A stretch of 64,000 nucleotides of DNA from the NCBI RefSeq assembly GCF_018599195.1, contig NZ_JAHFVK010000001.1, forward strand, positions 1,240,001-1,304,000, written 5' to 3'. The translations under genes were made by a program, and so were the position numbers. Below, one piece after another: positions 1 through 64,000 of this stretch; within the stretch, counting starts at the first letter, position 1; each line of letters starts with the position of its first letter. Below the pieces are notes generated by a model. It ran no database searches, had not been told where the DNA came from, and saw only the letters and a list, made by a program, of their open reading frames with translations. The DNA comes from Croceibacterium selenioxidans (lineage in GTDB: Bacteria > Pseudomonadota > Alphaproteobacteria > Sphingomonadales > Sphingomonadaceae).

Positions 1-390
1 GGCAATCTCGGCCCGCTCCTCCAGCACCAGATAGCTATCGTCGTCGCGGGTCATCGCCACTCGAATGCCGCCCTCCCGCAATAGCTTGTCCCGCAGCGCG
101 CGGGCCAGACCTAGCGCGATCGCTTTCTCCTGCAGGCCTTCCGCACTAGCGCCCGGATCATGACCACCGTGGCCGGCATCGATCACGACCAGGGGTCGGC
201 TGGCGTCCTCAGGGCCGAGTATCTCCGGCAAGCCTACGGCACCACCCGGCTCAGGCAGGATCATGCGCACGACGTAGTTGCGCCCCAAGAGAGGCGCTTT
301 CATGCCGAGTAACGCGCCCACGCCAAGCAGCCCGGCCAGCACGAGAAGCGGGGCGATGAAGATCAACGCTATCTGCAGGCGATGTGACAT
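1..390 (-). CDS. N-acetylmuramoyl-L-alanine amidase (Amidase_3 family), C-terminus cut by window edge
   Basis: Only the first 130 codons lie in the window; the rest runs off the left edge. The start is the ATG read from 390. Residues 8-30 form one hydrophobic segment, a signal anchor or signal peptide. The motif VVIDAGHGGHDPGA follows at about residues 67-80 and MTRDDD near 113; these are the zinc-binding His region and a conserved motif of AmiA/B/C-type zinc amidases, which cut the bond between MurNAc and the stem peptide in the periplasm during cell separation. It is divergent from rne, an arrangement often seen in Sphingomonadales. Family assignment is strong; the substrate-binding second half is not visible. 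Confidence 0.88.
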   Translation of the reverse strand, partial: MSHRLQIALIFIAPLLVLAGLLGVGALLGMKAPLLGRNYVVRMILPEPGGAVGLPEILGPEDASRPLVVIDAGHGGHDPGASAEGLQEKAIALGLARALRDKLLREGGIRVAMTRDDDSYLVLEERAEIA

Positions 391-855
391 TCCCGAAGCC
401 GTCGTTAGTCAAACCCTGATTCCGAGAACAGGGAAATTTGCGCGAGCGCGCAATAAGGTTGCCGAGCCTTTCCCCCAATGCTAGCAAACGTGAGACCGGG
501 AGCTGAGCCTTCCGGCCACGCCGGTCCGCCGTTCTGCGGTCTCGGCAATGCCTACAGGTTGATGCCATAATGAGAAGCAAGAGCCATATTGCCAGTCCGC
601 AGCCGCAAGGTTGCGCCATGGCGGTCGCTCTGGCGCAGCCAATACCCCCGCGCCTTCGCATTTCGGCAGACACGTTCGACAGCGCCCCCCGCAACATTGC
701 ACGCAAGTTGGCTAAGGGCGCCAATCCTATCTCCGTCCAAGTAACCGGTTATCGTCCGGCAAGTGACGGAATTCACACAGATCGGCGCGCTTCGGCCCAT
801 GCCATTCCCAGCGGGACTATGGACATGGCAGCCGGGCGCGCCTGGAGACTATTTA
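391..855. other. Long intergenic region between amidase and rne
   Basis: This 465-bp stretch separates two divergent genes and holds no reading frame I can support. It must carry both promoters, and most of it may be the rne leader; long leaders that mediate autoregulation are known for rne in other proteobacteria (established for E. coli, inferred here). Visible structure: an inverted repeat at 438-453 (TTGCGCG, AG, CGCGCAA), a CCGGC/GCCGG hairpin in 513-530, and a 10-bp palindrome TAACCGGTTA at 742-751. No convincing -35/-10 pair was identified. Confidence 0.5.
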
Positions 856-3531
856 ATGGCAACGCGCATGCTGATCGATGCGCGCCACCCGGAAGAAACG
901 CGGGTGGCGGTGCTCAAAGGAAACCGGATTGAAGAATTCGATTTCGAATCTGCCGAACACAAGCAGATCAAAGGTAACATCTATCTAGCCAAGGTTACTC
1001 GCGTAGAGCCGTCTCTACAGGCGGCCTTTGTGGATTTCGGCGGAAATCGCCACGGGTTCCTCGCTTTCAGCGAGATCCACCCCGACTACTATCAAATTCC
1101 CCACGCGGACCGGGAAGCTCTGCTGGCGGAAGAACGCGCCCATGCGGAAGAAGAGGCTGCTCTTCGTGCCGACGAGGACGAGTTCGACGATGAGGCCGAA
1201 GGTGACGACCGCGATCTCGAACACTCGCATGTCGAGGAAATCGACACGAGCGAGAAGGACGATGTCGCGACGATCGAAGACGGGCACCTCGAAAACGGCG
1301 ATAACGACGTCGACGAAGACTCTGACGATGCCGCCCGTTACGAAGGCGATGACGAGAGATCCGATGGCGATGCCCAGCGCGGTCGCCGGGGGCGTGGCCG
1401 CCGTCAGGGACGCTCGCGCGCCAAAGAAATGGACGAGTTGCGGGCCAAGCGCCAGGCGCTGCGCCGTCGCTACAAGATCCAGGACGTGATCCAGCGCCGC
1501 CAGGTCCTGCTGGTTCAGGTGGTCAAGGAAGAACGTGGCAACAAGGGTGCAGCCCTCACCACTTACCTCAGCCTCGCTGGCCGCTATTGCGTGCTCATGC
1601 CCAATTCGGGCCACGGCGGCGGCATCAGCCGCAAGATCTCGAGCGCGGCTGATCGCAAGCGCCTGAAACAGATCGTGGGCGAACTCAGCCTGCCCAAGTC
1701 CATGGGCCTGATCGTCCGTACCGCGGGCCTGCAGCGCACGAAGACCGAGATCAAGCGCGACTTCGACTACCTTGCGCGCCTGTGGGACGAGATTCGCGAG
1801 AAGACTCTCGCCTCAAGCGCGCCGATGATGATCCATTCGGACTCAGACCTGGTGAAGCGGGCGATCCGCGACATCTATAACAAGGAGATCGAGGAAGTCG
1901 TCGTCGAGGGCGAAGGCGGCTATCGCGCGGCCAAGGAGTTCATGAAGCTGCTGATGCCGAGCCATGCCCGGCGCGTGAAGCAGTACGCCGACCCTGTCCC
2001 GCTATTCCAGCGTTACGGAGCGGAAGATCAGCTTTCGGCCATGTACGATCCGGTCGTGCAGCTGAAGAGCGGCGGCTACCTCGTGATCAACCCGACCGAG
2101 GCGTTGGTATCGATCGACATCAACTCCGGCCGCTCCACCAAGGAGCACGGGATCGAAGCGACCGCGCTTAACACCAACCTCGAGGCCGCGCGCGAGATCG
2201 CCCGCCAGCTGCGCCTGCGTGATATGGCTGGCCTCGTGGTCATCGACTTCATCGACATGGAGTACGGATCGAACATCCGTAAGGTCGAGAAGGCGATGAA
2301 GGAGGCGCTGAAGAACGACCGTGCCCGCATCCAGGTCGGCCGCATTTCGGGCTTCGGCTTGATGGAGATGAGCCGCCAGCGCCTGCGCACCGGCGTGCTC
2401 GAAGCCACTACGCGGGCCTGCCCGCACTGCGACGGCACCGGCCTCGTTCGTACCGCTTCGAGCGCCGGCCTCTCGGCCCTGCGCCTGATCGAGGACGAAG
2501 CGGCCAAGGGCAAGGGCACCACGATCTCGCTCTTCGCTTCGACCGAAGCGGCGATCTACCTGCTCAACGCCAAGCGCGCCGATCTTGCCGAGATCGAAGA
2601 GCGCTACGGCGTAACGGTGGAAGTCATTCCCGAGGGCGAGGACGAAGGCGCCAAGATGCGGGTCGGCAGTTCCGGCCCGCGCCCGACGACAGTGCCTCGT
2701 TTCGAGCCGATCGTCGAGGAGCCGGACGACAGCCTACCTGAAGAATACGAAGAAGAAGACGAGGAAGCTTTCGAAGCTCGCCCCGAACGCGATTCGGATG
2801 GTGAAGGTCGCGGCAAGCGCCGCCGGCGTCGCCGTGGCGGACGCGGACGCAGCCGTCTCGACGATCGCCAGGCGGAAGGTGAGGAGCAGCAGCCCGACAC
2901 CGAGGGCGAGGAAGCCGGCGAGGAAAGCCAGCATCCGGTCGACGAAGGTACACCCGACGGAGAGGATCGTCCCCGCAAGCGTCGTCGTCGCGGTGGCCGT
3001 CGCCGGCGCCGTGGCGGTGATGGCGAGGCTGGGACCGAGGCCGAGGGCGAAGCTGCCGAGGGCGAAGTAACGGAAACGGAAGAGGTTGCAGCCGTAACCG
3101 AGGCGCTTCCGGCCGAAACTACGGCGGAAGAGATCGAAGCCCCGGCTCCCAAGCCGCGTGGACGCCGCCGGAAAGCCGAGCCCAAGGCGGAGGACGTGGA
3201 AGCCTTGGCTGAAGCGCCAGTGGAAGCCGCCGAGGAACCGGCGCCCAAGCCCAAGCGCACGCGCCGCAAGAAGGTCGACGCTGAAGCCCAGGCCGACGTC
3301 GAGGCCGCTCCTGCGGAGATCGCCGAAGTGGCACCGGAACCGGTCGCGGAGGAGCCTGCTAAGCCCAAGCGCACACGCCGCAAGAAAGCCGAACCTACCG
3401 CCGAGGCGGAAGCGACTGCCGAACCGGCTCCGGCCCCTGAGGCGGCCAACGACGCGAACGGCGGTGAAGCGGAAGCAGAAGCCACCGGAACGCCGCGTCG
3501 CGGGTGGTGGCAGCGCACTTTTGGGGAATAG
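856..3531 (+). CDS. rne: Ribonuclease E/G family endoribonuclease
   Basis: Essential endonuclease for mRNA decay and rRNA/tRNA maturation. I use ATG 856 (protein begins MATRMLIDARHPEE), with GGAG about 8 nt upstream, rather than upstream in-frame starts; this gives 891 aa. The S1 domain begins near residue 35 and is split by an acidic/basic insertion of about 110 residues, typical of alphaproteobacterial RNase E. Catalytic Asp residues lie in VSIDINSGR and FIDMEYG. The zinc-link CPHCDGTG follows near residue 520. The last 260 residues are low-complexity: acidic runs alternating with Arg/Lys patches, including three related blocks (KPRGRRRK and two KPKRTRRKK). This looks like an RNA-binding/degradosome scaffold. 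A stem-loop follows the stop. Confidence 0.95.
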   Translation: MATRMLIDARHPEETRVAVLKGNRIEEFDFESAEHKQIKGNIYLAKVTRVEPSLQAAFVDFGGNRHGFLAFSEIHPDYYQIPHADREALLAEERAHAEEEAALRADEDEFDDEAEGDDRDLEHSHVEEIDTSEKDDVATIEDGHLENGDNDVDEDSDDAARYEGDDERSDGDAQRGRRGRGRRQGRSRAKEMDELRAKRQALRRRYKIQDVIQRRQVLLVQVVKEERGNKGAALTTYLSLAGRYCVLMPNSGHGGGISRKISSAADRKRLKQIVGELSLPKSMGLIVRTAGLQRTKTEIKRDFDYLARLWDEIREKTLASSAPMMIHSDSDLVKRAIRDIYNKEIEEVVVEGEGGYRAAKEFMKLLMPSHARRVKQYADPVPLFQRYGAEDQLSAMYDPVVQLKSGGYLVINPTEALVSIDINSGRSTKEHGIEATALNTNLEAAREIARQLRLRDMAGLVVIDFIDMEYGSNIRKVEKAMKEALKNDRARIQVGRISGFGLMEMSRQRLRTGVLEATTRACPHCDGTGLVRTASSAGLSALRLIEDEAAKGKGTTISLFASTEAAIYLLNAKRADLAEIEERYGVTVEVIPEGEDEGAKMRVGSSGPRPTTVPRFEPIVEEPDDSLPEEYEEEDEEAFEARPERDSDGEGRGKRRRRRRGGRGRSRLDDRQAEGEEQQPDTEGEEAGEESQHPVDEGTPDGEDRPRKRRRRGGRRRRRGGDGEAGTEAEGEAAEGEVTETEEVAAVTEALPAETTAEEIEAPAPKPRGRRRKAEPKAEDVEALAEAPVEAAEEPAPKPKRTRRKKVDAEAQADVEAAPAEIAEVAPEPVAEEPAKPKRTRRKKAEPTAEAEATAEPAPAPEAANDANGGEAEAEATGTPRRGWWQRTFGE

Positions 3532-3542
3532 CCCTTAAGGAT

Positions 3543-3590
3543 CGCAGGCGCTGCTCGGCCGACTAGTCGGTCAGCCGGGCGGCGCCTGCG
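3543..3590 (+). terminator. Nested inverted repeat after rne, possible terminator
   Basis: Outer arms CGCAGGCGC (3543-3551) and GCGCCTGCG (3582-3590) enclose a separate 12-bp perfect palindrome CCGACTAGTCGG (3559-3570). It starts 12 bp after the rne stop. There is no T-run, so intrinsic termination is uncertain; it could be a 3' stabilising structure or a binding site. Confidence 0.4.
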
Positions 3591-3617
3591 GCGCACTGCT
3601 GGAAACAGCGCTCAAAA

Positions 3618-3785
3618 TCAGGCGTGGCCACGCCGGCTCCGCAAAAGTCGCAGTCCGAGCCAGGCAGCCCCTGCCAGCGCCGCAATCCGCAGGGCTCGGC
3701 TGCCGTGCGGACTCTTGCGCTCGTCTACCTGTTTCTGGGCCCAGGTGTGCGGCATGGCGGAATTCGGAATTCTCGACATCGTCAT
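3618..3785 (-). CDS. Hypothetical small membrane-associated protein (55 aa)
   Basis: Not recognised. The reading frame from the ATG at 3785 gives 55 residues beginning MTMSRIPNS. It has a hydrophilic N-terminal half and one hydrophobic stretch (ALRIAALAGAAWLGLRLL) near residues 30-47, followed by a basic tail, so it could be a single-pass membrane protein with the C-terminus in the cytoplasm. GGG lies about 5 bp upstream of the start. It sits between convergent-facing rne and the start of sdhB. A longer frame on the same strand (to 3899) has no better start. Coding status is uncertain because the gene is short and could be chance. Confidence 0.4.
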   Translation of the reverse strand: MTMSRIPNSAMPHTWAQKQVDERKSPHGSRALRIAALAGAAWLGLRLLRSRRGHA

Positions 3786-3937
3786 GCATCCCTTTGTGGT
3801 CCAGGCGTCAACGAGGTCCTTCCCACATCGGTTCCGGCAAGGGGCAGTGTGCATTCCTTGCAACAGCTGTTTCGCCCCAAGCGCTTGCCCTGCCCGCAAC
3901 AGCGGCTAGATAGGCCGCGACGCAGCAGGATTTCCCG

Positions 3938-4720
3938 ATGGCCACCTTCACGCTTCCGACAAACAGCAAGATCACCGGCAAAGGCCGCGACCACAAAGCC
4001 CCGGGCGCGGCTCGTGTGCGCAAGTTCAAGATCTATCGGTGGGATCCCGAAAGCGGTGAGAATCCCCGCTACGATACCTTCGAGATCGACCTCGACCAAT
4101 GTGGCCCCATGGTCCTCGACGCGCTGATCAAGATAAAGAACGAGATTGACCCCACGCTGACCTTCCGTCGCTCTTGCCGCGAGGGGATCTGCGGATCCTG
4201 TTCCATGAACATGAACGGCCGCAACGGCCTCGCCTGCACTACTTCGATGGAAGATCTCTCTGGCGAAATCCGCGTCACTCCGCTGCCTCACATGGAAGTG
4301 GTGAAGGACCTCGTCCCCGACTTCAGCCAGTTCTACGCTCAATATGCATCGATCCGCCCATGGCTGCAGACCGTCTCGACCACTCCAAGTGGGAAGGAAC
4401 GCCTGCAAAGCCCTGAAGAGCGAGAAAAACTCGACGGGCTTTACGAGTGCATTCTCTGCGCCTGTTGCTCGACCGCTTGCCCGAGTTACTGGTGGAATTC
4501 GGACGTGTTCCTCGGCCCCGCTATCCTGCTCCAGGCCTATCGCTGGTTGGCCGACAGCCGCGACGAGATGACGGGTGAGCGCCTCGACGCGCTGGAGGAT
4601 CCGTTCCGCCTCTACCGCTGCCACACGATCATGAATTGCGCCAACGTCTGCCCCAAGGGCCTCAACCCTGCCAAGGCGATTGCCGAAACCAAGAAGATGC
4701 TGGCGGAGCGGCACGCCTGA
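3938..4720 (+). CDS. sdhB: Succinate dehydrogenase iron-sulfur subunit
   Basis: 260 aa, full length for SdhB. It carries electrons from the FAD of SdhA to ubiquinone at the inner membrane (TCA cycle and complex II). Cluster ligands are all visible: the [2Fe-2S] set in [21 protein letters not shown] (about residues 74-94), the [4Fe-4S] set [12 protein letters not shown] (about 170-181) and the [3Fe-4S] set [14 protein letters not shown] (about 228-241). AGGA lies about 8 nt before the ATG. The other sdh subunits are not downstream; sdhCDA are presumably upstream elsewhere or at another locus. The stop codon touches the likely start of zapE. Confidence 0.96.
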
Positions 4721-5826
4721 GCGGACTGCTTGAACGTTATCGCGCGCTCGTAGCTGCGGGCGAACTTCGGCCGGATCCCGCACAAAAGGCTGCGGCCGAA
4801 CGGCTGGAGGCGCTGCAGCACGCCCTTGAGGCGGTGCAACGCGGCGGCTTGCTCGGCCGGCTGTTTGGCCGGCCGAACCAAGCGAAGGGCCTTTACCTCT
4901 GGGGCGGCGTGGGTCGCGGGAAGTCCATGCTGATGGACTTGTTCCACGAAACCCTGGAGATCGAGGATAAGCGACGAGTTCACTTCCACGCCTTCATGAT
5001 CGAGGTCCACCAGCGCTTGCGCGAAGCGCGGAAGGCCGAAAGCGGCGATCCAATTCCGCAAGTCGCGGAAGCGCTGGCACGGGACCTGCGCTGCCTCGCT
5101 TTCGACGAGATGGTCGTCAACAACAGCGCCGACGCGATGATCATGAGCCGCCTGTTCCGAGCCCTGATCTGTGACAAGGGCGTCACAGTGGTCACGACCT
5201 CGAACCGCCCTCCCCGGGACCTCTACAAGGACGGCCTCAACCGCGAACATTTCCTGCCCTTCATTTCCCTGATTGAGCAGCAGCTCGACGTGATTGAGCT
5301 CAATGGGCCCGTCGACTATCGGCTCGAGCGCCTCGGTGGGATGGCCACTTGGTATTCTCCGGCCGACGGGCACGCCACCGCGCATTTGCGGGAAGCCTTC
5401 TTTCGACTGACCGACTATCCACCCGAAGATGCGGAGCACGTGCCCTCGGCCGAACTCGACGTTGGCGGGGGAAGGACGCTTCGAGTCCCAAAGAGCCTCA
5501 AGGGCGTCGCCGTGTTCAGCTTCAAGCGATTGTGCGGGGAAGCCCGCGGGGCGGCGGACTACCTAGCTGTGGCGAGGACCTATCACACGGTGATCGTGGT
5601 CGGCATCCCGATCATGGGTCCGGAAATGCGCAACGAAGCCGCGCGCTTCGTCACGCTGATCGACGCGCTCTACGAGAACAAGGTCAAGCTGCTCGCTTCG
5701 GCAGCGGCCAAACCCGAGGCGCTATATCCGACCGGGGACGGACGCTTCGAATTCGATCGGACGGTGAGCCGGCTCATGGAAATGCAGAGTGCCGACTATA
5801 TGGCCGAAGGCCACGGCGAGGTATAG
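4717..5826 (+). CDS. zapE: Cell division protein ZapE (AFG1-like AAA ATPase)
   Basis: AAA+ ATPase of the ZapE/AFG1 family; in E. coli ZapE associates with FtsZ under stress, and mitochondrial AFG1 is linked to respiratory complex quality control, which fits its place right behind sdhB. Walker [13 protein letters not shown] and Walker B LAFDEM are clear. The start is unusual: the conserved N-terminus ([16 protein letters not shown]) has no ATG, GTG or TTG before it. I place the start at CTG 4717, which overlaps the sdhB stop (CTGA) and has GGAG 9 nt upstream; the nearest canonical start is TTG 4636, deep inside sdhB. 369 aa with the CTG start. Function is firm, start is inferred. Confidence 0.88.
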
Positions 5827-5843
5827 GCTCCCGCAAGACATTT

Positions 5844-6179
5844 GTGGGGGAGATTGAAGGGCTTGTCGTAACTACCGAGAATGTCGCGGGTCATCGCACC
5901 GTAGAGACGATCGGCCAAGTGTTTGGCGTGGTCGTCCGCAGTCGCGGCCTTAGCGGAAACGTCGTCGCCGGATTGCGCTCGCTCGTCGGCGGCGAGATCA
6001 AGGAATACACCGCGCTGGTCGAGGACACTCGGCGTCATGCCATTGACCGGCTGGTCATGAATGCTCAGCTCATGGGGGCTGACGCGGTGGTCATGATGCG
6101 CTTCGATTCAGGATCGATTGGTCAAACAATGAACGAGGTGGTGGCCTACGGTACCGCTGTGAAGCTGGCGCCAGCATGA
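5844..6179 (+). CDS. YbjQ/UPF0145 family heavy-metal-binding domain protein
   Basis: 111 aa from GTG 5844. The pattern (two N-terminal beta strands ending VTTENVAG, central VVAGLRSLVGGEIKEY, then ALVEDTRRHAIDRLVMNAQLMGADAVVMMRFD and C-terminal VVAYGTAVKL) matches the YbjQ family (old DUF74), which forms pentameric rings. Its biochemical role is unknown despite the family name. The start lies 17 bp after the zapE stop, so it is probably in the same transcript. Its stop overlaps the next start (ATGA), suggesting translational coupling. Confidence 0.85.
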   Translation: MGEIEGLVVTTENVAGHRTVETIGQVFGVVVRSRGLSGNVVAGLRSLVGGEIKEYTALVEDTRRHAIDRLVMNAQLMGADAVVMMRFDSGSIGQTMNEVVAYGTAVKLAPA

Positions 6180-6493
6180 GCCCCACCGCTCGCCTCGTCG
6201 CGTTCGTCCTGGGAGCACTGGCTGTTGCTGGTGGAACTCTCATGACGATGTTGGCTGGCGGCGGGGCTGGGCTCTGGTTGCTAATCACCGGTGCAATCGT
6301 GATAGCCAGCCTGGCTCTCGAGGGCCGTTACGGGCGGCCCGGGGCGCCGACCGATGTACCGCCCTCGGCATGGCAACTGACCAACGAGCGCTTTGTCGAC
6401 GATGAGACCGGCCAATTGCTCGAAGTCTGGATCGATCCTCTGACGGGAGAGCGTCGTTATGAGCCGGTCAGCGCCGATCCTCGCCTGCCCTGA
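6176..6493 (+). CDS. Hypothetical two-pass membrane protein
   Basis: 105 aa, not assigned to a named family. Two hydrophobic segments (about residues 7-27 and 32-48) are followed by a hydrophilic C-terminal half containing the tract FVDDETGQLLEVWIDPLTGERRYEP, which reads like a soluble domain. The ATG overlaps the TGA of the YbjQ-family gene by 4 bp, so the two are translationally coupled and probably act together at the membrane. Confidence 0.7.
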   Translation: MSPTARLVAFVLGALAVAGGTLMTMLAGGGAGLWLLITGAIVIASLALEGRYGRPGAPTDVPPSAWQLTNERFVDDETGQLLEVWIDPLTGERRYEPVSADPRLP

Positions 6494-6574
6494 CCAAGGG
6501 CTTGAAACCGGCTTTGATCCCCCCACCTAGCTGACATTCCGGCGATAACTCCCCGCCGAGGTGGATTACCAGGC

Positions 6575-7273
6575 ATGATCGAAATCCGTCCGTTCGCCGA
6601 GCTGGCGCATCGCAACCACGGCTGGCTCGACACTCGCTTTCACTTCAGCTTCGCGGACTATCACGATCCTGAGCGAATGGGCTGGGGGCGCATCCGCGTC
6701 TGGAATGACGACCTGATCGCGCCCAAGAGCGGCTTCCCGCCGCATCCGCACCGCGACATGGAGATCATCACGTTCGTCAGGAACGGAGCAATCACCCACA
6801 AGGACAGCATGGGCAACACCGGCCGAACGGGCGCTGGTGACGTACAGGTCATGAGCGCGGGAACGGGCGTTACCCACGCCGAGTTCAACCTCGAGGACGA
6901 AGATACCTCGCTATTCCAGATCTGGATCATGCCCGACCGTGCGGGAGAAGCTCCCGACTGGGGTCAGCGCGAGTTTCCGCGAGGCGATCGGGCAGGACGC
7001 TGGGAAGTGCTGGCAAGCGGTGATCCGGAGGGTGATGGCTCCCTGCCGATCCGCAGTGACGCGAAAATCCTCGCCGCCACAGTGCCTGCCGGTGAAACCG
7101 TGACTTACGAAGCGTCACCCTGGCGCCACCAATACCTCGTAGCGACCGGGGGGCAGATTCGTATCAACGGTCTCGAAGCCAACCCGCGGGATGGCATCGC
7201 CATTACCGGAGAGGAAGCGATCACCGTCGAAGCGATCGAGGACGTGGAATTGGTCATGGTCGACGCCCGCTGA
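6575..7273 (+). CDS. Pirin family protein (bicupin)
   Basis: 232 aa, close to the length of YhhW-type pirins. N-terminal cupin motifs HPHRDMEIITFV and ITHKDSMGN plus THAEFN supply the His/His/His/Glu metal ligands expected for a mononuclear iron site. Some relatives have quercetin 2,3-dioxygenase activity in vitro; the physiological role is generally unknown. The gene stands alone, 81 bp after the membrane protein gene, and is convergent with the RpfF-like gene 15 bp away. Confidence 0.9.
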   Translation: MIEIRPFAELAHRNHGWLDTRFHFSFADYHDPERMGWGRIRVWNDDLIAPKSGFPPHPHRDMEIITFVRNGAITHKDSMGNTGRTGAGDVQVMSAGTGVTHAEFNLEDEDTSLFQIWIMPDRAGEAPDWGQREFPRGDRAGRWEVLASGDPEGDGSLPIRSDAKILAATVPAGETVTYEASPWRHQYLVATGGQIRINGLEANPRDGIAITGEEAITVEAIEDVELVMVDAR

Positions 7274-7288
7274 GGGGCGAAGACGGCG

Positions 7289-8254
7289 TTAGGCGGCGGC
7301 TTTGTTGCCGACCCGTTGCTGAGCCCGGGTCAGTCGACCCATGACCTTTAGATCTCCATCGGTGAGCTGGAGCGCGGCATCGGCCCAAAGGTCGACAATG
7401 CGCTTCAGCTCCAGGAGATCGATGGGACTGGCCACGCGCATGGCCTTGCGCGCGTTCACGAGGCCCGGATGGCGACGTTCGGATTTCTGAATGAAGTCTT
7501 CGCAGACGGCCACGCCTTCGCCGTCTTCGGCCAGGTAATGGACCACCCCGAGGTCGTACATCTCTTCGGCTGTGTAAGTGCGGTTCGAAAGAATGAGCCG
7601 ATCAGCCATCGCGCTACCAAGCTTGCGTGACAGGATCGCGTGCGCTCCCATCCCAGGGAAGAGTCCGAACAAAATTTCCGGCATGCCGAACGTGGCGCTG
7701 CGTTCGGCAATGATGTGGTCGAACGACAGCAAGGCTTCGAACCCGCCCCCGAGCGCCGCGCCTTGCACAAGGCCAATGGTCAGCATCGGCAGATCGAGCG
7801 CGTTCATGTTGCGATGAAGGATTTCGACGCAGCGATAACCGTAGCGGGCCAGGCCGTCGCGGTCGCGATTGCGGATTAGCCGCTCGAACAGCTCAAGGTC
7901 GCCGCCGAAACAATACACGCCCGGAGCACGGCTGCCGAGGATCAGGTAGCGCAACGGCACCTGACCGGAACCGAAATTCTCAACGATCAGCCGCTGCCAA
8001 TCTTCGAAATCATGCAGCATCGAAGGCGTAAAGCTGGGCCTCCCCTCCGGACGCATGAAAGTCCAGAGCGCAGCGTGATTGCCTTGGTAAAGTACATCGA
8101 GTTCCGACAACTCGAACAGTTGCCGGTCAATACGAAGATGCCTGCTGCTTTCCTGGACAAGACGTTCTTCGCCCGGCCCGAAGCCAATCACACTATCGTC
8201 GGAATCCGACAGGCTTTCGTTCAAACGATCTAGCTGGCTCGACAGCCGATCCAT
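7289..8254 (-). CDS. rpfF: RpfF-like crotonase, probable DSF-family fatty-acid signal synthase
   Basis: 321 aa crotonase-fold protein that resembles Xanthomonas RpfF more than metabolic enoyl-CoA hydratases. RpfF makes cis-2-unsaturated fatty acids (diffusible signal factor) from 3-hydroxyacyl-ACP by dehydration and thioester cleavage. Both catalytic glutamates of RpfF are present with the same spacing: E173 in GGGFEALLSF and E193 in MPEILFGLFPGMGA. The downstream stretch RIVDLWADAAL and the ending KVMGRLTRAQ also match RpfF. The N-terminus is about 30 residues longer than in Xanthomonas. SD GGGGG lies 6 nt before the ATG. It sits just downstream of the exopolysaccharide operon in the same direction; no rpfC/rpfG sensor pair is in the window. 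Function is by similarity recalled, not tested. Confidence 0.75.
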   Translation of the reverse strand: MDRLSSQLDRLNESLSDSDDSVIGFGPGEERLVQESSRHLRIDRQLFELSELDVLYQGNHAALWTFMRPEGRPSFTPSMLHDFEDWQRLIVENFGSGQVPLRYLILGSRAPGVYCFGGDLELFERLIRNRDRDGLARYGYRCVEILHRNMNALDLPMLTIGLVQGAALGGGFEALLSFDHIIAERSATFGMPEILFGLFPGMGAHAILSRKLGSAMADRLILSNRTYTAEEMYDLGVVHYLAEDGEGVAVCEDFIQKSERRHPGLVNARKAMRVASPIDLLELKRIVDLWADAALQLTDGDLKVMGRLTRAQQRVGNKAAA

Positions 8255-8403
8255 AAAATACCCCCATGCAACCCACTGGAGTGCCAGCGCTTTTGTTCGT
8301 TTTAATGTGAGGGGATGCTATCATCACTTGTCTCATTGGCAACGAATTATTTGCCGGATCAGGGGCCGCCCAGTCCATGTTCCTAAAATGGCACATGACG
8401 GAG

Positions 8404-8423
8404 AATACGTAGTCTTACGTATT
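8404..8423. repeat. Perfect inverted repeat between the amidotransferase and rpfF-like genes
   Basis: AATACGTA, GTCT, TACGTATT: 8-bp arms with a 4-nt loop, placed immediately after the amidotransferase stop and about 150 bp upstream of the rpfF-like start. It is AT-rich in a GC-rich locus. It lacks a T-run on the minus strand, so it may be a weak terminator or a protein-binding site. The rest of 8255-8424 shows no gene. Confidence 0.45.
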
Positions 8424-8424
8424 T

Positions 8425-10323
8425 TCAGGCGAAAATGCCCAAACGAACGAGCGATCGTTCAAGCATCAGCAACTGCCAAAGCAGTCGAGAATTGTCGGCC
8501 AATCCAGAGGAATGCGCGGCTACCAGGCCGCCCAACAGGGTCTTGTCGAACCACTCCGAACGCGCCAGCGGGCTATTGGCGGTAAGCGCCCTGGCCTCGT
8601 TGGCTAGCGGACCACGCAACCACTCCTTGATCGGCGTCACGAAGCCCTGCTTGGGACGATAGAGGATGTCATCGGGCAAGTACCGACGCATGGCCTTCTT
8701 CAGCAGCCACTTGCCCTGCCCTCCCCGCACTCGCATTCGGTCGGGCAGAGCGGCAGCGAATTCGATGAGGCGGTGGTCGAGCAACGGCTCACGCGCCTCG
8801 AGGCTGACCGCCATGCTCGTGCGGTCGACCTTGGTGAGAATGTCTCCAGGCAGCCAGAACTTGAGATCGGCATATTGCGCGCGGTCGAGCCCGCTTTGCG
8901 ACGGGGCCTGGTTCATCATGTCGATCAGCGGCTGCTCGGCGCGGTAATCACCCAGCAATCGCCTTAACGCCGGAGCGTAAAGGCCCTCCCGAAGCTTGGC
9001 CGGCACGACGGAGAGGCCAAGCGCGTAACCGGACGAACCGTCACCCGCCAAGGATAGCAGCGTCGCCTTGGCTCGTAATGGTCGCGGAGCCCAGTCCGCT
9101 TTAGGATAGGCCCTCCCGAGCGGGCCGAGTACATTCCGGCGAAATCCCGCCGGAAGCAGGCCGCGCATCCTCTCTTCGTGGAAATGGAATACCTGTCGGC
9201 GATAACCGGCCATCGCCTCGTCGGCCCCGTCGCCGGACAGCGCGACCGTCACGCTCTCTCGCGCCAGCTGGCACACGCGCCAAGTCGGCAGAGCCGAAGC
9301 GTCGGCGAAGGGCTCATCGAACATGGTTGAAAGCGTTTCGAGGGCATCGAAGTCCTCCGAGCTGACCCGTCGCACGCGGTGATCCGTGCCGAACCGCTCT
9401 GCGATCTGCGACGCATAGGAGGTCTCATCGACCGCCGCCACATCGAAACCGATCGAACAGGTGCGCACCGGATCGCGGCTGGCCTCGGCCATCAGGGCGA
9501 CCACACTCGAAGAATCCACTCCCCCTGACAGGAACGCGCCGAGGGGAACGTCGGCCGCCATTCGGCTTGTGACGGCCTCGCGCAGGTGATGCAGCAGCTC
9601 TGCCTCGAGGTCTCGCTCCGAACCGCGGTGGCGTTGGGCGAAACTAATGTCCCACCATTTGACCGGCGGCGTGGCGGGCCTGTCATGCCTGAGCAAGCGG
9701 AAGTGGCCCGCGGGCAATTTTTCGACCCCCGCGAGGATAGAGCGGTGATCGGGCACGTAGCCCCAGGTCAGGTAGTCCTCGATCGCAAGAGGGTCGACGT
9801 CACGGCGCAGCAAGGGGTGCGCCAACAAGCCCTTCAATTCCGAAGCAAAAGCGAGGCTGCCATCGGAAAGAGGTGCCATGAACAGCGGTTTCACGCCCAG
9901 GCGATCGCGGGCAAGGAGCAACGTCTGCTGGCGCAGATCGTAAAGCGCAAAGGCGAACATGCCGTGGAGGCGCGAAAGACACTCGGCACCCCAACGTTCG
10001 TATGCCGCCAAGATCACTTCAGTATCGCCGCTGGTCCGAAACTGCGCACCCAGGCCTTCGAGTTCGGTCCGCAGTTCGCGAAAATTGTAGATCTCGCCGT
10101 TGAAGACGATGACCGAACGACCGTCGGCGGAGAGCATCGGTTGCGGAGAACCCGCAAGGTCGATGATCGACAGGCGACGGTGGCCGAGCCCTACGCCAGG
10201 TGCGGTCCAGACCCCCGCGCCGTCAGGCCCACGGTGGACAAGCGCGTCGCACATCCTTTCGACCCGCGCTGGATCGACCGGCTTGATCGTGCCGCAATGA
10301 AAAATCCCCGCGATCCCGCACAT
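8425..10323 (-). CDS. XrtA system-associated amidotransferase (asparagine synthetase-like)
   Basis: 632 aa with the asparagine synthetase B architecture. Cys2 after Met (MCGIAGIF) is the class II glutaminase nucleophile; the PP-loop SGGVDSSSVV near residue 265 activates a carboxylate by adenylation. Members found beside exosortase A are thought to amidate a sugar or peptide carboxyl during exopolysaccharide synthesis rather than make free asparagine; the true substrate is unknown. It begins 12 bp after the exosortase stop and is the last gene of the long minus-strand operon before the rpfF-like gene. Confidence 0.88.
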   Translation of the reverse strand: MCGIAGIFHCGTIKPVDPARVERMCDALVHRGPDGAGVWTAPGVGLGHRRLSIIDLAGSPQPMLSADGRSVIVFNGEIYNFRELRTELEGLGAQFRTSGDTEVILAAYERWGAECLSRLHGMFAFALYDLRQQTLLLARDRLGVKPLFMAPLSDGSLAFASELKGLLAHPLLRRDVDPLAIEDYLTWGYVPDHRSILAGVEKLPAGHFRLLRHDRPATPPVKWWDISFAQRHRGSERDLEAELLHHLREAVTSRMAADVPLGAFLSGGVDSSSVVALMAEASRDPVRTCSIGFDVAAVDETSYASQIAERFGTDHRVRRVSSEDFDALETLSTMFDEPFADASALPTWRVCQLARESVTVALSGDGADEAMAGYRRQVFHFHEERMRGLLPAGFRRNVLGPLGRAYPKADWAPRPLRAKATLLSLAGDGSSGYALGLSVVPAKLREGLYAPALRRLLGDYRAEQPLIDMMNQAPSQSGLDRAQYADLKFWLPGDILTKVDRTSMAVSLEAREPLLDHRLIEFAAALPDRMRVRGGQGKWLLKKAMRRYLPDDILYRPKQGFVTPIKEWLRGPLANEARALTANSPLARSEWFDKTLLGGLVAAHSSGLADNSRLLWQLLMLERSLVRLGIFA

Positions 10324-10335
10324 GAGGCGTGACCG

Positions 10336-11352
10336 TTAGGTCAGTTGACCGACGCGGTCCATCGCCGCGACGGTGACCGCCGTGGCAAACAGCAGGAACG
10401 ACAGCGCCCGCCATCCGCCAATTTCAAGCCTCGCCAAGGCCGAAAGCAAGGGTGAAGCCTGGATCGCCTTGGCATCCACCAGTTGATCCTCCGGCGATCG
10501 GTCAAAGAACCGCCAGGATGCGGCGAGCAAAACCCCCATGACGATTGCAAAGAAGAACCAGCCGTAGACGATGTGGTCGAACCCCGCGGCAAACTCCACA
10601 CCCCGGCTTTGCGCGACGTAGATCGTCCCCCAGGCGCGGACCCCGTTGGCAAGCACGGGAACCACGGCCGCGGCCGCCAGCCAGGCCAAGCGGCGCTTGC
10701 GGCTGGCGAAGCACAGGTGAGCCACGAGCGTTCCAAGCGCTATCATCGCAACGAGAAACTTCACGCCCGAGCAAGCCTCGGCCACTTCGAACAGACCCGC
10801 GGGTGTGTCGATGAACACCCCTTCGATCGTCGCCGGTACGTCGCTGGCGTGTGTGAGGGCGATCGCAAGCTTGGCCGTGATGGTCTGAAGGATGGGTACG
10901 ATCTCATCGCCGAAGGGCACCAGAAACAGCATGTAGCCGAGCGGGAAGACCAGCCCGGCGCTTACCCGGGCGCCCAGCACCGTCACCACCGCCGACTGGA
11001 GGAGAACCACCGCCCCGAGCTGGCTGACAAGGTTTATGTCCGCTGCCACTCCGCTTGACCACGCCAGCAATCCCGCGCCGAGCAAGCCCAAGCCCGGCCA
11101 CCAGGCTTTCGGATCGAGGCTCGATAGTTCCGGCCAACGTCCTGCAACCAGCCAAGCCAGGATCGCGGGAACCAGAAGGATGTGATTGTAAGTCGAGACA
11201 TCCCACCACTGGTGCGCCATCTCCGCCCAGTCCGGCCAAGTGAGCGCGATCAGTCCTACCCAAGCAAGGGTCAACTGCAGCAGGGGAATGCGCCATGCCC
11301 TGGGTAAGACACCCCAGACATTCACATCCGATATCGTGACCTCACGCGGCAT
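10336..11352 (-). CDS. xrtA: Exosortase A, lacking the EpsI (DUF3485) domain
   Basis: 338 aa polytopic membrane protein. The exosortase active site is complete: Cys194 in EACSGVKF, Arg239 in NGVRAWGT, His260 in GFDHIVYGW. Exosortases are transpeptidase-like enzymes that process PEP-CTERM proteins at the membrane. Many XrtA proteins continue into a periplasmic EpsI domain of about 200 residues; here the protein stops 15-20 residues into the last hydrophobic segment (ending MDRVGQLT) and the amidotransferase starts 12 bp later, so no EpsI can follow. Start ATG 11352 overlaps the glycosyltransferase end by 11 bp. No PEP-CTERM substrate is encoded in the window. Confidence 0.88.
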   Translation of the reverse strand: MPREVTISDVNVWGVLPRAWRIPLLQLTLAWVGLIALTWPDWAEMAHQWWDVSTYNHILLVPAILAWLVAGRWPELSSLDPKAWWPGLGLLGAGLLAWSSGVAADINLVSQLGAVVLLQSAVVTVLGARVSAGLVFPLGYMLFLVPFGDEIVPILQTITAKLAIALTHASDVPATIEGVFIDTPAGLFEVAEACSGVKFLVAMIALGTLVAHLCFASRKRRLAWLAAAAVVPVLANGVRAWGTIYVAQSRGVEFAAGFDHIVYGWFFFAIVMGVLLAASWRFFDRSPEDQLVDAKAIQASPLLSALARLEIGGWRALSFLLFATAVTVAAMDRVGQLT

Positions 11353-12574
11353 GGCGCCGCCTGTTGCGGTCTCGCGGGCGACCAACGATGGCGGGCAACG
11401 GCTCGAGCATCGCGCGCCAGCTCCGTTGCTCCACCACGATATCGCGTGCGGCCGTTCCCATGCGTGACGCCCGCTCTCGATCGGACAAGAGGCCCAGCGC
11501 GCGGCTGGCGATTTCCTGATCGGTGTCGGCGACAGCGAAGTGCGTTCCGTCGACTCCGGGCACCCCCGTGGCCGCGGCGGTCGTGAGTACCACGGGCCGC
11601 GCCATCGCCATGGCCTCCAACACCTTGTTCTGTACCCCACGCGCGATGGAAAGGGGGGCGAGCACCAGGTCGGCTCCGGACAGGAACGGGCGCACGTCCG
11701 GAACTTCGCCCCATACGCGCGAGCGGCACACGCCATCCCGGGCGACCAATTCGGGCGCCGGCGACCGACCGACTATGTGCAGCCTTGCTTCAGGCATCGA
11801 GGCAAGGACCCGGGGCATGATGCAATCGATCATGCGCAAGGCCGCTTCGACGTTGGGCGGGTAATCCATTTGCCCGGTGAAGACGATATTCGCCGCGCCC
11901 TCGACCAGCGCGGGATGGGTTCGCACCCTGCCGGGATTGAACGTGGTCGCGTCGATGCCATTGCCGAGCGCCGAAATGTTGGCCTTCACGCCTGCAGGTA
12001 GGCGCGACGCCAGCAAAGCCGCTTCCGCATCGCTAACCAGCAGGGTGTGCGTAGCCCTTGCCGCCAGTCGGGTCTCTTCGGCGCGCAACAGCCGGGCCTC
12101 GCGAGCGTTAACCCACCGCATCGGCATGGGCTTCTCGGCGGAATAGGCTTCGAACTTCGCGGAATCGACGTCGACAAGATCGACCACGAGCCGGCCGGTC
12201 CAGTCTTTGGGGACATATTGGCCCATCTGGCCCGAGAAGACGTAGACCGTGTCGATATCGGTGGTAGCCAGCATGAACCGGACCCACCGCGCCAGTTCGC
12301 GGTGCTCGAAGGCTTTGAGGCTCACCGGTTTTCCTGAGCAAAGCGCTTCCAGGCCTGCCAGCGCTAGCGGCTTGGTCCTCGCCGGCATGCAATAGCTGGT
12401 GCTGACTCGGGCCAGCTCCATCTCGCCGGCTCTCTCAGCCGCGGTATCCGCAAGGCAGCCGACGTAGACAGGCCCGAGGTTCGATAGCGCCTTGAGGATG
12501 TGGTGCGATCGGATCTTGTCTCCGCGGTCTGGCGGAAACGGCACGCGATGGGCCAGGAACAGCACTCCGCTCAT
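11342..12574 (-). CDS. XrtA system-associated glycosyltransferase (GT4-like)
   Basis: 410 aa. The N-terminus FLAHRVPFPPDRGDKIRSHH, the central NGIDATTFNP and FTGQMDYPPNVEA, and the C-terminal GVQNKVLEAMAMARPVV fit a GT-B retaining transferase of the PEP-CTERM-associated type. It should add a sugar to the lipid-linked exopolysaccharide repeat at the cytoplasmic face. Start ATG 12574 overlaps the FemAB stop (ATGA). It is the only glycosyltransferase in the locus. Confidence 0.88.
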   Translation of the reverse strand: MSGVLFLAHRVPFPPDRGDKIRSHHILKALSNLGPVYVGCLADTAAERAGEMELARVSTSYCMPARTKPLALAGLEALCSGKPVSLKAFEHRELARWVRFMLATTDIDTVYVFSGQMGQYVPKDWTGRLVVDLVDVDSAKFEAYSAEKPMPMRWVNAREARLLRAEETRLAARATHTLLVSDAEAALLASRLPAGVKANISALGNGIDATTFNPGRVRTHPALVEGAANIVFTGQMDYPPNVEAALRMIDCIMPRVLASMPEARLHIVGRSPAPELVARDGVCRSRVWGEVPDVRPFLSGADLVLAPLSIARGVQNKVLEAMAMARPVVLTTAAATGVPGVDGTHFAVADTDQEIASRALGLLSDRERASRMGTAARDIVVEQRSWRAMLEPLPAIVGRPRDRNRRRHAA

Positions 12575-13629
12575 CCAAGCCCCCTGGCGATTATTGGGCC
12601 GAGGCTGTTCGCGACCGGCAGCGGCAGCTTGCGCCACAGCGCGATGCGGGCAGCGTGCTTGCTGCTGGTAGGATCGGCGTCGCGCGCCTTCTGGCCGGGC
12701 GCGGTCCAGGCCGAGTAGGTCAGAGGTTCGGCCTCGAAGCCCCAATTTTTTTTGTAGGCGTGATTGCCGCTACCGGTCTTGCTGCGCCCAAAGTCGAACT
12801 GCATGAAGCCCTGGGTTCGGGCATGCAGCATAAGTTCGAAATACATCCGGTCGTTGGCCCTGAGGCCGCGCGCTGACCGTGTGCCGCCGCCCCAATAGGG
12901 CATGGCGGTCTCGCCATGATAGATGGTCAACACCCCCGCGACCGGTTCGCTCCGATGGCGAACCGTGAGTATGTCGGCGTCTAGTTCATCGAGTACCGCC
13001 TCGAATAGTTTTCGAGGGAACACCGGAGTTCCGAGGTTGCGTACGCTCTCGGAAAAGGTGGAATAGAATGCAGTCAACTCGGCCTGACGCGTGCCGACGG
13101 TGATCTCAAGATCGTTTTCCAGACCCTTGCGAACCTCGGCCCGCTGTTTTCGGGGGATCGCGGCGAGCTCGGCTTCGTCGTCCCACGCCAGTGCTTTCAC
13201 GAAACCACAGTGACTGTCGCTGCGCCGGGTCCAGGCGTCAGGAGAAAGCCCGCCCCGCAGTTCGATCGTCGAACACGACCGCCGCGCCGCGAGCTCCTCG
13301 GCTGCGCGGCATAATTGGAGTGAAGTGGCGTCCCGCTGGGCAAGAGGACCACCCCCGACCGCAAATCCGCTCGACGCCAGCATTCGGCCGAACACCGGCG
13401 AGTGAACTTCGCTCATGGGCAGCCATCCGGTCAAAAGGCCGCCCTTCTCTGCCACGAGCCCAAGCCCGCGCTGTCCCGTCCCGCGCTCGATCGCTCGCAA
13501 CCACGCAGGGCGGTGGAACACGCAACCTCCCAGGTCTGCCACGAACCCCTCAATCCGCGCGACCTCATCCGGCTGACGCAAGTCAGCAAGACGAACCCGT
13601 TCTGTGGTCAAGGCGAACGGTGCGTTCAT
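12571..13629 (-). CDS. FemAB-related XrtA system-associated protein
   Basis: 352 aa with a GNAT/FemAB fold: PYWGGGTRSARGLRANDRMYFELM and FDFGRSKTGSGNHAYKKNWGF are the hallmark stretches of this PEP-CTERM-associated FemAB family. FemAB enzymes transfer aminoacyl groups from tRNA to cell-wall peptides; the acceptor here is unknown, possibly an amine on the polysaccharide or on the product of the neighbouring ligase/carrier-protein genes. ATGA overlaps link it to the deacetylase upstream and the glycosyltransferase downstream. Confidence 0.85.
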   Translation of the reverse strand: MNAPFALTTERVRLADLRQPDEVARIEGFVADLGGCVFHRPAWLRAIERGTGQRGLGLVAEKGGLLTGWLPMSEVHSPVFGRMLASSGFAVGGGPLAQRDATSLQLCRAAEELAARRSCSTIELRGGLSPDAWTRRSDSHCGFVKALAWDDEAELAAIPRKQRAEVRKGLENDLEITVGTRQAELTAFYSTFSESVRNLGTPVFPRKLFEAVLDELDADILTVRHRSEPVAGVLTIYHGETAMPYWGGGTRSARGLRANDRMYFELMLHARTQGFMQFDFGRSKTGSGNHAYKKNWGFEAEPLTYSAWTAPGQKARDADPTSSKHAARIALWRKLPLPVANSLGPIIARGLG

Positions 13630-14555
13630 TCCGCCTCCGCCGCGACCCGATCGGCGTCGAGCCTTGCGCTTTCCCTATGGGCGAGGAGATCCATCCGGCC
13701 CCATTGAAACTCCCGCACCAACTGGCGGAGCTTGGGCGCCATCTGGTCGAGCTTGGTATAATGCCGCAGTCGCGATTTCAGCGGGGCCCCTGCGACCCGA
13801 GGCTGGCCCGGATCGATTTCCCACGGATGAAAGTAGAAGATTGCCGGACGCTCGTCGCGGCGATTGACCTGGCGGATCGCCCAGCGGCTGAAGGCATAGG
13901 GAAGAACCCGAAAGAACCCTCCGCCACCCGCCGCGAGCCGCTTTCCACCAAACAGGGCGGTGGTTACCGGAATCTCGATCAACGGCTTCCACGGCAGCGG
14001 CCGGAAGGCGAAGCGCGGCGCATCGGGCCAGCCATAGTGGTCATGATGGACCGGAGCCACGCTTGACGAATAGACGTAACCTTGCTCGGCCAGTTCCATG
14101 AACGCCCAGGGCGTGCGCCGGTCCAGAGAGAAGCTCGGCGCGCGATAGCCGGTGACGCGCAGGCCCGTCACGTCCTCCAGGACCTGACGAGCCCGTGAGA
14201 TATCTTCCCCGAACTCGGTCCGATCCATGGTGAAGACGCGCCGGTGATCCCACCCGTGGCTGGCGATCTCATGTCCGCGCTGTGCGACTTCCCGCAGAAG
14301 CGCCCCGTGGCGCTGCGCCACCCAGCCCAGAGTGAAGAACGTCGCCTTGGCCTCTACCTCGTCGAACAGGTCGAGGATTTCGCGCACGTTGCGATCGACA
14401 CGATCGGCAAGGTTCCCCCAATCCCCGCGCTCGATGACACTTTCGAACGCGCCGACCTGGAACCAGTCCTCGACATCCACGGACAGACCATTGACGATGG
14501 TGGCCCTCTCAACAGGGACCTCCATCGGTCGGTCGGGAGAAGTGACTGCATCCAC
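13626..14555 (-). CDS. XrtA system polysaccharide deacetylase
   Basis: NodB-homology deacetylase of the PEP-CTERM/XrtA type. LSVDVEDWFQVGAFE holds the catalytic/metal Asp, and HEIASHGWDHRRV holds the metal His pair; RAPSFS follows. The C-terminal FYFHPWEIDP segment is typical of the DUF3473-bearing members. It should remove N-acetyl groups from the growing polysaccharide. The start is unclear: GTG 14555 (AGGCG upstream) is used; ATG 14621 would overlap the ATPase gene by 40 bp, and ATG 14525 has no visible SD. About 309 aa from the GTG. Confidence 0.88.
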   Translation of the reverse strand: MDAVTSPDRPMEVPVERATIVNGLSVDVEDWFQVGAFESVIERGDWGNLADRVDRNVREILDLFDEVEAKATFFTLGWVAQRHGALLREVAQRGHEIASHGWDHRRVFTMDRTEFGEDISRARQVLEDVTGLRVTGYRAPSFSLDRRTPWAFMELAEQGYVYSSSVAPVHHDHYGWPDAPRFAFRPLPWKPLIEIPVTTALFGGKRLAAGGGGFFRVLPYAFSRWAIRQVNRRDERPAIFYFHPWEIDPGQPRVAGAPLKSRLRHYTKLDQMAPKLRQLVREFQWGRMDLLAHRESARLDADRVAAEAE

Positions 14556-14581
14556 GTTCGTCGCCTGCGCCGGAGCGGCCC

Positions 14582-15736
14582 TTAGGCCGCCCTCGCCTGA
14601 TCCATCTCGGTTTCCATCCATTCGATGAGCATGCCGAGCGTCTGTCGTACGGCTTGCTCTTGTTCCAAGAGACGAGCCTCCATGCGCGCCACTTGATCCC
14701 GCAAGGCGGTGACCTCAGGGGTAGAGGAAGCTTCGGTGGCCGATTTGAGATGGGTCGCCAACTCGATCACTGCGTCCTGCAGTTCGACGATCTGCGCGTC
14801 CCGCACTGCCAACAGGGTTTCGAACTCGCTCCTGTCCAACTGCTCGGGCTCGCCCATCGCCGCGGAAGGCTCGGTCAGAGGCTTGGGGCAGGTGACCTCT
14901 TGCGCGGGAATTTCGACGAACGTGCGCTCGCTTTCCATCTCGCTGACCACAGCCTGCAGCATTGTCGTGTCGATGAGGTTGCACTGCTCGACGGCACCAA
15001 GCAGCAACAGCCGGTTGGTGATCTGGTTGATGCGACGCGGGATGCCTCCGCTCGCCTCGTGCAATTGGGCAAACACTGCTTCTTCGAACTGCGGATTGCC
15101 GTTCCAGCCCACGAGCTTCAGGCGATGGGCGATGTAAGGCTCGACCTCGCCAACCTCCATCGCCTCGAGGTGGTGCGCAGCGATGACGCGCTGGCGCAAT
15201 TGCTCGAGGGCATCATGGCCCTGCAGTGTCGAACGGAACTCGGGCTGGCCAAGCAAAAGGGTCTGCAGGAGCGGATGATTGCCTAGCTGGAAGTTCGACA
15301 GCATGCGCAGCTCTTCCAGGGCGGAGACCGAGAGATTCTGGGATTCGTCGACGATCAGGAGACAGCGGCGGCCCGCCCGCGCCTCGTCGTGCAGGAAACC
15401 TTCGATGGCGCCGAGCGCGCTCGCTTTGTCGTGACCCTGAATTTCGAGACCGAAGCTCTGGGCGACGACGTGGACAATCTCCTTCTCGTCGAGCTTGCTC
15501 GTAACGACTTGCGCCACACTCAGTTGTGCCGGATCGACCGAGCCCATCAGATGCGCGACCAGCGTGGATTTGCCCGCACCGACCTCGCCCGTGATGACCA
15601 TGAAGCCTTCGCCCTGTGCCAGGCCATAGCCGAGGTATGACAGCGCCTTGCGATGGGTAACGCTGCGGAAATAGAAGGCTGGGTCAGGGGTAAGCTGGAA
15701 GGGCTTTCCTGTCAGGCCGTAGAATTCTGCAAACAT
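14582..15736 (-). CDS. XrtA system-associated ExeA/GspA-like ATPase
   Basis: 384 aa AAA ATPase. N-terminal FYGLTGKPFQLTPDPAF is the family signature, Walker A is TGEVGAGKST, Walker B is CLLIVDESQNL. A C-terminal coiled-coil-like region (residues about 320-380) with repeated Glu/Gln is rich in heptads. ExeA/GspA proteins energise assembly of outer-membrane channels across peptidoglycan; here the likely client is the export lipoprotein and beta-barrel of the same operon. The true partner is not shown by the sequence. Confidence 0.87.
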   Translation of the reverse strand: MFAEFYGLTGKPFQLTPDPAFYFRSVTHRKALSYLGYGLAQGEGFMVITGEVGAGKSTLVAHLMGSVDPAQLSVAQVVTSKLDEKEIVHVVAQSFGLEIQGHDKASALGAIEGFLHDEARAGRRCLLIVDESQNLSVSALEELRMLSNFQLGNHPLLQTLLLGQPEFRSTLQGHDALEQLRQRVIAAHHLEAMEVGEVEPYIAHRLKLVGWNGNPQFEEAVFAQLHEASGGIPRRINQITNRLLLLGAVEQCNLIDTTMLQAVVSEMESERTFVEIPAQEVTCPKPLTEPSAAMGEPEQLDRSEFETLLAVRDAQIVELQDAVIELATHLKSATEASSTPEVTALRDQVARMEARLLEQEQAVRQTLGMLIEWMETEMDQARAA

Positions 15737-15751
15737 TGCGATACCTCCGGT

Positions 15752-17392
15752 TCACCGGTCAAAAAAGGAATAGCGCAGGCCGAGGAGGGCCGATGCGGCG
15801 AGGAAATCGGGTACGTTGTCGCGGACCACACCATCGAGCCCGACGGCAGCAACGCCGCTCAGGCCGCGCAGGAGGTCGCGGTTGTAGGCCATCGACATAG
15901 AATAACCGGTCGACTTGCCGTCGCCTGCAAAGCCACTGTCGAACCAGTTTATCGACGCGCCTGCCGAGAACGACGAATAGAGATCGAGTTCGGTCGTGCC
16001 GTAGACCGCGGCCCAGACCATCTCGTCGGTCGCCCCGCTGACGTCGATCCCGCTGCCGGCGGCGGGAATGTACTTTCGCTGGTCGTAGCCCACGCCCGTG
16101 CTCACCCGCGTACGACCCAGGTCGAGCGAATGGCTGGCCATGACACCGCGGCTCTTGAACACCGACGAACGGAGCGAACCCAGGGCGCTGGCGAGACAGT
16201 TCCCGTTGTCCAGGCTTGCGACGCAACCGCCGACCTGGCCGTTGATGGGATTGACGAAGGCTTCGAAATTGGCCGGAAGGCCCGCGAGCTGGTTCACCAG
16301 TGCGCCGCCGAAGCTGGTCAGGTTGTCATAAACCGCGACGTTGTAGCTCTCCCGCGAATTGGGCGCATAGGAGAAGGTACCGTGGTAATTCATTGAGCCA
16401 TAGCGGTGACCGACATAGGCCTCGAGCGCCGTGCGCCGGCTCGGCCGCCACATGACGCCCGCATCCCAGATGAGACCGTCGGTCTGGTAGTCGATCCGAC
16501 GAGGCGAGCTTTGATCGGTCACGAAGCGACCATCCGGTCCAGCCAGGGGGTTGCCCGACGCATCGCGAACGACATCGCGGCTCGAAACCTCGACGTTTTC
16601 GAGCCCCACCCCTCCCGCCAGGGCGACTGTGGGGCTAATCGGCAGGATAGCGTCGGCGCGGGCATAGGCGTCGCGGATACGCTGATCGAAGTTAGAGATA
16701 TCTTGCTGCGTGAACCCACCGCCAGCACCGAATCCGAAAGGGGCGACCACGTCCGGACCGATGCCCGCGCGAGCCTGGGCCATATGGATCGTGCTCTCGT
16801 CGAAAATATCGGCGGGCCGCTGACCGGGCGCGACGACAATGGCGTCCGGCTCTTCGACCTTGGTGTAGCCAAAGCGGTAGTGCCCCTCCACCTCCACCTG
16901 ATCGACCATGGTATGCACCGAGGGGCCGGCATAAGCCGAGTAGATCTGGCTCGTGGAATCGTCGCTTACGAAGCCACCGAGCGAAGTCGATCCGTCCGCC
17001 TCCACGCGGGTGCGGGCGGCAAAGCCACCGGCTTCCATCGTCAGCCCTTCTGCCAAGGCTACCCCGGCCCGGGCGACACCACTCACGGTATCACCTCCGA
17101 CATCATCATCGTCCCAACCGATCCGGCGTTCATAGCGAAGCGAGACCGAAGCCGCGCTCCGCTTCCCGACGATCGAAGCGTCCAGTCCAACTGCCAGATT
17201 GGTCCAGGTAACCACGTCGTTCACCGGATCGATCTGCGCACTGACGACTTGGGCGGCTTCGATGTAGGGGACGACTTCGGTGTGGTAGCCGTCCGCATTG
17301 GTGGACAGCGCGCCATTGCCCGCCGCCTCAGCGGCGCCCGACAGGCCGAGCGCGGCCAGCGCGAGGACAAGGCGAAGCGCGCACTGCTTCAC
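15752..17392 (-). CDS. XrtA system-associated outer-membrane beta-barrel protein
   Basis: 546 aa. Signal peptide MKQCALRLVLALAALGLSGAAEA, then many amphipathic strands and repeated Tyr/Gly turns, ending YSFFDR with a C-terminal aromatic typical of outer-membrane proteins. Position and type agree with the TIGR03016-like PEP-CTERM-associated porins, proposed to help the polysaccharide cross the outer membrane. The start overlaps the kinase stop by 4 bp (ATGA), so the two are coupled. Confidence 0.78.
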   Translation of the reverse strand: MKQCALRLVLALAALGLSGAAEAAGNGALSTNADGYHTEVVPYIEAAQVVSAQIDPVNDVVTWTNLAVGLDASIVGKRSAASVSLRYERRIGWDDDDVGGDTVSGVARAGVALAEGLTMEAGGFAARTRVEADGSTSLGGFVSDDSTSQIYSAYAGPSVHTMVDQVEVEGHYRFGYTKVEEPDAIVVAPGQRPADIFDESTIHMAQARAGIGPDVVAPFGFGAGGGFTQQDISNFDQRIRDAYARADAILPISPTVALAGGVGLENVEVSSRDVVRDASGNPLAGPDGRFVTDQSSPRRIDYQTDGLIWDAGVMWRPSRRTALEAYVGHRYGSMNYHGTFSYAPNSRESYNVAVYDNLTSFGGALVNQLAGLPANFEAFVNPINGQVGGCVASLDNGNCLASALGSLRSSVFKSRGVMASHSLDLGRTRVSTGVGYDQRKYIPAAGSGIDVSGATDEMVWAAVYGTTELDLYSSFSAGASINWFDSGFAGDGKSTGYSMSMAYNRDLLRGLSGVAAVGLDGVVRDNVPDFLAASALLGLRYSFFDR

Positions 17393-18384
17393 TCCCCATC
17401 CCCACCGTATCCATAATAAGCACCGAAGCGGCGTCCGCTCGGGCTGAAATTGGCCGAATTCAACAGCAGCTTGATGTCGGGGCAGATCGACAGCAGCGAA
17501 AGCGCATCTTCCAGCGCTCTCTGCCCAGTATGATCCGCACGGCAGATCACCAGCGCCTGGCCCACGTACTTGGCCAGCTCCGCAGCCGGAGAGGCCGCGA
17601 GAGCGGGCGGAGAGTCGAATATGACGACGCGATTGGGAGCCCCGGCTGTCAGCCGGTCGAGCAAATCACGCGTATTACCGCTCGCTAGGTACTCACTGTC
17701 CGACGAGGTCCGGTTCCCAGCGGGAAGGACGAAGAACCCTGGAATGTCGGTGGCGATAACGCAGTCTTCGACGCGCACCGAGGGGTCGGCCAACGCGTCC
17801 ATCAGTCCCTTACCGCCCGAAAGGCCCAGCAGCGAGAGGATCGACGGTTTTGCGAAGTCGGCATCCACGAGAACGACCTCAGCGTCCTTCTCTGCGGCCA
17901 TGGTCAGCGCCAGGTTCATGGCACAGAAGGTCTTGCCCTCACCGGGCAACGGAGAGCTGACCAGGACCCGTTGCCTGTCAGGCGATCCGGCCCCTTCCGC
18001 CCGCATCGCGAGCAGGAGTTGGCGCTTCACGATGCGGAATTCCTCCACCAGCGCCGTCACCGGCCCATCGGGCACAACGAAACCCTGTTCAAGCAGTCGA
18101 CCACGGTCGATGGTCTGTTGCCCGCCTGAGAACTCCACGCGCTGGGCAAGCGCCCGCGGCGCCGAGGTGGCCGCTACGGGTGTTTCGGGCACGATCTCGG
18201 TCGCCTCGGGTGGCACCCCGGGCGGCACCGCCCGCCGAGGGCGATTGGCTGGCGGGGCGAGGACTGTCGGAACCGGCGCCGCCTTGAGTTCTCCTGGCGC
18301 ACCAAACAGGCCTTCGGCCCGCTCGAACAACGAACCGCCGCTGTCGCGCTGTCCGGGAAGCGGGATCTTGCTGTGTTCAGTCAT
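17389..18384 (-). CDS. XrtA-associated bacterial tyrosine autokinase (CpsD/Wze-like)
   Basis: 331 aa from ATG 18384. A disordered Pro/Ala-rich N-terminal third precedes the kinase. Walker A SSPLPGEGKTFCAMN, Walker A' VVLVDADFAKPS and Walker B VVIFDSPP mark a BY-kinase. The C-terminus is a Tyr cluster (AYYGYGGDGE), the usual autophosphorylation tail. It pairs with the chain-length protein encoded just upstream, the split Wzd/Wze arrangement, to control polymer length and export. Confidence 0.9.
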   Translation of the reverse strand: MTEHSKIPLPGQRDSGGSLFERAEGLFGAPGELKAAPVPTVLAPPANRPRRAVPPGVPPEATEIVPETPVAATSAPRALAQRVEFSGGQQTIDRGRLLEQGFVVPDGPVTALVEEFRIVKRQLLLAMRAEGAGSPDRQRVLVSSPLPGEGKTFCAMNLALTMAAEKDAEVVLVDADFAKPSILSLLGLSGGKGLMDALADPSVRVEDCVIATDIPGFFVLPAGNRTSSDSEYLASGNTRDLLDRLTAGAPNRVVIFDSPPALAASPAAELAKYVGQALVICRADHTGQRALEDALSLLSICPDIKLLLNSANFSPSGRRFGAYYGYGGDGE

Positions 18385-18394
18385 CCGACGCTCC

Positions 18395-19915
18395 TCAAGC
18401 CACCATGCTGCGCTGGATGAACTCGACACCCACGAGAACCACGAACAGGCCGCCGAGCGCCCCGGAAGCCATGACGAAGCGTTTCAGCTTGCGCCGTTGC
18501 AGCAGGCGGGCCGCGTCGGTCATCGTGTGCGAGATCGTGCCGATCACGGGCAGCTCGAACGTGCGTTCCAGTTTGGCCGCGGTAGCGAAAGTGCCGTTGA
18601 CCTGTCCCATCGCAAAAGCCGCCCCGCCACCGGCGCCGATTGCGATCACCAGCACCGCGAACAGCAACAGCGGACGGTTGGGAGCCGAAGGCACCCGAGG
18701 ACTGCTCGGCGGATCGATGATCTCAAACTTGATCGCGCTGCGCTCGGTCTCGACTTGTCCGCGCAGGCGGAGCTCTTCGCGGTCCTGGAGCAGTTTGTCG
18801 TACTGCGCGCGCAGCACTTCGTAGTCGCGGCTGATCCGCTGGGCTTCAGCTGCGGCACCGGGTTCCTGGGCCTGGCTCGCTAGAATTGAGGCGATCTCCG
18901 AATTCAGCGCCGCAGCCCGGGATTGCAGCGCCTGGACGTTAGCCTGCCGTTCGACTTTCATGGCCTGGAGCGAGGAGAAAGCCGGGTTTGGCGTTCCGCC
19001 TAGATCCGCCGCCGCTCCCTGCGCCTGAGGCCGCAAGGCCGCGATCTGCTTTTTCACGGCAACGACGTCAGGATGATTGTCAGTGAGTCCGCGGCTCTCG
19101 AGTGCCGCAAGGTTCGCCTCTGCCTGGGCGAGAGCCGCCCGAGGGCCACCGGTTCCACTGGTCACCAGCGTGCGCGGGGTGCCCGCGAGCTGCCCTTCAA
19201 TAGCCGCCAGGGCGGATTGCGCGGCGGCGAGGTCGGCGTCGACGCTGCGGAGCTCCGAGCGCGAGGCACTGAGCTGAGCCGAAATCGACGCCGCTCCGCC
19301 GATCAGGTCGGGATGCTCGGCCTCGAACGCCAGACGGCGCTGCTCGGCTTCTTCGAGTTCACGCTGGCGGTCGGCCAACTGCCGGTCGAGGAAGTCGATA
19401 GTCTCGCGCATTTCGCCCCGACTGCCGCCAAGGTTCTCCTCGCGGAAAATGTCGACCAGACGCTGCGCCATCTCGTGAGCGAGTTGCGCGTTGGCCGCGT
19501 CCGACAGGCTTCTGCGGCCGCTGGTAGCCGTGATCTGGAAAACGTTTTTATCGTTGGCGACGATCTTGATGTCCTCGGACAGGTCCTTGACCGCCTTCTC
19601 CATCTGGCTCGCGCCGGTTACGTTGTCGCCCAAGCGGGTCGAGCGCACGATCTTCTCGAGGTTGGCCGCGCTCGTCACCGTCTCGCGCACGCGGTCGATA
19701 TCCTTTTGCCGAGTGGCAGCGCCTATTCCGATCTGCTCGGCCAGGGCGTCATCGAGCTGGAGAAACAGCTTGGCCTCAGAGGAATAACTGTTCGGGATCA
19801 GGGCAATCGCCAACCATCCCAGGACGCACACGCCCCAGGCCACCGCCAGCGCCAGCCAGCGACGGTTCCAGACGGTCCAGAGGGCCGCCCGGAATTCTTC
19901 GAGTATGACGTTCAA
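18395..19915 (-). CDS. XrtA system polysaccharide chain-length determinant (Wzz/GumC-like)
   Basis: 506 aa inner-membrane protein. One N-terminal transmembrane segment (about 17-37, WLALAVAWGVCVLGWLAIALI) and one near 420-440 flank a long periplasmic coiled coil with many Ala/Gln/Arg heptads. A last hydrophobic stretch sits near residue 480. No kinase domain is fused; that role is supplied by the next gene 10 bp downstream. It should set polymer length and contact the Wza-like lipoprotein. Confidence 0.9.
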   Translation of the reverse strand: MNVILEEFRAALWTVWNRRWLALAVAWGVCVLGWLAIALIPNSYSSEAKLFLQLDDALAEQIGIGAATRQKDIDRVRETVTSAANLEKIVRSTRLGDNVTGASQMEKAVKDLSEDIKIVANDKNVFQITATSGRRSLSDAANAQLAHEMAQRLVDIFREENLGGSRGEMRETIDFLDRQLADRQRELEEAEQRRLAFEAEHPDLIGGAASISAQLSASRSELRSVDADLAAAQSALAAIEGQLAGTPRTLVTSGTGGPRAALAQAEANLAALESRGLTDNHPDVVAVKKQIAALRPQAQGAAADLGGTPNPAFSSLQAMKVERQANVQALQSRAAALNSEIASILASQAQEPGAAAEAQRISRDYEVLRAQYDKLLQDREELRLRGQVETERSAIKFEIIDPPSSPRVPSAPNRPLLLFAVLVIAIGAGGGAAFAMGQVNGTFATAAKLERTFELPVIGTISHTMTDAARLLQRRKLKRFVMASGALGGLFVVLVGVEFIQRSMVA

Positions 19916-19937
19916 CCGACCCCTCCCCTGAACCCGC

Positions 19938-20579
19938 TTAGAACATGCTCTCGGGGATGATGATCACGTCACCCGGCTTCAGCATGACGTTGGCCTTGCT
20001 GTCGCCCTGCTTGAGCAGGTCGCCGAGGCGAAGCTTGTATTCCTGCTGGTTGCCACTGGCCTTGTCGAAGCGGACGAGCTTCGCCCGGTTACCCGCCGCG
20101 AATTCGCTAAGCCCACCCACCGCGATCATCGCGTCGAGCAGGGTCATGTTGGCGCGATAGGGCAGCGAAGCCGGCTTTTCCGTTGCCCCGACAACGCGGA
20201 CCTGCTGGCTGAACGTGCCGGCGAACTCATTGACGATCACGGTCACCAACGGCTCGGAGATATACTGCGACAGCTTTACGCGGATGTCCTCGGCCAGCAT
20301 GGTCGGGGTCTTGCCGACCGCCGTCATGTCAGCGACCAGCGGCGTGGTTATCCGCCCGTCAGGCCGAACCTGCACCTTGGCCCCCAGTTCGTCATTGCGC
20401 CAGACGTGAATGGTCAGCTGATCGAGAGGGCCGATGACGTACTCGTCACCCGGGCCTTCCTCTGCCGAAACGAAGCTGGCGGGCGCCAACTGGGCGCCTC
20501 CGCTGCTTGCACAGCCGGTCAGAAAAAGCGTCGCACTCGCAGCTATGGCGAGGGACTGGCCAACGAATGACTTGCGCAT
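19938..20579 (-). CDS. XrtA system polysaccharide export lipoprotein (Wza-like)
   Basis: 213 aa from ATG 20579, with AAGGA 9 nt upstream. The N-terminus MRKSFVGQSLAIAASATLFL ends in the lipobox LTGC, so the mature protein is acylated at Cys23. The SLBB/poly-export core follows: YVIGPLDQLTIHVWR, then RPDGRITTPLV, and VMLKPGDVIIIPESMF at the end. It forms the outer-membrane/periplasmic export channel. It opens the core export operon after a 171-bp gap. Confidence 0.92.
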   Translation of the reverse strand: MRKSFVGQSLAIAASATLFLTGCASSGGAQLAPASFVSAEEGPGDEYVIGPLDQLTIHVWRNDELGAKVQVRPDGRITTPLVADMTAVGKTPTMLAEDIRVKLSQYISEPLVTVIVNEFAGTFSQQVRVVGATEKPASLPYRANMTLLDAMIAVGGLSEFAAGNRAKLVRFDKASGNQQEYKLRLGDLLKQGDSKANVMLKPGDVIIIPESMF

Positions 20580-20750
20580 GCCTTGCGTCCTTGCAGTGTC
20601 GGGCGAACGGCCGGCCTGGCGGCGTTCCGGGGGATAAGGCCCCTCATCGCCGGAAAGCGTGAACATTGCGTTAGTCTTAAACCCGAAAAGCCCGCGATTT
20701 CGCAGGTTACGGAAACGCCGTCCCGGTTCGGGACAGCGGCGGGCGAAACT
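20580..20750 (-). promoter_or_regulatory. Probable promoter region of the core export operon
   Basis: This 171-bp gap is the only sizeable break in the minus-strand XrtA operon. It begins with a terminator-like hairpin for the decarboxylase gene and ends with the SD of the export lipoprotein. I cannot assign a clear -35/-10; the tract around 20666-20690 (TTTAAGACTAACGC on the minus strand) is the AT-richest part and the best place to look. Confidence 0.35.
20711..20741 (-). terminator. Terminator-like hairpin after the PLP decarboxylase
   Basis: On the minus strand CGCC plus GTCCCG, loop AAC, CGGGAC plus GGCG (with a 3-nt bulge) is followed by TTTCC. It lies 10 bp after the decarboxylase stop. 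The T-run is short, so it may only attenuate transcription into the export operon. Confidence 0.5.
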
Positions 20751-21977
20751 CTAAACGAGCTTCTCGTGCGCGGGGCCTTGGCCAAGGAAAGTGAAGGGGC
20801 TGGCACTGGCCCCATAGGCCCCCGCACAGAAGATCGCCACAAGATCGCCGACCTCAGCGCGAGGGACGAGAGCCTGGTCGGCAAGCCTGTCTAGCGGGGT
20901 GCACAGGCAGCCCACGATGTTGGCTTCTTCGACCGGTTCAGCGTCAAAGCGCGTGGCGATGGCGGCGGGATAGTTGCGGCGGACCACGGTCCCGAAGTTG
21001 CCTGAGGCCGCCAGTTGATGGTGCAGGCCCCCGTCGGTGACGAGGAACACCTGCCCGTGGCTCTCCTTACGGTCAACGATGCGCGCCAGGTAAACGCCAG
21101 CCTCTCCGACGAGGTAGCGACCGAGTTCGATAGCCAGTTCGGTATTGGAGAGCTCAGCGGGAAGCGACGCGATCCGTGCGGCCAGGGCACCGCCTACCAC
21201 GTCGACGTCCAGCGGCTGGTCACCGTGGAAATAGGGGATGCCAAAACCGCCCCCCATGTTGAGATGGGGTAGCGGCGAACCGATCTCTCCGGTCAGGCGC
21301 GCGGCGAGCCCAAGCACATTGGCCTGCGTTTCGATTATCGCCGATGCGTCGAGCGCCTGGCTGCCGGTGAAGATGTGCAACCCGCGCCACTCGGCGCCGG
21401 TGGCGATCAGCGACCGCGCGAGTTGCGCAACTCGATCCTGATCGATGCCGAACGGCTTGGCCCCGCCGCCCATCTTCATCCCCGACCCGCGCAGTTCAAA
21501 GCTCGGATTCACTCGGATCGCCAGGCGGGGCGTTGCGCCGAGTTTCTCCGCGATATCCAGCGCCCGGTGAGCTTCGCCCTCGGACTCGAGGTTCAGGGTG
21601 ACCCCGTGCCGGATGGCCAGTTCGAGCTCTTCGTCGCGTTTTCCGGGGCCCGCAAAGCTGATCAGTGCTGGATTCTGACCGGCCTCCAGCGCCATGCGGA
21701 GTTCCCCGGCCGAGGCTATGTCGAAACCATCGACCAAGGCTCTCATCAATTCGAGGATAGGCCTATATGAGTTTGCTTTTATGGCATAATGAATACGAAG
21801 CCGGTCCGGCATCGTTCGCCGCAGAAGGTCAACTCGACGGCGAATGAGATCATGGGAATACAGGAACAGCGGCGTGCCGCCGGCCTCCTCAACCCAGGCG
21901 CCCACGGTGCGCCCGCCGATGCTGAGTTCGCCGTCGATCGGCTCGAACCCCGCTGGGATCGGACCAAGCGGCTTCAT
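20751..21977 (-). CDS. PLP-dependent decarboxylase, XrtA system-associated (LysA fold)
   Basis: 408 aa fold-type III enzyme like diaminopimelate decarboxylase. The PLP lysine lies in IHYAIKANSYRP, the glycine-rich phosphate site in LNMGGGFGIPY, and the dimer-partner Cys in FCAGAYGAS. In exosortase A clusters this family is paired with the acyl-CoA ligase; it probably decarboxylates an amino acid to an amine that is then acylated, but the substrate is unknown. Start ATG 21977 overlaps the ligase stop (ATGA). Confidence 0.88.
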   Translation of the reverse strand: MKPLGPIPAGFEPIDGELSIGGRTVGAWVEEAGGTPLFLYSHDLIRRRVDLLRRTMPDRLRIHYAIKANSYRPILELMRALVDGFDIASAGELRMALEAGQNPALISFAGPGKRDEELELAIRHGVTLNLESEGEAHRALDIAEKLGATPRLAIRVNPSFELRGSGMKMGGGAKPFGIDQDRVAQLARSLIATGAEWRGLHIFTGSQALDASAIIETQANVLGLAARLTGEIGSPLPHLNMGGGFGIPYFHGDQPLDVDVVGGALAARIASLPAELSNTELAIELGRYLVGEAGVYLARIVDRKESHGQVFLVTDGGLHHQLAASGNFGTVVRRNYPAAIATRFDAEPVEEANIVGCLCTPLDRLADQALVPRAEVGDLVAIFCAGAYGASASPFTFLGQGPAHEKLV

Positions 21978-23488
21978 GCCGCCAGCTCCGCCTGAAGGGT
22001 GGCTCGATCAATCTTGCCGTTCGGATTTAGCGGCATGGTCTCCACCCAATGAATGACCTGCGGTTGCATGAAATTGGGAAGATCGCGACGGAGCGACGCG
22101 CGCAAGCCTTCCTCGTCTCGGGTCCCGCGGACCACGAGATGGACCGCTTGCCCTAACCGCTCGTCGGGAACCCCCAGAGCTACAGCCTCGGCGACGAAAC
22201 CACTCGTTAGGGCCGCCTCTTCGATCTCTTGAGGACTGATCCGGTTCCCCGCACTCTTGATCATCGCGTCGCGGCGGCCGACGAAATAGAGCAACCCGTT
22301 CTCGTCGCGCGTCACGCGGTCACCCGACCATACTGCCGTGCCGCCATAGTGCGACGCCGACGGAGCCGGCTTGAACCGCTCGGCCGTTCGAGCGGGATCG
22401 TTCCAATATCCGTGAGCGACCAGAGGTCCGCAATGCACCAGCTCGCCTTCCTCATTTGACGCCGTGACGTCACCCTCTTCGCCTATGACGAGGATCTCAG
22501 CGAAGGGAATCGCCTTGCCCATCGAAGTCGGATGGCTGTCGACCAGGCTCGGAGCGAGGTAGGTCGAACGGAACGCCTCAGTTAATCCGTACATCGGGAA
22601 CAGCTTGGCCCCAGGGAATTTGCCCCGAAGCGCGCGGACCAGATCGAGAGTGAGCGCCCCCCCGCTATTGGTTAGCCGGCGCATTGGCGTCACCGCGTCG
22701 ATGGGCCAGTCCTGCTCGACGAGCTGAACCCAGAGGGGCGGTACGGCAGCCAGCGTCGTGACGCCGTGACGGGCGCAAGCTTTGATGACGTCACGCGGAG
22801 TGAGATAGTCGAGGGGGACCACACAGCCGCCCTCATACCACGTGGAGAGCAGCTGGTTCTGCCCATAGTCGAAGCTCAGTGGCAGGACTGCGAGAGTCAC
22901 GTCGTCCGCCGACAATTCGAGATAATGCGCCACGCTCACCGCCCCGAGCCACATGTTGGCATGACTGAGCATCACACCCTTTGGCCGGCCCGTTGAGCCG
23001 CTCGTGTAAAGCAGCGCGGCTAACTCCTCGGCATCCCATTGCGAAGGGCGAAGACATCCTTCGAACTCGTCGATAGCGACGAAGGCGGCATCCTCGGCAA
23101 TCGCGTCACAGGCGTTCGCCAGATCACCGTCTTGCAGTGTCGCCAGCCTTGCAGAGGTCGCGAGTAGCAGAACCGCTCCGCTATCGGCCAGTATGTGAGC
23201 GACCTGCGCGCGTTTGAGCAGCGGATTGATCGGTACGTGAACCAGGCCCGCGCGGGCCGCGGCCAGTGGCATCAGGCACGTGAGTTCGCCCTTGGCCGCC
23301 CAGGTGGCAACCCGGGCGCCCTTCTCCGGCACCCGCTCGGCCAGCCAGGCCGCCATCCGGCCGACACGGGTTCTTAAGTCCTTCCAGCTAAGCACGGCCC
23401 CGCGCAACACCAGAGCCGCCGCCTCATCCTGCCCGAATTCGGTGAGATGATCGAGGGGCCGGGGCTTTGGATCGGGCGCGGAATTCAT
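21974..23488 (-). CDS. Acyl-CoA ligase (AMP-forming), XrtA system-associated
   Basis: 504 aa ANL-superfamily enzyme. P-loop LLYTSGSTGRPKGVMLSH near residue 165, A8-like KSAGNRISPQEIEE and catalytic Lys in NPNGKIDRATL near the end. It should adenylate a carboxylic acid and load it onto CoA or the carrier protein encoded across the divergent junction. Start ATG 23488 is preceded by AGGAA. Upstream frame extension overlaps the divergent acetyltransferase gene and is not needed. Confidence 0.88.
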   Translation of the reverse strand: MNSAPDPKPRPLDHLTEFGQDEAAALVLRGAVLSWKDLRTRVGRMAAWLAERVPEKGARVATWAAKGELTCLMPLAAARAGLVHVPINPLLKRAQVAHILADSGAVLLLATSARLATLQDGDLANACDAIAEDAAFVAIDEFEGCLRPSQWDAEELAALLYTSGSTGRPKGVMLSHANMWLGAVSVAHYLELSADDVTLAVLPLSFDYGQNQLLSTWYEGGCVVPLDYLTPRDVIKACARHGVTTLAAVPPLWVQLVEQDWPIDAVTPMRRLTNSGGALTLDLVRALRGKFPGAKLFPMYGLTEAFRSTYLAPSLVDSHPTSMGKAIPFAEILVIGEEGDVTASNEEGELVHCGPLVAHGYWNDPARTAERFKPAPSASHYGGTAVWSGDRVTRDENGLLYFVGRRDAMIKSAGNRISPQEIEEAALTSGFVAEAVALGVPDERLGQAVHLVVRGTRDEEGLRASLRRDLPNFMQPQVIHWVETMPLNPNGKIDRATLQAELAA

Positions 23489-23509
23489 GGTTTCCTGGAG
23501 TGCGGAAGT

Positions 23510-24496
23510 GTGACGGCGGTCAGCTATCACGACACGGTTAACGATCTGCAAGGCTTAGCTTTGACGAGCCGCGATCCGTTCGCTCGCCCGGAATGGTTCA
23601 CCCTGCTCGAACGCGGGGGAGCCAGGCCCTTGATCGCGCTCGCCCGCGATGGTCGTGATGCCGTAGCCCTCGCCCTCACCCGTGGCTCGCACGGCCTTGA
23701 GAACTTGAGCAACTGGTACGCCTTTACGTGGTCGGAACTCGCCGCCGACGGAACATCGCGGGCGCCCCTGCTCGAAAGGCTCGCCCGCGACCTCGCGCCA
23801 AAAGCCCGCTGTGTGATTCTCTCGAAGCTAGCGGACGAGGACGGCACCGCCACTCGCCTCGAGCGCGCGTTCCGGAATGCTGGATGGTTCGTGAAGCGCG
23901 AACGATGCGATTGGAATCACGGGTTGCCGGTGAATGGCCGCTCCTACGCTCAGTATCTTGCCGAGCGCCCCGGGCACTTGCGAACCACCTTGAAGCGTAA
24001 GGCAAAAAGGGTTGAGGTAAGTCTTTCTACGTTATTTCAGGACGATATCTGGAATTCCTATGAGGCCGTTTACGCTCATAGCTGGAAGCCAATCGAAGGC
24101 GACCCCGCGCTTCTGCGCCGCTTCGCCGAAGCTGAAAGCAAGGCCGGCCGACTGAGACTCGGTCTCGCATCTTACGAGGGCGAGGTGGTTGCCGCGCAGA
24201 TGTGGACCGTCGATCACGGCACCGCTTACATCCATAAGCTCGCCCATCTCGAAAGCGCCAAGCCGCTGTCTGCGGGCACTACGCTGACGGCCGCCCTGTT
24301 CGAGCACGTGATAGACTGCGATGGTGTCGAATGGGTCGATTTCGGCACCGGCGATGACCCTTACAAACGCGATTGGATGGAAGAGGTTCGCCCTCGCTAT
24401 CGCCTTACCTGCTGGCGCGTCGGCCATCCCCGCAACTGGCCGGCAATCGGCAAATCGCTGCTACGCCAGCTTGTTTCGCGGCCAAGCCCTCTGTAG
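23510..24496 (+). CDS. BioF2-like/GNAT-fold acyltransferase, XrtA locus
   Basis: 328 aa from GTG 23510, with GGAG 9 nt upstream; an upstream ATG at 23447 would overlap the divergent ligase gene. The central block RPGHLRTTLKRKAKRVE and the C-terminal WVDFGTGDDPYKRDWMEEVRPRY are characteristic of CelD/BcsL-like (Acetyltransf_6) proteins, relatives of FemAB. It would transfer an acyl group to an amine; the substrate is unknown. It starts 21 bp from the ligase on the opposite strand, so the two share one promoter region, and leads a plus-strand operon with the carrier protein and hydrolases. Confidence 0.8.
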   Translation: MTAVSYHDTVNDLQGLALTSRDPFARPEWFTLLERGGARPLIALARDGRDAVALALTRGSHGLENLSNWYAFTWSELAADGTSRAPLLERLARDLAPKARCVILSKLADEDGTATRLERAFRNAGWFVKRERCDWNHGLPVNGRSYAQYLAERPGHLRTTLKRKAKRVEVSLSTLFQDDIWNSYEAVYAHSWKPIEGDPALLRRFAEAESKAGRLRLGLASYEGEVVAAQMWTVDHGTAYIHKLAHLESAKPLSAGTTLTAALFEHVIDCDGVEWVDFGTGDDPYKRDWMEEVRPRYRLTCWRVGHPRNWPAIGKSLLRQLVSRPSPL

Positions 24497-24522
24497 GGGC
24501 CGCGCAAGAAGGGGCCATGTGC

Positions 24523-24813
24523 ATGTCGAGTGAGCCGGTTTCCATGGGCGAGTTTTCCGAGACCGACCTGATCCTGCGCGAAGTGCTGCGCGATGTGCTC
24601 GGGCTGAGCCCGGAGCGGGTCGAGGCCTTCACCCTCGACACGGGTCTGTTCGGCCACCTGCCCGAACTCGACTCGATGGCTGTGGCGGGTCTGCTGACCG
24701 AAATCGAGGATCGTCTTCACATCATCATCGAAGATGACGAGGTCGATGGCGAAATGCTCGAGAGTTATGGGGCGCTGCTCGGCTTCGTCGAGACCAAGCG
24801 CCGCGGCGGCTGA
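24523..24813 (+). CDS. Acyl carrier protein, XrtA system-associated
   Basis: 96 aa acidic four-helix carrier protein. The phosphopantetheine serine is in ELDSMAVAGLL (near residue 50), with Met in place of the usual Leu. AAGGGG lies 8 nt before ATG 24523; ATG 24517, two codons upstream, is possible. It should carry the acyl group activated by the divergent ligase and hand it to one of the acyltransferases. It lies 26 bp after the acetyltransferase and 9 bp before hydrolase 2. Confidence 0.85.
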   Translation: MSSEPVSMGEFSETDLILREVLRDVLGLSPERVEAFTLDTGLFGHLPELDSMAVAGLLTEIEDRLHIIIEDDEVDGEMLESYGALLGFVETKRRGG

Positions 24814-24822
24814 TCTCTTCCA

Positions 24823-25488
24823 GTGCTCGCCGCCTGGCCCAGCTCTGCCGGCGAAGACGAGTACGCGCTGACGATTGGCGCCAGCGGCGGAACCCGGATT
24901 CTTGTCCTGCCCGCGCTGTTCGACGAAGCCAATAAGCTGCGCCATTTCACCGTAGAGGTCATGCGCCAGCTTGAACGGGCGGGCATCGCCTCTGTCCTGC
25001 CGGACCTTCCCGGTTGCAACGAGAGCCGGGCCCCGCTCGCATATCAATCGATCGAGACCTGGCGCGAGGCGGCAACCGATGCCGCCTCATTCTTCGGCGT
25101 CACTCACGTTCTGACCCTGCGTGGTGGGGCCCTCGTAGCGCCATTCCGCTTGCCGGTGCTCCGCTACGCCCCGGCCACGGGATCCTCGATCCTGCGGGCC
25201 ATGGTGCGCGCCCGTATGATCTCCAGCAAAGAAGCGGGAATCGAGGAAAACCGTGAAGCCCTGCTGGAACTTGGCCGCCATCAAGGCCTGGAACTGGCCG
25301 GATATCGGCTTGGCCCTCGGATGATCAGGGAACTAGAAACGGCGGAACCCGCTGACGGTGCCGCGCTAACCAACATAGCCCAGGGCGATCTCGGTGGAGC
25401 AGGCCTGTGGCTTCGGGCTGAACCCGACCACGACCCGTCCCAGGCCGACGCTCTCGCCGCACTCGTCGTGGCGGAGCTACTGGCATGA
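24823..25488 (+). CDS. Alpha/beta hydrolase-fold protein, XrtA system hydrolase 2 type, no visible nucleophile
   Basis: 221 aa from GTG 24823. The fold is suggested by ILVLPALFDEANKLRHF (oxyanion strand), VLPDLPGCNESRAP and the strand-helix VLTLRGGALVA at the position of the nucleophile elbow. That elbow has no Ser, Cys or Asp, so this protein may be a binding rather than catalytic member. It may act with hydrolase 1, whose ATG overlaps its stop (ATGA). Confidence 0.78.
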   Translation: MLAAWPSSAGEDEYALTIGASGGTRILVLPALFDEANKLRHFTVEVMRQLERAGIASVLPDLPGCNESRAPLAYQSIETWREAATDAASFFGVTHVLTLRGGALVAPFRLPVLRYAPATGSSILRAMVRARMISSKEAGIEENREALLELGRHQGLELAGYRLGPRMIRELETAEPADGAALTNIAQGDLGGAGLWLRAEPDHDPSQADALAALVVAELLA

Positions 25489-26258
25489 GTCGGCGGCATG
25501 TCACCTTCTCCTGTGAGGATGACACCCTCGTCGGCACACTCGATGATGCCGAGGGAACGGCAGGTTTACTGCTTGTCAGTGGAGGCAACGAGATCCGCTC
25601 GGGCGCCTTTGCCGGTCAAGCGCACTTGGCGGCCCGCCTGGCGGCGGCGGGGTTCCCGGTGTTCCGCTACGATCGCCGTGGAATCGGCGACAGCAGTGGC
25701 GCTAACCGGGAGTTTCGTGACAGCGGCGCCGACCTTGCGGCCGCGATCGCCGCGTTCAGGACCGAAAAACCGGATCTGACCCGCGTCGTCGGCTTCGGCA
25801 ATTGCGATGCGGCGAGCGCCTTGATGCTCAATTCGGGCTCGGGCTGTGACGCTCTGGTGCTGGCCAACCCCTGGACTATCGAGGAGGACGACGGCGCGCC
25901 TCCACCCGAAGTCATCCGGTCACGCTATGCGCAGAAGCTGCGCGATCCGAAGGAAGTCCTGCGCCTGGTCACCGGTGGGGTCTCTCTGCGCAAACTGGCC
26001 TCGGGCCTTAAGCGCGCAACGGCCGCGACCGCGGCGCCATCAGGACTTGCCCAGGAGATGAAAGCCGGGCTCGAAGCCTTCGCTGGACCCGTGCGAATCC
26101 TCATCGCGGATCGCGACCGGACGGCCCAGGCCTTCCTGGCCGATTGGGACCGTCACGACCCTCGTCTCTCGACTTGCGACTGCGCCAGCCATGCGTTTGT
26201 CGAACCCGACGCGCGGGAATGGCTGTTCCAGCGGCTTGTTACCGCTCTGAGCACCTAG
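25485..26258 (+). CDS. Alpha/beta hydrolase, XrtA system hydrolase 1 type, Cys elbow
   Basis: 257 aa. LLLVSGGNEIRSGAF, then FPVFRYDRRGIGDSSG, and the nucleophile elbow VVGFGNCDAASAL, in which Cys takes the place of Ser. The Asp (ILIADRD) and His (DCASHAFVEPD) of a triad are present late in the protein. It may be a thioesterase or acyltransferase releasing the product from the carrier protein; that is inference. It ends the plus-strand operon. Confidence 0.82.
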   Translation: MSRRHVTFSCEDDTLVGTLDDAEGTAGLLLVSGGNEIRSGAFAGQAHLAARLAAAGFPVFRYDRRGIGDSSGANREFRDSGADLAAAIAAFRTEKPDLTRVVGFGNCDAASALMLNSGSGCDALVLANPWTIEEDDGAPPPEVIRSRYAQKLRDPKEVLRLVTGGVSLRKLASGLKRATAATAAPSGLAQEMKAGLEAFAGPVRILIADRDRTAQAFLADWDRHDPRLSTCDCASHAFVEPDAREWLFQRLVTALST

Positions 26259-26387
26259 CCCCAAAAAACCGTTTTCCTACAAGCTCTTGAATGGGCATGC
26301 GCTTCACTCATGCTCCTCATTCTATCGCTTTCCCCGCTTTTCTGCTGAACCCAGTCGCGAACCGAAAAATCATGTTCGGAAGCGGAA

Positions 26388-27584
26388 CTACCGGACGAAC
26401 AAACTCACCAGTTCGACGTGGTTGGACCAACGAAACTGGCCCACGGGCTTCAGGTCGGCCAGGCGATACCCGGCGTCGACAAGGACACGTCCATCACGTG
26501 CCCAGCTCGAGGGATTGCAGCTCACATAGACGATCCGCGGCACCGCGCTTGCGGCGAGCTGCATCACTTGTTCGCGCGCTCCCGCCCGCGGGGGATCGAG
26601 GACGACTCCGTCGAACGGGGAGAGCTCCTCAGGACGCAGAGGATTGCGGAAAAGATCGCGATGCTGAACCTCAACCGGCAAGCCGGCGCGCCCTGCGGCA
26701 GCGCGGCAGGCGAGCAGCGCCTCGCGCGAAGCCTCCGCGGCAGTGACACGAGCGGACCCCGCCAGGGCGAAGGCAAAGGTGCCAAGGCCAGCAAAGAGAT
26801 CGGCCACCTTGCGGCATTCGGCGAGCCACTCACGCGCCGCTCCCACCAGCGCCGCTTCGCCGTCAGCCGTCGCCTGCAGGAACGCACCGGCCGGCATGGC
26901 CACATCGGAACCGGTGAAGGAGATGGTCACCGGCACCGGCTCCCAAAAGGTCTCCGCGCCATAACCCTGATCCAAGGTCAATCGGGCGAGGCCGTGATCG
27001 CGACAGAAGTCGAGCAGGGCCTCGGTTTGGACCAGCCCTTCGAGCGTCAGCCCCTTGATGGCGCAATCGACACCCTGGTTCACGAGCGTTAGCGAGATCT
27101 CGACAGCGTACTTGTCCCGCCGCGGCGCCAGCATGTCGCGCAAGGGAGCAATGAGGTCGAACAGGTCCGGGTGAAGGACGTGACATTCGCGCATGTCGAC
27201 CACACGGTGCGAAGCGCCTTCGTTGAAGCCGATCAACGGCTTGCCCCCTCCGTTGATGGCGCGAAGCGTCGCGCGGCGCCTGGTGCTCGGCGGCGACAGG
27301 TGAACAGGCGCTACATGTTCGGGGATCAGTCCCTGCCCCTCGGCGGCGTTAAGCACTCGGTCCCGAACGAACCCCGCCAGCACTTCCTCGTCCAGATGCT
27401 GCAACTGGCAACCTCCGCAGCGACCGAAGTGGCGGCACGGCGGCTCGGCGTGATGCGGTCCGAATTCAAGCGTGCCATCGGGTAGCACCCGGTCTCCCGG
27501 CGCACTCAAGGCGACGTGGCGGCCCGACGCGGTGACGCCATCCCCTTTGGCCGCGACGCGAACGATCTCTTCTGATGTACTCAC
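26388..27584 (-). CDS. Class I SAM-dependent RNA methyltransferase (TrmA/RumA family)
   Basis: 398 aa. An iron-sulfur motif CRHFGRCGGCQLQHL near residue 50, SAM site ADLFAGLGTFAFAL, base-binding PAGAFLQ, and catalytic Cys in VSCNPSSWARD are all present. RumA-type enzymes make 5-methyluridine in 23S rRNA; which site this one uses cannot be told. The TRAM domain at the N-terminus is short. Its start overlaps nnr by 4 bp, making it the last gene of the ilvD operon. The 129 bp to hydrolase 1 hold only a weak 5-bp hairpin near 26362-26379. Confidence 0.88.
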   Translation of the reverse strand: MSTSEEIVRVAAKGDGVTASGRHVALSAPGDRVLPDGTLEFGPHHAEPPCRHFGRCGGCQLQHLDEEVLAGFVRDRVLNAAEGQGLIPEHVAPVHLSPPSTRRRATLRAINGGGKPLIGFNEGASHRVVDMRECHVLHPDLFDLIAPLRDMLAPRRDKYAVEISLTLVNQGVDCAIKGLTLEGLVQTEALLDFCRDHGLARLTLDQGYGAETFWEPVPVTISFTGSDVAMPAGAFLQATADGEAALVGAAREWLAECRKVADLFAGLGTFAFALAGSARVTAAEASREALLACRAAAGRAGLPVEVQHRDLFRNPLRPEELSPFDGVVLDPPRAGAREQVMQLAASAVPRIVYVSCNPSSWARDGRVLVDAGYRLADLKPVGQFRWSNHVELVSLFVR

Positions 27585-28969
27585 AACGTCGCCGCGTAGG
27601 CTTCCGAAACGTTGCGCGCCAGCCCTGAGGCAGTGAATGCGGGTCCGGCGAGACGTGCGGCCTCACCGTGGAGCCAAACCGCCTCGCAGGCTGCGGTAAA
27701 GCCGTCAGCTCCCGCTGCGAGCCGGCTGACGGCTATGCCCGAGAGAACGTCCCCGCTTCCGGCGACCGAGAGCCAGCTCGTCGCAGGCGGGGCCAAAGCG
27801 AGCCGTCCATCGGGCGCGGCGATGAGCGTATCGGGACCTTTCGCGACGACCACAGCTTGGGCCGCTTGCGCGAGTTTGGTGGCACGATCGATCCTGTTAC
27901 CCTCGTCGATCCCGAAGCTCTCGCAAAGCCGCGCCATTTCGCCTAGGTGCGGCGTGAGGATCAAGGCGGCTGAGCGGCTCTCGCAGTGCCGGGGGCGCAG
28001 CAAGGTCAACGCATCGGCATCGAGTACGGTGGGCCGGTCGGCCGCGAGAACTTCGCCGAGCTTAACCCGAGCCGTTTCGTCGAGCCCGAGGCCCGGTCCG
28101 GCAAGGACTGCCGTGGTGCGCTCATCAGCGAGGAGATCTACCAGCGGGCCGCGCTTGAGGACCAGGTCGGGCGTGGCGGAAGGATGCAGCCCTTGTGCGG
28201 CGAGGCGCACGCAGCCGGCTCCCCCGCGCAAGGCCGCTTCGCTGGCCAATTGCGCGGCTCCCGGCATGACCCCGCCGATCACCAACACCAGCCCGCGAGT
28301 GTACTTGTGCGCGTCGATCGCAGGCGCAGAGAGGTGCGGTCGCGTGAGGAGCGTGGCAGCTCCCGCGATGGGTTCCACCCCGATCGGTACAAGGCGCCGC
28401 TGACCCATTGCCGCCATGGCCGGCATCAGCCAGTGCGCGAACTTCCAGGCGCCCAAAGCGACAGTGACGTCATTGGCGGGCAACCCCTCATTGAGAGGCC
28501 GGCCGGTGTCGCTGTCTATCCCGCTAGGCACGTCTACGGCCAAGAGGGCGGAGTGGCGAACCGCTTCCCGCGACAAGAGCGCGACTAGCTCCGGCGAGAG
28601 CGGCCGAGTCAGCCCGCTGCCGAACAGGCAATCCACCAGGACGCCTCCGTTCCCCGCCGTGTCGAAAGTTCCCCGATAACGCTCGCGCGCGGCCCTGGCT
28701 GCGTCTGTCGCAGGTTCAGAGGGCGCGACAACGACTACGTGCGTTCCGCGACGAGCAAGTTCCTGTGCAATTACATAACCATCGCCGCCATTGTTGCCAG
28801 GTCCGCACAGGACCGTAACGGACCTTCCATGAGCGATCCGCCAGATCCAATCCGCAACGCCCTTTCCCGCGCGCTCCATCAAGGAGCCCACACTCTCACC
28901 CCGGTCTATCAGCGCCTGTTCGGCCGCTCGCATCTGGGCGACAGTGAATATCTGGTCACTGCGCGTCAT
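27581..28969 (-). CDS. nnr: Bifunctional NAD(P)H-hydrate epimerase / ADP-dependent dehydratase
   Basis: 462 aa, the fused form. N-terminal YjeF_N epimerase domain with VLCGPGNNGGDGYVIA; C-terminal ribokinase-like dehydratase with GGAGCVRLAA, AGPGLG and the active-site AGSGDVLSGI. Together they repair damaged NAD(P)HX in the cytoplasm. The ATG at 28969 overlaps the lipoprotein gene by 14 bp and the stop overlaps the methyltransferase start. Confidence 0.94.
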   Translation of the reverse strand: MTRSDQIFTVAQMRAAEQALIDRGESVGSLMERAGKGVADWIWRIAHGRSVTVLCGPGNNGGDGYVIAQELARRGTHVVVVAPSEPATDAARAARERYRGTFDTAGNGGVLVDCLFGSGLTRPLSPELVALLSREAVRHSALLAVDVPSGIDSDTGRPLNEGLPANDVTVALGAWKFAHWLMPAMAAMGQRRLVPIGVEPIAGAATLLTRPHLSAPAIDAHKYTRGLVLVIGGVMPGAAQLASEAALRGGAGCVRLAAQGLHPSATPDLVLKRGPLVDLLADERTTAVLAGPGLGLDETARVKLGEVLAADRPTVLDADALTLLRPRHCESRSAALILTPHLGEMARLCESFGIDEGNRIDRATKLAQAAQAVVVAKGPDTLIAAPDGRLALAPPATSWLSVAGSGDVLSGIAVSRLAAGADGFTAACEAVWLHGEAARLAGPAFTASGLARNVSEAYAATL

Positions 28970-29309
28970 GGCTCAGGGCCTTGGGGGGAATGCGATAACG
29001 ATCGAGGCCCACGGCGACTTCGATCGCGTCATCAGCCGGTACGACCGATGCGACCTGCGCCCCGTCAGCGACGGTGAGAGTCCGTCCATCGTTCGCTACA
29101 GTGAAACGGCGAAAGCCGCCTTCGGGATGGAGGACCGTTAGGATCAGGCCATCGGCACTTTCGCTACGTTCGATGGCGCATGTCCAGTCAAAAGTGCCCG
29201 CGCCGGCAAGGGCGCACTCGATCAGGCTCTCTGGATCCGACTGAGGAGCGCTGTTTCCCTGAGAGCAGGCCGTGAGCAGCAGCAATGCGGCGCTCACGGC
29301 CTTGCGCAT
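28956..29309 (-). CDS. Hypothetical lipoprotein
   Basis: 117 aa. A type II signal peptide [15 protein letters not shown] is followed by a short soluble domain with two further Cys residues (ECALAG, WTCAIERS), possibly a disulfide, and a predicted beta-rich C-terminus. I know no named family. It is wedged with overlaps at both ends between ilvD and nnr (TGATG with ilvD), so expression is tied to both. Confidence 0.75.
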   Translation of the reverse strand: MRKAVSAALLLLTACSQGNSAPQSDPESLIECALAGAGTFDWTCAIERSESADGLILTVLHPEGGFRRFTVANDGRTLTVADGAQVASVVPADDAIEVAVGLDRYRIPPKALSHDAQ

Positions 29310-31168
29310 CAGCGGCGGCCTTGGATCTGGCTCACGTCTCGCACGGCACCGCGCGCGGCGCTCGTCGTCATCGCGGCGTAGGCCTGGAGTGCCTGGGAAA
29401 CTTGCCGGGGGCGCGGCTTGAGGGGGTGCCAGGCGGCATCGCCCTTTGCTTCCATCGCGGCCCGGCGATCGGCAAGGACCTCTTCGGAAACGGCCAAGTT
29501 GATGGTGCGGTTAGGGATGTCGATCTCGATAAGATCGCCCTCTTCCACCAGTCCGATCGCTCCCCCTTCGGCCGCCTCAGGTGAGACATGACCGATGGAA
29601 AGCCCCGAAGTGCCTCCCGAAAAGCGCCCATCGGTGATCAGCGCGCAAGCCGCGCCCAGCCCCTTCGACTTGAGGTAGCTTGTCGGGTAGAGCATTTCTT
29701 GCATGCCCGGTCCGCCGCGAGGTCCTTCGTAACGGATCACCACCACATCACCGGCGACGACATGCCCGGCGAGAATCCCGGCCACGGCCGCGTCCTGGCT
29801 CTCATAAACCTTGGCCGGCCCGGAGAACTTGAGGATCGCCTCATCGACGCCCGCGGTCTTCACGATGCAACCGTCGAGCGCAATGTTGCCCGAAAGTACA
29901 GCCAGCCCGCCGTCCTTGCTGAAGGCATGCTCGACCGAACGGATCACGCCGCCCTCGCGGTCGAGATCGAGTGCATCCCAGCGGCGCGACTGGCTAAAGG
30001 CGGTCTGCGTCGGCACGCCGCCCGGAGCGGCGGCATAGAACTCATGGACCTTGTTATTGCGCGTGCGGCCCACGTCCCAATCTTCCAACGCATCGCCCAG
30101 CGTCGGGCTGTGCACGGTCGGCAGTGCGGTATTGAGCAGGCCGCCCTTCTCCATCTCGCCAAGGATCGACATGATCCCTCCCGCCCGGTGGACGTCTTCC
30201 ATGTGCACGTCGGACTTGGCTGGCGCGACCTTGCATAACACCGGCACCTTACGGGAGAGGCGGTCGATGTCGGTCATCGTAAAGTCGACCCCGGCTTCGT
30301 GCGCGGCCGCGAGCAGGTGGAGTACGGTATTGGTCGATCCGCCCATCGCGATATCGAGCGACATGGCGTTCTCGAAAGCGGAGAAGCTGGCGATAGAACG
30401 CGGCAGGACGCTCGTATCATCCTCCTCGTAATAACGGCGGGCCAGCGTCACCACGAGCCGGCCGGCCCTCTCAAACAGCTGCTTCCGGTCGGAATGTGTC
30501 GCGAGCTGCGAACCGTTGCCGGGCAACGAGAGGCCCAGAGCCTCGGTGAGGCAATTCATCGAGTTGGCGGTAAACATCCCCGAGCACGACCCGCAAGTCG
30601 GGCAGGCCGAACGCTCGATCGCGGCCACTTCCTCGTCGGTCATATGCTCATCGGCAGCGGCGACCATGGCGTCGACCAGGTCGAGCGCATGCTCCTTGCC
30701 CCGCAAGATGACCTTGCCGGCCTCCATCGGGCCGCCAGAGACAAACACGGCCGGGACATTCAGGCGAAGCGCCGCCATCAACATGCCGGGTGTGATCTTG
30801 TCGCAATTGGAGATGCACACCATCGCGTCAGCACAATGAGCGTTGACCATATATTCGACGCTATCGGCGATGAGGTCGCGGCTCGGCAGCGAATAGAGCA
30901 TCCCGTCATGCCCCATGGCGATGCCGTCATCGACCGCGATGGTGTTGAATTCCTTGGCCACGCCGCCTGCGGCTTCGATCTCCCGCGCGACGAGCTGGCC
31001 AAGGTCCTTGAGGTGCACGTGTCCCGGCACAAACTGGGTGAAGCTGTTCACCACCGCGATGATCGGCTTGCCGAAGTCATCGTCCTTCATGCCCGTGGCG
31101 CGCCACAGTCCGCGAGCACCCGCCATATTGCGGCCATGGGTCGAAGTACGGGAACGATACGCGGGCAT
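29309..31168 (-). CDS. ilvD: Dihydroxy-acid dehydratase
   Basis: 619 aa, full length. It dehydrates 2,3-dihydroxy-isovalerate and -methylvalerate in branched-chain amino acid synthesis. Cluster Cys residues are in [11 protein letters not shown] and [18 protein letters not shown]. The length and the third Cys spacing fit the E. coli-like class that holds a [4Fe-4S] cluster. An extended -10 promoter is visible 44 bp upstream. It is the first gene of a four-gene overlapping operon. Confidence 0.96.
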
Positions 31169-31211
31169 TGGCTTGGCTTTCCGGAACAGGCGCTAACACA
31201 AGTGGCGGCGC

Positions 31212-31240
31212 ATTATATCAGATGGCGGGGCAGTCGAAGA
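31212..31240 (-). promoter_or_regulatory. Extended -10 promoter of ilvD operon
   Basis: On the minus strand TGATATAAT gives a perfect TATAAT hexamer at 31212-31217 with the extended TG (31219-31220). A good -35 is missing (TTCTTC at 18-bp spacing is the nearest), as expected for extended -10 promoters. The predicted leader is about 36 nt, too short for an attenuator. Confidence 0.6.
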
Positions 31241-31270
31241 ACAAATCGGCAATCGGCGGGCAAAGCCCGG

Positions 31271-32002
31271 CTATCTCGCGAGCTCCTGCCTGACCAACGT
31301 GGCGATACGGCCAAGCCGCTCTGCCCAAGCGATCTGACCAACAGTGTCCGCGATCTGATCTTGGCGAACCTCGATCCCGACATATGGCACGCCGTTCGCC
31401 TCGGCATGGATGTTCATCGTCGCGTTGAGCAGCTTGCCCGAATAGGGCTGCTGGTCACCGACGACGAGTCCTTCGGCCTCAAGCAGCGGAATGGTCAGGC
31501 GGGAGGCCCAATCGTGCTCGTTGTAGAGCACACCGACTTGCCATGGGCGTCGCTCCTCGGGACGCGTCGTAAGTTGTGGCGTGAAGCTGTGCAGCGAGAC
31601 GATCAGGCTGGGCGGTGCCTGCCTGATCAGCTCGGCCAGTGCTGAGTGATAGGGGCGATGAAAGCGCGCTAGGCGCTCTTCCCGCCCTGCGATATCGAAC
31701 AGGTTGCCAGGGATGTCATGTCCGTCGCTGGCGTGGGGAATGACCGCCGATGCCTCTTCTTCACGGTTGAAGTCGCAGACGAGCCGACTGACATTCCCAA
31801 GGAAGGCTCCAATTCCCGGAGTTTCGGCCAGGCGCTCCGCCACCTGAGCCACGCCGATGTCGATCGCCACATGTTGATCGAGCAGCGCGCGATCGATCCC
31901 AAGATCGATATCCTCCGGCACCCTGTTAGAAGCGTGATCGGATACGACCAGGATGCCGCCGGTGACCGGGGTGCCCAGGATACGGTAAGCTTCCTCGGTC
32001 AC
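31271..32002 (-). CDS. N-formylglutamate amidohydrolase family protein
   Basis: 243 aa from GTG 32002, which overlaps the ispE stop (GTGA) and has GAGG about 9 nt upstream. ILVVSDHASNRVPEDI, IVSLHSFTPQL and VGVLYNEHDW carry the conserved metal and substrate residues of the FGase family (HutG-like). The family removes formate from N-formylglutamate in histidine degradation; no hut genes are nearby, so the substrate may differ. Confidence 0.85.
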   Translation of the reverse strand: MTEEAYRILGTPVTGGILVVSDHASNRVPEDIDLGIDRALLDQHVAIDIGVAQVAERLAETPGIGAFLGNVSRLVCDFNREEEASAVIPHASDGHDIPGNLFDIAGREERLARFHRPYHSALAELIRQAPPSLIVSLHSFTPQLTTRPEERRPWQVGVLYNEHDWASRLTIPLLEAEGLVVGDQQPYSGKLLNATMNIHAEANGVPYVGIEVRQDQIADTVGQIAWAERLGRIATLVRQELAR

Positions 32003-32811
32003 TTCAGACTTCCTCTCAACTGCCACCAGTCGGGACGGCGTAAAGCCAGCGTTTCCGCGGCTTTGAGCATGACGTCATGACTGCTGTAGAGCGCAAAGCA
32101 AGTCGCACCTGAGCCGCTCATGCGAACTAGGTCGGCCGGTCCCGCGCGGAGTTCGCCGAGAACCTCGGCAACCGGCGGACACAGCGCGATCGCAGGCGCT
32201 TCGAGGTCGTTTCTCCCCTCACGGGCTATCTGGGATGCCGAGCCGGAAGGGAGCGCGCCCCGATCCACACCGTCCCAGGCGGCGAAGACCGGCCCTGTCG
32301 ATAACGGCACGCGGGGATTGACGAGGAGGACGGTCGTTCCTTCGAGATCGTTGCCTACCGGTGCGAGCTGGGTACCCGTACCGCGACCGATGCAGGCTTT
32401 GCTTTCTACACATGCGGGGACGTCTGCCCCGAGCTTCGCCGCGCGCGCGGCCCAGTCCTCAGGCAAACCGTAAGCGTGGCGCACGAGGCGAAAGATCGCG
32501 CCAGCATCGGCCGAACCGCCACCAAGTCCTGCCGCTACTGGCAGGTTCTTTTCCAGGAGCACCGAAAGCCCCTCCGCGCGCGGAAGGAGCGACAGGGCCT
32601 TTGCCGCAATATTATTCAAAGGATCAGTGAGTTGCTCGGCGAACTCACCAACCACCCTCAGCTCATCTCGCGAAGCGGAGGCCGCACTCAGTCGATCGCC
32701 GCTGTCCACGAAAGCGAAGAGCGTCTCCAGTTCGTGGTAACCGTCCTCTCGCCGCCTCCGGACATGGAGAGCGAGGTTGATCTTGGCGTAGGCTGTTTCG
32801 GAGAGCTGCAA
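31999..32811 (-). CDS. ispE: 4-diphosphocytidyl-2-C-methyl-D-erythritol kinase
   Basis: 270 aa GHMP kinase of the MEP isoprenoid pathway. N-terminal YAKINLALHVRRRREDGYHELETLF holds the catalytic Lys and the substrate His; ATP site PVAAGLGGGSADAGA near residue 95; C-terminal RMSGSGATCFALY. It lies 9 bp after the ETF-QO stop and is coupled to the following amidohydrolase. Confidence 0.95.
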   Translation of the reverse strand: MQLSETAYAKINLALHVRRRREDGYHELETLFAFVDSGDRLSAASASRDELRVVGEFAEQLTDPLNNIAAKALSLLPRAEGLSVLLEKNLPVAAGLGGGSADAGAIFRLVRHAYGLPEDWAARAAKLGADVPACVESKACIGRGTGTQLAPVGNDLEGTTVLLVNPRVPLSTGPVFAAWDGVDRGALPSGSASQIAREGRNDLEAPAIALCPPVAEVLGELRAGPADLVRMSGSGATCFALYSSHDVMLKAAETLALRRPDWWQLRGSLK

Positions 32812-32820
32812 ACCCGCTGC

Positions 32821-34476
32821 TCACATATTGGGATAATTGGGACCACCGCCGCCTTCCGGCGTGACCCATTCGATGTTCTGTGGCGGATCTTTGATATCGC
32901 AAGTCTTGCAGTGGACGCAGTTCTGGGCGTTGATGACCAGCCTCGGTTCCCCCTCCTCTACGCCGACGTACTCGTACACGCCTGCGGGACAGTAGCGGGT
33001 CTCAGGCCCGGCATAGACGGGCCAGTCCACCCGTTCGGGTATCGTCGGATCCTTCAGCTTGAGGTGGCAGGGCTGATCTTCCTCGTGGTTGGTGCCGGAT
33101 AAGAATACGGATGATAGCCTGTCGAAGGAAACCTTCCCGTCGGGTTTAGGATAGGCGATCGGCCGATATAGATCGGCGCGCCGAGTTTCTCCCGCGTCCG
33201 TATGATGACCAAGCGAGAACGGCAGGCGGATGCCCACCGTCCGTAACCACATGTCGGCACCGGCCAGCAAAGTACCGAGTACATCCCCGAAGCGCGAGAC
33301 CAGCGGCTGAGCGTTGCGCACCTGCTTGAGCTCGTCGGCTATCCAGCTTGTTCGAACGGCACTCTCGTACTCGGCCAGTTCGTCCTTCTCACGTTCGGAG
33401 GCGATCGCTTCTGCAATCGCTTCGGCGGCGAGTATGCCGCTCTTCATCGCCGTGTGGCTGCCTTTGATGCGCGGGACATTCACAAACCCGGCAGCGCATC
33501 CGATCAAAGCCCCGCCCGGGAACACCAGTTTGGGCACTGACTGCCACCCGCCCTCGTTGATTGCACGAGCTCCGTAGGCGACGCGTCGTCCACCCTCGAT
33601 GACCGCTCGAATGGCGGGATGATGCTTCCAGCGCTGGAATTCTTCGTACGGGCTGATGTAGGGATTGGCGTAATCGAGCGCTGTTACGAAGCCGAGCGCT
33701 ACCTGGCCGTTGGCTTGGTGATAGAGAAAACCGCCGCCCCAGGTGTCATTCTCCGAAAGCGGCCAACCCTGAGTGTGAATCACCCGCCCCGGTTCATGTC
33801 GGTCCGCGGGTATGTCCCACAACTCCTTGATACCCAACCCATAAACCTGCGGCTCACTGTCCGCCTCTAGCGCAAAATGAGCCTTGAGCCGCTTGGTCAG
33901 ATGACCCCGCGCACCTTCCGCCAGCAAAGTATATTTGGCGTGGAGTTCCATTCCCGGTTGATAATCCACCTTGTGCGAACCATCGGCGGCGACGCCCATG
34001 TCCTGTGTCGCCAGGCCCATGACCGCGCCATTCTCGTCGAACAGCACTTCGGAGGCCGGGAAGCCGGGAAATACCTGGACGCCAAGAGCTTCCGCCCGTT
34101 CCGCCAACCAGCGGCAGAGGTTGCCAAGCGAGCCGGTGAAACAGCCGTCGTTCGACATGAGCGGCGGCAGCAGGAAATGCGGCATGCCCCATTTGCCGTT
34201 CCTGGTCAGGAACCAATGGTGGTTCTCGACCACGGGCACTTCGGCAAGATCGCAATTCTCGCGCCAGTCGGGCAACAATTCGTCGAGAGCCCGAGGATCG
34301 ATCACCGCGCCACTGAGAATGTGAGCACCGACTTCGGACCCCTTCTCGAGCACGACGATCTCAAGATCCTCGTTGAGCTGCTTCAGGCGGATCGCCGCGG
34401 CGAGACCCGCGGGTCCGGCACCAGCGATCACCACGTCGACCGGCATGGCCTCGCGTTCTGGATGCTCGGCGTTCAT
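32821..34476 (-). CDS. Electron-transfer flavoprotein-ubiquinone oxidoreductase
   Basis: 551 aa from ATG 34476. It passes electrons from ETF (fatty-acid and amino-acid oxidation) to ubiquinone at the inner membrane. FAD site VVIAGAGPAGLAAAIRL at the N-terminus; the C-terminal [4Fe-4S] domain has NCVHCKTCDIKDP and the ending WVTPEGGGGPNYPNM. Divergent from the UDG-like gene. Confidence 0.94.
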   Translation of the reverse strand: MNAEHPEREAMPVDVVIAGAGPAGLAAAIRLKQLNEDLEIVVLEKGSEVGAHILSGAVIDPRALDELLPDWRENCDLAEVPVVENHHWFLTRNGKWGMPHFLLPPLMSNDGCFTGSLGNLCRWLAERAEALGVQVFPGFPASEVLFDENGAVMGLATQDMGVAADGSHKVDYQPGMELHAKYTLLAEGARGHLTKRLKAHFALEADSEPQVYGLGIKELWDIPADRHEPGRVIHTQGWPLSENDTWGGGFLYHQANGQVALGFVTALDYANPYISPYEEFQRWKHHPAIRAVIEGGRRVAYGARAINEGGWQSVPKLVFPGGALIGCAAGFVNVPRIKGSHTAMKSGILAAEAIAEAIASEREKDELAEYESAVRTSWIADELKQVRNAQPLVSRFGDVLGTLLAGADMWLRTVGIRLPFSLGHHTDAGETRRADLYRPIAYPKPDGKVSFDRLSSVFLSGTNHEEDQPCHLKLKDPTIPERVDWPVYAGPETRYCPAGVYEYVGVEEGEPRLVINAQNCVHCKTCDIKDPPQNIEWVTPEGGGGPNYPNM

Positions 34477-34558
34477 CGGCGGTATTCTGTTTGGGGGGTT
34501 AGCATGGCTTGGGGACTTGATCGCCGCATGCCGGCAGGTCAAGACCCGAGCGCACCAC

Positions 34559-35311
34559 ATGAACAGCCGCCCCGCCCAGACACTCGCAGACAGTATTGCC
34601 GCCGCCCAGGCCTGGTGGCGCGATGCGGGCGTCGACATGGTGTTCGGGGACGAGCCGGTTTCTTGGCTCGCCGAGAAGGCACCTGCAAAAGCCGTGGCGG
34701 CAGTGCCCGTCCGTCCCGTCCCCCCGCCGGAGCCCACCATTCCACCCATCGGCGGTGAGCGAAGCGCGTGGCCGGACGAACTCGCGGCCTTCAATCAATG
34801 GTGGCTAGCGGAGCCAAGCCTTGGCCAAGCCAGCTCTACGCCGCGGGTACCGCCCCGTGGCGATCACTCCGCCTCCGTCATGATAATCGTGCCGATGCCC
34901 GAAGCTGGCGACACCGACAGTCTGCTCGCAGGCCCCCAGGGCAGGCTGCTGGGCTCTTTCGTAAAGGCGATGGGACTGTCTCCGGACCGGGCCTACTTTG
35001 CTTCGGCTCTGCCTCAACACATAGATATGCCCGACTGGGAACGGCTGTCTTCTCAAGGCCTTGGTGAGATAATCACTCACCACGTCCAAATGGTAAATCC
35101 TGGCCGACTGATCGTTTTCGGGACCGGCATTCTACCGCTCGTGGGGCACGATCCAGCGCAAGGCACTCCCGCGATCGGCAAATTCGCGATTCAAGGCGGC
35201 TCGCTGCCGCTTTTAGCGAGCTACGCGCCCGGGCGATTGCTTGATCACCCCTTACTGCGCGCCTCGCTCTGGCGGCGATGGCTTGAATGGACGGACGGGG
35301 ACACGCGATGA
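34559..35311 (+). CDS. Uracil-DNA glycosylase-like protein without cysteines
   Basis: 250 aa from ATG 34559. The C-terminal half has the outline of family 4/5 uracil-DNA glycosylases: MIIVPMPEAGDTDSLLAGPQGRLLGSFVKAMGL, ASALP, RLIVFGTGILPLV and a closing SYAPGRLLDHPLLRASLWRRW. The four Cys that bind the iron-sulfur cluster are absent (the protein has no Cys at all), and the usual GEAPG and HPS motifs are altered. A Pro-rich linker (residues about 50-62) precedes the domain. It may be inactive or act on another substrate. Its stop overlaps the next start (ATGA). Confidence 0.7.
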   Translation: MNSRPAQTLADSIAAAQAWWRDAGVDMVFGDEPVSWLAEKAPAKAVAAVPVRPVPPPEPTIPPIGGERSAWPDELAAFNQWWLAEPSLGQASSTPRVPPRGDHSASVMIIVPMPEAGDTDSLLAGPQGRLLGSFVKAMGLSPDRAYFASALPQHIDMPDWERLSSQGLGEIITHHVQMVNPGRLIVFGTGILPLVGHDPAQGTPAIGKFAIQGGSLPLLASYAPGRLLDHPLLRASLWRRWLEWTDGDTR

Positions 35312-37059
35312 GGAAACTGATGCTCGCCATGGGCGCGGCAACTGTGATGTGCGCCGTGCCCGCCGCTGCACAGCCCACTAGGGAGTATTTTTCGGGCCGG
35401 GTTTCGCGCAGCGAGGCACCCCGGCAACTCGACCAGAAGTCTCGCGACTATTACGCGGCCGTATTCGCGGCAATCGATAAGCAGGATTGGGCTGGCGCCG
35501 AAACCTTGCTGTCACAGCGCGAAGGAATCCTCCATCCGGTTGCCCGGGCGGAGATCTATCTCGCGGCCAATTCGCCCAAGGTAGACTTGCCCCGGATCGA
35601 AGCCTGGTTCGCCACCGGCCGCGACTTGCCCCAGGCGGATCGTCTTGCACGTCTCGCTTATACGCGGGGGGCCACCGCCATGCCCGAGTTGCCCTATGAG
35701 CAGCGCTTTTATGCGACGGGCGGCGCGACCAAGCGTACGCGGCCTCGCTCAATCGAAGACGGGACCATGCCCGTCGACATCCGCACCGCCATCCAGGATC
35801 GCATCACCAACGATGACCCGGATGGTGCGCGGCTCTTGCTTGATGGCATCGACGCCCAACTGAGCCCCGAAGCCCGAGCCGAATGGCGCCAGAAGGTCGC
35901 GTGGAGCTATTACATCGAGAACATGGACACCCAGGCCTTCGCCCAGGCCGCGACGGTCGGGGCCGGTACCGGCCCGTGGGTGGCGGAAGGCGACTGGACC
36001 ATGGGTCTTGCGGCCTGGCGGCTTGGCGATTGCGAGCAGGCCGGGCAAGCCTTCGAGCGAGCGGCGTACGGTGCTTCCAACACAGAACTTCGCGCTGCGG
36101 CCTATTACTGGGCCGGGCGCGCGGCGTTGCGCTGCCGCCAGCCAGAACGCAGCGCGGAATTCCTGCGCCTCTCCGCCGGGGCTGACGAGACACTCTATGG
36201 CATGCTGGCGGTGGAGCAGTTGGGGACTGTGCTGCCCGATCGGCAGGCAAAGGCCGATTTCTCCGACGAGGATTGGCGGCGCATTGGCGGTATCAACAAT
36301 GTCCGCGTCGCGATCGCGCTGGCCGAAATCGGTCGCGACAAGTTGTGCAGCCAGGTCCTGTTGCACCAGGCGCAAATCGGCGACCCAGGTGACTATGGCG
36401 CCCTCTCCCGACTTGCCCGGGATCTCAGCTTGCCGTCGACACAGCTCTACATGGCCAACAACGCCCCAAACGGCGCGCAGGCCCATCCGGCGTCTCAGTA
36501 TCCTTCACCGAAATGGGCGCCCATGACCGGTTGGCGGGTCGATCCCGCACTCGCATATGCTCACGCCTTGCAGGAATCTAGTTTCCGTTCAGAAGCGGTG
36601 AGCCCGGCAAAGGCCCAAGGATTGATGCAAATCACCCCGATCACCGTGCGCCAACACGCTCCAGGTCTGGGAATGAGCGTCAATCAGGTCGACATCTTCA
36701 ACCCGAGCGTCAACCTCGCCTTCGGCCAGCAGAACCTCGAGATGCTGCGCGACAGTCCGGCAACCGGTGGAGCGCTCCCCAAGATCATCGCGGCTTACAA
36801 CGCCGGCCTCACACCGGTGACGCGCTGGAATTACGAAGTTCGCGATCAAGGCGATCCGCTGCTTTACATGGAATCAATTCCCTATTGGGAAACCCGCAGC
36901 TACGTCTCCATCGTGATGAAGAATTACTGGATGTATGAACGGCAGGCGGAGGCCTTGTCAGGAAGCCGCATCTCCCTGGCTCAGAACGCCTGGCCGGCAT
37001 TTCCGGGAAGCCACGAGACTGGAGGCGGTCGCGTTTATCTATCTGCCGGGGCCAACTGA
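35308..37059 (+). CDS. Lytic transglycosylase (Slt-like)
   Basis: 583 aa from ATG 35308. Signal peptide ending PAAAQ near residue 22, then a long helical repeat superhelix as in Slt70, and the SLT domain from about residue 405: ALQESSFRSEAVSPAKAQGLMQI with the catalytic Glu, then NPSVNLAFG and IIAAYNAG. It cuts the MurNAc-GlcNAc bond of peptidoglycan in the periplasm, forming 1,6-anhydroMurNAc. It overlaps the UDG-like gene by 4 bp and moaB by 1 bp (TGATG). Confidence 0.92.
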   Translation: MRKLMLAMGAATVMCAVPAAAQPTREYFSGRVSRSEAPRQLDQKSRDYYAAVFAAIDKQDWAGAETLLSQREGILHPVARAEIYLAANSPKVDLPRIEAWFATGRDLPQADRLARLAYTRGATAMPELPYEQRFYATGGATKRTRPRSIEDGTMPVDIRTAIQDRITNDDPDGARLLLDGIDAQLSPEARAEWRQKVAWSYYIENMDTQAFAQAATVGAGTGPWVAEGDWTMGLAAWRLGDCEQAGQAFERAAYGASNTELRAAAYYWAGRAALRCRQPERSAEFLRLSAGADETLYGMLAVEQLGTVLPDRQAKADFSDEDWRRIGGINNVRVAIALAEIGRDKLCSQVLLHQAQIGDPGDYGALSRLARDLSLPSTQLYMANNAPNGAQAHPASQYPSPKWAPMTGWRVDPALAYAHALQESSFRSEAVSPAKAQGLMQITPITVRQHAPGLGMSVNQVDIFNPSVNLAFGQQNLEMLRDSPATGGALPKIIAAYNAGLTPVTRWNYEVRDQGDPLLYMESIPYWETRSYVSIVMKNYWMYERQAEALSGSRISLAQNAWPAFPGSHETGGGRVYLSAGAN

Positions 37060-37586
37060 TGGCGATAGATTTAGAACGTCAATTCAAGCCGATAAATATC
37101 GCTCTTCTCACCGTTTCCGATACGCGCGGGCCCGCTGAAGACACCTCGGGCGACATCCTGGCGGAGCGCATCCAATCAGCCGGTCATAAGCTGGCGGCGC
37201 GCGCGATCGAAAAGGATGACGCCGATGCGATCGTTCGCCGCTTCAACAACTGGATCGACGACCCTCAAATCGATGCCATCGTCTCGACCGGCGGGACCGG
37301 TCTGACCGGCCGCGACGTGACGCCAGAGGCGATCGACCGGATCAAGGAAAAGGATATCGAGGGATTTGGAGAGCTGTTCCGCTGGATCAGCTACCAGTCC
37401 ATCGGCACCAGCACAGTTCAGTCGCGCGCCTGCGCCGCAGTTGCGCGCGGGACCTATCTCTTTGCCCTCCCCGGTTCGAACGGCGCAGTGAAGGACGGGT
37501 GGGACGGCATTCTCGCCGAGCAACTCGACAGTCGCAACCGCCCCTGCAATTTCGTCGAGCTGATGCCCCGCTTGCGCGAGAAATAG
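37059..37586 (+). CDS. moaB: Molybdenum cofactor biosynthesis protein B
   Basis: 175 aa MogA/MoaB family, the trimeric protein that adenylates molybdopterin. The core STGGTGLTGRDVTPEA and the later RSRACAAV/GSNGAVKDGWD stretch are present. No other molybdopterin genes are in the window. A hairpin follows the stop. Confidence 0.94.
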   Translation: MAIDLERQFKPINIALLTVSDTRGPAEDTSGDILAERIQSAGHKLAARAIEKDDADAIVRRFNNWIDDPQIDAIVSTGGTGLTGRDVTPEAIDRIKEKDIEGFGELFRWISYQSIGTSTVQSRACAAVARGTYLFALPGSNGAVKDGWDGILAEQLDSRNRPCNFVELMPRLREK

Positions 37587-37595
37587 CGCACTGCC

Positions 37596-37613
37596 TTCGC
37601 TGATTTCAGCGAA
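37596..37613 (+). terminator. Stem-loop after moaB
   Basis: TTCGCTG, ATTT, CAGCGAA: 7-bp arms 10 bp after the stop, extended by a GC/GC pair past one mismatch. No T-run, so termination strength is uncertain. Confidence 0.4.
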
Positions 37614-37696
37614 AGCTCATCGCCCCGTCATGATGCTCATCCCGATGCGTGCGCATCATCCGCGCCATCACCCGCAATGGAGATGGAGCGAAGGCA

Positions 37697-38035
37697 ATGA
37701 CCTCGAAAGGCGATACGACGAAACGTTCAAGCTTGCGATCCGCCAGCGCATGGCTGCCACTGCTGATGTCAGGAGCGGCGACCGGCCTCCTGCTCGTCTA
37801 TCTGACAACAGGCCCGCACGAACCGTACATGGTCGTCGAGAACGGGATTGCCCGCCCCGACGAGAGTTCCACTGCTCGTCTCTGGCAACTGCTCATGCTC
37901 CTGCAGTTGCCGTTGATCGGTTGGCACGCGATCCGATGGTTCGAGCAAGACCCCAAGGGCACGATGAAGGTGATCGCGATGCAGGCACTAGCGATCGTCG
38001 CCGCAGCCACGCCGGTCTTCTGGCTCGATATGTGA
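37697..38035 (+). CDS. Hypothetical membrane protein
   Basis: 112 aa from ATG 37697 (GGAG and AAGG upstream). Hydrophobic segments near residues 18-37, 64-77 and 93-108, the first preceded by a basic stretch. No family recognised. It lies 111 bp after moaB and is convergent with the next gene. Confidence 0.65.
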   Translation: MTSKGDTTKRSSLRSASAWLPLLMSGAATGLLLVYLTTGPHEPYMVVENGIARPDESSTARLWQLLMLLQLPLIGWHAIRWFEQDPKGTMKVIAMQALAIVAAATPVFWLDM

Positions 38036-38044
38036 CAAAAGACA

Positions 38045-38374
38045 TTAGCCCAGGCGATAAGGCGTAGGATCACCAATCTCGGCAACGAGCTCCTGCCGGG
38101 CCTTGGCGAAGCACTGCGCGTACCGCTCGGAAATGTCCTGGCGATCGCGGCCGGTCAGCGCGGTGGCAAGGTCGATTAGACCTTTCTCCTCAAGAGCCGC
38201 GGTATCGCGGACAAGATCGCTTTCTTCGAGGCTGAGATCCCGGGCGAGCAAGCGCGTCGCCCTGATGCGCTGGCGGAAGTCGAAGTCCATCAGGCGAGCG
38301 GACTCGAATTCCTCCTTCTTCAGCATGGCACGGCGAAGATCCCAGACCATCGCGTGAATATGGCGCGTAGTCAT
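38045..38374 (-). CDS. Hypothetical helical protein
   Basis: 109 aa, rich in Arg, Glu and Leu, all predicted helix and soluble (ARLLARDLSLEESDLVRDTAAL, SERYAQCFAKARQELVAEIG). I do not recognise a family. It is divergent from the radical SAM gene and shares its 73-bp promoter region. Met residues 9 and 17 are alternative starts. Confidence 0.65.
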   Translation of the reverse strand: MTTRHIHAMVWDLRRAMLKKEEFESARLMDFDFRQRIRATRLLARDLSLEESDLVRDTAALEEKGLIDLATALTGRDRQDISERYAQCFAKARQELVAEIGDPTPYRLG

Positions 38375-38411
38375 CCGAACGCAAGAACATGGCCACCCTT
38401 GCGATCTTCAA

Positions 38412-38441
38412 TTGCCCTCCCCTCATGTTCCCTGTATGTTC
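38412..38441 (+). promoter_or_regulatory. Possible promoter with LexA-like box upstream of the radical SAM gene
   Basis: GTTC (38427-38430), 7 nt, GTTC (38438-38441) matches the alphaproteobacterial SOS box GTTC-N7-GTTC. It overlaps a candidate -10 TATGTT (38435-38440) that has TTGCCC (38412-38417) 17 bp upstream. The box lies between two divergent genes and 6 bp before the chosen start, so the transcript would be nearly leaderless. Confidence 0.45.
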
Positions 38442-38447
38442 CCATCT

Positions 38448-39533
38448 ATGGAACGTCGCCTGGATCCTGCCGTACCGGGCCGTGGTGCCCAATCCGGGTC
38501 AGTTCCCGATCGTTTCGGCCTGGCCCAAAGGGAGCAGGACGGCGATTGGCGGGACTACATGGAAATTCTGGACGGACCCCCTGTGAAGCTCCGCACCACA
38601 GTTACCGAAGAGCATCCGAAGACCATTCTCACCTTCAACCAATCACCTGACATTGGCTTCGATCGCTCGATCAACGCCTATCGGGGATGCGAGCACGGTT
38701 GCATCTACTGCTTTGCCAGACCGACACATGCGTTCCACGACCTGTCGCCCGGACTGGATTTTGAGACCCGGCTGTTCGCCAAACCCAATGCCGCGCAGCT
38801 GCTGTGCGAGACCCTGGCACGGCCACGATACAAACCGAAGCCCATCGCGATGGGAACCAACACGGATCCCTATCAACCCATCGAGGGAAGATATCGGATT
38901 ACCCGCTCTCTGCTCGAGGTGTGCCTGGCAACCCGTCATCCAGTGACCATTACGACCAAGTCCGACCGAGTCCTCAAGGACCTTGATCTCCTAACCGAAC
39001 TGGCGCGGCTCGATCTCATAGCGGTGGCGATCTCGGTAACCACCTTGGACACGAGGCTCTCCGGACTGCTCGAGCCAAGGGCGCCCGCGCCTGGCAAGCG
39101 ATTGGCAGCTTTGAAATCTCTGGTCGAGGCCAAGGTCCCCGCTCATTGCTCGATCGCCCCGATCATACCTGCGATCACGGACGAGTTCATGGAAGACATC
39201 GTCTCCCGGATCGGGGCTATCGGCGTGCGCTCGGTCGGCTGGATTCCCCTGCGTCTTCCCCACGAGGTCGCCCCGCTGTTTCGCGAGTGGCTTTCGGTCC
39301 ACTTCCCCGACCGGGGCGACAAGGTGATGGCGATCGTGCGATCGATGCGAGGAGGGCGAGACAACGATCCCGATTTTTTCACCAGGATGAAGCCTAGTGG
39401 CGTCTGGGCGGACCTATTCCGCGCGCGCTTTCGGATTGCGAAAAAACGGGCGGGTATCGAAATGAACCGCTTCCAACTCGACATCGGCAAATTTGTTACC
39501 CCCTCTTTGGACGGTCAGTTGCAACTTCTCTAG
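38448..39533 (+). CDS. PA0069-family radical SAM protein (SplB-like)
   Basis: 361 aa from ATG 38448. N-terminal VPGRGAQS is typical of the PA0069 family, followed by the radical SAM motif CEHGCIYCFARPTHAF and, further on, AMGTNTDPYQPIEG and SIAPIIPAITD. It binds a [4Fe-4S] cluster and cleaves SAM reductively; the substrate is unknown, though relatives include spore photoproduct lyase, which repairs DNA. The C-terminal region has the ARFRIAKKRAGI stretch. A LexA-like box overlaps its promoter. Confidence 0.88.
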   Translation: MERRLDPAVPGRGAQSGSVPDRFGLAQREQDGDWRDYMEILDGPPVKLRTTVTEEHPKTILTFNQSPDIGFDRSINAYRGCEHGCIYCFARPTHAFHDLSPGLDFETRLFAKPNAAQLLCETLARPRYKPKPIAMGTNTDPYQPIEGRYRITRSLLEVCLATRHPVTITTKSDRVLKDLDLLTELARLDLIAVAISVTTLDTRLSGLLEPRAPAPGKRLAALKSLVEAKVPAHCSIAPIIPAITDEFMEDIVSRIGAIGVRSVGWIPLRLPHEVAPLFREWLSVHFPDRGDKVMAIVRSMRGGRDNDPDFFTRMKPSGVWADLFRARFRIAKKRAGIEMNRFQLDIGKFVTPSLDGQLQLL

Positions 39534-39645
39534 CAACACTGCGGTAACGCGCCGGAAGTGCAGCTTTTTCACAACAATAGGGGAATAAACGGAGTTCGGA
39601 GCACACCCAATCATCATAATGGGCTTGCCAGGGTCGTGCCGCTTG

Positions 39646-39660
39646 TTTCAAGACTTGAAA
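39646..39660. repeat. 15-bp palindrome in the OmpA-family gene leader
   Basis: TTTCAAG, A, CTTGAAA lies 45 bp before the ATG in a 171-bp upstream region. It could be an operator or a leader hairpin. CATAAT at 39615-39620 resembles a -10 but lacks a good -35. Confidence 0.4.
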
Positions 39661-39704
39661 TAGGGATCCGTCCGCACACGGCCCGACGAAGGGGAATAAA
39701 AAAC

Positions 39705-40796
39705 ATGCGCAAATTAGCACTCGCGCTCGCGTCAGCGTCGACGATCATTGCATCGCCGGCTCTCGCGAGAGACGACTTCAGCTACGGCGGTATTGGTATC
39801 GGCGTGGTCTTTCCAAACGAGATCGATTACGAAGTTGTCGGCACTGACGATGTCGTCACCGCCGATCCGGGCAACAACTGGAACCTCGAATTCGAGGGCG
39901 TGATCGGTCACGACTTCGGCCTCCTGCGGGTCGAAACCGAAGCCGCCTACAAGAAGTTCGACATTGAGACGCTTTCTGCCCCGCTGCCGGTGGGCACTCT
40001 CGACGTCGCCGACGGCAACGTCACCGTGATGAGCGCGATGCTCAATACGCTGATCGACATTGGCGGTAATGACGACGTCGGGTTCTCGTTCGGCCCCGGC
40101 CTCGGCATCGCCGGTGTCGACGCCGAGATTAACGATCCGGGCTTTATCAACGCGGAAGATATCGGCTTTGCCTGGCAGGGCGTTGCCGAACTGCGCGTGC
40201 CGGTCAGCAGCACCATCGACCTTGGCCTGAAGTACAAGTTCTTCAACGTCGAAGGCATCAAGCAGAACGCGGGTCAGTTCGCCGACGTTCCGGTTAAGAG
40301 CGGCCTGAGCAGCCACTCGCTGCTGGCGACGCTGAAGTACAACTGGGGTGGACCGCCGCCGCCGCCGCCGCCGGCCCCGCCGCCGCCGCCTCCCCCGCCA
40401 CCTCCCCCGCCGCCGCCTCCGCCGCCTCCGCCGCCGGTAGCGCGCTGCAACCAGGGTCCGTTCATCGTGTTCTTCGATTGGGACAAGTATGACATCACGC
40501 CGGAAGCGGCGACGATCCTGAACAACGCCATCACCGCGTACAGCAACTGCGGCACGGCCTCGATCATGCTGGCCGGTCACACCGACCGTTCGGGCACCGA
40601 AGAGTACAACATGGCTCTTTCGGCACGCCGCAACACCAGCGTTCAGAACTATCTGACCGGTCGCGGCATCCCCGCAGCCCGGATCTCCAGCCAGGCGTTC
40701 GGTGAAACCATGCCTCGCGTGCCGACTGCTGACGGTGTGCGTGAGCTGCAGAACCGCCGTGTGGAGATTACTTACGGTCCGGGTTCGGGTCGGTAA
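39705..40796 (+). CDS. OmpA-family outer-membrane protein with proline linker
   Basis: 363 aa from ATG 39705 (AGGGGAA upstream). Signal peptide ending SPALA near residue 22, then an eight-strand-like beta-barrel, a linker of 27 Pro and one Ala (40353-40436), and the OmpA C-terminal domain with FFDWDKYDITPEA, AGHTDRSGTEEYN and NRRVEITYG, which binds peptidoglycan through Asp/Arg of the TDxxG...NRRV motifs. It links outer membrane and cell wall. A strong intrinsic terminator follows. Confidence 0.93.
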   Translation: MRKLALALASASTIIASPALARDDFSYGGIGIGVVFPNEIDYEVVGTDDVVTADPGNNWNLEFEGVIGHDFGLLRVETEAAYKKFDIETLSAPLPVGTLDVADGNVTVMSAMLNTLIDIGGNDDVGFSFGPGLGIAGVDAEINDPGFINAEDIGFAWQGVAELRVPVSSTIDLGLKYKFFNVEGIKQNAGQFADVPVKSGLSSHSLLATLKYNWGGPPPPPPPAPPPPPPPPPPPPPPPPPPPPVARCNQGPFIVFFDWDKYDITPEAATILNNAITAYSNCGTASIMLAGHTDRSGTEEYNMALSARRNTSVQNYLTGRGIPAARISSQAFGETMPRVPTADGVRELQNRRVEITYGPGSGR

Positions 40797-40819
40797 TCAC
40801 CATCCAAGGCAAAGAAATT

Positions 40820-40857
40820 GGCCCGGGAAGCACTGCTTCCCGGGCCTTTTCCTTTTT
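40820..40857 (+). terminator. Strong intrinsic terminator after the OmpA-family gene
   Basis: GGCCCGGGAAG (40820-40830), loop CACTG, CTTCCCGGGCC (40836-40846), then TTTTCCTTTTT. It may also act on the minus strand, where AATTTCTTT follows, and so end the dnaE/membrane-protein transcript. Confidence 0.88.
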
Positions 40858-40901
40858 GGTCTTCGGAAACGCGTGAACGCCCGTCGTAAACTCGCGATCG
40901 G

Positions 40902-41102
40902 TCAATCCATCAGCAGGAATATGCCGAACGAGAGCCCTGCACCGATCAGAAAGACGGCCCACGACCAGAAGAACTGGAAATCAGCCACCACGACCTGACG
41001 AACGTTGAGCATTCCGCCCGTCGCCCCACTCGACCCGATAAAAAGTGACACGATCCCCGCCAGGAAGGCGCCGAGCACAATGGCTTTCAATAAGGCGAAC
41101 AC
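40902..41102 (-). CDS. Hypothetical small membrane protein
   Basis: 66 aa from GTG 41102, with a strong SD (GGAGGGAGAAG) upstream. Two hydrophobic segments (about 5-23 and 43-64) joined by a polar loop. It lies 19 bp downstream of dnaE and is probably co-transcribed. Family not recognised. Confidence 0.65.
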   Translation of the reverse strand: MFALLKAIVLGAFLAGIVSLFIGSSGATGGMLNVRQVVVADFQFFWSWAVFLIGAGLSFGIFLLMD

Positions 41103-41121
41103 CGCTTCTCCCTCCCTGGTT

Positions 41122-44100
41122 TCAGGCGACTAATCTCAGACTCGCTTGTGCCCGACGCGTGGTTAAGGACACGTTCGCAAGGCCTTCGACGTGCGCTAGC
41201 CGCTCTGCCAGTTCTCCATCGAGCCGGAAGTTGCGGCCTAGTCGCATGGAGACATCTTGGCCCTCGCCGATATGCAATCGTGCCACGACCTCACCTCTGC
41301 CCCCCTCGCCGTTCCCGGCCTTATCCTCGCTCAACGCGAGGCGAAGTTCCCCCAGCGCCTCCAGGTTATGGACATCGAGCATCAACAGCATCCGTGCCGA
41401 ATTGCTCACTTCTGCCAAGGGTCTAGCTCCCCTGACAGTGATCCTGGGGGGTTCGTCGGGGCTAGGTGAATCCAACTCGACGTTGAGAAGCACGCACACC
41501 GAATCCGCCGCCCATCGCTGGAAACTCTCGACGAGTCCCTCCTCGAAACACGCTGCGGTGAATTGTCCCGAGGAATCCGAGAAGTCGGCCCGAATGAATT
41601 CACTGCCCTTCCGGGTACGTCCCTTGCTTACACCTTCGACCAAAGCGGCCATCACGGCGGATTGGCGACCTCCCGCGATCCCGGACTCCATGAGGCCGGC
41701 ATAGCTTCGCGCCCCGTTTGCCGAGGCGACCGCGCGAAATTGCTGGACCGGATGAGCAGCGAAGTAGAACCCGAAGTTTTCTCGTTCGGTCGACATCTGG
41801 TCCGAACGGCTCCAGGGCTCGACATCGGCAAGCAAAAGCGATGGTTCGGCATGATCGGCTCCCCCGAATAATCCGCCCTGACCGCTCGTCCGCTCGCGAA
41901 CCGCGGCATCTGCGACTGCCAATAGCCGGTCGGCATTGGCGAGGACCTTGGCCCGGTTGGGTTCGAGACCATCGAAGGCACCGGCCCCGGCCAACCCTTC
42001 GATTTGACGCCTGTTCATCGCGCCTGGGGGCATCCGGCGGAAGAGGTCTTCCAGGCTTTTGAATGGTCCGTTCGCCTCGCGCTCGGCAACGACTTGCTCC
42101 ATGGCCTTCTCGCCGACATTGCGGATGCCTGCCAGGGCATAGCGGACTGCGTAGCCAATATCGGTTTGCTCGACGGTAAACTCCGCCTCGGAATGATTCA
42201 TGTCCGGGCCCAGCAACACGAACCCGTTCCGCCGCAAGTCATCGACGAACACCGCCAGCTTTTCGGACTGGTGCATGTCGAAGCACATCGAGCCCGCATA
42301 GAACTCTTCGGGATAGTGGGTTTTCAGCCAGGCTGTCTGATAGGCAAGTAATGCGTAGGCTGCAGCGTGACTCTTGTTGAAGCCGTAGCCGGCGAACTTG
42401 TCGATCAAATCGAACAGTTCGTTAGCCTTGCCCTTCTCGATCCCGGACACTTCCTTGCACCCCTCGACGAACCGCGCTCGCTGCGCGTCCATCTCGGACT
42501 GAATCTTTTTGCCCATGGCGCGACGCAGCAAGTCCGCGTCGCCGAGTGAATAACCCGCCAGGATCTGCGCGGCTTGCATCACCTGTTCCTGGTAGACGAA
42601 GATACCGTAGGTCTCGGCCAAGATCCCTTCGAGTTTCGGATGCGGATATTCGATCGCCACCTCACCGTTCTTGCGCTTGCCGAACAGGGGGATGTTATCC
42701 ATCGGGCCAGGTCGATACAGTGAAACCAGCGCGATGATGTCTTCGAACATGGTCGGCTTCACAGCCGAAAGTGTGCGCCGCATCCCTTCGGATTCGAGCT
42801 GGAACACGCCGACTGTGTCCCCGCGTTTGAGCAAATCGTAGACTTGGGCATCGTCCCACGGCAGCGCGCTCAGATCGACCTCGATCCCACGCCGCGCCAA
42901 CAGGTCGACCGCCTTGCGAAGAACGGACAGCGTCTTGAGGCCGAGGAAGTCGAACTTCACCAGGCCCGCATCCTCGACGAACTTCATGTCGAACTGCGTG
43001 ACCGGCATGTCTGACCGGGGATCGCGGTATAACGGCACGAGCTGTGCCAGCGGCCTGTCGCCGATCACAACGCCCGCCGCGTGGGTCGAGGAGTTGCGGG
43101 GGAAACCCTCGAGTTGCATCGCGAGGTCGACGAGGCGCTTCACTTCGTTGTCGTTCTCGTACTCCCGCCGGAATTCACTCACCCCGTTGAGCGCGCGAGG
43201 CAGCGTCCAGGGATCGGTTGGATGGTTCGGCACCATTTTGCACAGCCGGTCGACGTGGCCGTAACTCATCTGCAGAATTCGGCCGGTGTCGCGCAGCACC
43301 GCGCGCGCCTTGAGCTTGCCGAAGGTGATGATCTGCGCGACCTTATCGTACCCGTAACGCTCCTGTACGTAACGGATGACTTCTCCGCGGCGCGTTTCGC
43401 AAAAGTCGATATCGAAGTCCGGCATCGAAACGCGCTCCGGGTTGAGGAAGCGTTCGAACAGCAGACCCAGGCGAATGGGATCGAGATCGGTGATCGTCAG
43501 CGACCATGCTACGAGCGACCCGGCACCCGAACCGCGCCCCGGACCAACCGGAATGCCTTGTCCCTTGGCCCACTTGATGAAGTCGGCAACGATCAGGAAG
43601 TAACCGGGAAAACCCATGCGAGTGATAACATCGACCTCGAAGTCGAGGCGATCGAAATAGATCTGCCGCTCTTCGGCAGTCAGGCCTTCGTAAGGCTCGA
43701 GCCGGGCGATAAGCCCCGCCTTTGCATCCGCCGCGAGCATGCGAGCCTCACCTTCGAGGTCTCCCGCAAGGCTGGGCAGGATTGGCTTGCGCTTCGGCGG
43801 CGCGAAGGCACACCGCTGGGCCACCACTAGTGTGTTTGCGGTAGCTTCGGGCAAGTCGCCGAAAAGCTCCTCCATCATGGCCGCCGACTTGATGAAAGCC
43901 TCCGGGCTCGATCGAGGGCGTTCGGCACTGTCGAGATGGGTCGAATTTGCGATGCACAGCATGGCATCGTGCGCCGAGTGCATGTGGGGCTCGCCGAAGT
44001 TGGCGGGGTTCGTCGCCACAAGGGGCAGGTCGAGCTCGTAGGCGAGATCGACCAAGGCATCCTCCGCTTCATCCTCCGCCGCCATACCCCGCCGCGCCAA

Positions 44101-44604
44101 CTCAATGTACAACCGCCCGGGGAAAAGCGCGGAAAGCCGCTGCAAATGGCCTTTTGCCCGCTCTGACTTTCCATCAGCGAGAAGCCGCGTAACCGCACCC
44201 TCACCCGCGCCAGTCAGTGCGATCAGGCCATCGGTGTAGCCTTCAAGATCGCTGAGAACGACATGAGGATCTTGTTCGAGCGGTCGATCGAGATGCGCGC
44301 GGCTGACCAGGTGACACAGATTGTTCCAGCCCGCCTCGTCCTGCGCATAGAGGGGGAGGTAGTCGATTGGCCCCTCCAAATCTCTCGAAACGCCGAGCAA
44401 GGTGCCGACGATAGGCTGTATGCCTTCACCCTTGCAGGCCGATGCAAAGGCCGTAGTGCCGTAAAGGCCGTTCCGGTCGCAGATCGCAATCGCCGGGAAG
44501 CCGCGCTCCTTCGCCAGCTTGGCAATCGCCTTGGGATCGATGGCCCCTTCGAGCATCGAATAACTGGATAGGACGCGCAGCGGAACGAACGGAGCAAACG
44601 GCAT
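41122..44604 (-). CDS. dnaE: DNA polymerase III subunit alpha
   Basis: 1160 aa, the length of the replicative DnaE1, not the shorter SOS DnaE2. N-terminal PHP domain (SSYSMLEGAI, HSAHDAMLCIANS), palm with catalytic Asp residues in PDFDIDFCE near residue 400, GRGSGAGSLVAW, the helix-hairpin-helix region near 830, and the OB fold near 990. It is the main chromosome-replicating polymerase. No imuA/imuB neighbours. Confidence 0.96.
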   Translation of the reverse strand: MPFAPFVPLRVLSSYSMLEGAIDPKAIAKLAKERGFPAIAICDRNGLYGTTAFASACKGEGIQPIVGTLLGVSRDLEGPIDYLPLYAQDEAGWNNLCHLVSRAHLDRPLEQDPHVVLSDLEGYTDGLIALTGAGEGAVTRLLADGKSERAKGHLQRLSALFPGRLYIELARRGMAAEDEAEDALVDLAYELDLPLVATNPANFGEPHMHSAHDAMLCIANSTHLDSAERPRSSPEAFIKSAAMMEELFGDLPEATANTLVVAQRCAFAPPKRKPILPSLAGDLEGEARMLAADAKAGLIARLEPYEGLTAEERQIYFDRLDFEVDVITRMGFPGYFLIVADFIKWAKGQGIPVGPGRGSGAGSLVAWSLTITDLDPIRLGLLFERFLNPERVSMPDFDIDFCETRRGEVIRYVQERYGYDKVAQIITFGKLKARAVLRDTGRILQMSYGHVDRLCKMVPNHPTDPWTLPRALNGVSEFRREYENDNEVKRLVDLAMQLEGFPRNSSTHAAGVVIGDRPLAQLVPLYRDPRSDMPVTQFDMKFVEDAGLVKFDFLGLKTLSVLRKAVDLLARRGIEVDLSALPWDDAQVYDLLKRGDTVGVFQLESEGMRRTLSAVKPTMFEDIIALVSLYRPGPMDNIPLFGKRKNGEVAIEYPHPKLEGILAETYGIFVYQEQVMQAAQILAGYSLGDADLLRRAMGKKIQSEMDAQRARFVEGCKEVSGIEKGKANELFDLIDKFAGYGFNKSHAAAYALLAYQTAWLKTHYPEEFYAGSMCFDMHQSEKLAVFVDDLRRNGFVLLGPDMNHSEAEFTVEQTDIGYAVRYALAGIRNVGEKAMEQVVAEREANGPFKSLEDLFRRMPPGAMNRRQIEGLAGAGAFDGLEPNRAKVLANADRLLAVADAAVRERTSGQGGLFGGADHAEPSLLLADVEPWSRSDQMSTERENFGFYFAAHPVQQFRAVASANGARSYAGLMESGIAGGRQSAVMAALVEGVSKGRTRKGSEFIRADFSDSSGQFTAACFEEGLVESFQRWAADSVCVLLNVELDSPSPDEPPRITVRGARPLAEVSNSARMLLMLDVHNLEALGELRLALSEDKAGNGEGGRGEVVARLHIGEGQDVSMRLGRNFRLDGELAERLAHVEGLANVSLTTRRAQASLRLVA

Positions 44605-44676
44605 GCTTTGAGATTTAGGCTTCAGACCGAAAATCGGAAGAGCGATCCTTTGGCTGTCCCCCGGTATGCACCGATC

Positions 44677-44952
44677 CTAGCCGGGAAAATCGGGCCTCGC
44701 GGCGAGAGACAAGATTTCACCGATGCCAATCCGATGATCGCCCATGATCTGAATCACGTATCGGCCCTGCTGGTCAGCCGGCATCCGGCGGATTAGACCC
44801 ACCATTTCACCCAGGCCGCCGCGATAGAGCGCCTTCATACCGTCGAGCACCCCTCCGCCGTCATCCTTAAAATGGATCGAGGCACGGCTTTCCCAGTCGA
44901 CACCCTCGCCCTTCGTGGTGAAGGCGCGGAACGTGCTCGGATGATCGGTCAT
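44677..44952 (-). CDS. Hypothetical protein
   Basis: 91 aa, soluble, with GGGVLDGMKALYRGGLGEMVGLIRRMPADQQGRYVI in the middle. AAGGGAGC precedes the ATG by about 7 nt, supporting translation. Not recognised. It lies 46 bp after lolD and may belong to that transcript. Confidence 0.62.
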   Translation of the reverse strand: MTDHPSTFRAFTTKGEGVDWESRASIHFKDDGGGVLDGMKALYRGGLGEMVGLIRRMPADQQGRYVIQIMGDHRIGIGEILSLAARPDFPG

Positions 44953-44998
44953 GATACGCTCCCTTTTAAGATCAACGACGATCCGGGGCGATTGGTTT

Positions 44999-45673
44999 CT
45001 ATTCGAGGACGCCCTCGTGGATCCTCACTACCCTGTCCATGCGTTGAGCGAGCCGCTCGTTATGGGTTGCAACGAGTGCCGCACTGCCTTGCCCGCGAAC
45101 AAGCTCCAGGAACTCGTGGAGAACCTTATCGCTGGTCACTTCGTCGAGATTGCCCGTGGGCTCGTCGGCGAGCACCAGTAGCGGCCGGTTGGCTAAGGCG
45201 CGAGCCACGGCAACGCGTTGCTGCTCTCCGCCGGACAGCTGGCTCGGCCGATGGGTCATACGGTGTTCAAGGCCGAGAGCGCTGAGCAAGGCCTGGGCGC
45301 GAACGACCGTCTCCGAGCGCTCAATGCCGCGGACCAGCTGGGGCAGCATCACATTTTCCTGCGCCGAAAAGTCCGGCAGGAGATGATGGAACTGATAGAC
45401 GAACCCAAGATGGTTGCGACGCAACGCTGTCCGATCTCCGGATGCAAGGCCAGTCGCGTCGACCCCGGCGAGTTCGATCTTGCCGCCAAAACCTCCTTCC
45501 AGAAGGCCCACCGCCTGCAACAGAGTCGATTTTCCGGTTCCAGAAGGACCGAGCAAGGCGACAATCTCACCCGGCATGATGGTGAGGTTCACGCCGCGAA
45601 GCACGTCGATGCGCACTCCGCCCTGCTCGAAGGAGCGAGTCAGACCAGTCAGACGGACCACCGGCTCACTCAT
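44999..45673 (-). CDS. lolD: Lipoprotein-releasing ABC transporter ATP-binding protein
   Basis: 224 aa. Walker [12 protein letters not shown], signature [15 protein letters not shown], Walker [17 protein letters not shown]. It powers release of outer-membrane lipoproteins from the inner membrane to LolA. It overlaps the permease gene by 8 bp. Confidence 0.93.
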
Positions 45674-46907
45674 AACGAAGCACCTGTACGGGATCGGTGC
45701 CGGCCGCGCGATAGGCCGGATAGAGCGTGGCGAGGAAACTGAGGCCCATCGCCATGAGGCAAATCAGCAGCACCTCGAACGGATCGGTCTTGGCAGGCAG
45801 TTCGCTGAGGAAACGGATTGAGGGATCCCAAAGGTTTTGGCCCGTCACGAGCTCGATCCCCTTTACGATCGGTTGGCGGAACAACAGCACGATGAAGCCC
45901 AGGACGAGACCCGCCAAAGTGCCGACCGCGCCGATAACCGAGCCTGTCGTCACGAAGATTTTGAGCAGGCTCTTCCGCGTCGCCCCCATCGTGCGCAGGA
46001 TCGCGATGTCGCGCGTCTTGGAGCGGACCAACATGACCAGCGAGGAGAGAATGTTAAATGCCGCGACGAGCACGATGATCGAGAGCGCGAAGAACATCGC
46101 CACACGCTCCACCTGCAAGGCTTCGAACAACTGCGCGTTGATCGTCTTCCAGTCGGTCACCACGGCTTGGCCCTGCAACTTTTGCGCGATCGGCGCGAGG
46201 ATCTCACCGACGCGATCGGCATCGCTTGTCTTGACCTCGATCAGCTCGATGGAATTTCCGGTCAGCAGTAATGTTTGTGCGTTGGGTATCGGCATGACGA
46301 CATAGGATTCGTCGTAATCGTAGACGCCGATCTCGAAAATCGCGCCGACGGTGTAACCAACCTGCCGTGGCATGGTGCCAAACGGGGTCGATCGGCCTTG
46401 CGGATTGATCAACGTGATGACGTCGCCAACCCGCGCACCGAGATTCATCGCCAGACGCGAACCAATCGCCACCTTGTCGTTGCCCCGCTGCAGCGAAGAG
46501 ATGTCGCCCATCAACACGTTCGGCTTGAACTTGGCGATGTCTTCGGGCGTGTTTCCGCGCAAGAGCACGCCTTCGACCCGGCCATTGAAGGTCACCATCA
46601 AGGGTTGGTCGACCAGCGGAGAGGCCGACGTGACGCCAGGCGTCTTGCGCACGTCCTCGAGCACCTGTTCCCAGTTCTCAAGCCGACCGCCGTAGGCCTG
46701 AATGATGGCATGTCCATTGAGGCCGACGATCTTATCCAGCAACTCTGCGCGGAAGCCGTTCATCACGCTCATCACGATCACCAGCATGGCGACCGACAGC
46801 ATGACGACGCCGATGCTGATCGAGGCCACGAGCGCGATCACCGCCTCGCCACGCCCGGGCAACATGTAACGCTTGGCGATGGTCCATTCGAAGGGGGAGA
46901 GGATCAA
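45666..46907 (-). CDS. lolC: Lipoprotein-releasing ABC transporter permease
   Basis: 413 aa, FtsX/MacB type with one N-terminal membrane segment (about 22-45), a large periplasmic domain, and three C-terminal segments. N-terminal [17 protein letters not shown] is typical of LolC/LolE; many alphaproteobacteria have a single LolF-like protein in place of separate C and E, and only one permease gene is here. The start is TTG 46907, without a clear SD; Met15 is an alternative. Confidence 0.88.
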
Positions 46908-47053
46908 GGAGCGCGCTTTGCCTTGTTAGGTCTGCGGGCGGTGTAGGAGTCTCCGCCCAAGGAGGCAACCACCATCGAGGTAGGTAATTTCCGAGGCGTT
47001 TCCTGCAACACCCGTTGCGTTCGCGGAATTTGCCCATCTACGACATCGGGGCT

Positions 47054-48487
47054 ATGGAGCCGCTCATGTTCGAGAACGCAGACGCCCTGCTGCTCGCGCG
47101 GTTCCAGTTCGCCTTCACGGTGAGCTTTCATTTCATCTTTCCGGCATTTTCGATCGGGCTGGCCAGCTATCTGGCAGTGCTCGAAGGTCTTTGGCTGAAA
47201 ACCGGGAAGCCGCTTTACCTCGACCTGTTCAAATACTGGCTCAAGATCTTCGCCATTACCTTCGCGATGGGCGTCGTGTCTGGCATCGTCATGTCTTACC
47301 AGTTCGGCACCAACTGGGCGGTATTCTCCGACAGGGCCGGCCCGGTGATCGGCCCGTTGATGGCTTACGAAGTCCTGACGGCCTTCTTCCTCGAAGCGGG
47401 CTTCCTTGGCGTGATGCTGTTCGGAATGGAGAAAGTCGGCAAGAAGCTGCACTTCGCCGCGACCTGCATGGTCGCGCTCGGCACGGCGGTCTCGGCCTTC
47501 TGGATCCTTAGCGTCAACAGCTGGATGCAGACGCCCGTGGGCCATGAGTTTGGGGCCAACGGTCAGTTCTTGCCGGGCCCAAGCTGGTGGACGATCGTGT
47601 TCAATCCCAGCTTCCCCTACCGTCTGGTTCACACCGTGATTGCTGCCTACCTGACGACGGCGATGGTGGTCGGCGCTGTCGGCGCCTGGCACCTGCTCCG
47701 CGACCGGAGCAATGCCCATGCCCGAAAGATGTTCTCGATGGCGATGTGGATGGCCGCGCTTGTGGCGCCGGTACAGATCTTCGCGGGAGACATGCACGGG
47801 CTCAACACGCTGGAGCATCAACCGGTAAAGGTCATGGCTATGGAAGGACACTTCCAGAGCCATCCTGACGGTGCACCCCTGATCCTGTTCGGTATTCCCG
47901 ACAGCCAGGCAAACGTGATCCACTATGCGATCGAGATACCCAAGGCTTCTTCGCTGATCCTCAAGCACTCCCTCGATGCCCCTTTGGCAGGGCTCGATAC
48001 GGTGCCGGAAGACTTACACCCGTCTGTGGGAATCGTCTTCTGGTCGTTCCGGATCATGGTGGGGATCGGACTTGGGATGCTCGGACTTGGGCTGTGGAGC
48101 CTGCTCGCCCGTTGGCGAGGCAAGCTCTATGATTGGCCATGGCTCCATCGCGCCGCACTAGTGATGGGTCCGAGCGGGTTCGTCGCCGTGATCGCTGGAT
48201 GGGTCACGACCGAAGTCGGCCGCCAGCCCTGGACGGTCTACGGCTTGCTTCGCACGGCCGATTCGGTTTCGCCGCTCGACGCGCCTGCCGTCGGCCTATC
48301 GCTGCTGGCGTTCGTCGTGGTCTATTTCACCGTTTTCGGGGTTGGGACCTGGTACATACTGCGCCTGATGAACGCTGCTCCCCATTCGCATGAGGAAGGG
48401 CTCGAACACGAACCCGCCCCCGTGCGCACCGCCGGCATCACGCCCGCCGCGGGACAGCTTACAGCTGACGACAGGGAGGGCGCATGA
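47054..48487 (+). CDS. cydA: Cytochrome bd-type ubiquinol oxidase subunit I (cyanide-insensitive type)
   Basis: 477 aa from ATG 47054. Heme-ligand His in TVSFHFIFPAFSIG; the conserved GWVTTEVGRQPWTVYG near residue 390. The Q loop is short, the hallmark of the CIO class, and the C-terminus lacks the E. coli extension. It oxidises ubiquinol and reduces oxygen to water with high affinity without pumping protons. Operon cydA-cydB-DUF2474 with overlaps at each junction. No FNR-type box was seen in the 146-bp upstream region. Confidence 0.94.
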   Translation: MEPLMFENADALLLARFQFAFTVSFHFIFPAFSIGLASYLAVLEGLWLKTGKPLYLDLFKYWLKIFAITFAMGVVSGIVMSYQFGTNWAVFSDRAGPVIGPLMAYEVLTAFFLEAGFLGVMLFGMEKVGKKLHFAATCMVALGTAVSAFWILSVNSWMQTPVGHEFGANGQFLPGPSWWTIVFNPSFPYRLVHTVIAAYLTTAMVVGAVGAWHLLRDRSNAHARKMFSMAMWMAALVAPVQIFAGDMHGLNTLEHQPVKVMAMEGHFQSHPDGAPLILFGIPDSQANVIHYAIEIPKASSLILKHSLDAPLAGLDTVPEDLHPSVGIVFWSFRIMVGIGLGMLGLGLWSLLARWRGKLYDWPWLHRAALVMGPSGFVAVIAGWVTTEVGRQPWTVYGLLRTADSVSPLDAPAVGLSLLAFVVVYFTVFGVGTWYILRLMNAAPHSHEEGLEHEPAPVRTAGITPAAGQLTADDREGA

Positions 48488-49482
48488 TGGATCTCACGGT
48501 GATCTGGGCGATCATCATCGCTTTCGCGGTCTTCGCTTACGTGGTGATGGACGGCTTCGACCTAGGCATTGGCATCCTCTTCCCCAGCTTCAAGCCGGGC
48601 ACCGAACGCGATCAGGCCATGAACTCGATCGCGCCGGTGTGGGACGGCAACGAGACCTGGCTGGTACTCGGCGGAGGCGGACTGCTGGCCGCGTTTCCCC
48701 TCGCCTATGCCGTAATCCTCCCTGCGACCTATCCGCTGATAATCGCCATGCTGCTCGCCCTGGTCTTCCGCGGCGTGGCGTTCGAGTTCCGCTGGCGCGA
48801 TCCAGCGCATCGGCCGTTCTGGGACATGGCTTTCTTCGGGGGCTCGCTCGTTGCGGCGATGGCACAGGGGATGACGCTGGGTGCCTTGCTCCAGGGCATC
48901 GAAGTTGTCGACCGCGCCTACGCGGGAAGCTGGTGGGACTGGCTCACGCCCTACACCCTTTTGGCCGGCCTCGGGGTGACGGCAGGCTACGCTTTGCTCG
49001 GTGCCTGTTGGCTGGTATGGAAAATCCGTGGCAGCGGCCAGGACCATGCCTATCGCCTCGCCATTGGAGCCGCGGTGGCTACGCTGGTGCTCCTCGTGGC
49101 CATCAGCCTTTATACCCCCTTCGTCGAGGCGCAGTATTTCCGGCGCTGGTTCACCATGCCGAACATTCTCTTTGCCAGCCAAGTGCCCTTGCTGACCGCC
49201 ATCATTTCCTTCTTGCTGTTCCGGGGCCTGCTGAAACGCCAGGAAGCCATGCCGTTCCTGCTGTCACTGGCGATCTTCCTGCTCGGCATGATCGGCCTGG
49301 CAATCTCGATGTGGCCCTACGTCGTGCCCGACTCCCTTACGATCTGGGACGCCGCTGCGCCGCATCGGAGCCAAGTGTTCATGCTGATCGGCGTGGGTCT
49401 GACCATGCCGCTGATCCTGGCGTACACCGGTTGGGCCTACTGGGTGTTTCGCGGCAAGGTGGACGAGGCGGGCTACCACTGA
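48484..49482 (+). CDS. cydB: Cytochrome bd-type ubiquinol oxidase subunit II
   Basis: 332 aa membrane protein with eight or nine hydrophobic segments. N-terminal VVMDGFDLGIGILFP and WDGNETWLVLGGGGLLAAFP are conserved CydB motifs. It pairs with CydA; the ATG overlaps the cydA stop (ATGA). Confidence 0.94.
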   Translation: MMDLTVIWAIIIAFAVFAYVVMDGFDLGIGILFPSFKPGTERDQAMNSIAPVWDGNETWLVLGGGGLLAAFPLAYAVILPATYPLIIAMLLALVFRGVAFEFRWRDPAHRPFWDMAFFGGSLVAAMAQGMTLGALLQGIEVVDRAYAGSWWDWLTPYTLLAGLGVTAGYALLGACWLVWKIRGSGQDHAYRLAIGAAVATLVLLVAISLYTPFVEAQYFRRWFTMPNILFASQVPLLTAIISFLLFRGLLKRQEAMPFLLSLAIFLLGMIGLAISMWPYVVPDSLTIWDAAAPHRSQVFMLIGVGLTMPLILAYTGWAYWVFRGKVDEAGYH

Positions 49483-49610
49483 TGGACCCCGCGGGGCCCA
49501 AGGAAGCCCCCCTGTGGCAAAGGCTCCTGTGGATGGCGGCCATCTGGGGGGCCAGCGTCGCGGTGCTCGGCTTCGTCGCCTTCGTCATCCGCGCTTGGCT
49601 GGCCCCTTGA
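49482..49610 (+). CDS. DUF2474 family small membrane protein of the cyd operon
   Basis: 42 aa, ATG 49482 overlapping the cydB stop (TGATG). Polar N-terminus with the LWQRLLWMAAIWGASVAVLGFVAFVIR transmembrane segment split over about residues 12-38. The position and pattern match DUF2474 proteins, the CIO-operon counterpart of CydX, thought to stabilise the oxidase. Convergent with the aldehyde dehydrogenase, 3 bp apart. Confidence 0.8.
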   Translation: MDPAGPKEAPLWQRLLWMAAIWGASVAVLGFVAFVIRAWLAP

Positions 49611-49613
49611 AGG

Positions 49614-51047
49614 TCAACCGATACCCGGAATTTCCCCGATCAGCGACTTCTTCTCCATGAACTCTTCGAGCCCAAACTTGCCGAACTCGCGGCCGTTGCC
49701 CGACTGCTTGTAGCCGCCGAACGGGCTGTTGAAGTCGAGCCCGCCCGAATTCACGAACACCGAGCCCGCTCGGATTTTGCGCGCGACCGGAGCTGCATCC
49801 GCCGGGTTGCCGGCGATATAGGCCCCTAGGCCATAGGGCGTGTCGTTGGCGATCTCGACCGCCTCGTCCACATCATTGTAGGGGATCACGACCAGGACCG
49901 GCCCGAAGATCTCTTCGCGAGCGACAGTCATGTCGTTGGTCACGTCTCGCAGCACCGTCGGCTGAACGTAGAAGCCCTTGTCCTTGCCCTGCGGACGGCC
50001 CGGGCCGCCGACGGCAACCTTGGCGCCTTCGGCGATACCCTTGTCGATCAGGCCCTGAATCTTCTCGAACTGGGACTTGTTGACCACCGGGCCGATGTGA
50101 TCGCCCTCCTTGGCCGGGTCGTCCACGCTCTTGGCGCCGAAGATGTCGGCGAGCTTGTCGATCGCTTCGTCGTACTGGTCCTTGTGGACCAGGAATCGCG
50201 TCGGCGCGACGCAGGACTGGCCAGAGTTGAGCAGAATGCCCCCCGCCCCGCCGGGCAGTGCCACGTCGAGTGGTGTGCCGGGGAGAACGATGAAGGGCGA
50301 CTTCCCGCCCAGTTCCTGGTGTACCCGCTTCACCGTGTCGGCCGCGTTCTTGGCCACCTGAATGCCCGCCCGGGTGGAGCCGGTGAAGCTGATCATGTCG
50401 ATGTCGGGATGTTTGGCAAGTGCCGTGCCGACGCCCGGGCCATCACCCTGGACGAGATTGAACACGCCTACCGGAACGCCGGCCGCGTCAAGAATCTCGG
50501 CAAAGATCTGCGCACTGCCGGGGGTCTGTTCGCTCGGCTTGAGGATCACGCAATTGCCTGCTGCCAGGGCCGGAGCGACCTTGGCAACGATCTGGTTCAT
50601 CGGCCAGTTCCACGGCGTGATCAGCGCAACGATACCGGCCGCTTCGTACAGCACGTGGTTCTTGCCGGTGTTCTCGACAAACTCGAAGTTCTTTAGCGCC
50701 TCGATGGTGGCCCCAAGATGCCCCAGGCCGGACCCCGACTGCGCCGTGCTCGCGATTGAAATCGGAGCGCCCATCTCTTCGCTGATTGCCTTGGCAATCT
50801 CGGGAACGCGCTTGGCATATTCGGCCTGAATCTTGCCGAGAAGCTCAAGCCGTTCTTCCTTGCTGCTTTGGGACCAGGCCGGAAACGCCTTCTTCGCCGC
50901 GGCCACGGCTTTATCGACGTCCTCGGGAGTTCCGAGCACGACTTCACTGACCGGTTCTTCGGTTGCGGGATTTACTACCACCTTGGTTTCGGAGCCGGTG
51001 CTCGGCACCCATTGGCCGCCGATGTAGTGCTTGAGATATTCGTGCAT
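49614..51047 (-). CDS. Aldehyde dehydrogenase family protein
   Basis: 477 aa from ATG 51047 (GAGAGGG upstream). General-base Glu in ELGGKSPFIVL, catalytic Cys in NSGQSCVAPTR, NAD-site TPWNWPMNQIVAKVAPALAAGN. It oxidises an aldehyde to the acid with NAD(P); the substrate is not evident, and no partner gene is near. Confidence 0.92.
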   Translation of the reverse strand: MHEYLKHYIGGQWVPSTGSETKVVVNPATEEPVSEVVLGTPEDVDKAVAAAKKAFPAWSQSSKEERLELLGKIQAEYAKRVPEIAKAISEEMGAPISIASTAQSGSGLGHLGATIEALKNFEFVENTGKNHVLYEAAGIVALITPWNWPMNQIVAKVAPALAAGNCVILKPSEQTPGSAQIFAEILDAAGVPVGVFNLVQGDGPGVGTALAKHPDIDMISFTGSTRAGIQVAKNAADTVKRVHQELGGKSPFIVLPGTPLDVALPGGAGGILLNSGQSCVAPTRFLVHKDQYDEAIDKLADIFGAKSVDDPAKEGDHIGPVVNKSQFEKIQGLIDKGIAEGAKVAVGGPGRPQGKDKGFYVQPTVLRDVTNDMTVAREEIFGPVLVVIPYNDVDEAVEIANDTPYGLGAYIAGNPADAAPVARKIRAGSVFVNSGGLDFNSPFGGYKQSGNGREFGKFGLEEFMEKKSLIGEIPGIG

Positions 51048-51335
51048 GGTGAACCCTCTCGATTCCGGAATTTCCTGGCGCGTCCCGATATGGGGAGCAG
51101 GTCCGGTTTCGCCACCCCGATCGGCCTCCCCGAGAGGTTTGGACGACAAAGCGTGGGCGTTCGCGCGCTGGTTGCCTTTCAGCGCCATCGTGCCGGTTTG
51201 AAGATTTCCACTTGGCACGGTTCGTCGGGGTGCAGCAGGACGAATTACCAACTGTTAAGAAGTCTATGCGATCTGGTGAACAAGTGTTTCGGAATATGGT
51301 GTGATTTCTATTACTGCCCGGAAGAGGAACTGACC
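51048..51335. other. Intergenic region between divergent genes
   Basis: 288 bp between the aldehyde dehydrogenase and the small exported protein. It must carry both promoters. The tract 51240-51320 is markedly AT-richer than its surroundings; I could not fix a -35/-10 pair. No gene seen. Confidence 0.4.
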
Positions 51336-51569
51336 GTGAAACTTGGTAGAATCATTCTTACATCACTCATGGCAGTCTCGATGACGAGCACGCCCGTCCT
51401 GGCGCAGGCCAAGACCGCCCCGACTGCGATGGCTCGCACTGGTTCCGAAGTTGCGGACAGCCACGCCTTCGCCGGTAGCACGATGCTTGTTGCGGTTGTC
51501 GTCATCGCCGGGCTGCTGTTTGGCCTTCTGCTCATCGACAGCGGCAGCGACACTCCTACCAGCCCCTGA
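51336..51569 (+). CDS. Hypothetical exported/membrane protein (77 aa)
   Basis: 77 aa from GTG 51336, with GAGGAA about 9 nt upstream. A signal peptide ending PVLAQA near residue 24, a short polar stretch, then one transmembrane segment (about 48-68, MLVAVVVIAGLLFGLLLI) and a short tail DSGSDTPTSP. It is not a PEP-CTERM protein. Small proteins of this layout are common in sphingomonads; function unknown. Confidence 0.65.
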   Translation: MKLGRIILTSLMAVSMTSTPVLAQAKTAPTAMARTGSEVADSHAFAGSTMLVAVVVIAGLLFGLLLIDSGSDTPTSP

Positions 51570-51577
51570 CCTCGGCC

Positions 51578-53644
51578 TCAGCCTCCGCGTAGGAGCTGGA
51601 CACCCCAGTCTCGCTCGAACAGATAGAGCAGCACCCGCGCCGCCTCACCACGCACCGAGGCGAGGCCACGGTCGCGCTCCACAAGCAAGCGGGCATCGTC
51701 GCTGGCCATTGGCAGCAAGCGCTCGATCTGTTCGAGATCGGCAACGCGAAAGGGCGTGTCCCCGGACTGACGCGTTCCCAGCAACTCACCACCGCCACGC
51801 AAGCGCAAATCTTCTTCGGCAAGCCGGAAACCGTCCTGCGTTTCACGCATCAGGGCGAGTCGTTCGCGGCCCACATCGCTCAATTGCTCGCCCCGAAGAA
51901 GCAGGCAAACCGACTTTGCGCTCCCTCTGCCTACCCGGCCGCGAAGCTGGTGCAACTGGGCAAGACCGAAGCGCTCGGCCTGTTCGATTACCATGAGCGT
52001 GGCGTTCGGAACGTCCACCCCAACTTCGATTACTGTCGTTGCGACCAGCAACCGTGCCTCGCCGCACGCGAACCGCTCCATAGCGGCGTCCTTGAGTTCG
52101 GGCTTGAGTTGTCCGTGGACGAGCACCACCGCATCACCGAAACGCGCCTTCAACGACGTAAATCGGGCCTCAGCCGCGGCAAGGTCTTCCGTTTCGTGCT
52201 CGCTTCCTCGAACCATTGGGCAGACCCAATAGGCCTGCTGCCCGGTCTCGAGGTGCCGAGCGATGCCGTCGGCGACATCGGACAGCCGATCAATCGCAAT
52301 CACCCGAGTGTCGATGGCCTGCCGACCGGGCGGCATCTCGTCGAGCCGGCTGACATCCATCTCGCCATACTGGGCCAGCGTGAGCGTGCGGGGAATGGGA
52401 GTCGCCGTCATGGCGAGGCAGTGGGGAGTTACGCGTCCCTTCTGCGTCAACATCAGTCGCTGGCCGACGCCGAAACGATGTTGCTCGTCGATCACTACAA
52501 GCGCCAGGTTCTTGTAGGACACTGTCTCCTGGAAGATGGCGTGGGTGCCGACGACGATGTCGATGCTCCCATCGACCAGCCCCATCAGGAGGGATTCCCG
52601 CGCCCGGCCTTTGTCGCGCCCCGTCAACAGAGCGATGTTCACGCCGGTCGGCCCTGCCATCTTCCTCAACGTATCGAAGTGCTGGCGCGCGAGAATTTCG
52701 GTGGGTGCCAGCATCGCGGCCTGGGCTCCCCCTTCGACCGCGATCAACATGGCTTCCAGTGCGACGACCGTCTTGCCCGCGCCGACATCACCCTGCAGCA
52801 GGCGCAGCATCGGGGATGTCTGTCCCAGGTCGCCTTCGATCTCGCTGATCGAGCGCCGTTGGGCGCCCGTCAGCGGGAACGGCAGCGACAGTTTGTCGCG
52901 CAACCGTCCATCACCGGTAAGTGGCTGCCCCCGACGCTTGCGGTTGTCGGCTCGAACCAGCATCAGTGCCAGGCTATTGGCCAGGAGTTCGTCGTAGGCG
53001 AGCCGATCTCGCGCCGCGGGGTTTTCACCGCGATGAGCCAGCGCCAGGGCATCGCGCCAGGCCGGCCACTTCTCGCGCTCAAGCAAGCCTGGCTCTATCC
53101 ACTCCGGCAGTTCCGGGGCACGCTGAAGCGCCTGTTGGGCGAGATGGGCGACCTTGGGCTGGGTCAGTCCCTCGGCGAGCGGATAGACCGGCTCGACAAG
53201 GTGCCCGAGGAGCCCTGCGCTGTTCTCGGAAACGTGATCGGGATGAACGATCTGCAGCCACTGATCGTACTGCTCAAGCTTCCCGGCGATCCATCGCTTC
53301 TCGCCCGGCGGAAAGAGTTTCCTGGCGGTGTAGGAGGCCTTTCCGAAGTAGACCAGCGCACAGACATTACCCTTTGCGTCGCGGGCCATGACCCGATGGG
53401 GCGCCCGGCTGTTAGGGCTGGCACGATGCTCGACGACAGTAAGCGGCACAACGATCTGTTCGCCCACCTGCGCCTCGTCGAGATCGGCAACCGCGTGCCT
53501 TTGCACGAAGCGGTCGGGCAGATGATAGGCGAGGTCCCTCACCCGCGTCAGCCCGAGCTTTTCGAGCGGTTTCTTCAGCTTGGGCCCAACGCCCTCGAGG
53601 CTCTCGGTTTCGGCAAACAAGGGGTTGAGCATTTCTGGGCGCAT
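51578..53644 (-). CDS. recG: ATP-dependent DNA helicase RecG
   Basis: 688 aa. N-terminal wedge domain with PLEKLGLTRVRDLAYHLPDRF, Walker A GDVGAGKTVVA, motif II VVIDEQHRFGV, and C-terminal RGRVGRGSAKSVCLL. It remodels stalled replication forks. recG, sdhE and mfd commonly cluster in alphaproteobacteria; here a hemerythrin gene is inserted. Confidence 0.95.
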   Translation of the reverse strand: MRPEMLNPLFAETESLEGVGPKLKKPLEKLGLTRVRDLAYHLPDRFVQRHAVADLDEAQVGEQIVVPLTVVEHRASPNSRAPHRVMARDAKGNVCALVYFGKASYTARKLFPPGEKRWIAGKLEQYDQWLQIVHPDHVSENSAGLLGHLVEPVYPLAEGLTQPKVAHLAQQALQRAPELPEWIEPGLLEREKWPAWRDALALAHRGENPAARDRLAYDELLANSLALMLVRADNRKRRGQPLTGDGRLRDKLSLPFPLTGAQRRSISEIEGDLGQTSPMLRLLQGDVGAGKTVVALEAMLIAVEGGAQAAMLAPTEILARQHFDTLRKMAGPTGVNIALLTGRDKGRARESLLMGLVDGSIDIVVGTHAIFQETVSYKNLALVVIDEQHRFGVGQRLMLTQKGRVTPHCLAMTATPIPRTLTLAQYGEMDVSRLDEMPPGRQAIDTRVIAIDRLSDVADGIARHLETGQQAYWVCPMVRGSEHETEDLAAAEARFTSLKARFGDAVVLVHGQLKPELKDAAMERFACGEARLLVATTVIEVGVDVPNATLMVIEQAERFGLAQLHQLRGRVGRGSAKSVCLLLRGEQLSDVGRERLALMRETQDGFRLAEEDLRLRGGGELLGTRQSGDTPFRVADLEQIERLLPMASDDARLLVERDRGLASVRGEAARVLLYLFERDWGVQLLRGG

Positions 53645-53775
53645 GGTCCGCCTTCTCTATTCGCATTCCGCGCCACTCGAAAGGCTGCGGCTTAACTTGC
53701 CTTTAAAGGGGAACAGCCGCGCAGGTGGCGGATTGGGCAGTGGAAGACTTCGGGTTCGAAGCAGAGGAGTTTAGC

Positions 53776-54288
53776 ATGGCGCAACAAGAGTTTTCCGACG
53801 CGATCGCATTGCTCAAAGCCGACCATCGCGTTGTTGAAGAGCTGTTTTCGAAATTTGAGAATGCCAGCGGCAATGGCAAGAAGCAGCAGATTGCCGAGCA
53901 AATCTGCGATGAACTCAAGATTCATACCTTGATCGAGGAAGAGATTTTCTACCCGGCCCTCCGTGGAAAGATCGAGGATGACTTGCTCGACGAAGCCTAT
54001 GTCGAGCACGATGGCGCCAAAGTGCTGATCAACGACATCATGGCCGGGGGCTCTGATGACGAATTCTATGATGCCAAGGTTACGGTGCTGAGCGAAGAAA
54101 TCGAGCACCACGTCAAGGAAGAGGAAGCGCCAAGCGAGGGTATGTTCTCGCAAGCCCGTAAGACGGACGTCGATCTCGTTGCGTTGCGGGACCAGATGAT
54201 GACACGCAAAGAGGAGCTCAAGCAACTGGCCCAGAGCCGGGGCTTGCCTCCGGCAGAACCGGCTGTCGTCAACCCACGCGCCGCCTAA
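53776..54288 (+). CDS. Hemerythrin HHE domain protein
   Basis: 170 aa from ATG 53776 (GAGGAG upstream). Iron-ligand pattern of HHE proteins: LKADHRVVEELF, IHTLIEEEIFYP, YVEHDGAKVL, EEIEHHVKEEEA. It should bind a di-iron site and may sense or store oxygen or respond to oxidative stress. The C-terminal 30 residues are a Pro/Ala tail. A strong terminator follows. Confidence 0.9.
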   Translation: MAQQEFSDAIALLKADHRVVEELFSKFENASGNGKKQQIAEQICDELKIHTLIEEEIFYPALRGKIEDDLLDEAYVEHDGAKVLINDIMAGGSDDEFYDAKVTVLSEEIEHHVKEEEAPSEGMFSQARKTDVDLVALRDQMMTRKEELKQLAQSRGLPPAEPAVVNPRAA

Positions 54289-54319
54289 GCTTAAGCTGGC
54301 GGCACTTCGTGGAGGAGCG

Positions 54320-54367
54320 GCGAGACAATCCAGCGCGCCCTGCAGCCCTGGATTGTCTCGCTTCTTT
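54320..54367 (+). terminator. Intrinsic terminator after the hemerythrin gene
   Basis: 14-bp perfect arms GCGAGACAATCCAG (54320-54333) and CTGGATTGTCTCGC (54348-54361) around a 14-nt loop, then TTCTTTT. It isolates the hemerythrin gene from sdhE. Confidence 0.85.
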
Positions 54368-54414
54368 TGTGCGCAGCGCTTGAGCTTGGGGTTTTCTCAT
54401 CCTACCGGAGCCTC

Positions 54415-54678
54415 ATGCCGGTCCTCTCCCCCCGTCTCGCCCGCGCCAAGTTCCGCGCCTGGCATCGCGGCACGCGTGAAGCGGACTATATATTCGGCGG
54501 CTTCTTCGACCGATATCACACCTCCTGGGACGAGACCGCGCTGGCCTGGTTCGAAGCGCTGCTCGATGAGGAAGACGTGGACGTGATGGCGTGGGCCCTG
54601 CAGTCGCAGTCCGCGCCAGAGCAGTTCGCCGGGGCGCAAATGCTTGCCCTGCAAAAGCTCGACTACGTAACCATATGA
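54415..54678 (+). CDS. sdhE: Succinate dehydrogenase assembly factor SdhE
   Basis: 87 aa from ATG 54415 (GGAG 7 nt upstream). The SdhE signature RGxxE is present in WHRGTREADYIFGGF, then WFEALLDEEDVDVMAW. SdhE promotes covalent FAD attachment to SdhA, linking functionally with sdhB at 3.9 kb. The usual neighbour order recG-sdhE-mfd is kept. Confidence 0.92.
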   Translation: MPVLSPRLARAKFRAWHRGTREADYIFGGFFDRYHTSWDETALAWFEALLDEEDVDVMAWALQSQSAPEQFAGAQMLALQKLDYVTI

Positions 54679-54810
54679 CTTGCGCTCCGTTGTCCATCGC
54701 ATAGGGCAGCGGCCATCAAAGACGACCCGGCAGCGCAGCTACGTCGAATGCGCGGCCGGGCTTTGCTGCGTGCCCGGAACTGACAGACCGCCGAAAGCTT
54801 GGACATCACA

Positions 54811-57800
54811 ATGGCCGATTTCTCCCGCATTCTAGCCGCCAAACAGCCCTTGACGCTGACCTCCGTGGCTCGCGGATCGCAGCCTCTCGTCCTCGCAGAC
54901 CTGGCTCGCGCAGCAAAGGGACGGGCGGTATTTGTGGCCCCGGACGAACAGGCGATGCGCGCGGTCACCGATGCCGCTCAATGGTTCGCGCCCGAGCTAC
55001 AGGTGATCGAGTTCCCGGCCTGGGATTGCCTTCCCTACGACCGCGCCAGCCCTGCCCTCTCGGTCAGCTCACGGCGTCTTTCGGCCCTGCATCAGCTCCA
55101 GGCAGGCAAGACCGGCAGCCAGTTGCTCGTCACTACCGTGAACGCCCTGCTCCAGCGCGTCCTGACCCCCTTCCGGATCCGCGAGGCGGTTCGCGAACTC
55201 AAGCCCGGAGTCCAGATCGGCTACGAGAGCCTGACGGCGCTGCTTCAGCGGCAGGGCTACAGCCGCACCGACACCGTTATCGACACCGGGGAGTTCGCAG
55301 TACGCGGGTCGATATTCGACGTGTTCCCCGCCGGACTCGATCAAGGCCTTCGCCTCGACTTTTTTGGCGACGAACTTGAGTCGCTGCGCCTGTTCGATCC
55401 GAACACCCAACGCACCACCAGCCTCGTCGATAGCCACTTGCTCCTGCCCGCCAGCGAAGCTCTGATCGATGAGGACACGATCAAGCGCTTCCGCAGCAAC
55501 TACCGCGAGCGCTTCGGCGCCAACGCCACGCAAGACCCGCTTTACCAGGCGGTGAGCGACGGCCGGCGTCTGGCGGGAATGGAGCATTGGCTGCCGATGT
55601 TCGAGGACAGGCTGGCGACGCTGTTCGATCACCTCTCGGCCGACGACCTGATTATAATCGACTCTTCCGCCGTTGCGGCAGGGGAAGAGCGACTGACCGA
55701 TGTCGAGGACTACCACCGCCAGCGCATGGAGACCGCAGGCCAGGCGGCCGGAAGCTATCGCCCGCTGCCCGCGAACGCGCTCTATCTGACCCGTTCGGAG
55801 TTCGCCGAAGCGCTGGAGGCACGCCCGGTCCACCGCGCGGTGATCTTCGCCGAGCCGGAGAGCGCCAAGGTTATCGACTTTGGCTTCCGCTCTGCGCGTG
55901 ACTTTACGCCCGAACGCTCGCAGGGCGTGAACGTATACGAAGCGGCAGCGGCCCATTTCAAGGCGTTGGGCAAGGCCGGCAAACGTCCGCTGTTCGCCGC
56001 ATACTCTGAAGGTTCACGCAGCCGCATCGCCTCGATCCTGAGCGAGAGCGGCGCGGAGATGAAGCTCGCGGAAAGCTGGCAGGAAGCCCTTGGTCTGTCG
56101 GCCAAGGGCGCGTCGGTGGCGATGGTACTGCCGCTCGACACCGGTTTCTCCAACGACGAACTCGAACTCATCACCGAGCAGGACCTTCTCGGCGATCGTC
56201 TGGTGCGCCGGCGCAAGCGCAAGAAGGATGCCGACGCGTTCCTGGCCGAGCTTTCGGCGCTCAATCGCGGCGATCTCGTCGTCCATCTCGACCACGGTAT
56301 CGGCAAATACCTCGGCCTCGAGCCGATCACCGTCGGCAAGAGCCAGCACGACTGCGTGATGCTGGAGTACGCCGGGGGCGACAAGCTCTACATCCCGGTA
56401 GAAAACATCGACGTCCTCAGTCGCTATGGCAGCGGCGAGGAAGGCGCGGTGCTCGACCGCCTCGGCGGCGAAGGCTGGCAGAAACGCAAGGCGAGGCTCA
56501 AGGAACGCATTCGCGAGATCGCCAACGAGCTGCTGCGCACGGCTGCCGCTCGAGCGCTGCGAAGGGCTCCCGTGCTCGAGCCCGAGGAAAATGCCTTCAA
56601 CCAGTTCGTCGAACGCTTCCCCTGGCAGGAGACGGAGGATCAGGAACAAGCCATCGAGGACGTGTTGCGCGACCTATCCGAAGGCAAGCCCATGGACCGC
56701 CTCGTCTGTGGCGATGTCGGTTTCGGCAAGACCGAAGTTGCCCTGCGCGCCGCCTTCGTTGCGGCGATGAACGGTCAGCAGGTCGCCGTGGTTGCGCCGA
56801 CGACCCTGCTCGCACGCCAGCACTACCAGGGCTTTGCCGAACGGTTCAACGGCTTTCCCCTGCGTGTCGGGCGCTTGTCTCGACTGGTTCCGGCCAATGA
56901 GACGAAGTCCACGCGCGAGGGCCTGTCCGACGGGACATTGGACGTTGTCGTGGGCACTCACGCGATTTTGTCCAAGACGACGAAGTTCAAGCGTCTTGGT
57001 CTGGTCGTCGTCGACGAGGAACAGCGCTTTGGCGTCGCCCACAAGGAAGCTCTAAAGCAGTTGCGTGCCGACGTTCACGTGCTGACACTCACCGCGACCC
57101 CAATCCCGCGCACCTTGCAAATGGCGATGAGCGGCTTGCGCGAGCTGTCCACCATCCAGACGCCCCCGGTCGACCGTCTCGCCGTGCGGACTTACGTGAT
57201 GGAATGGGACGACATGGTGATGCGTGAGGCTCTGCTGCGCGAACATCACCGCGGGGGACAGAGCTTCATCGTCGTCCCCCGGATCGCCGACATGGAGCAG
57301 GTTGCCGAGTGGCTCCACAAGTACGTCCCCGAGATCAAGGCGGTGACCGCGCATGGTCAGATGTCACCCAGCGAAGTCGAGGAGCGCATGAGCGCCTTCT
57401 ACGAGAAACGCTACGAAGTGCTGCTCTCGACCACGATCGTCGAAAGTGGCCTCGACATCCCGAGCGCCAATACGATCATTATCCATCGCGCCGACCGCTT
57501 CGGGCTCGCCCAACTTTATCAGCTGCGCGGCCGTGTCGGGCGGTCGAAGCTGCGCGCTTACGCCTATCTGACGACGCCGAAAGATCGGCAGCTATCGGAG
57601 GTGGCGGAGAAAAGGCTCAAGGTATTGGGCGACCTCGACAGCTTGGGCGCCGGCTTCCAGTTGGCCAGCCACGATCTCGACATTCGGGGCGCCGGCAATC
57701 TCCTGGGAGATGAGCAATCGGGCCACATTCGTGAGGTCGGCTTCGAGCTCTACCAATCGATGCTCGAGGACGCGATCCTGGCGGCCAAGGCCGGCGACGT

Positions 57801-58302
57801 GGGCCTCGAACGGGAACGTGAAGGACTGAGCCCGCAGATCACCGTCGACGCACCGATCATGATCCCGGACGACTATGTGCCCGACCTTGCCGTACGCATG
57901 GCCCTCTATCGCCGTCTCAACGATGCCAAGGACAAGGCGGAAATCGAGGCCATGGCCGCCGAAATGATCGATCGCTTCGGACCGTTGCCCGATGCCACCT
58001 CCAACCTGGTCAAGCTGATCGAGATCAAGCACCAGGCGATCGAAGCCTGCATCTCCAAGATCGAAGTCGGCGCGCGCGGCACGCTGGTCAGCTTCCACAA
58101 CGACAGGTTCCCCGATCCCGTCGGCCTGATCGCCTACGTCGAGCGCCTGAAGGACACGGCGCGGCTGCGTCCTGACATGAAGCTCGTCATCAATCGGGCC
58201 TGGGGCGACCCGCAAAGCCGGCTGAATGGCCTGATCCAACTGACCAAGGGGCTAAGCGGGATCGTCAAGAAGGCGGCGAAGCGGGAAAAGGCTGTAGCCT
58301 AG
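54811..58302 (+). CDS. mfd: Transcription-repair coupling factor
   Basis: 1163 aa from ATG 54811. UvrB-like N-terminal domains ([15 protein letters not shown]), the RNA polymerase-interacting CarD-like domain ([19 protein letters not shown]), Walker [15 protein letters not shown], motif [13 protein letters not shown], and the TRG region after [15 protein letters not shown]. It removes stalled RNA polymerase and recruits UvrA. Its last 38 bp overlap the convergent EAL gene. Confidence 0.96.
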
Positions 58303-59101
58303 CGAACTCTGCGAACTCTGCCGCCGTTAGCGGTTTGGCACGCAAAAAGCCCTGCCACGCCATACAGCCTTCACGGGCAATGGCATCCAGCTGCTCCTCC
58401 CGCTCGATTCCTTCGGCGATCACCTCCAGATCCAGCGCACTTGCCATAGCCAGGATGCCTCTCAGGACAGCCAGGTCTCGCGAACTCGTGTCGATTCCCT
58501 CGATCAAGCTGGCGTCGAGTTTGAGACTTTGTAGCGGCAAACGCTGGAGATAGCGGAAGTTGCAGAACCCGGCACCGAAATCGTCGAGCGCGATCCTGAT
58601 GCCACGCTCGACCAGTTGCTGAAGTTGTAGGGCGGAGACTTCGAGATTGGCGACCAGCACCTGCTCGGTAATTTCGATGGTCAGCCTTTCGCAGGCAAAT
58701 CCCGCCTCGGCGATTGTCGCTGCGAGAGAGTCGGCAAAGCTTGGATCTGCCAAGTCCGCCGCCGTGACATTGAGCGACATCCGCAATTCGGGATCCCAGC
58801 AGGCGGCCGCGGCCAGCGCCGTCTTGGCTACATGGCGCGACAAGGGCCCTACGATTCCGGCTCGCTCGGCCATTTCGAAAAGTTCTGCGCCGCCAATTAC
58901 GACATGTTCGGGATGTTGCCATCGCGCGAGCGCCTCGGCCCCGATCAACTCGCCGCTAGCGGCAGCGAACACAGGCTGGAAAAGCACCTCGATCTCGCCG
59001 CGCTGCATCGCCGCCTCGATTGCGGCACCGGATTGCTGCGCCGCATCCTCGCGCCGGTCCGGCTTCTTTCGACGATCCTGTCCCAAGACCAAGTTTTCCA
59101 T
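58265..59101 (-). CDS. EAL-domain protein, probable cyclic-di-GMP phosphodiesterase
   Basis: 278 aa, an isolated EAL domain. Catalytic residues look complete: EAL in IGAEALARWQHP, Asn in SLNVTAAD, Glu in IEITEQ, the Asp pair in ALDDFGAGF, Lys in LKLDASL, Glu in VIAEGIE and Gln in AWQGF. It should hydrolyse c-di-GMP to pGpG. No sensory domain or membrane segment; a short polar N-terminus (KKPDRREDAAQ). Convergent with mfd, divergent from nadK. Confidence 0.9.
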   Translation of the reverse strand: MENLVLGQDRRKKPDRREDAAQQSGAAIEAAMQRGEIEVLFQPVFAAASGELIGAEALARWQHPEHVVIGGAELFEMAERAGIVGPLSRHVAKTALAAAACWDPELRMSLNVTAADLADPSFADSLAATIAEAGFACERLTIEITEQVLVANLEVSALQLQQLVERGIRIALDDFGAGFCNFRYLQRLPLQSLKLDASLIEGIDTSSRDLAVLRGILAMASALDLEVIAEGIEREEQLDAIAREGCMAWQGFLRAKPLTAAEFAEFARLQPFPASPPS

Positions 59102-59154
59102 TCCGGCGCGTCTGACCGATATGTGACGGCCCGTCTCCCGTCTTGCAGCCCGCG

Positions 59155-59988
59155 TTGCAAATCGGGACGGCCGACCATAGGCTGTGGAACACTAGCAAGG
59201 GGGATGCTGCCATAACTTACGAGAAACTCGCGCTGCTGGCCTCGCCAACGGATCGCGCCCAGGAAGCGGCCGCGGATCTCGCCGGTTGCACTGACTGGGT
59301 CGCGCTGGAAGAAGCCGATGCCGCGGTCGTGCTCGGCGGCGACGGCTTCATGCTCGAAACCATGCACCGTATGATCGAGGACGATGCCCTGCGGCCCGTC
59401 TACGGACTCAACCTCGGCACGGTCGGTTTCTTGATGAATCGCTACACAAAAGGCTGCCGCCTGCTCGACCGGTTGGCGAAAGCTAGGCCCATTGCCGTTT
59501 CTCCCTTGCGGATGGAAGCCGTGACACAGTCGGGCGAAACCGAGAGCTTTTACGCCATCAACGAAGTGTCGTTGCTACGCGAAACGCGGCAGACAGCGAA
59601 GATCGAGATCAGCGTCAATGAGCGGGTGAGAATTGCCGAGCTGGCGGGCGATGGAGTGCTGCTGGCGACACCCGTCGGCTCCACCGCGTACAACTATTCA
59701 GCGAACGGGCCGATTCTTCCGCTCGATTCGCAGATGTTGGCTCTTACGCCGATCAGCCCGTTCCGGCCGCGGCGCTGGAGAGGTGCTGTCCTCCCCGATC
59801 GCAGCCGCGTGACCTTTCGCGTGCTCGATCCCAAGAAGCGTCCCGTATCCGTCGTGGCGGACCAGAAAGAGCTGCGCGACGTCGCGGAAGTGCGACTGGA
59901 AATCGACAATTCGCGTGAAATGACCCTGCTGTTCGACCCAGGTCATGCGCTCGACGACCGCATTGTCGCGGAGCAATTCGCCTACTGA
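59155..59988 (+). CDS. nadK: NAD kinase
   Basis: It phosphorylates NAD to NADP; essential. VVLGGDGFMLETMH, INEVSLLRE and TPVGSTAYNYSANGP are the ATP/NAD-site motifs. The conserved N-terminus (TYEKLALLASPT) begins right after an in-frame ATA at 59212, which has GGGGG 8 nt upstream; no ATG or GTG is in frame. The nearest canonical starts are TTG 59155 (used here) and TTG 59143, both without an SD. About 258 aa from the ATA, a normal size for the family. Confidence 0.9.
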   Translation: MQIGTADHRLWNTSKGDAAITYEKLALLASPTDRAQEAAADLAGCTDWVALEEADAAVVLGGDGFMLETMHRMIEDDALRPVYGLNLGTVGFLMNRYTKGCRLLDRLAKARPIAVSPLRMEAVTQSGETESFYAINEVSLLRETRQTAKIEISVNERVRIAELAGDGVLLATPVGSTAYNYSANGPILPLDSQMLALTPISPFRPRRWRGAVLPDRSRVTFRVLDPKKRPVSVVADQKELRDVAEVRLEIDNSREMTLLFDPGHALDDRIVAEQFAY

Positions 59989-60009
59989 ACAATTTCCCAC
60001 AAGTCGGGC

Positions 60010-60038
60010 TTGTCAAAGCGTCAGGTCGCCCATATAGG
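60010..60038 (+). promoter_or_regulatory. Sigma-70-type promoter of tRNA-Asn
   Basis: TTGTCA (60010-60015), 17-bp spacer, TATAGG (60033-60038). The predicted start of transcription is about 18-20 nt before the mature tRNA. Confidence 0.65.
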
Positions 60039-60061
60039 CGCACCCCTGCCCGCGCGGCTGC

Positions 60062-60136
60062 TCCCCGATAGCTCAGCGGTAGAGTAGGTGACTGTTAATC
60101 ACTTGGTCGTTGGTTCGAATCCAACTCGGGGAGCCA
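60062..60136 (+). tRNA. tRNA-Asn (GTT)
   Basis: Acceptor TCCCCGA pairs with TCGGGGA; D arm, anticodon loop CTGTTAA (anticodon GTT), T arm GTTGG/CCAAC with TTCGAAT loop, discriminator G, encoded CCA at 60134-60136. 75 nt. tRNA genes are common integration sites; the genes beyond it are of accessory type. Confidence 0.96.
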
Positions 60137-60162
60137 CTCTTCCGCTCCAATATATTGTAAAA

Positions 60163-60181
60163 GCACGATTTTCTGTCGTGC
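60163..60181 (-). terminator. Hairpin with T-run on the minus strand just after tRNA-Asn
   Basis: On the minus strand GCACGA, loop CAGAAAA, TCGTGC, then TTTTAC. It faces leftward though no minus-strand gene lies to its right for 3 kb. On the plus strand it has no T-run. Possibly a leftover of an integrated element or a stabilising hairpin. Confidence 0.4.
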
Positions 60182-60273
60182 CGATTGGGGCGTTCCCACA
60201 CGTTGGCCCACACGTAGTTTGATTGCTCCGACCGCGATTCCGGTGCACCACTGGAAAATGCGGGGGCTCGATC

Positions 60274-60801
60274 TTGGCGACTAATGTTACCATTACCGTC
60301 GAGCCGGCGCTTGCGGTCATTACGCCAGTGGCGATGGCCAAGATCTCGAACGATTTGTTTTCCATGGCAGCGAGCTACGATTGCGACGGAGCATTTTTGG
60401 CGCGGATGTACGTCCTTTGCGCGTCAATCGAGATAGGTCTGAAAGCAGCCATCCTCGCAGACGACTGCACCCCGGAGCGCAAGGCGGAGTTGCCAACGCT
60501 AGCGCACGACCTTTGCAAAGTGGTGGGCAGGTTTGAGGAAATCTACGGCGAGAGAATGTTCGACACGCAAGATAATGCTCACCTGGCCGCCGCCACTGTC
60601 CACTTCAAGGCGAAAGGACTGGAGTACTTCACTTTGCCTGTGCTCGGATCATCACTCCAAGGCTATTCCGATTTGCCAGAGCTGGATGCCATGCAAGCCA
60701 TTGCCTCGAAGGTAAGTGCCTTCATCCGCGAATCCGAGTTCTTCGTTAACGCCTTGTCTTCCCACAAACCCGAGGGTGACGGCATCATTCACTTCATCTG
60801 A
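60274..60801 (+). CDS. Hypothetical protein, possibly HEPN-like
   Basis: 175 aa from TTG 60274 (GGGGG upstream); ATG 60337 is an alternative. The region RMYVLCASIEIGLKAAILAD followed by LAHDLCKVVGRFEEIYG resembles the helix pair of HEPN-like domains (LKA followed by HDL). The full RxxxxH catalytic motif is not evident, so RNase activity is doubtful. First plus-strand gene after the tRNA. Confidence 0.5.
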   Translation: MATNVTITVEPALAVITPVAMAKISNDLFSMAASYDCDGAFLARMYVLCASIEIGLKAAILADDCTPERKAELPTLAHDLCKVVGRFEEIYGERMFDTQDNAHLAAATVHFKAKGLEYFTLPVLGSSLQGYSDLPELDAMQAIASKVSAFIRESEFFVNALSSHKPEGDGIIHFI

Positions 60802-60822
60802 GCCAACCGAAGCGGAGGTTCT

Positions 60823-61014
60823 GTGACTGACAACGAAAAGAACCGAATTCGACTGCGCGCGATCCACTACGCCGGCACCGGCGAGTTCCAGGACATCGAC
60901 GCGATTAGAGATCGCTTGGCTGTCGACTTTGCGGAGGCCGAAATCGCGTCCGCCTTTGCAGAGAAGTGGTGGGTCGATCAGTTGATAGCATTGTGCGCGA
61001 GATCCCAGGCGTAG
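60823..61014 (+). CDS. Hypothetical small protein
   Basis: 63 aa from GTG 60823 with GGAGG 4 nt upstream, 21 bp after the previous gene. Mostly helical and soluble; contains WWVDQLIALCARSQA at the end. Not recognised. Confidence 0.5.
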   Translation: MTDNEKNRIRLRAIHYAGTGEFQDIDAIRDRLAVDFAEAEIASAFAEKWWVDQLIALCARSQA

Positions 61015-61072
61015 TGACTAGGAACAGCGCCCATAGGGACTAGTGCAGCGCTCGAAGACATAGGGGAATCAG

Positions 61073-61387
61073 TTGGCTCGCAAACCTGGACTGCTGGCGA
61101 AGATCGACGACGCCCGCACTAGCTACTGGATCGACAGCCTCGACCCTCGGGAACGGCCTCAGGATTCGGTCGAAGAGATACTAAATCCCGGACGACGCCA
61201 GATTGCGCGGCTGACGGACGAAGAGCTTGCCGAATTGCTGGCTCGTGGCGAACGCACCAAAGATGGTCAGTTGGCTGCTAGCGAGATGCGACGACGCGAA
61301 AGTTGGCGGACTCCGGCGCGTTGGGCGGTGATCATTTCCTTGGCATCGTTCCTGGTGGCGCTGACAGCACTTCTGCGGACGATGTAG
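61073..61387 (+). CDS. Hypothetical C-terminally anchored protein
   Basis: 104 aa from TTG 61073 (AGGGGA upstream). Charged helical N-terminus (LTDEELAELLARGERTKDGQ) and one C-terminal transmembrane segment (about 84-101), so probably tail-anchored in the inner membrane. Not recognised. Confidence 0.5.
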   Translation: MARKPGLLAKIDDARTSYWIDSLDPRERPQDSVEEILNPGRRQIARLTDEELAELLARGERTKDGQLAASEMRRRESWRTPARWAVIISLASFLVALTALLRTM

Positions 61388-61478
61388 CCATCGCATTCGC
61401 TCGACGGGCCGTCGCGAGGTCGTCGCATTGTCCTGGTGAGAAATTTGCGCCACCATTGCGGTCCTTGGGGGATCTCAC

Positions 61479-62048
61479 ATGCGCTCGTGGCCACTCGCTA
61501 TTTTCACACTCACAGCGATCGCTGCCAGTCCGGCATCTGCTGAGGATTGGTCTCGCGACATCAGCGGGTGGGACGTTGGACGAAATGGCAACTCCTGCGT
61601 CATGTTTGACGATTACGAGGGCGAAGGTTCCACGGAAGTCGTCCTGATGATCAAGGACAATCCCGCTAGCACTGTTCTCATGATCACGAACAGCAACTGG
61701 TCCGCCAAGGACGGTGAGCGCTACGAGCTGAAGTATTACCTCGGCGACTGGGTTTACACTCTGGAGTCACTTGGCATCGAGCAAACCAGCTTTCGCAAGG
61801 GCTTTGGGACCGTCGTCAACGCGAAATTTCTCGGGGACATGGCGAAGGCAAGCGGCCTCACGATAATGCGTGGTGAGGCCCTAATAGACGATCTCTCGTT
61901 AGATGGCAGTGGCGCAGCGCTGGCTGTGCTCGAGCGTTGCCGGCGGGAGTTGGCCGCTGACGTTGAACAGGAGCGCAAAGATCGGGAGAGGCTCGAGCAC
62001 ATCCCTCTCGATCCGTTCGCGGAAACCGGCAAGGGCGCAGCCCAATAG
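61479..62048 (+). CDS. Hypothetical exported protein
   Basis: 189 aa from ATG 61479 (GGGGA upstream). Signal peptide ending SPASA near residue 21; the mature part has SCVMFDDYEGEGSTEVVLMIKD and a charged C-terminal helix. Only two Cys in the mature part, possibly a disulfide. Not recognised; predicted periplasmic. Confidence 0.6.
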   Translation: MRSWPLAIFTLTAIAASPASAEDWSRDISGWDVGRNGNSCVMFDDYEGEGSTEVVLMIKDNPASTVLMITNSNWSAKDGERYELKYYLGDWVYTLESLGIEQTSFRKGFGTVVNAKFLGDMAKASGLTIMRGEALIDDLSLDGSGAALAVLERCRRELAADVEQERKDRERLEHIPLDPFAETGKGAAQ

Positions 62049-62306
62049 CGACCGGCCTTATCACACGTCAAAAACGGAACAGCTCCGCGATCGCAGCATT
62101 TCCGGCCTGGACGCGTCGCGGCCCTCACCACTCGGCGCGTCCACCATCGCCATCGATCGATCCAGGTTAAGGCATTCGGCGCGGCCGGCGCTACGATTGC
62201 CCTGGGCGCGTCGTGCCTGTTGGAGCCAGCATCGCGGCGCGCCCGCCGTTAACCTCAGGCATTCGCAAGTCTTACAAACTCAAAGCCCTCGTGATACGGC
62301 GCAGCA
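62049..62306. other. Intergenic region
   Basis: 258 bp without a supportable gene; only small overlapping frames occur. It may carry the promoter of the next gene. No obvious terminator. Confidence 0.4.
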
Positions 62307-62981
62307 ATGGTAAAGAGGGAGATTGGTGGGTTTATTGGTTCGGCAGCGGCCATCGTCGTGGCGTTTTTGCTGCCCCTTACCTTTCCTCGCTTATCGGGTT
62401 GGCCGCTTTGGGGGGCGTGGATCGTGTGCGCCGCCGCACTTGTTGTTGGCGGATGGTTATTCTTCCATAAACCCAAAGAAGCTTCGCCGCCCGCTGCGCG
62501 GACATGGAAGAATGTGAGGGAGTTCTTCGAAACAGATTTCTCCACCACGCTAAAGGTTAGTTCGACCTTCGAGTGCGGTCCCCCTGAGGAGATTATAGCA
62601 GTCGAAATCGAATGCCATCGGGACTTCGAAACTCAGGTGGATTTTCTGTCCATCTATGTCCCGCCGACTCCCATTACAGTAGGCGTCATTACAGTCTTCG
62701 CCCGCCATGCGCGCCGCTTGTACCGAGAGCTGGTCAGAGATGTGGGCGTTGTCACAATAGGCCCAGGCGACGTTCGGTCTTCAACGAGTTCGGCTCAAGC
62801 TTTCCCTGGTCGCGTATTCGTCTACCACGATACTCACCTTGAGCCCCGCGAGGCAGCGAACATCGTGGAGGCATTTGAGGCGGAGGGGCTGAACGTGCAG
62901 TTGAGAGGCCTAGCCTATGCCGCGGCGGCAAACGCCCGAGGCACCGACATCATCAATCCTCGGGCATCTCTCGCGCAATGA
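62307..62981 (+). CDS. Hypothetical two-pass membrane protein
   Basis: 224 aa. Two N-terminal hydrophobic segments (about 8-27 and 32-52, ending in basic residues) and a soluble domain of about 170 residues (FSTTLKVSSTFECGPPEEIIAVEIEC, VARHARRLYREL-like helix, ANIVEAFEAEGLNVQLRGLAY). No SD is clear. Not recognised. Confidence 0.5.
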   Translation: MVKREIGGFIGSAAAIVVAFLLPLTFPRLSGWPLWGAWIVCAAALVVGGWLFFHKPKEASPPAARTWKNVREFFETDFSTTLKVSSTFECGPPEEIIAVEIECHRDFETQVDFLSIYVPPTPITVGVITVFARHARRLYRELVRDVGVVTIGPGDVRSSTSSAQAFPGRVFVYHDTHLEPREAANIVEAFEAEGLNVQLRGLAYAAAANARGTDIINPRASLAQ

Positions 62982-63106
62982 TCCACTTAGGCTTCTGAGG
63001 CTTCTCCATTGGCTCGGCAGTGATGTGCGCCTTGCGCACCCCGCACTCCTGGTCGCACTAATCGCCCTCTTACGCACGATTTAGCCTACGCCAGCAGCAG
63101 TCGAAG

Positions 63107-63391
63107 TTAGTCGGTTTTGCCCCCGTCGATGACCGTGAAGGTCGGCGGACCCTGCTCCCAAATCTGGAGCATAAGCGACAAGCGATCGCGAATGTATTCA
63201 TTATCATGAAAATGAATATGCTCGCGGATGGTCTCAATAACTGACTCGCGATCAAGCAATCTTGCTTTGATCAGAAGGGAAAGCACGAGACCGATCTTGG
63301 CATCAATCTCGCCCATGACTTCGCCTTTCGCATGACCGAGTGCCTCAGCGAGGAAATGAGCGGTAACGAGTTGCTTCTTCAGATCGTCCAC
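63107..63391 (-). CDS. Hypothetical protein
   Basis: 94 aa from GTG 63391 (AAGGGGGG upstream). Soluble and helical; the tract HIHFHDNEYIRDRLSLML is His-rich. It follows the next gene by 9 bp, so the two form an operon. Not recognised. Confidence 0.5.
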   Translation of the reverse strand: MDDLKKQLVTAHFLAEALGHAKGEVMGEIDAKIGLVLSLLIKARLLDRESVIETIREHIHFHDNEYIRDRLSLMLQIWEQGPPTFTVIDGGKTD

Positions 63392-63400
63392 ACGCCCCCC

Positions 63401-63982
63401 TTAGCCCAGCACGCGACCAACCGCCGCGTTGAAAATTTGTCTTGCCGTATCCCACTTCGAGGCAATCTCGGCTAGCCGACTGCCCAAAGTTGTCGACCGA
63501 ACCGAAGCTTCGGGATTGATCCGACGTCCGACCCTGTCTGGCCAAGCCTTGAGCACCTTGCTGCAAACGCCGCTCGCATCGACCCTAGTCAGCACCGCCT
63601 CCCCGCCAATGCTGTGGCGGCCATGCAGAATATCCGGATCGCGGCGCTGGGCTTCGATCAGCTTTTCGGCGTCTCGATCCGGCTCCCAGTGTCGCGGATC
63701 ACAGAAATCGGATTGAAGCAGTGTGACGTTATCGGGATTGAACTCGGTCAAATGTCGCGAGGTCTGCTTCAGTTCGTATGGTCGATAGCCTGGCGGGAAG
63801 AGCAGATTGTCGTTCGCAATTCGATATCCGATCGGCCGGCTTCGCTCATGGTCAAAAGCCGCTATCACAGCTGCCATTGAGCCCGCCGCGTCTCGCTTCT
63901 TGAGTGCCCGCTCGGTAGCGCGGAATACCTCCGGGAACTCCTCCAGAAATCCGGATAGCGACTGTGGAGATATCTCGTCCAT
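63401..63982 (-). CDS. Hypothetical protein, possibly continuing past the right edge
   Basis: 193 aa from ATG 63982, but the frame stays open to the window end, so the true start may be outside. Soluble; contains GYRIANDNLLFPPGYRPYELKQTSRHLTEF. Not recognised; could be a phage or plasmid-type gene, unproven. Confidence 0.5.
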   Translation of the reverse strand: MDEISPQSLSGFLEEFPEVFRATERALKKRDAAGSMAAVIAAFDHERSRPIGYRIANDNLLFPPGYRPYELKQTSRHLTEFNPDNVTLLQSDFCDPRHWEPDRDAEKLIEAQRRDPDILHGRHSIGGEAVLTRVDASGVCSKVLKAWPDRVGRRINPEASVRSTTLGSRLAEIASKWDTARQIFNAAVGRVLG

Positions 63983-64000
63983 CCGCTCGGCAAGATCGCT

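Follow-up and report, generated by a model that had tools for sequence, protein, structure and literature searches.

Does the crotonase gene that follows the XrtA exopolysaccharide locus of Croceibacterium selenioxidans in the same orientation encode a synthase of a DSF-family signal and, if so, does the enzyme belong to the exopolysaccharide system beside it? According to the review PMC4504480, DSF signals are used by Xanthomonas, Burkholderia and some other bacteria, and their core receptors are of two designs. A title search of the open-access literature listed among its matches none on RpfF in sphingomonads or on a membrane GGDEF-EAL DSF receptor. The window, that is, the whole stretch of 64,000 nucleotides analysed, was compared with the loci of relatives, whose genes were called with a crude ORF picker, and the ORF at 763-3531 of the window served as locus marker. 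The features are collected in Table 1; we take two flanking ORFs to be zapE and sdhB and use these names as labels. The interval 7289-10323 under which the crotonase was initially annotated takes in the amidotransferase gene too.

Table 1. Features at the crotonase locus and the candidate receptor gene (window positions, except for the last line).
Feature	Position	Strand	Remarks
ORF labelled zapE	4636..5826	+	marks far side of the site in relatives
Pirin	6575..7273	+	convergent with crotonase; variably present in relatives
RpfF/DfsA-type crotonase (predicted DSF-family synthase)	7289..8254	-	ATG, 321 aa
Promoter-like element TTGCCA-N16-TAGCAT	8315..8342	-	61-88 bp upstream of crotonase start
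XrtA/PEP-CTERM amidotransferase	8425..10323	-	TIGR03108, 948 bits, cut-off 817
Exosortase A (XrtA) ORF	10336..11736	-	TIGR03109 match at residues 154-412
Remainder of XrtA exopolysaccharide locus	11342..23551	-	profile matches: glycosyltransferase, FemAB-like, deacetylase, ATPase, chain-length and export proteins; outer-membrane protein and tyrosine kinase, both below their families' cut-offs
PLP decarboxylase	20751-21977	-	
Acyl-CoA ligase	21974-23551	-	
Remaining acyl module	24373..26258	+	includes exosortase-associated hydrolase 2 (weak, below cut-off) and hydrolase 1
Small phosphopantetheine-site protein of acyl module	24373-24813	+	
Candidate in-trans sensor A, window genome (G000)	about G000:C1:668886-670781	-	start uncertain

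The crotonase and its enzyme family

The crotonase ORF is a real gene. In same-genus genomes the identity of the crotonase is 98% (L012), 96% (L010), 79% (L013) and 75% (L011), and a fifth genome of the genus, G002 (86% complete), gave no match. A family search of 14 control genomes yielded no match at E 1e-40; at E 0.001, 11 of them matched, none above the family cut-off. The features on which the initial annotation was built were all found in the sequence, namely the glutamates E173 and E193, 20 residues apart, the LTRAQ region (MGRLTRAQQR) at the C-terminal end, and the downstream position in the same orientation. The protein also carries GGDL at 117-120 and FPGMGA at 199-204, and its N-terminal extension is variable, with a pLDDT <50 over residues 1-24.

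By sequence, fold and phylogeny, the crotonase is of the RpfF/DfsA type in the wide sense (NF006452/PRK08788), and the RpfF-like identity first proposed for it was borne out by each of these approaches. It scored 340.8 bits against NF006452 (cut-off 177) and 204.8 bits against the NCBI RpfF equivalog NF053515, under the cut-off of 550; two crotonases adjoining RpfR-like genes likewise remained under the latter, with 184.1 and 180.8 bits. In phmmer, four RpfF/DfsA sequences came up at 7e-53 to 3e-38 and the next at 2e-15. When the crotonase model was used in Foldseek, the best 12 rows were all RpfF/DfsA chains (5fus, 7zq7, 6dgn, 3m6m, 3m6n), at E 9e-21 to 4e-24 and TM by target 0.92-0.94, while hydratases started at 1e-14. 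In a tree of 103 rows, which provided the phylogenetic check called for at the outset, the comparison set of 11 enoyl-CoA hydratases of relatives split from the crotonase with support 100. Since all 11 of these hydratases carry both glutamates, the pair is not diagnostic, and its spacing, on which the initial annotation had relied as an RpfF marker, was rejected as proof of RpfF. GGDL and FPGMGA are more telling: where the crotonase has GGDL, 11/11 hydratases read AGAD, and in place of FPGMGA the 10/11 hydratases listed show either PGAGG or PGIGG. A metabolic hydratase was rejected on the tree, the Foldseek ranking and these two signatures.

A membrane GGDEF-EAL partner

Co-occurrence was surveyed in 298 genomes of the family, 102 with the crotonase and 196 without, for two kinds of sensor: sensor A, a membrane GGDEF-EAL protein (profile A1), and type B, an RpfC-like kinase (profile A2). 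In sister lineages, the crotonase gene is convergent with one or the other. Crotonase and sensor A were found together in 90 genomes, the crotonase only in 12, sensor A only in 21 and neither in 175. Eleven of the 12 crotonase genomes without sensor A carry a convergent RpfC-like kinase and the 12th, G163, is 77% complete; a sensor of either type is present in 101/102 crotonase genomes. Sensor A occurs in 21/196 crotonase-negative genomes (the kinase was sought in crotonase genomes only), and four of these 21 are <90% complete (G002, G015, G179, G272). The Fisher tests on co-occurrence ignore phylogeny; as crotonase and sensor both have a long history in the clade, most weight rests on the synthase losses. 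Phylum and class samples had a sensor beside the crotonase in 36/37 assessable loci, L184 being the single exception, and G333 carries sensor A but no crotonase. The crotonase tracks a sensor rather than the XrtA locus.

Sensor A consists of six membrane helices running straight into GGDEF, followed by EAL, and PAS is missing in 5/6 of the proteins scanned. Its sensor domain gave no Pfam match, Foldseek recognised no solved fold (best E 0.057), and VIA-align reached a Z of 9.9 at best, with generic helical bundles; neither search establishes a known fold or a novel one. Homology of the A1 and A2 sensor domains was rejected (hhalign probability 0.4%).

At the window locus, pirin occupies the place where other lineages carry the sensor gene. 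The genome has one copy of the membrane GGDEF-EAL protein, in which a Pfam scan found GGDEF and EAL only. This in-trans receptor gene lies directly upstream of malate dehydrogenase in 18/20, and the receptor is kept in 58/59 genomes of the adjacent type and in 6/6 of the near type. The 36 XrtA-type rows of the crotonase tree form one clade (99), nested in the sensor-A-partnered clade (99); in the receptor tree, the in-trans receptors also form one clade (100), and its nearest sister groups match those of the crotonases. The two trees conflict on L072/L077: in the crotonase tree they adjoin the XrtA clade (84), in the receptor tree they are the outermost sphingomonads (95). On the sensor profile, in-trans receptors score 139-186 bits versus 223-286 for the family's convergent receptors. 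Of 10 independent losses of the synthase, 9 were followed by a longer receptor branch (p 0.011), and GGDEF was altered in 6/17 crotonase-negative receptors, 0/23 in-trans and 0/29 convergent ones. One clade of displaced synthases, the pairing with the sensor and a faster change of the receptor after synthase loss are shown computationally. Sensor A may have another ligand or use, since 21 genomes keep it without a crotonase match.

The window crotonase has its family and fold in common with the synthase of the Xanthomonas RpfF-RpfC-RpfG system. As for RpfC and RpfG, for which a search had been proposed, the window genome gave no match at E 0.001 to the RpfC-type profile A2 (sole match among 48 genomes, the type-B control G117) and no HD-GYP protein (PF13487). 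Type-B loci of the family resemble the Xanthomonas layout outlined in PMC4504480, with the crotonase convergent with an RpfC-like kinase and then a further gene. Profile A2, built without Xanthomonas, matches the kinase beside the G610 crotonase at 5e-61, and this crotonase passes the NCBI RpfF cut-off (580.2 versus 550 bits). However, the second gene encodes a receiver-PAS-GGDEF-EAL and not an HD-GYP protein in the two type-B loci scanned. RpfF-RpfR, the BDSF system of Burkholderia/Cronobacter, has the same synthase fold (5fus, 6dgn) and its receptor is also one GGDEF-EAL protein; GGDEF-EAL genes without an A1 domain adjoin the crotonase in 7/37 assessable sampled loci. In RpfR, the PAS domain senses and the FI domain holds the synthase, as stated in PMC4504480 and PMC6361424, whereas sensor A has a six-helix membrane domain, the in-trans candidate is not PAS-GGDEF-EAL by Pfam, and the synthase and receptor genes are apart in the window's clade. 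DspI of Pseudomonas aeruginosa has the crotonase fold and is required for cis-2-decenoic acid (PMC4504480), but 5wyd (E 3e-13) ranks with ordinary hydratases for the window model and not with the RpfF group.

The XrtA neighbourhood and a promoter-like element

The named XrtA families next door are mostly above their cut-offs, with TIGR03016, TIGR03018 and TIGR03101 below. As the TIGR03109 match covers residues 154-412, the XrtA protein itself probably begins well inside its ORF. The crotonase is separated by 170 bp from the upstream amidotransferase gene on the same strand, and by ~12-18 kb from the acyl module, located at the opposite end of the locus.

From this arrangement, a joined system of synthase and acyl-ACP module had been suggested. 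The adjacency itself stood, being direct in 59/102 crotonase-bearing genomes of the family, but the XrtA locus persists in relatives without the crotonase, and 32/102 crotonases lie away from any XrtA locus. Co-occurrence with the amidotransferase was weak (93/102 crotonase genomes versus 120/196 others, odds ratio 6.5). Among the crotonase-negative relatives compared, the crotonase was not lost and kept together with the XrtA locus: the acyl ligase was retained in 18/18 genomes tested, and in 18/20 the site has closed up so that zapE or pirin directly adjoins the amidotransferase gene, whereas about 5 and 2.7 kb intervene in G280 and G139. Crotonase, sensor and ligase are all present in four genomes that lack the amidotransferase, and the zapE and sdhB side is also conserved, as expected of frozen synteny. 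The amidotransferase is a conserved upstream neighbour in one clade and dispensable for the crotonase, the latter is a non-required part of the XrtA/PEP-CTERM exopolysaccharide locus, and the neighbourhood is probably in the main an inherited position.

The strict promoter-like pattern was found once in the window scan, with 0.5 expected. XrtA-linked loci have it in 26/38 cases (loose pattern 29/38), versus 0.09 and 1.3 in letter shuffles, and in 25/36 after dropping doubled loci (L032=L088, L036=L099, L041=L054, L040=L181). The strict and loose counts were 0/29 and 1 in type-A convergent loci and 0/12 and 2 in type-B loci. Upstream of the in-trans receptor the strict pattern occurred in 0/20, which gives no indication of a site shared by synthase and receptor. 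The 170-bp gap and the conserved element argue against the amidotransferase operon as sole source of the transcript, without proving the point, and we rejected it.

A predicted signalling system and its alternatives

We consider it probable that the window genome has a DSF-type signal-to-c-di-GMP system made of an RpfF/DfsA-type synthase and a third class of receptor encoded in trans, whose gene pair was split once. We infer the chemical signal, ligand binding, the c-di-GMP direction, the promoter function and the effect on the XrtA polysaccharide as follows. The synthase would take acyl-ACP from fatty-acid synthesis, and E173 and E193 would convert it to a free cis-2-unsaturated fatty acid, the DSF-family signal, to be sensed by the one membrane GGDEF-EAL protein encoded elsewhere in the genome. 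As the six helices lead straight into the GGDEF and EAL domains, binding of the signal would alter c-di-GMP in a single step. A convergent synthase-receptor pair would have split in the common ancestor of the window's clade, leaving the synthase with zapE on one side and the XrtA amidotransferase gene on the other, presumably read from its own promoter, and the receptor upstream of malate dehydrogenase. Any effect on the exopolysaccharide would go via c-di-GMP.

It is unlikely that the synthase instead gives acyl groups to the XrtA-linked acyl-ACP module or takes them from it, or that its signal serves the XrtA locus alone. The same-strand adjacency in 59/102 genomes and the weak co-occurrence with the amidotransferase speak for such a role, but the ligase and the closed site persist in relatives without the crotonase (18/18 and 18/20), four genomes retain the crotonase without the amidotransferase, 32/102 crotonases are off XrtA loci, the gene has its own promoter-like element, and the zapE/sdhB side is equally conserved. 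About as doubtful is an RpfF-fold enzyme re-purposed after the split, for example for lipid turnover as an acyl-ACP/CoA thioesterase or hydratase, with a receptor for another ligand. The split as such, the lower sensor-profile scores of in-trans receptors and the 21 genomes with a receptor and no crotonase match would fit this change of function; against it, the active-site signatures are retained, the receptor is kept in 58/59 adjacent and 6/6 near genomes, and receptor branches are longer in 9/10 synthase losses. An ordinary beta-oxidation enoyl-CoA hydratase located here by chance would share the crotonase fold and both glutamates, yet the tree, the fold ranking and GGDL and FPGMGA contradict it and the crotonase is almost always paired with signalling proteins, which makes it very improbable.

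Returning to the DSF-type system, we lean, with some reserve, towards a third class of DSF receptor, a six-helix membrane domain fused directly to GGDEF-EAL, whose partner in sphingomonads and Methylobacterium is RpfF; the pair would have been split once, leaving the synthase beside the XrtA locus, and the system may tie cell density to polysaccharide via c-di-GMP. Adjacency to the exopolysaccharide locus misled here, and co-occurrence was the better clue. On the genomic evidence, many sphingomonads have a predicted DSF synthase that travels with its own membrane GGDEF-EAL protein. This pairing supplies a receptor candidate, a ligand class and natural knock-outs in the relatives without the synthase, and therefore makes a one-step signal-to-c-di-GMP membrane receptor directly testable.

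Family assignment of the crotonase

The window crotonase, a predicted RpfF/DfsA-type synthase of DSF-family signals, is RpfF-like, as the initial annotation had proposed. It passed NF006452 with 340.8 bits (cut-off 177), four RpfF/DfsA sequences ranked first in a sequence search against solved structures (7e-53 to 3e-38; next 2e-15), and its AlphaFold model (pLDDT 87.3) matched 12 RpfF/DfsA chains ahead of any hydratase. In a tree of 103 rows, a quick search with some long branches, 92 RpfF-type rows separated from 11 hydratases of relatives with support 100, so that the enzyme stands outside the metabolic hydratases. It adds a new member to an established family, and its best named relative is the crotonase of Porphyrobacter sp. 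BIN49 (L031, 96% identical). The cut-off of 550 of NF053515, the NCBI RpfF equivalog, was not reached (204.8 bits). This equivalog is narrow, since it is passed by the crotonase of genome G610 (locus L143, RpfC-type kinase adjoining; 580.2 bits) and failed by two crotonases adjoining RpfR-like genes (184.1 and 180.8 bits). The glutamates E173 and E193, on which the annotation had relied, are both present but not diagnostic, as 11/11 hydratases of relatives carry them; judged by sequence, the discriminating residues are GGDL and FPGMGA rather than these.

Linkage to the XrtA locus

In 298 genomes from the window's family (thresholds E 1e-40 for the crotonase and E 1e-150 for the amidotransferase), 102 had the crotonase and 213 the amidotransferase. 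In 59 of the 102 the crotonase came immediately after the amidotransferase gene in the same orientation, in 6 it lay 3-5.4 kb downstream, and in 29 it was distant or on a different contig; the other 8 had no amidotransferase match at E 1e-100. Reading of the neighbourhoods showed XrtA-type places also in one of the 29 (G256, at a locus truncated by a contig end) and in four of the 8 (G004, G143, G295, G307), for a total of 70 XrtA-type genomes; in 21 others the crotonase is convergent with sensor A, and in 11 with sensor B. The conserved linkage expected in relatives was thus found, but it is confined to one clade: 36 XrtA-type rows (near-copies removed) grouped together with support 99. A single event accounts for this, after which the arrangement was inherited together with its zapE and sdhB flank.

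Coordinates of the features
Feature	Position	Strand or relation	Basis or setting
Crotonase, 321 aa	window 7289-8254	(-)	ORF call
XrtA/PEP-CTERM amidotransferase gene	window 8425-10323	same strand as crotonase, 170 bp upstream	end of XrtA exopolysaccharide locus
Promoter-like element TTGCCA, 15-19 bases, TAnnnT	window 8342-8315	upstream of crotonase	pattern scan
Type-B loci, RpfC-like hybrid kinase and second gene	L063:3243-7975, L049:1784-6540, L075:8866-13475		sphingomonads and a Beijerinckiaceae genome

Four XrtA loci (L079, L080, L081, L088) lack the amidotransferase gene and keep crotonase and acyl ligase; further XrtA-locus genes are missing in the last three. At L101, a flippase-like and two acyltransferase-like genes (labels by eye) are inserted between crotonase and zapE, and some genomes carry a second XrtA-type amidotransferase copy elsewhere, e.g. 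G005 (C9:558006 and C10:328282).

The acyl-CoA ligase, PLP decarboxylase, small phosphopantetheine-site protein and hydrolases of the XrtA locus lie ~12-18 kb from the crotonase, and a joined system with this acyl-ACP module had been suggested. The tests speak against the crotonase being part of the XrtA system. Sites were fetched from 20 crotonase-negative genomes with the amidotransferase, hand-chosen from 67 listed: zapE or pirin stood immediately beside the amidotransferase gene in 18 (6-227 bp between matches), and other DNA lay in between in 2. Acyl ligase TIGR03098 was kept in 18/18 crotonase-negative genomes tested, occurred also in four genomes with the crotonase and without the amidotransferase, and was not found in G210, which has a convergent pair. 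Co-occurrence was weak, with the amidotransferase in 93/102 crotonase genomes versus 120/196 others (odds ratio 6.5). Since the promoter-like element precedes the crotonase in 26/38 linked loci (0.09 in letter shuffles) and in 0/29 convergent type-A loci, the gene is probably transcribed separately from the amidotransferase operon in the window's clade.

Adjoining sensors and a candidate receptor in trans

In other lineages a large signalling protein is encoded convergently with the crotonase, at a spacing of -52 to 195 bp. At 29 loci (type A), GGDEF and EAL follow a membrane domain of ~200 residues that matches nothing in Pfam; a PAS is inserted in one of the five proteins scanned (L040). In type B (12 loci), two scanned proteins show the RpfC layout, a membrane part followed by HisKA, HATPase, receiver and Hpt, and a same-strand gene of 715-758 aa comes next in 11/12. 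Both second genes that were scanned (L063, L049) encode receiver-PAS-GGDEF-EAL, whereas Xanthomonas has the HD-GYP protein RpfG there; the layout is predicted to be a DSF two-component variant in its own right.

Profiles A1 and A2 were built from the type-A and type-B membrane domains, respectively; A2 also matches the kinase adjoining the RpfF-equivalog crotonase of G610 (5e-61). We read 25 loci from a phylum sample (398 genomes, 63 with crotonase) and 14 from a class sample (230, 16 with). Of these loci, 37 were uninterrupted by contig ends, and in 36 of the 37 a sensor adjoins the crotonase, within 200 bp in 35 and 1.5 kb away in one; only L184 has none. These sensors comprised 25 with A2, 7 GGDEF-EAL proteins without A1, 3 with A1 and 1 other kinase, and 3 of the 36 loci were head to tail instead of convergent. 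An adjoining sensor, the probable true partner, is therefore found at nearly every crotonase read; the window's clade departs from this pattern.

In family f9 of the same class, diverged crotonases (L185, L186; D replaces the first glutamate in L186) lie immediately upstream of, and head to tail with, an A1-type membrane GGDEF-EAL protein. Small genomes (1.2-3 Mb) of family f43 contributed many of the phylum sample's crotonase matches; the two of them for which whole loci were read (L187 and L188) are convergent with an RpfC-type kinase, with HD-GYP too at L188.

The window's genome (G000; 3.44 Mb, 4 contigs) has one A1 copy, at C1:670197-670784 (E 9e-49). In a chosen set of 48 genomes, a strong copy was present in 41/41 XrtA-type genomes including G000 (G004 and G102 with weaker additional matches), in 0/3 crotonase-negative genomes and not in the type-B control. 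A2 matched only that control in this set; the search for an RpfC homologue in G000 was thus negative. Across the 298 family genomes, 90 had crotonase and A1, 12 crotonase only, 21 A1 only and 175 neither (Fisher p 9e-42, a test that ignores phylogeny); 11 of the 12 are type B, and the remaining one is G163, with 77% completeness. At genus level, crotonase and A1 each occurred in 40 and together in 36, the four crotonase-only genera being type B. The candidate receptor carrying A1, which the window's clade thus retains in trans, directly precedes a malate dehydrogenase gene (Pfam, in G000) in 18/20 XrtA-type genomes, with CoA ligase and 2-oxoglutarate dehydrogenase genes next beyond it in G000. 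A1 was rare in the class sample (3/230), one match being in G333, whose A1-type membrane GGDEF-EAL protein (L250, G333:C8:515238, E 1e-26) has no crotonase match in its genome.

Evolution of the pair and a proposed mechanism

A receptor tree of 73 rows united in-trans with crotonase-negative receptors in one clade (support 100), nearest to L073/L074, followed by L083 and next by L068/L071/L076. For the XrtA-type crotonases, too, L073/L074 are nearest, then L083 and L068/L076; L072/L077 are placed differently by the two trees. Judged from these trees, the evolution of both genes fits a pair. Within the clade, receptors of crotonase-negative genomes (17 of the 21 were fetched) emerge ~10 times, on branches longer than those of crotonase-positive neighbours in 9/10 cases, with one nearly tied (sign test p 0.011; root-to-tip medians 0.98 versus 0.68). 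GGDEF is altered (AGDEF, GSDEF) in 6/17 of them versus 0/23 in-trans and 0/29 convergent receptors; as the six fall in ~3 lineages, a link with synthase loss is suggestive only. Receptors left after synthase loss look as if they decay or shift job. Against a pair, 21 genomes retain the receptor without the synthase, so it either does not lose its use immediately or can hear neighbours' signal. Altered GGDEF or DDFGTG motifs, mostly with longer branches, were noted in L216, L220-L225 and L227, all receptor genes from genomes lacking the crotonase.

RpfF enzymes combine cis-2 fatty acid synthesis with broad acyl-ACP cleavage, and the FI domain of RpfR inhibits the activity on acyl-ACP (PMC6361424); PDB 3m6m is a complex of RpfF with the RpfC receiver. 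In RpfR and RpfC, the FI domain or the receiver, respectively, contacts RpfF, whereas Pfam detects neither in type-A proteins, whose membrane part directly joins GGDEF. The sensor-domain model (L043, pLDDT 83.3) has six long helices and no significant match among solved folds. Among the open-access titles listed in literature searches, we found neither a crotonase paired with a membrane GGDEF-EAL sensor nor a synthase/receptor split beside an XrtA locus. The signal, its binding, the direction in which c-di-GMP changes and any influence on the XrtA polysaccharide are what we infer. Given the type-A architecture, the receptor would translate the signal into an altered c-di-GMP level in a single step without holding on to the synthase, and this may have allowed the gene pair to separate.
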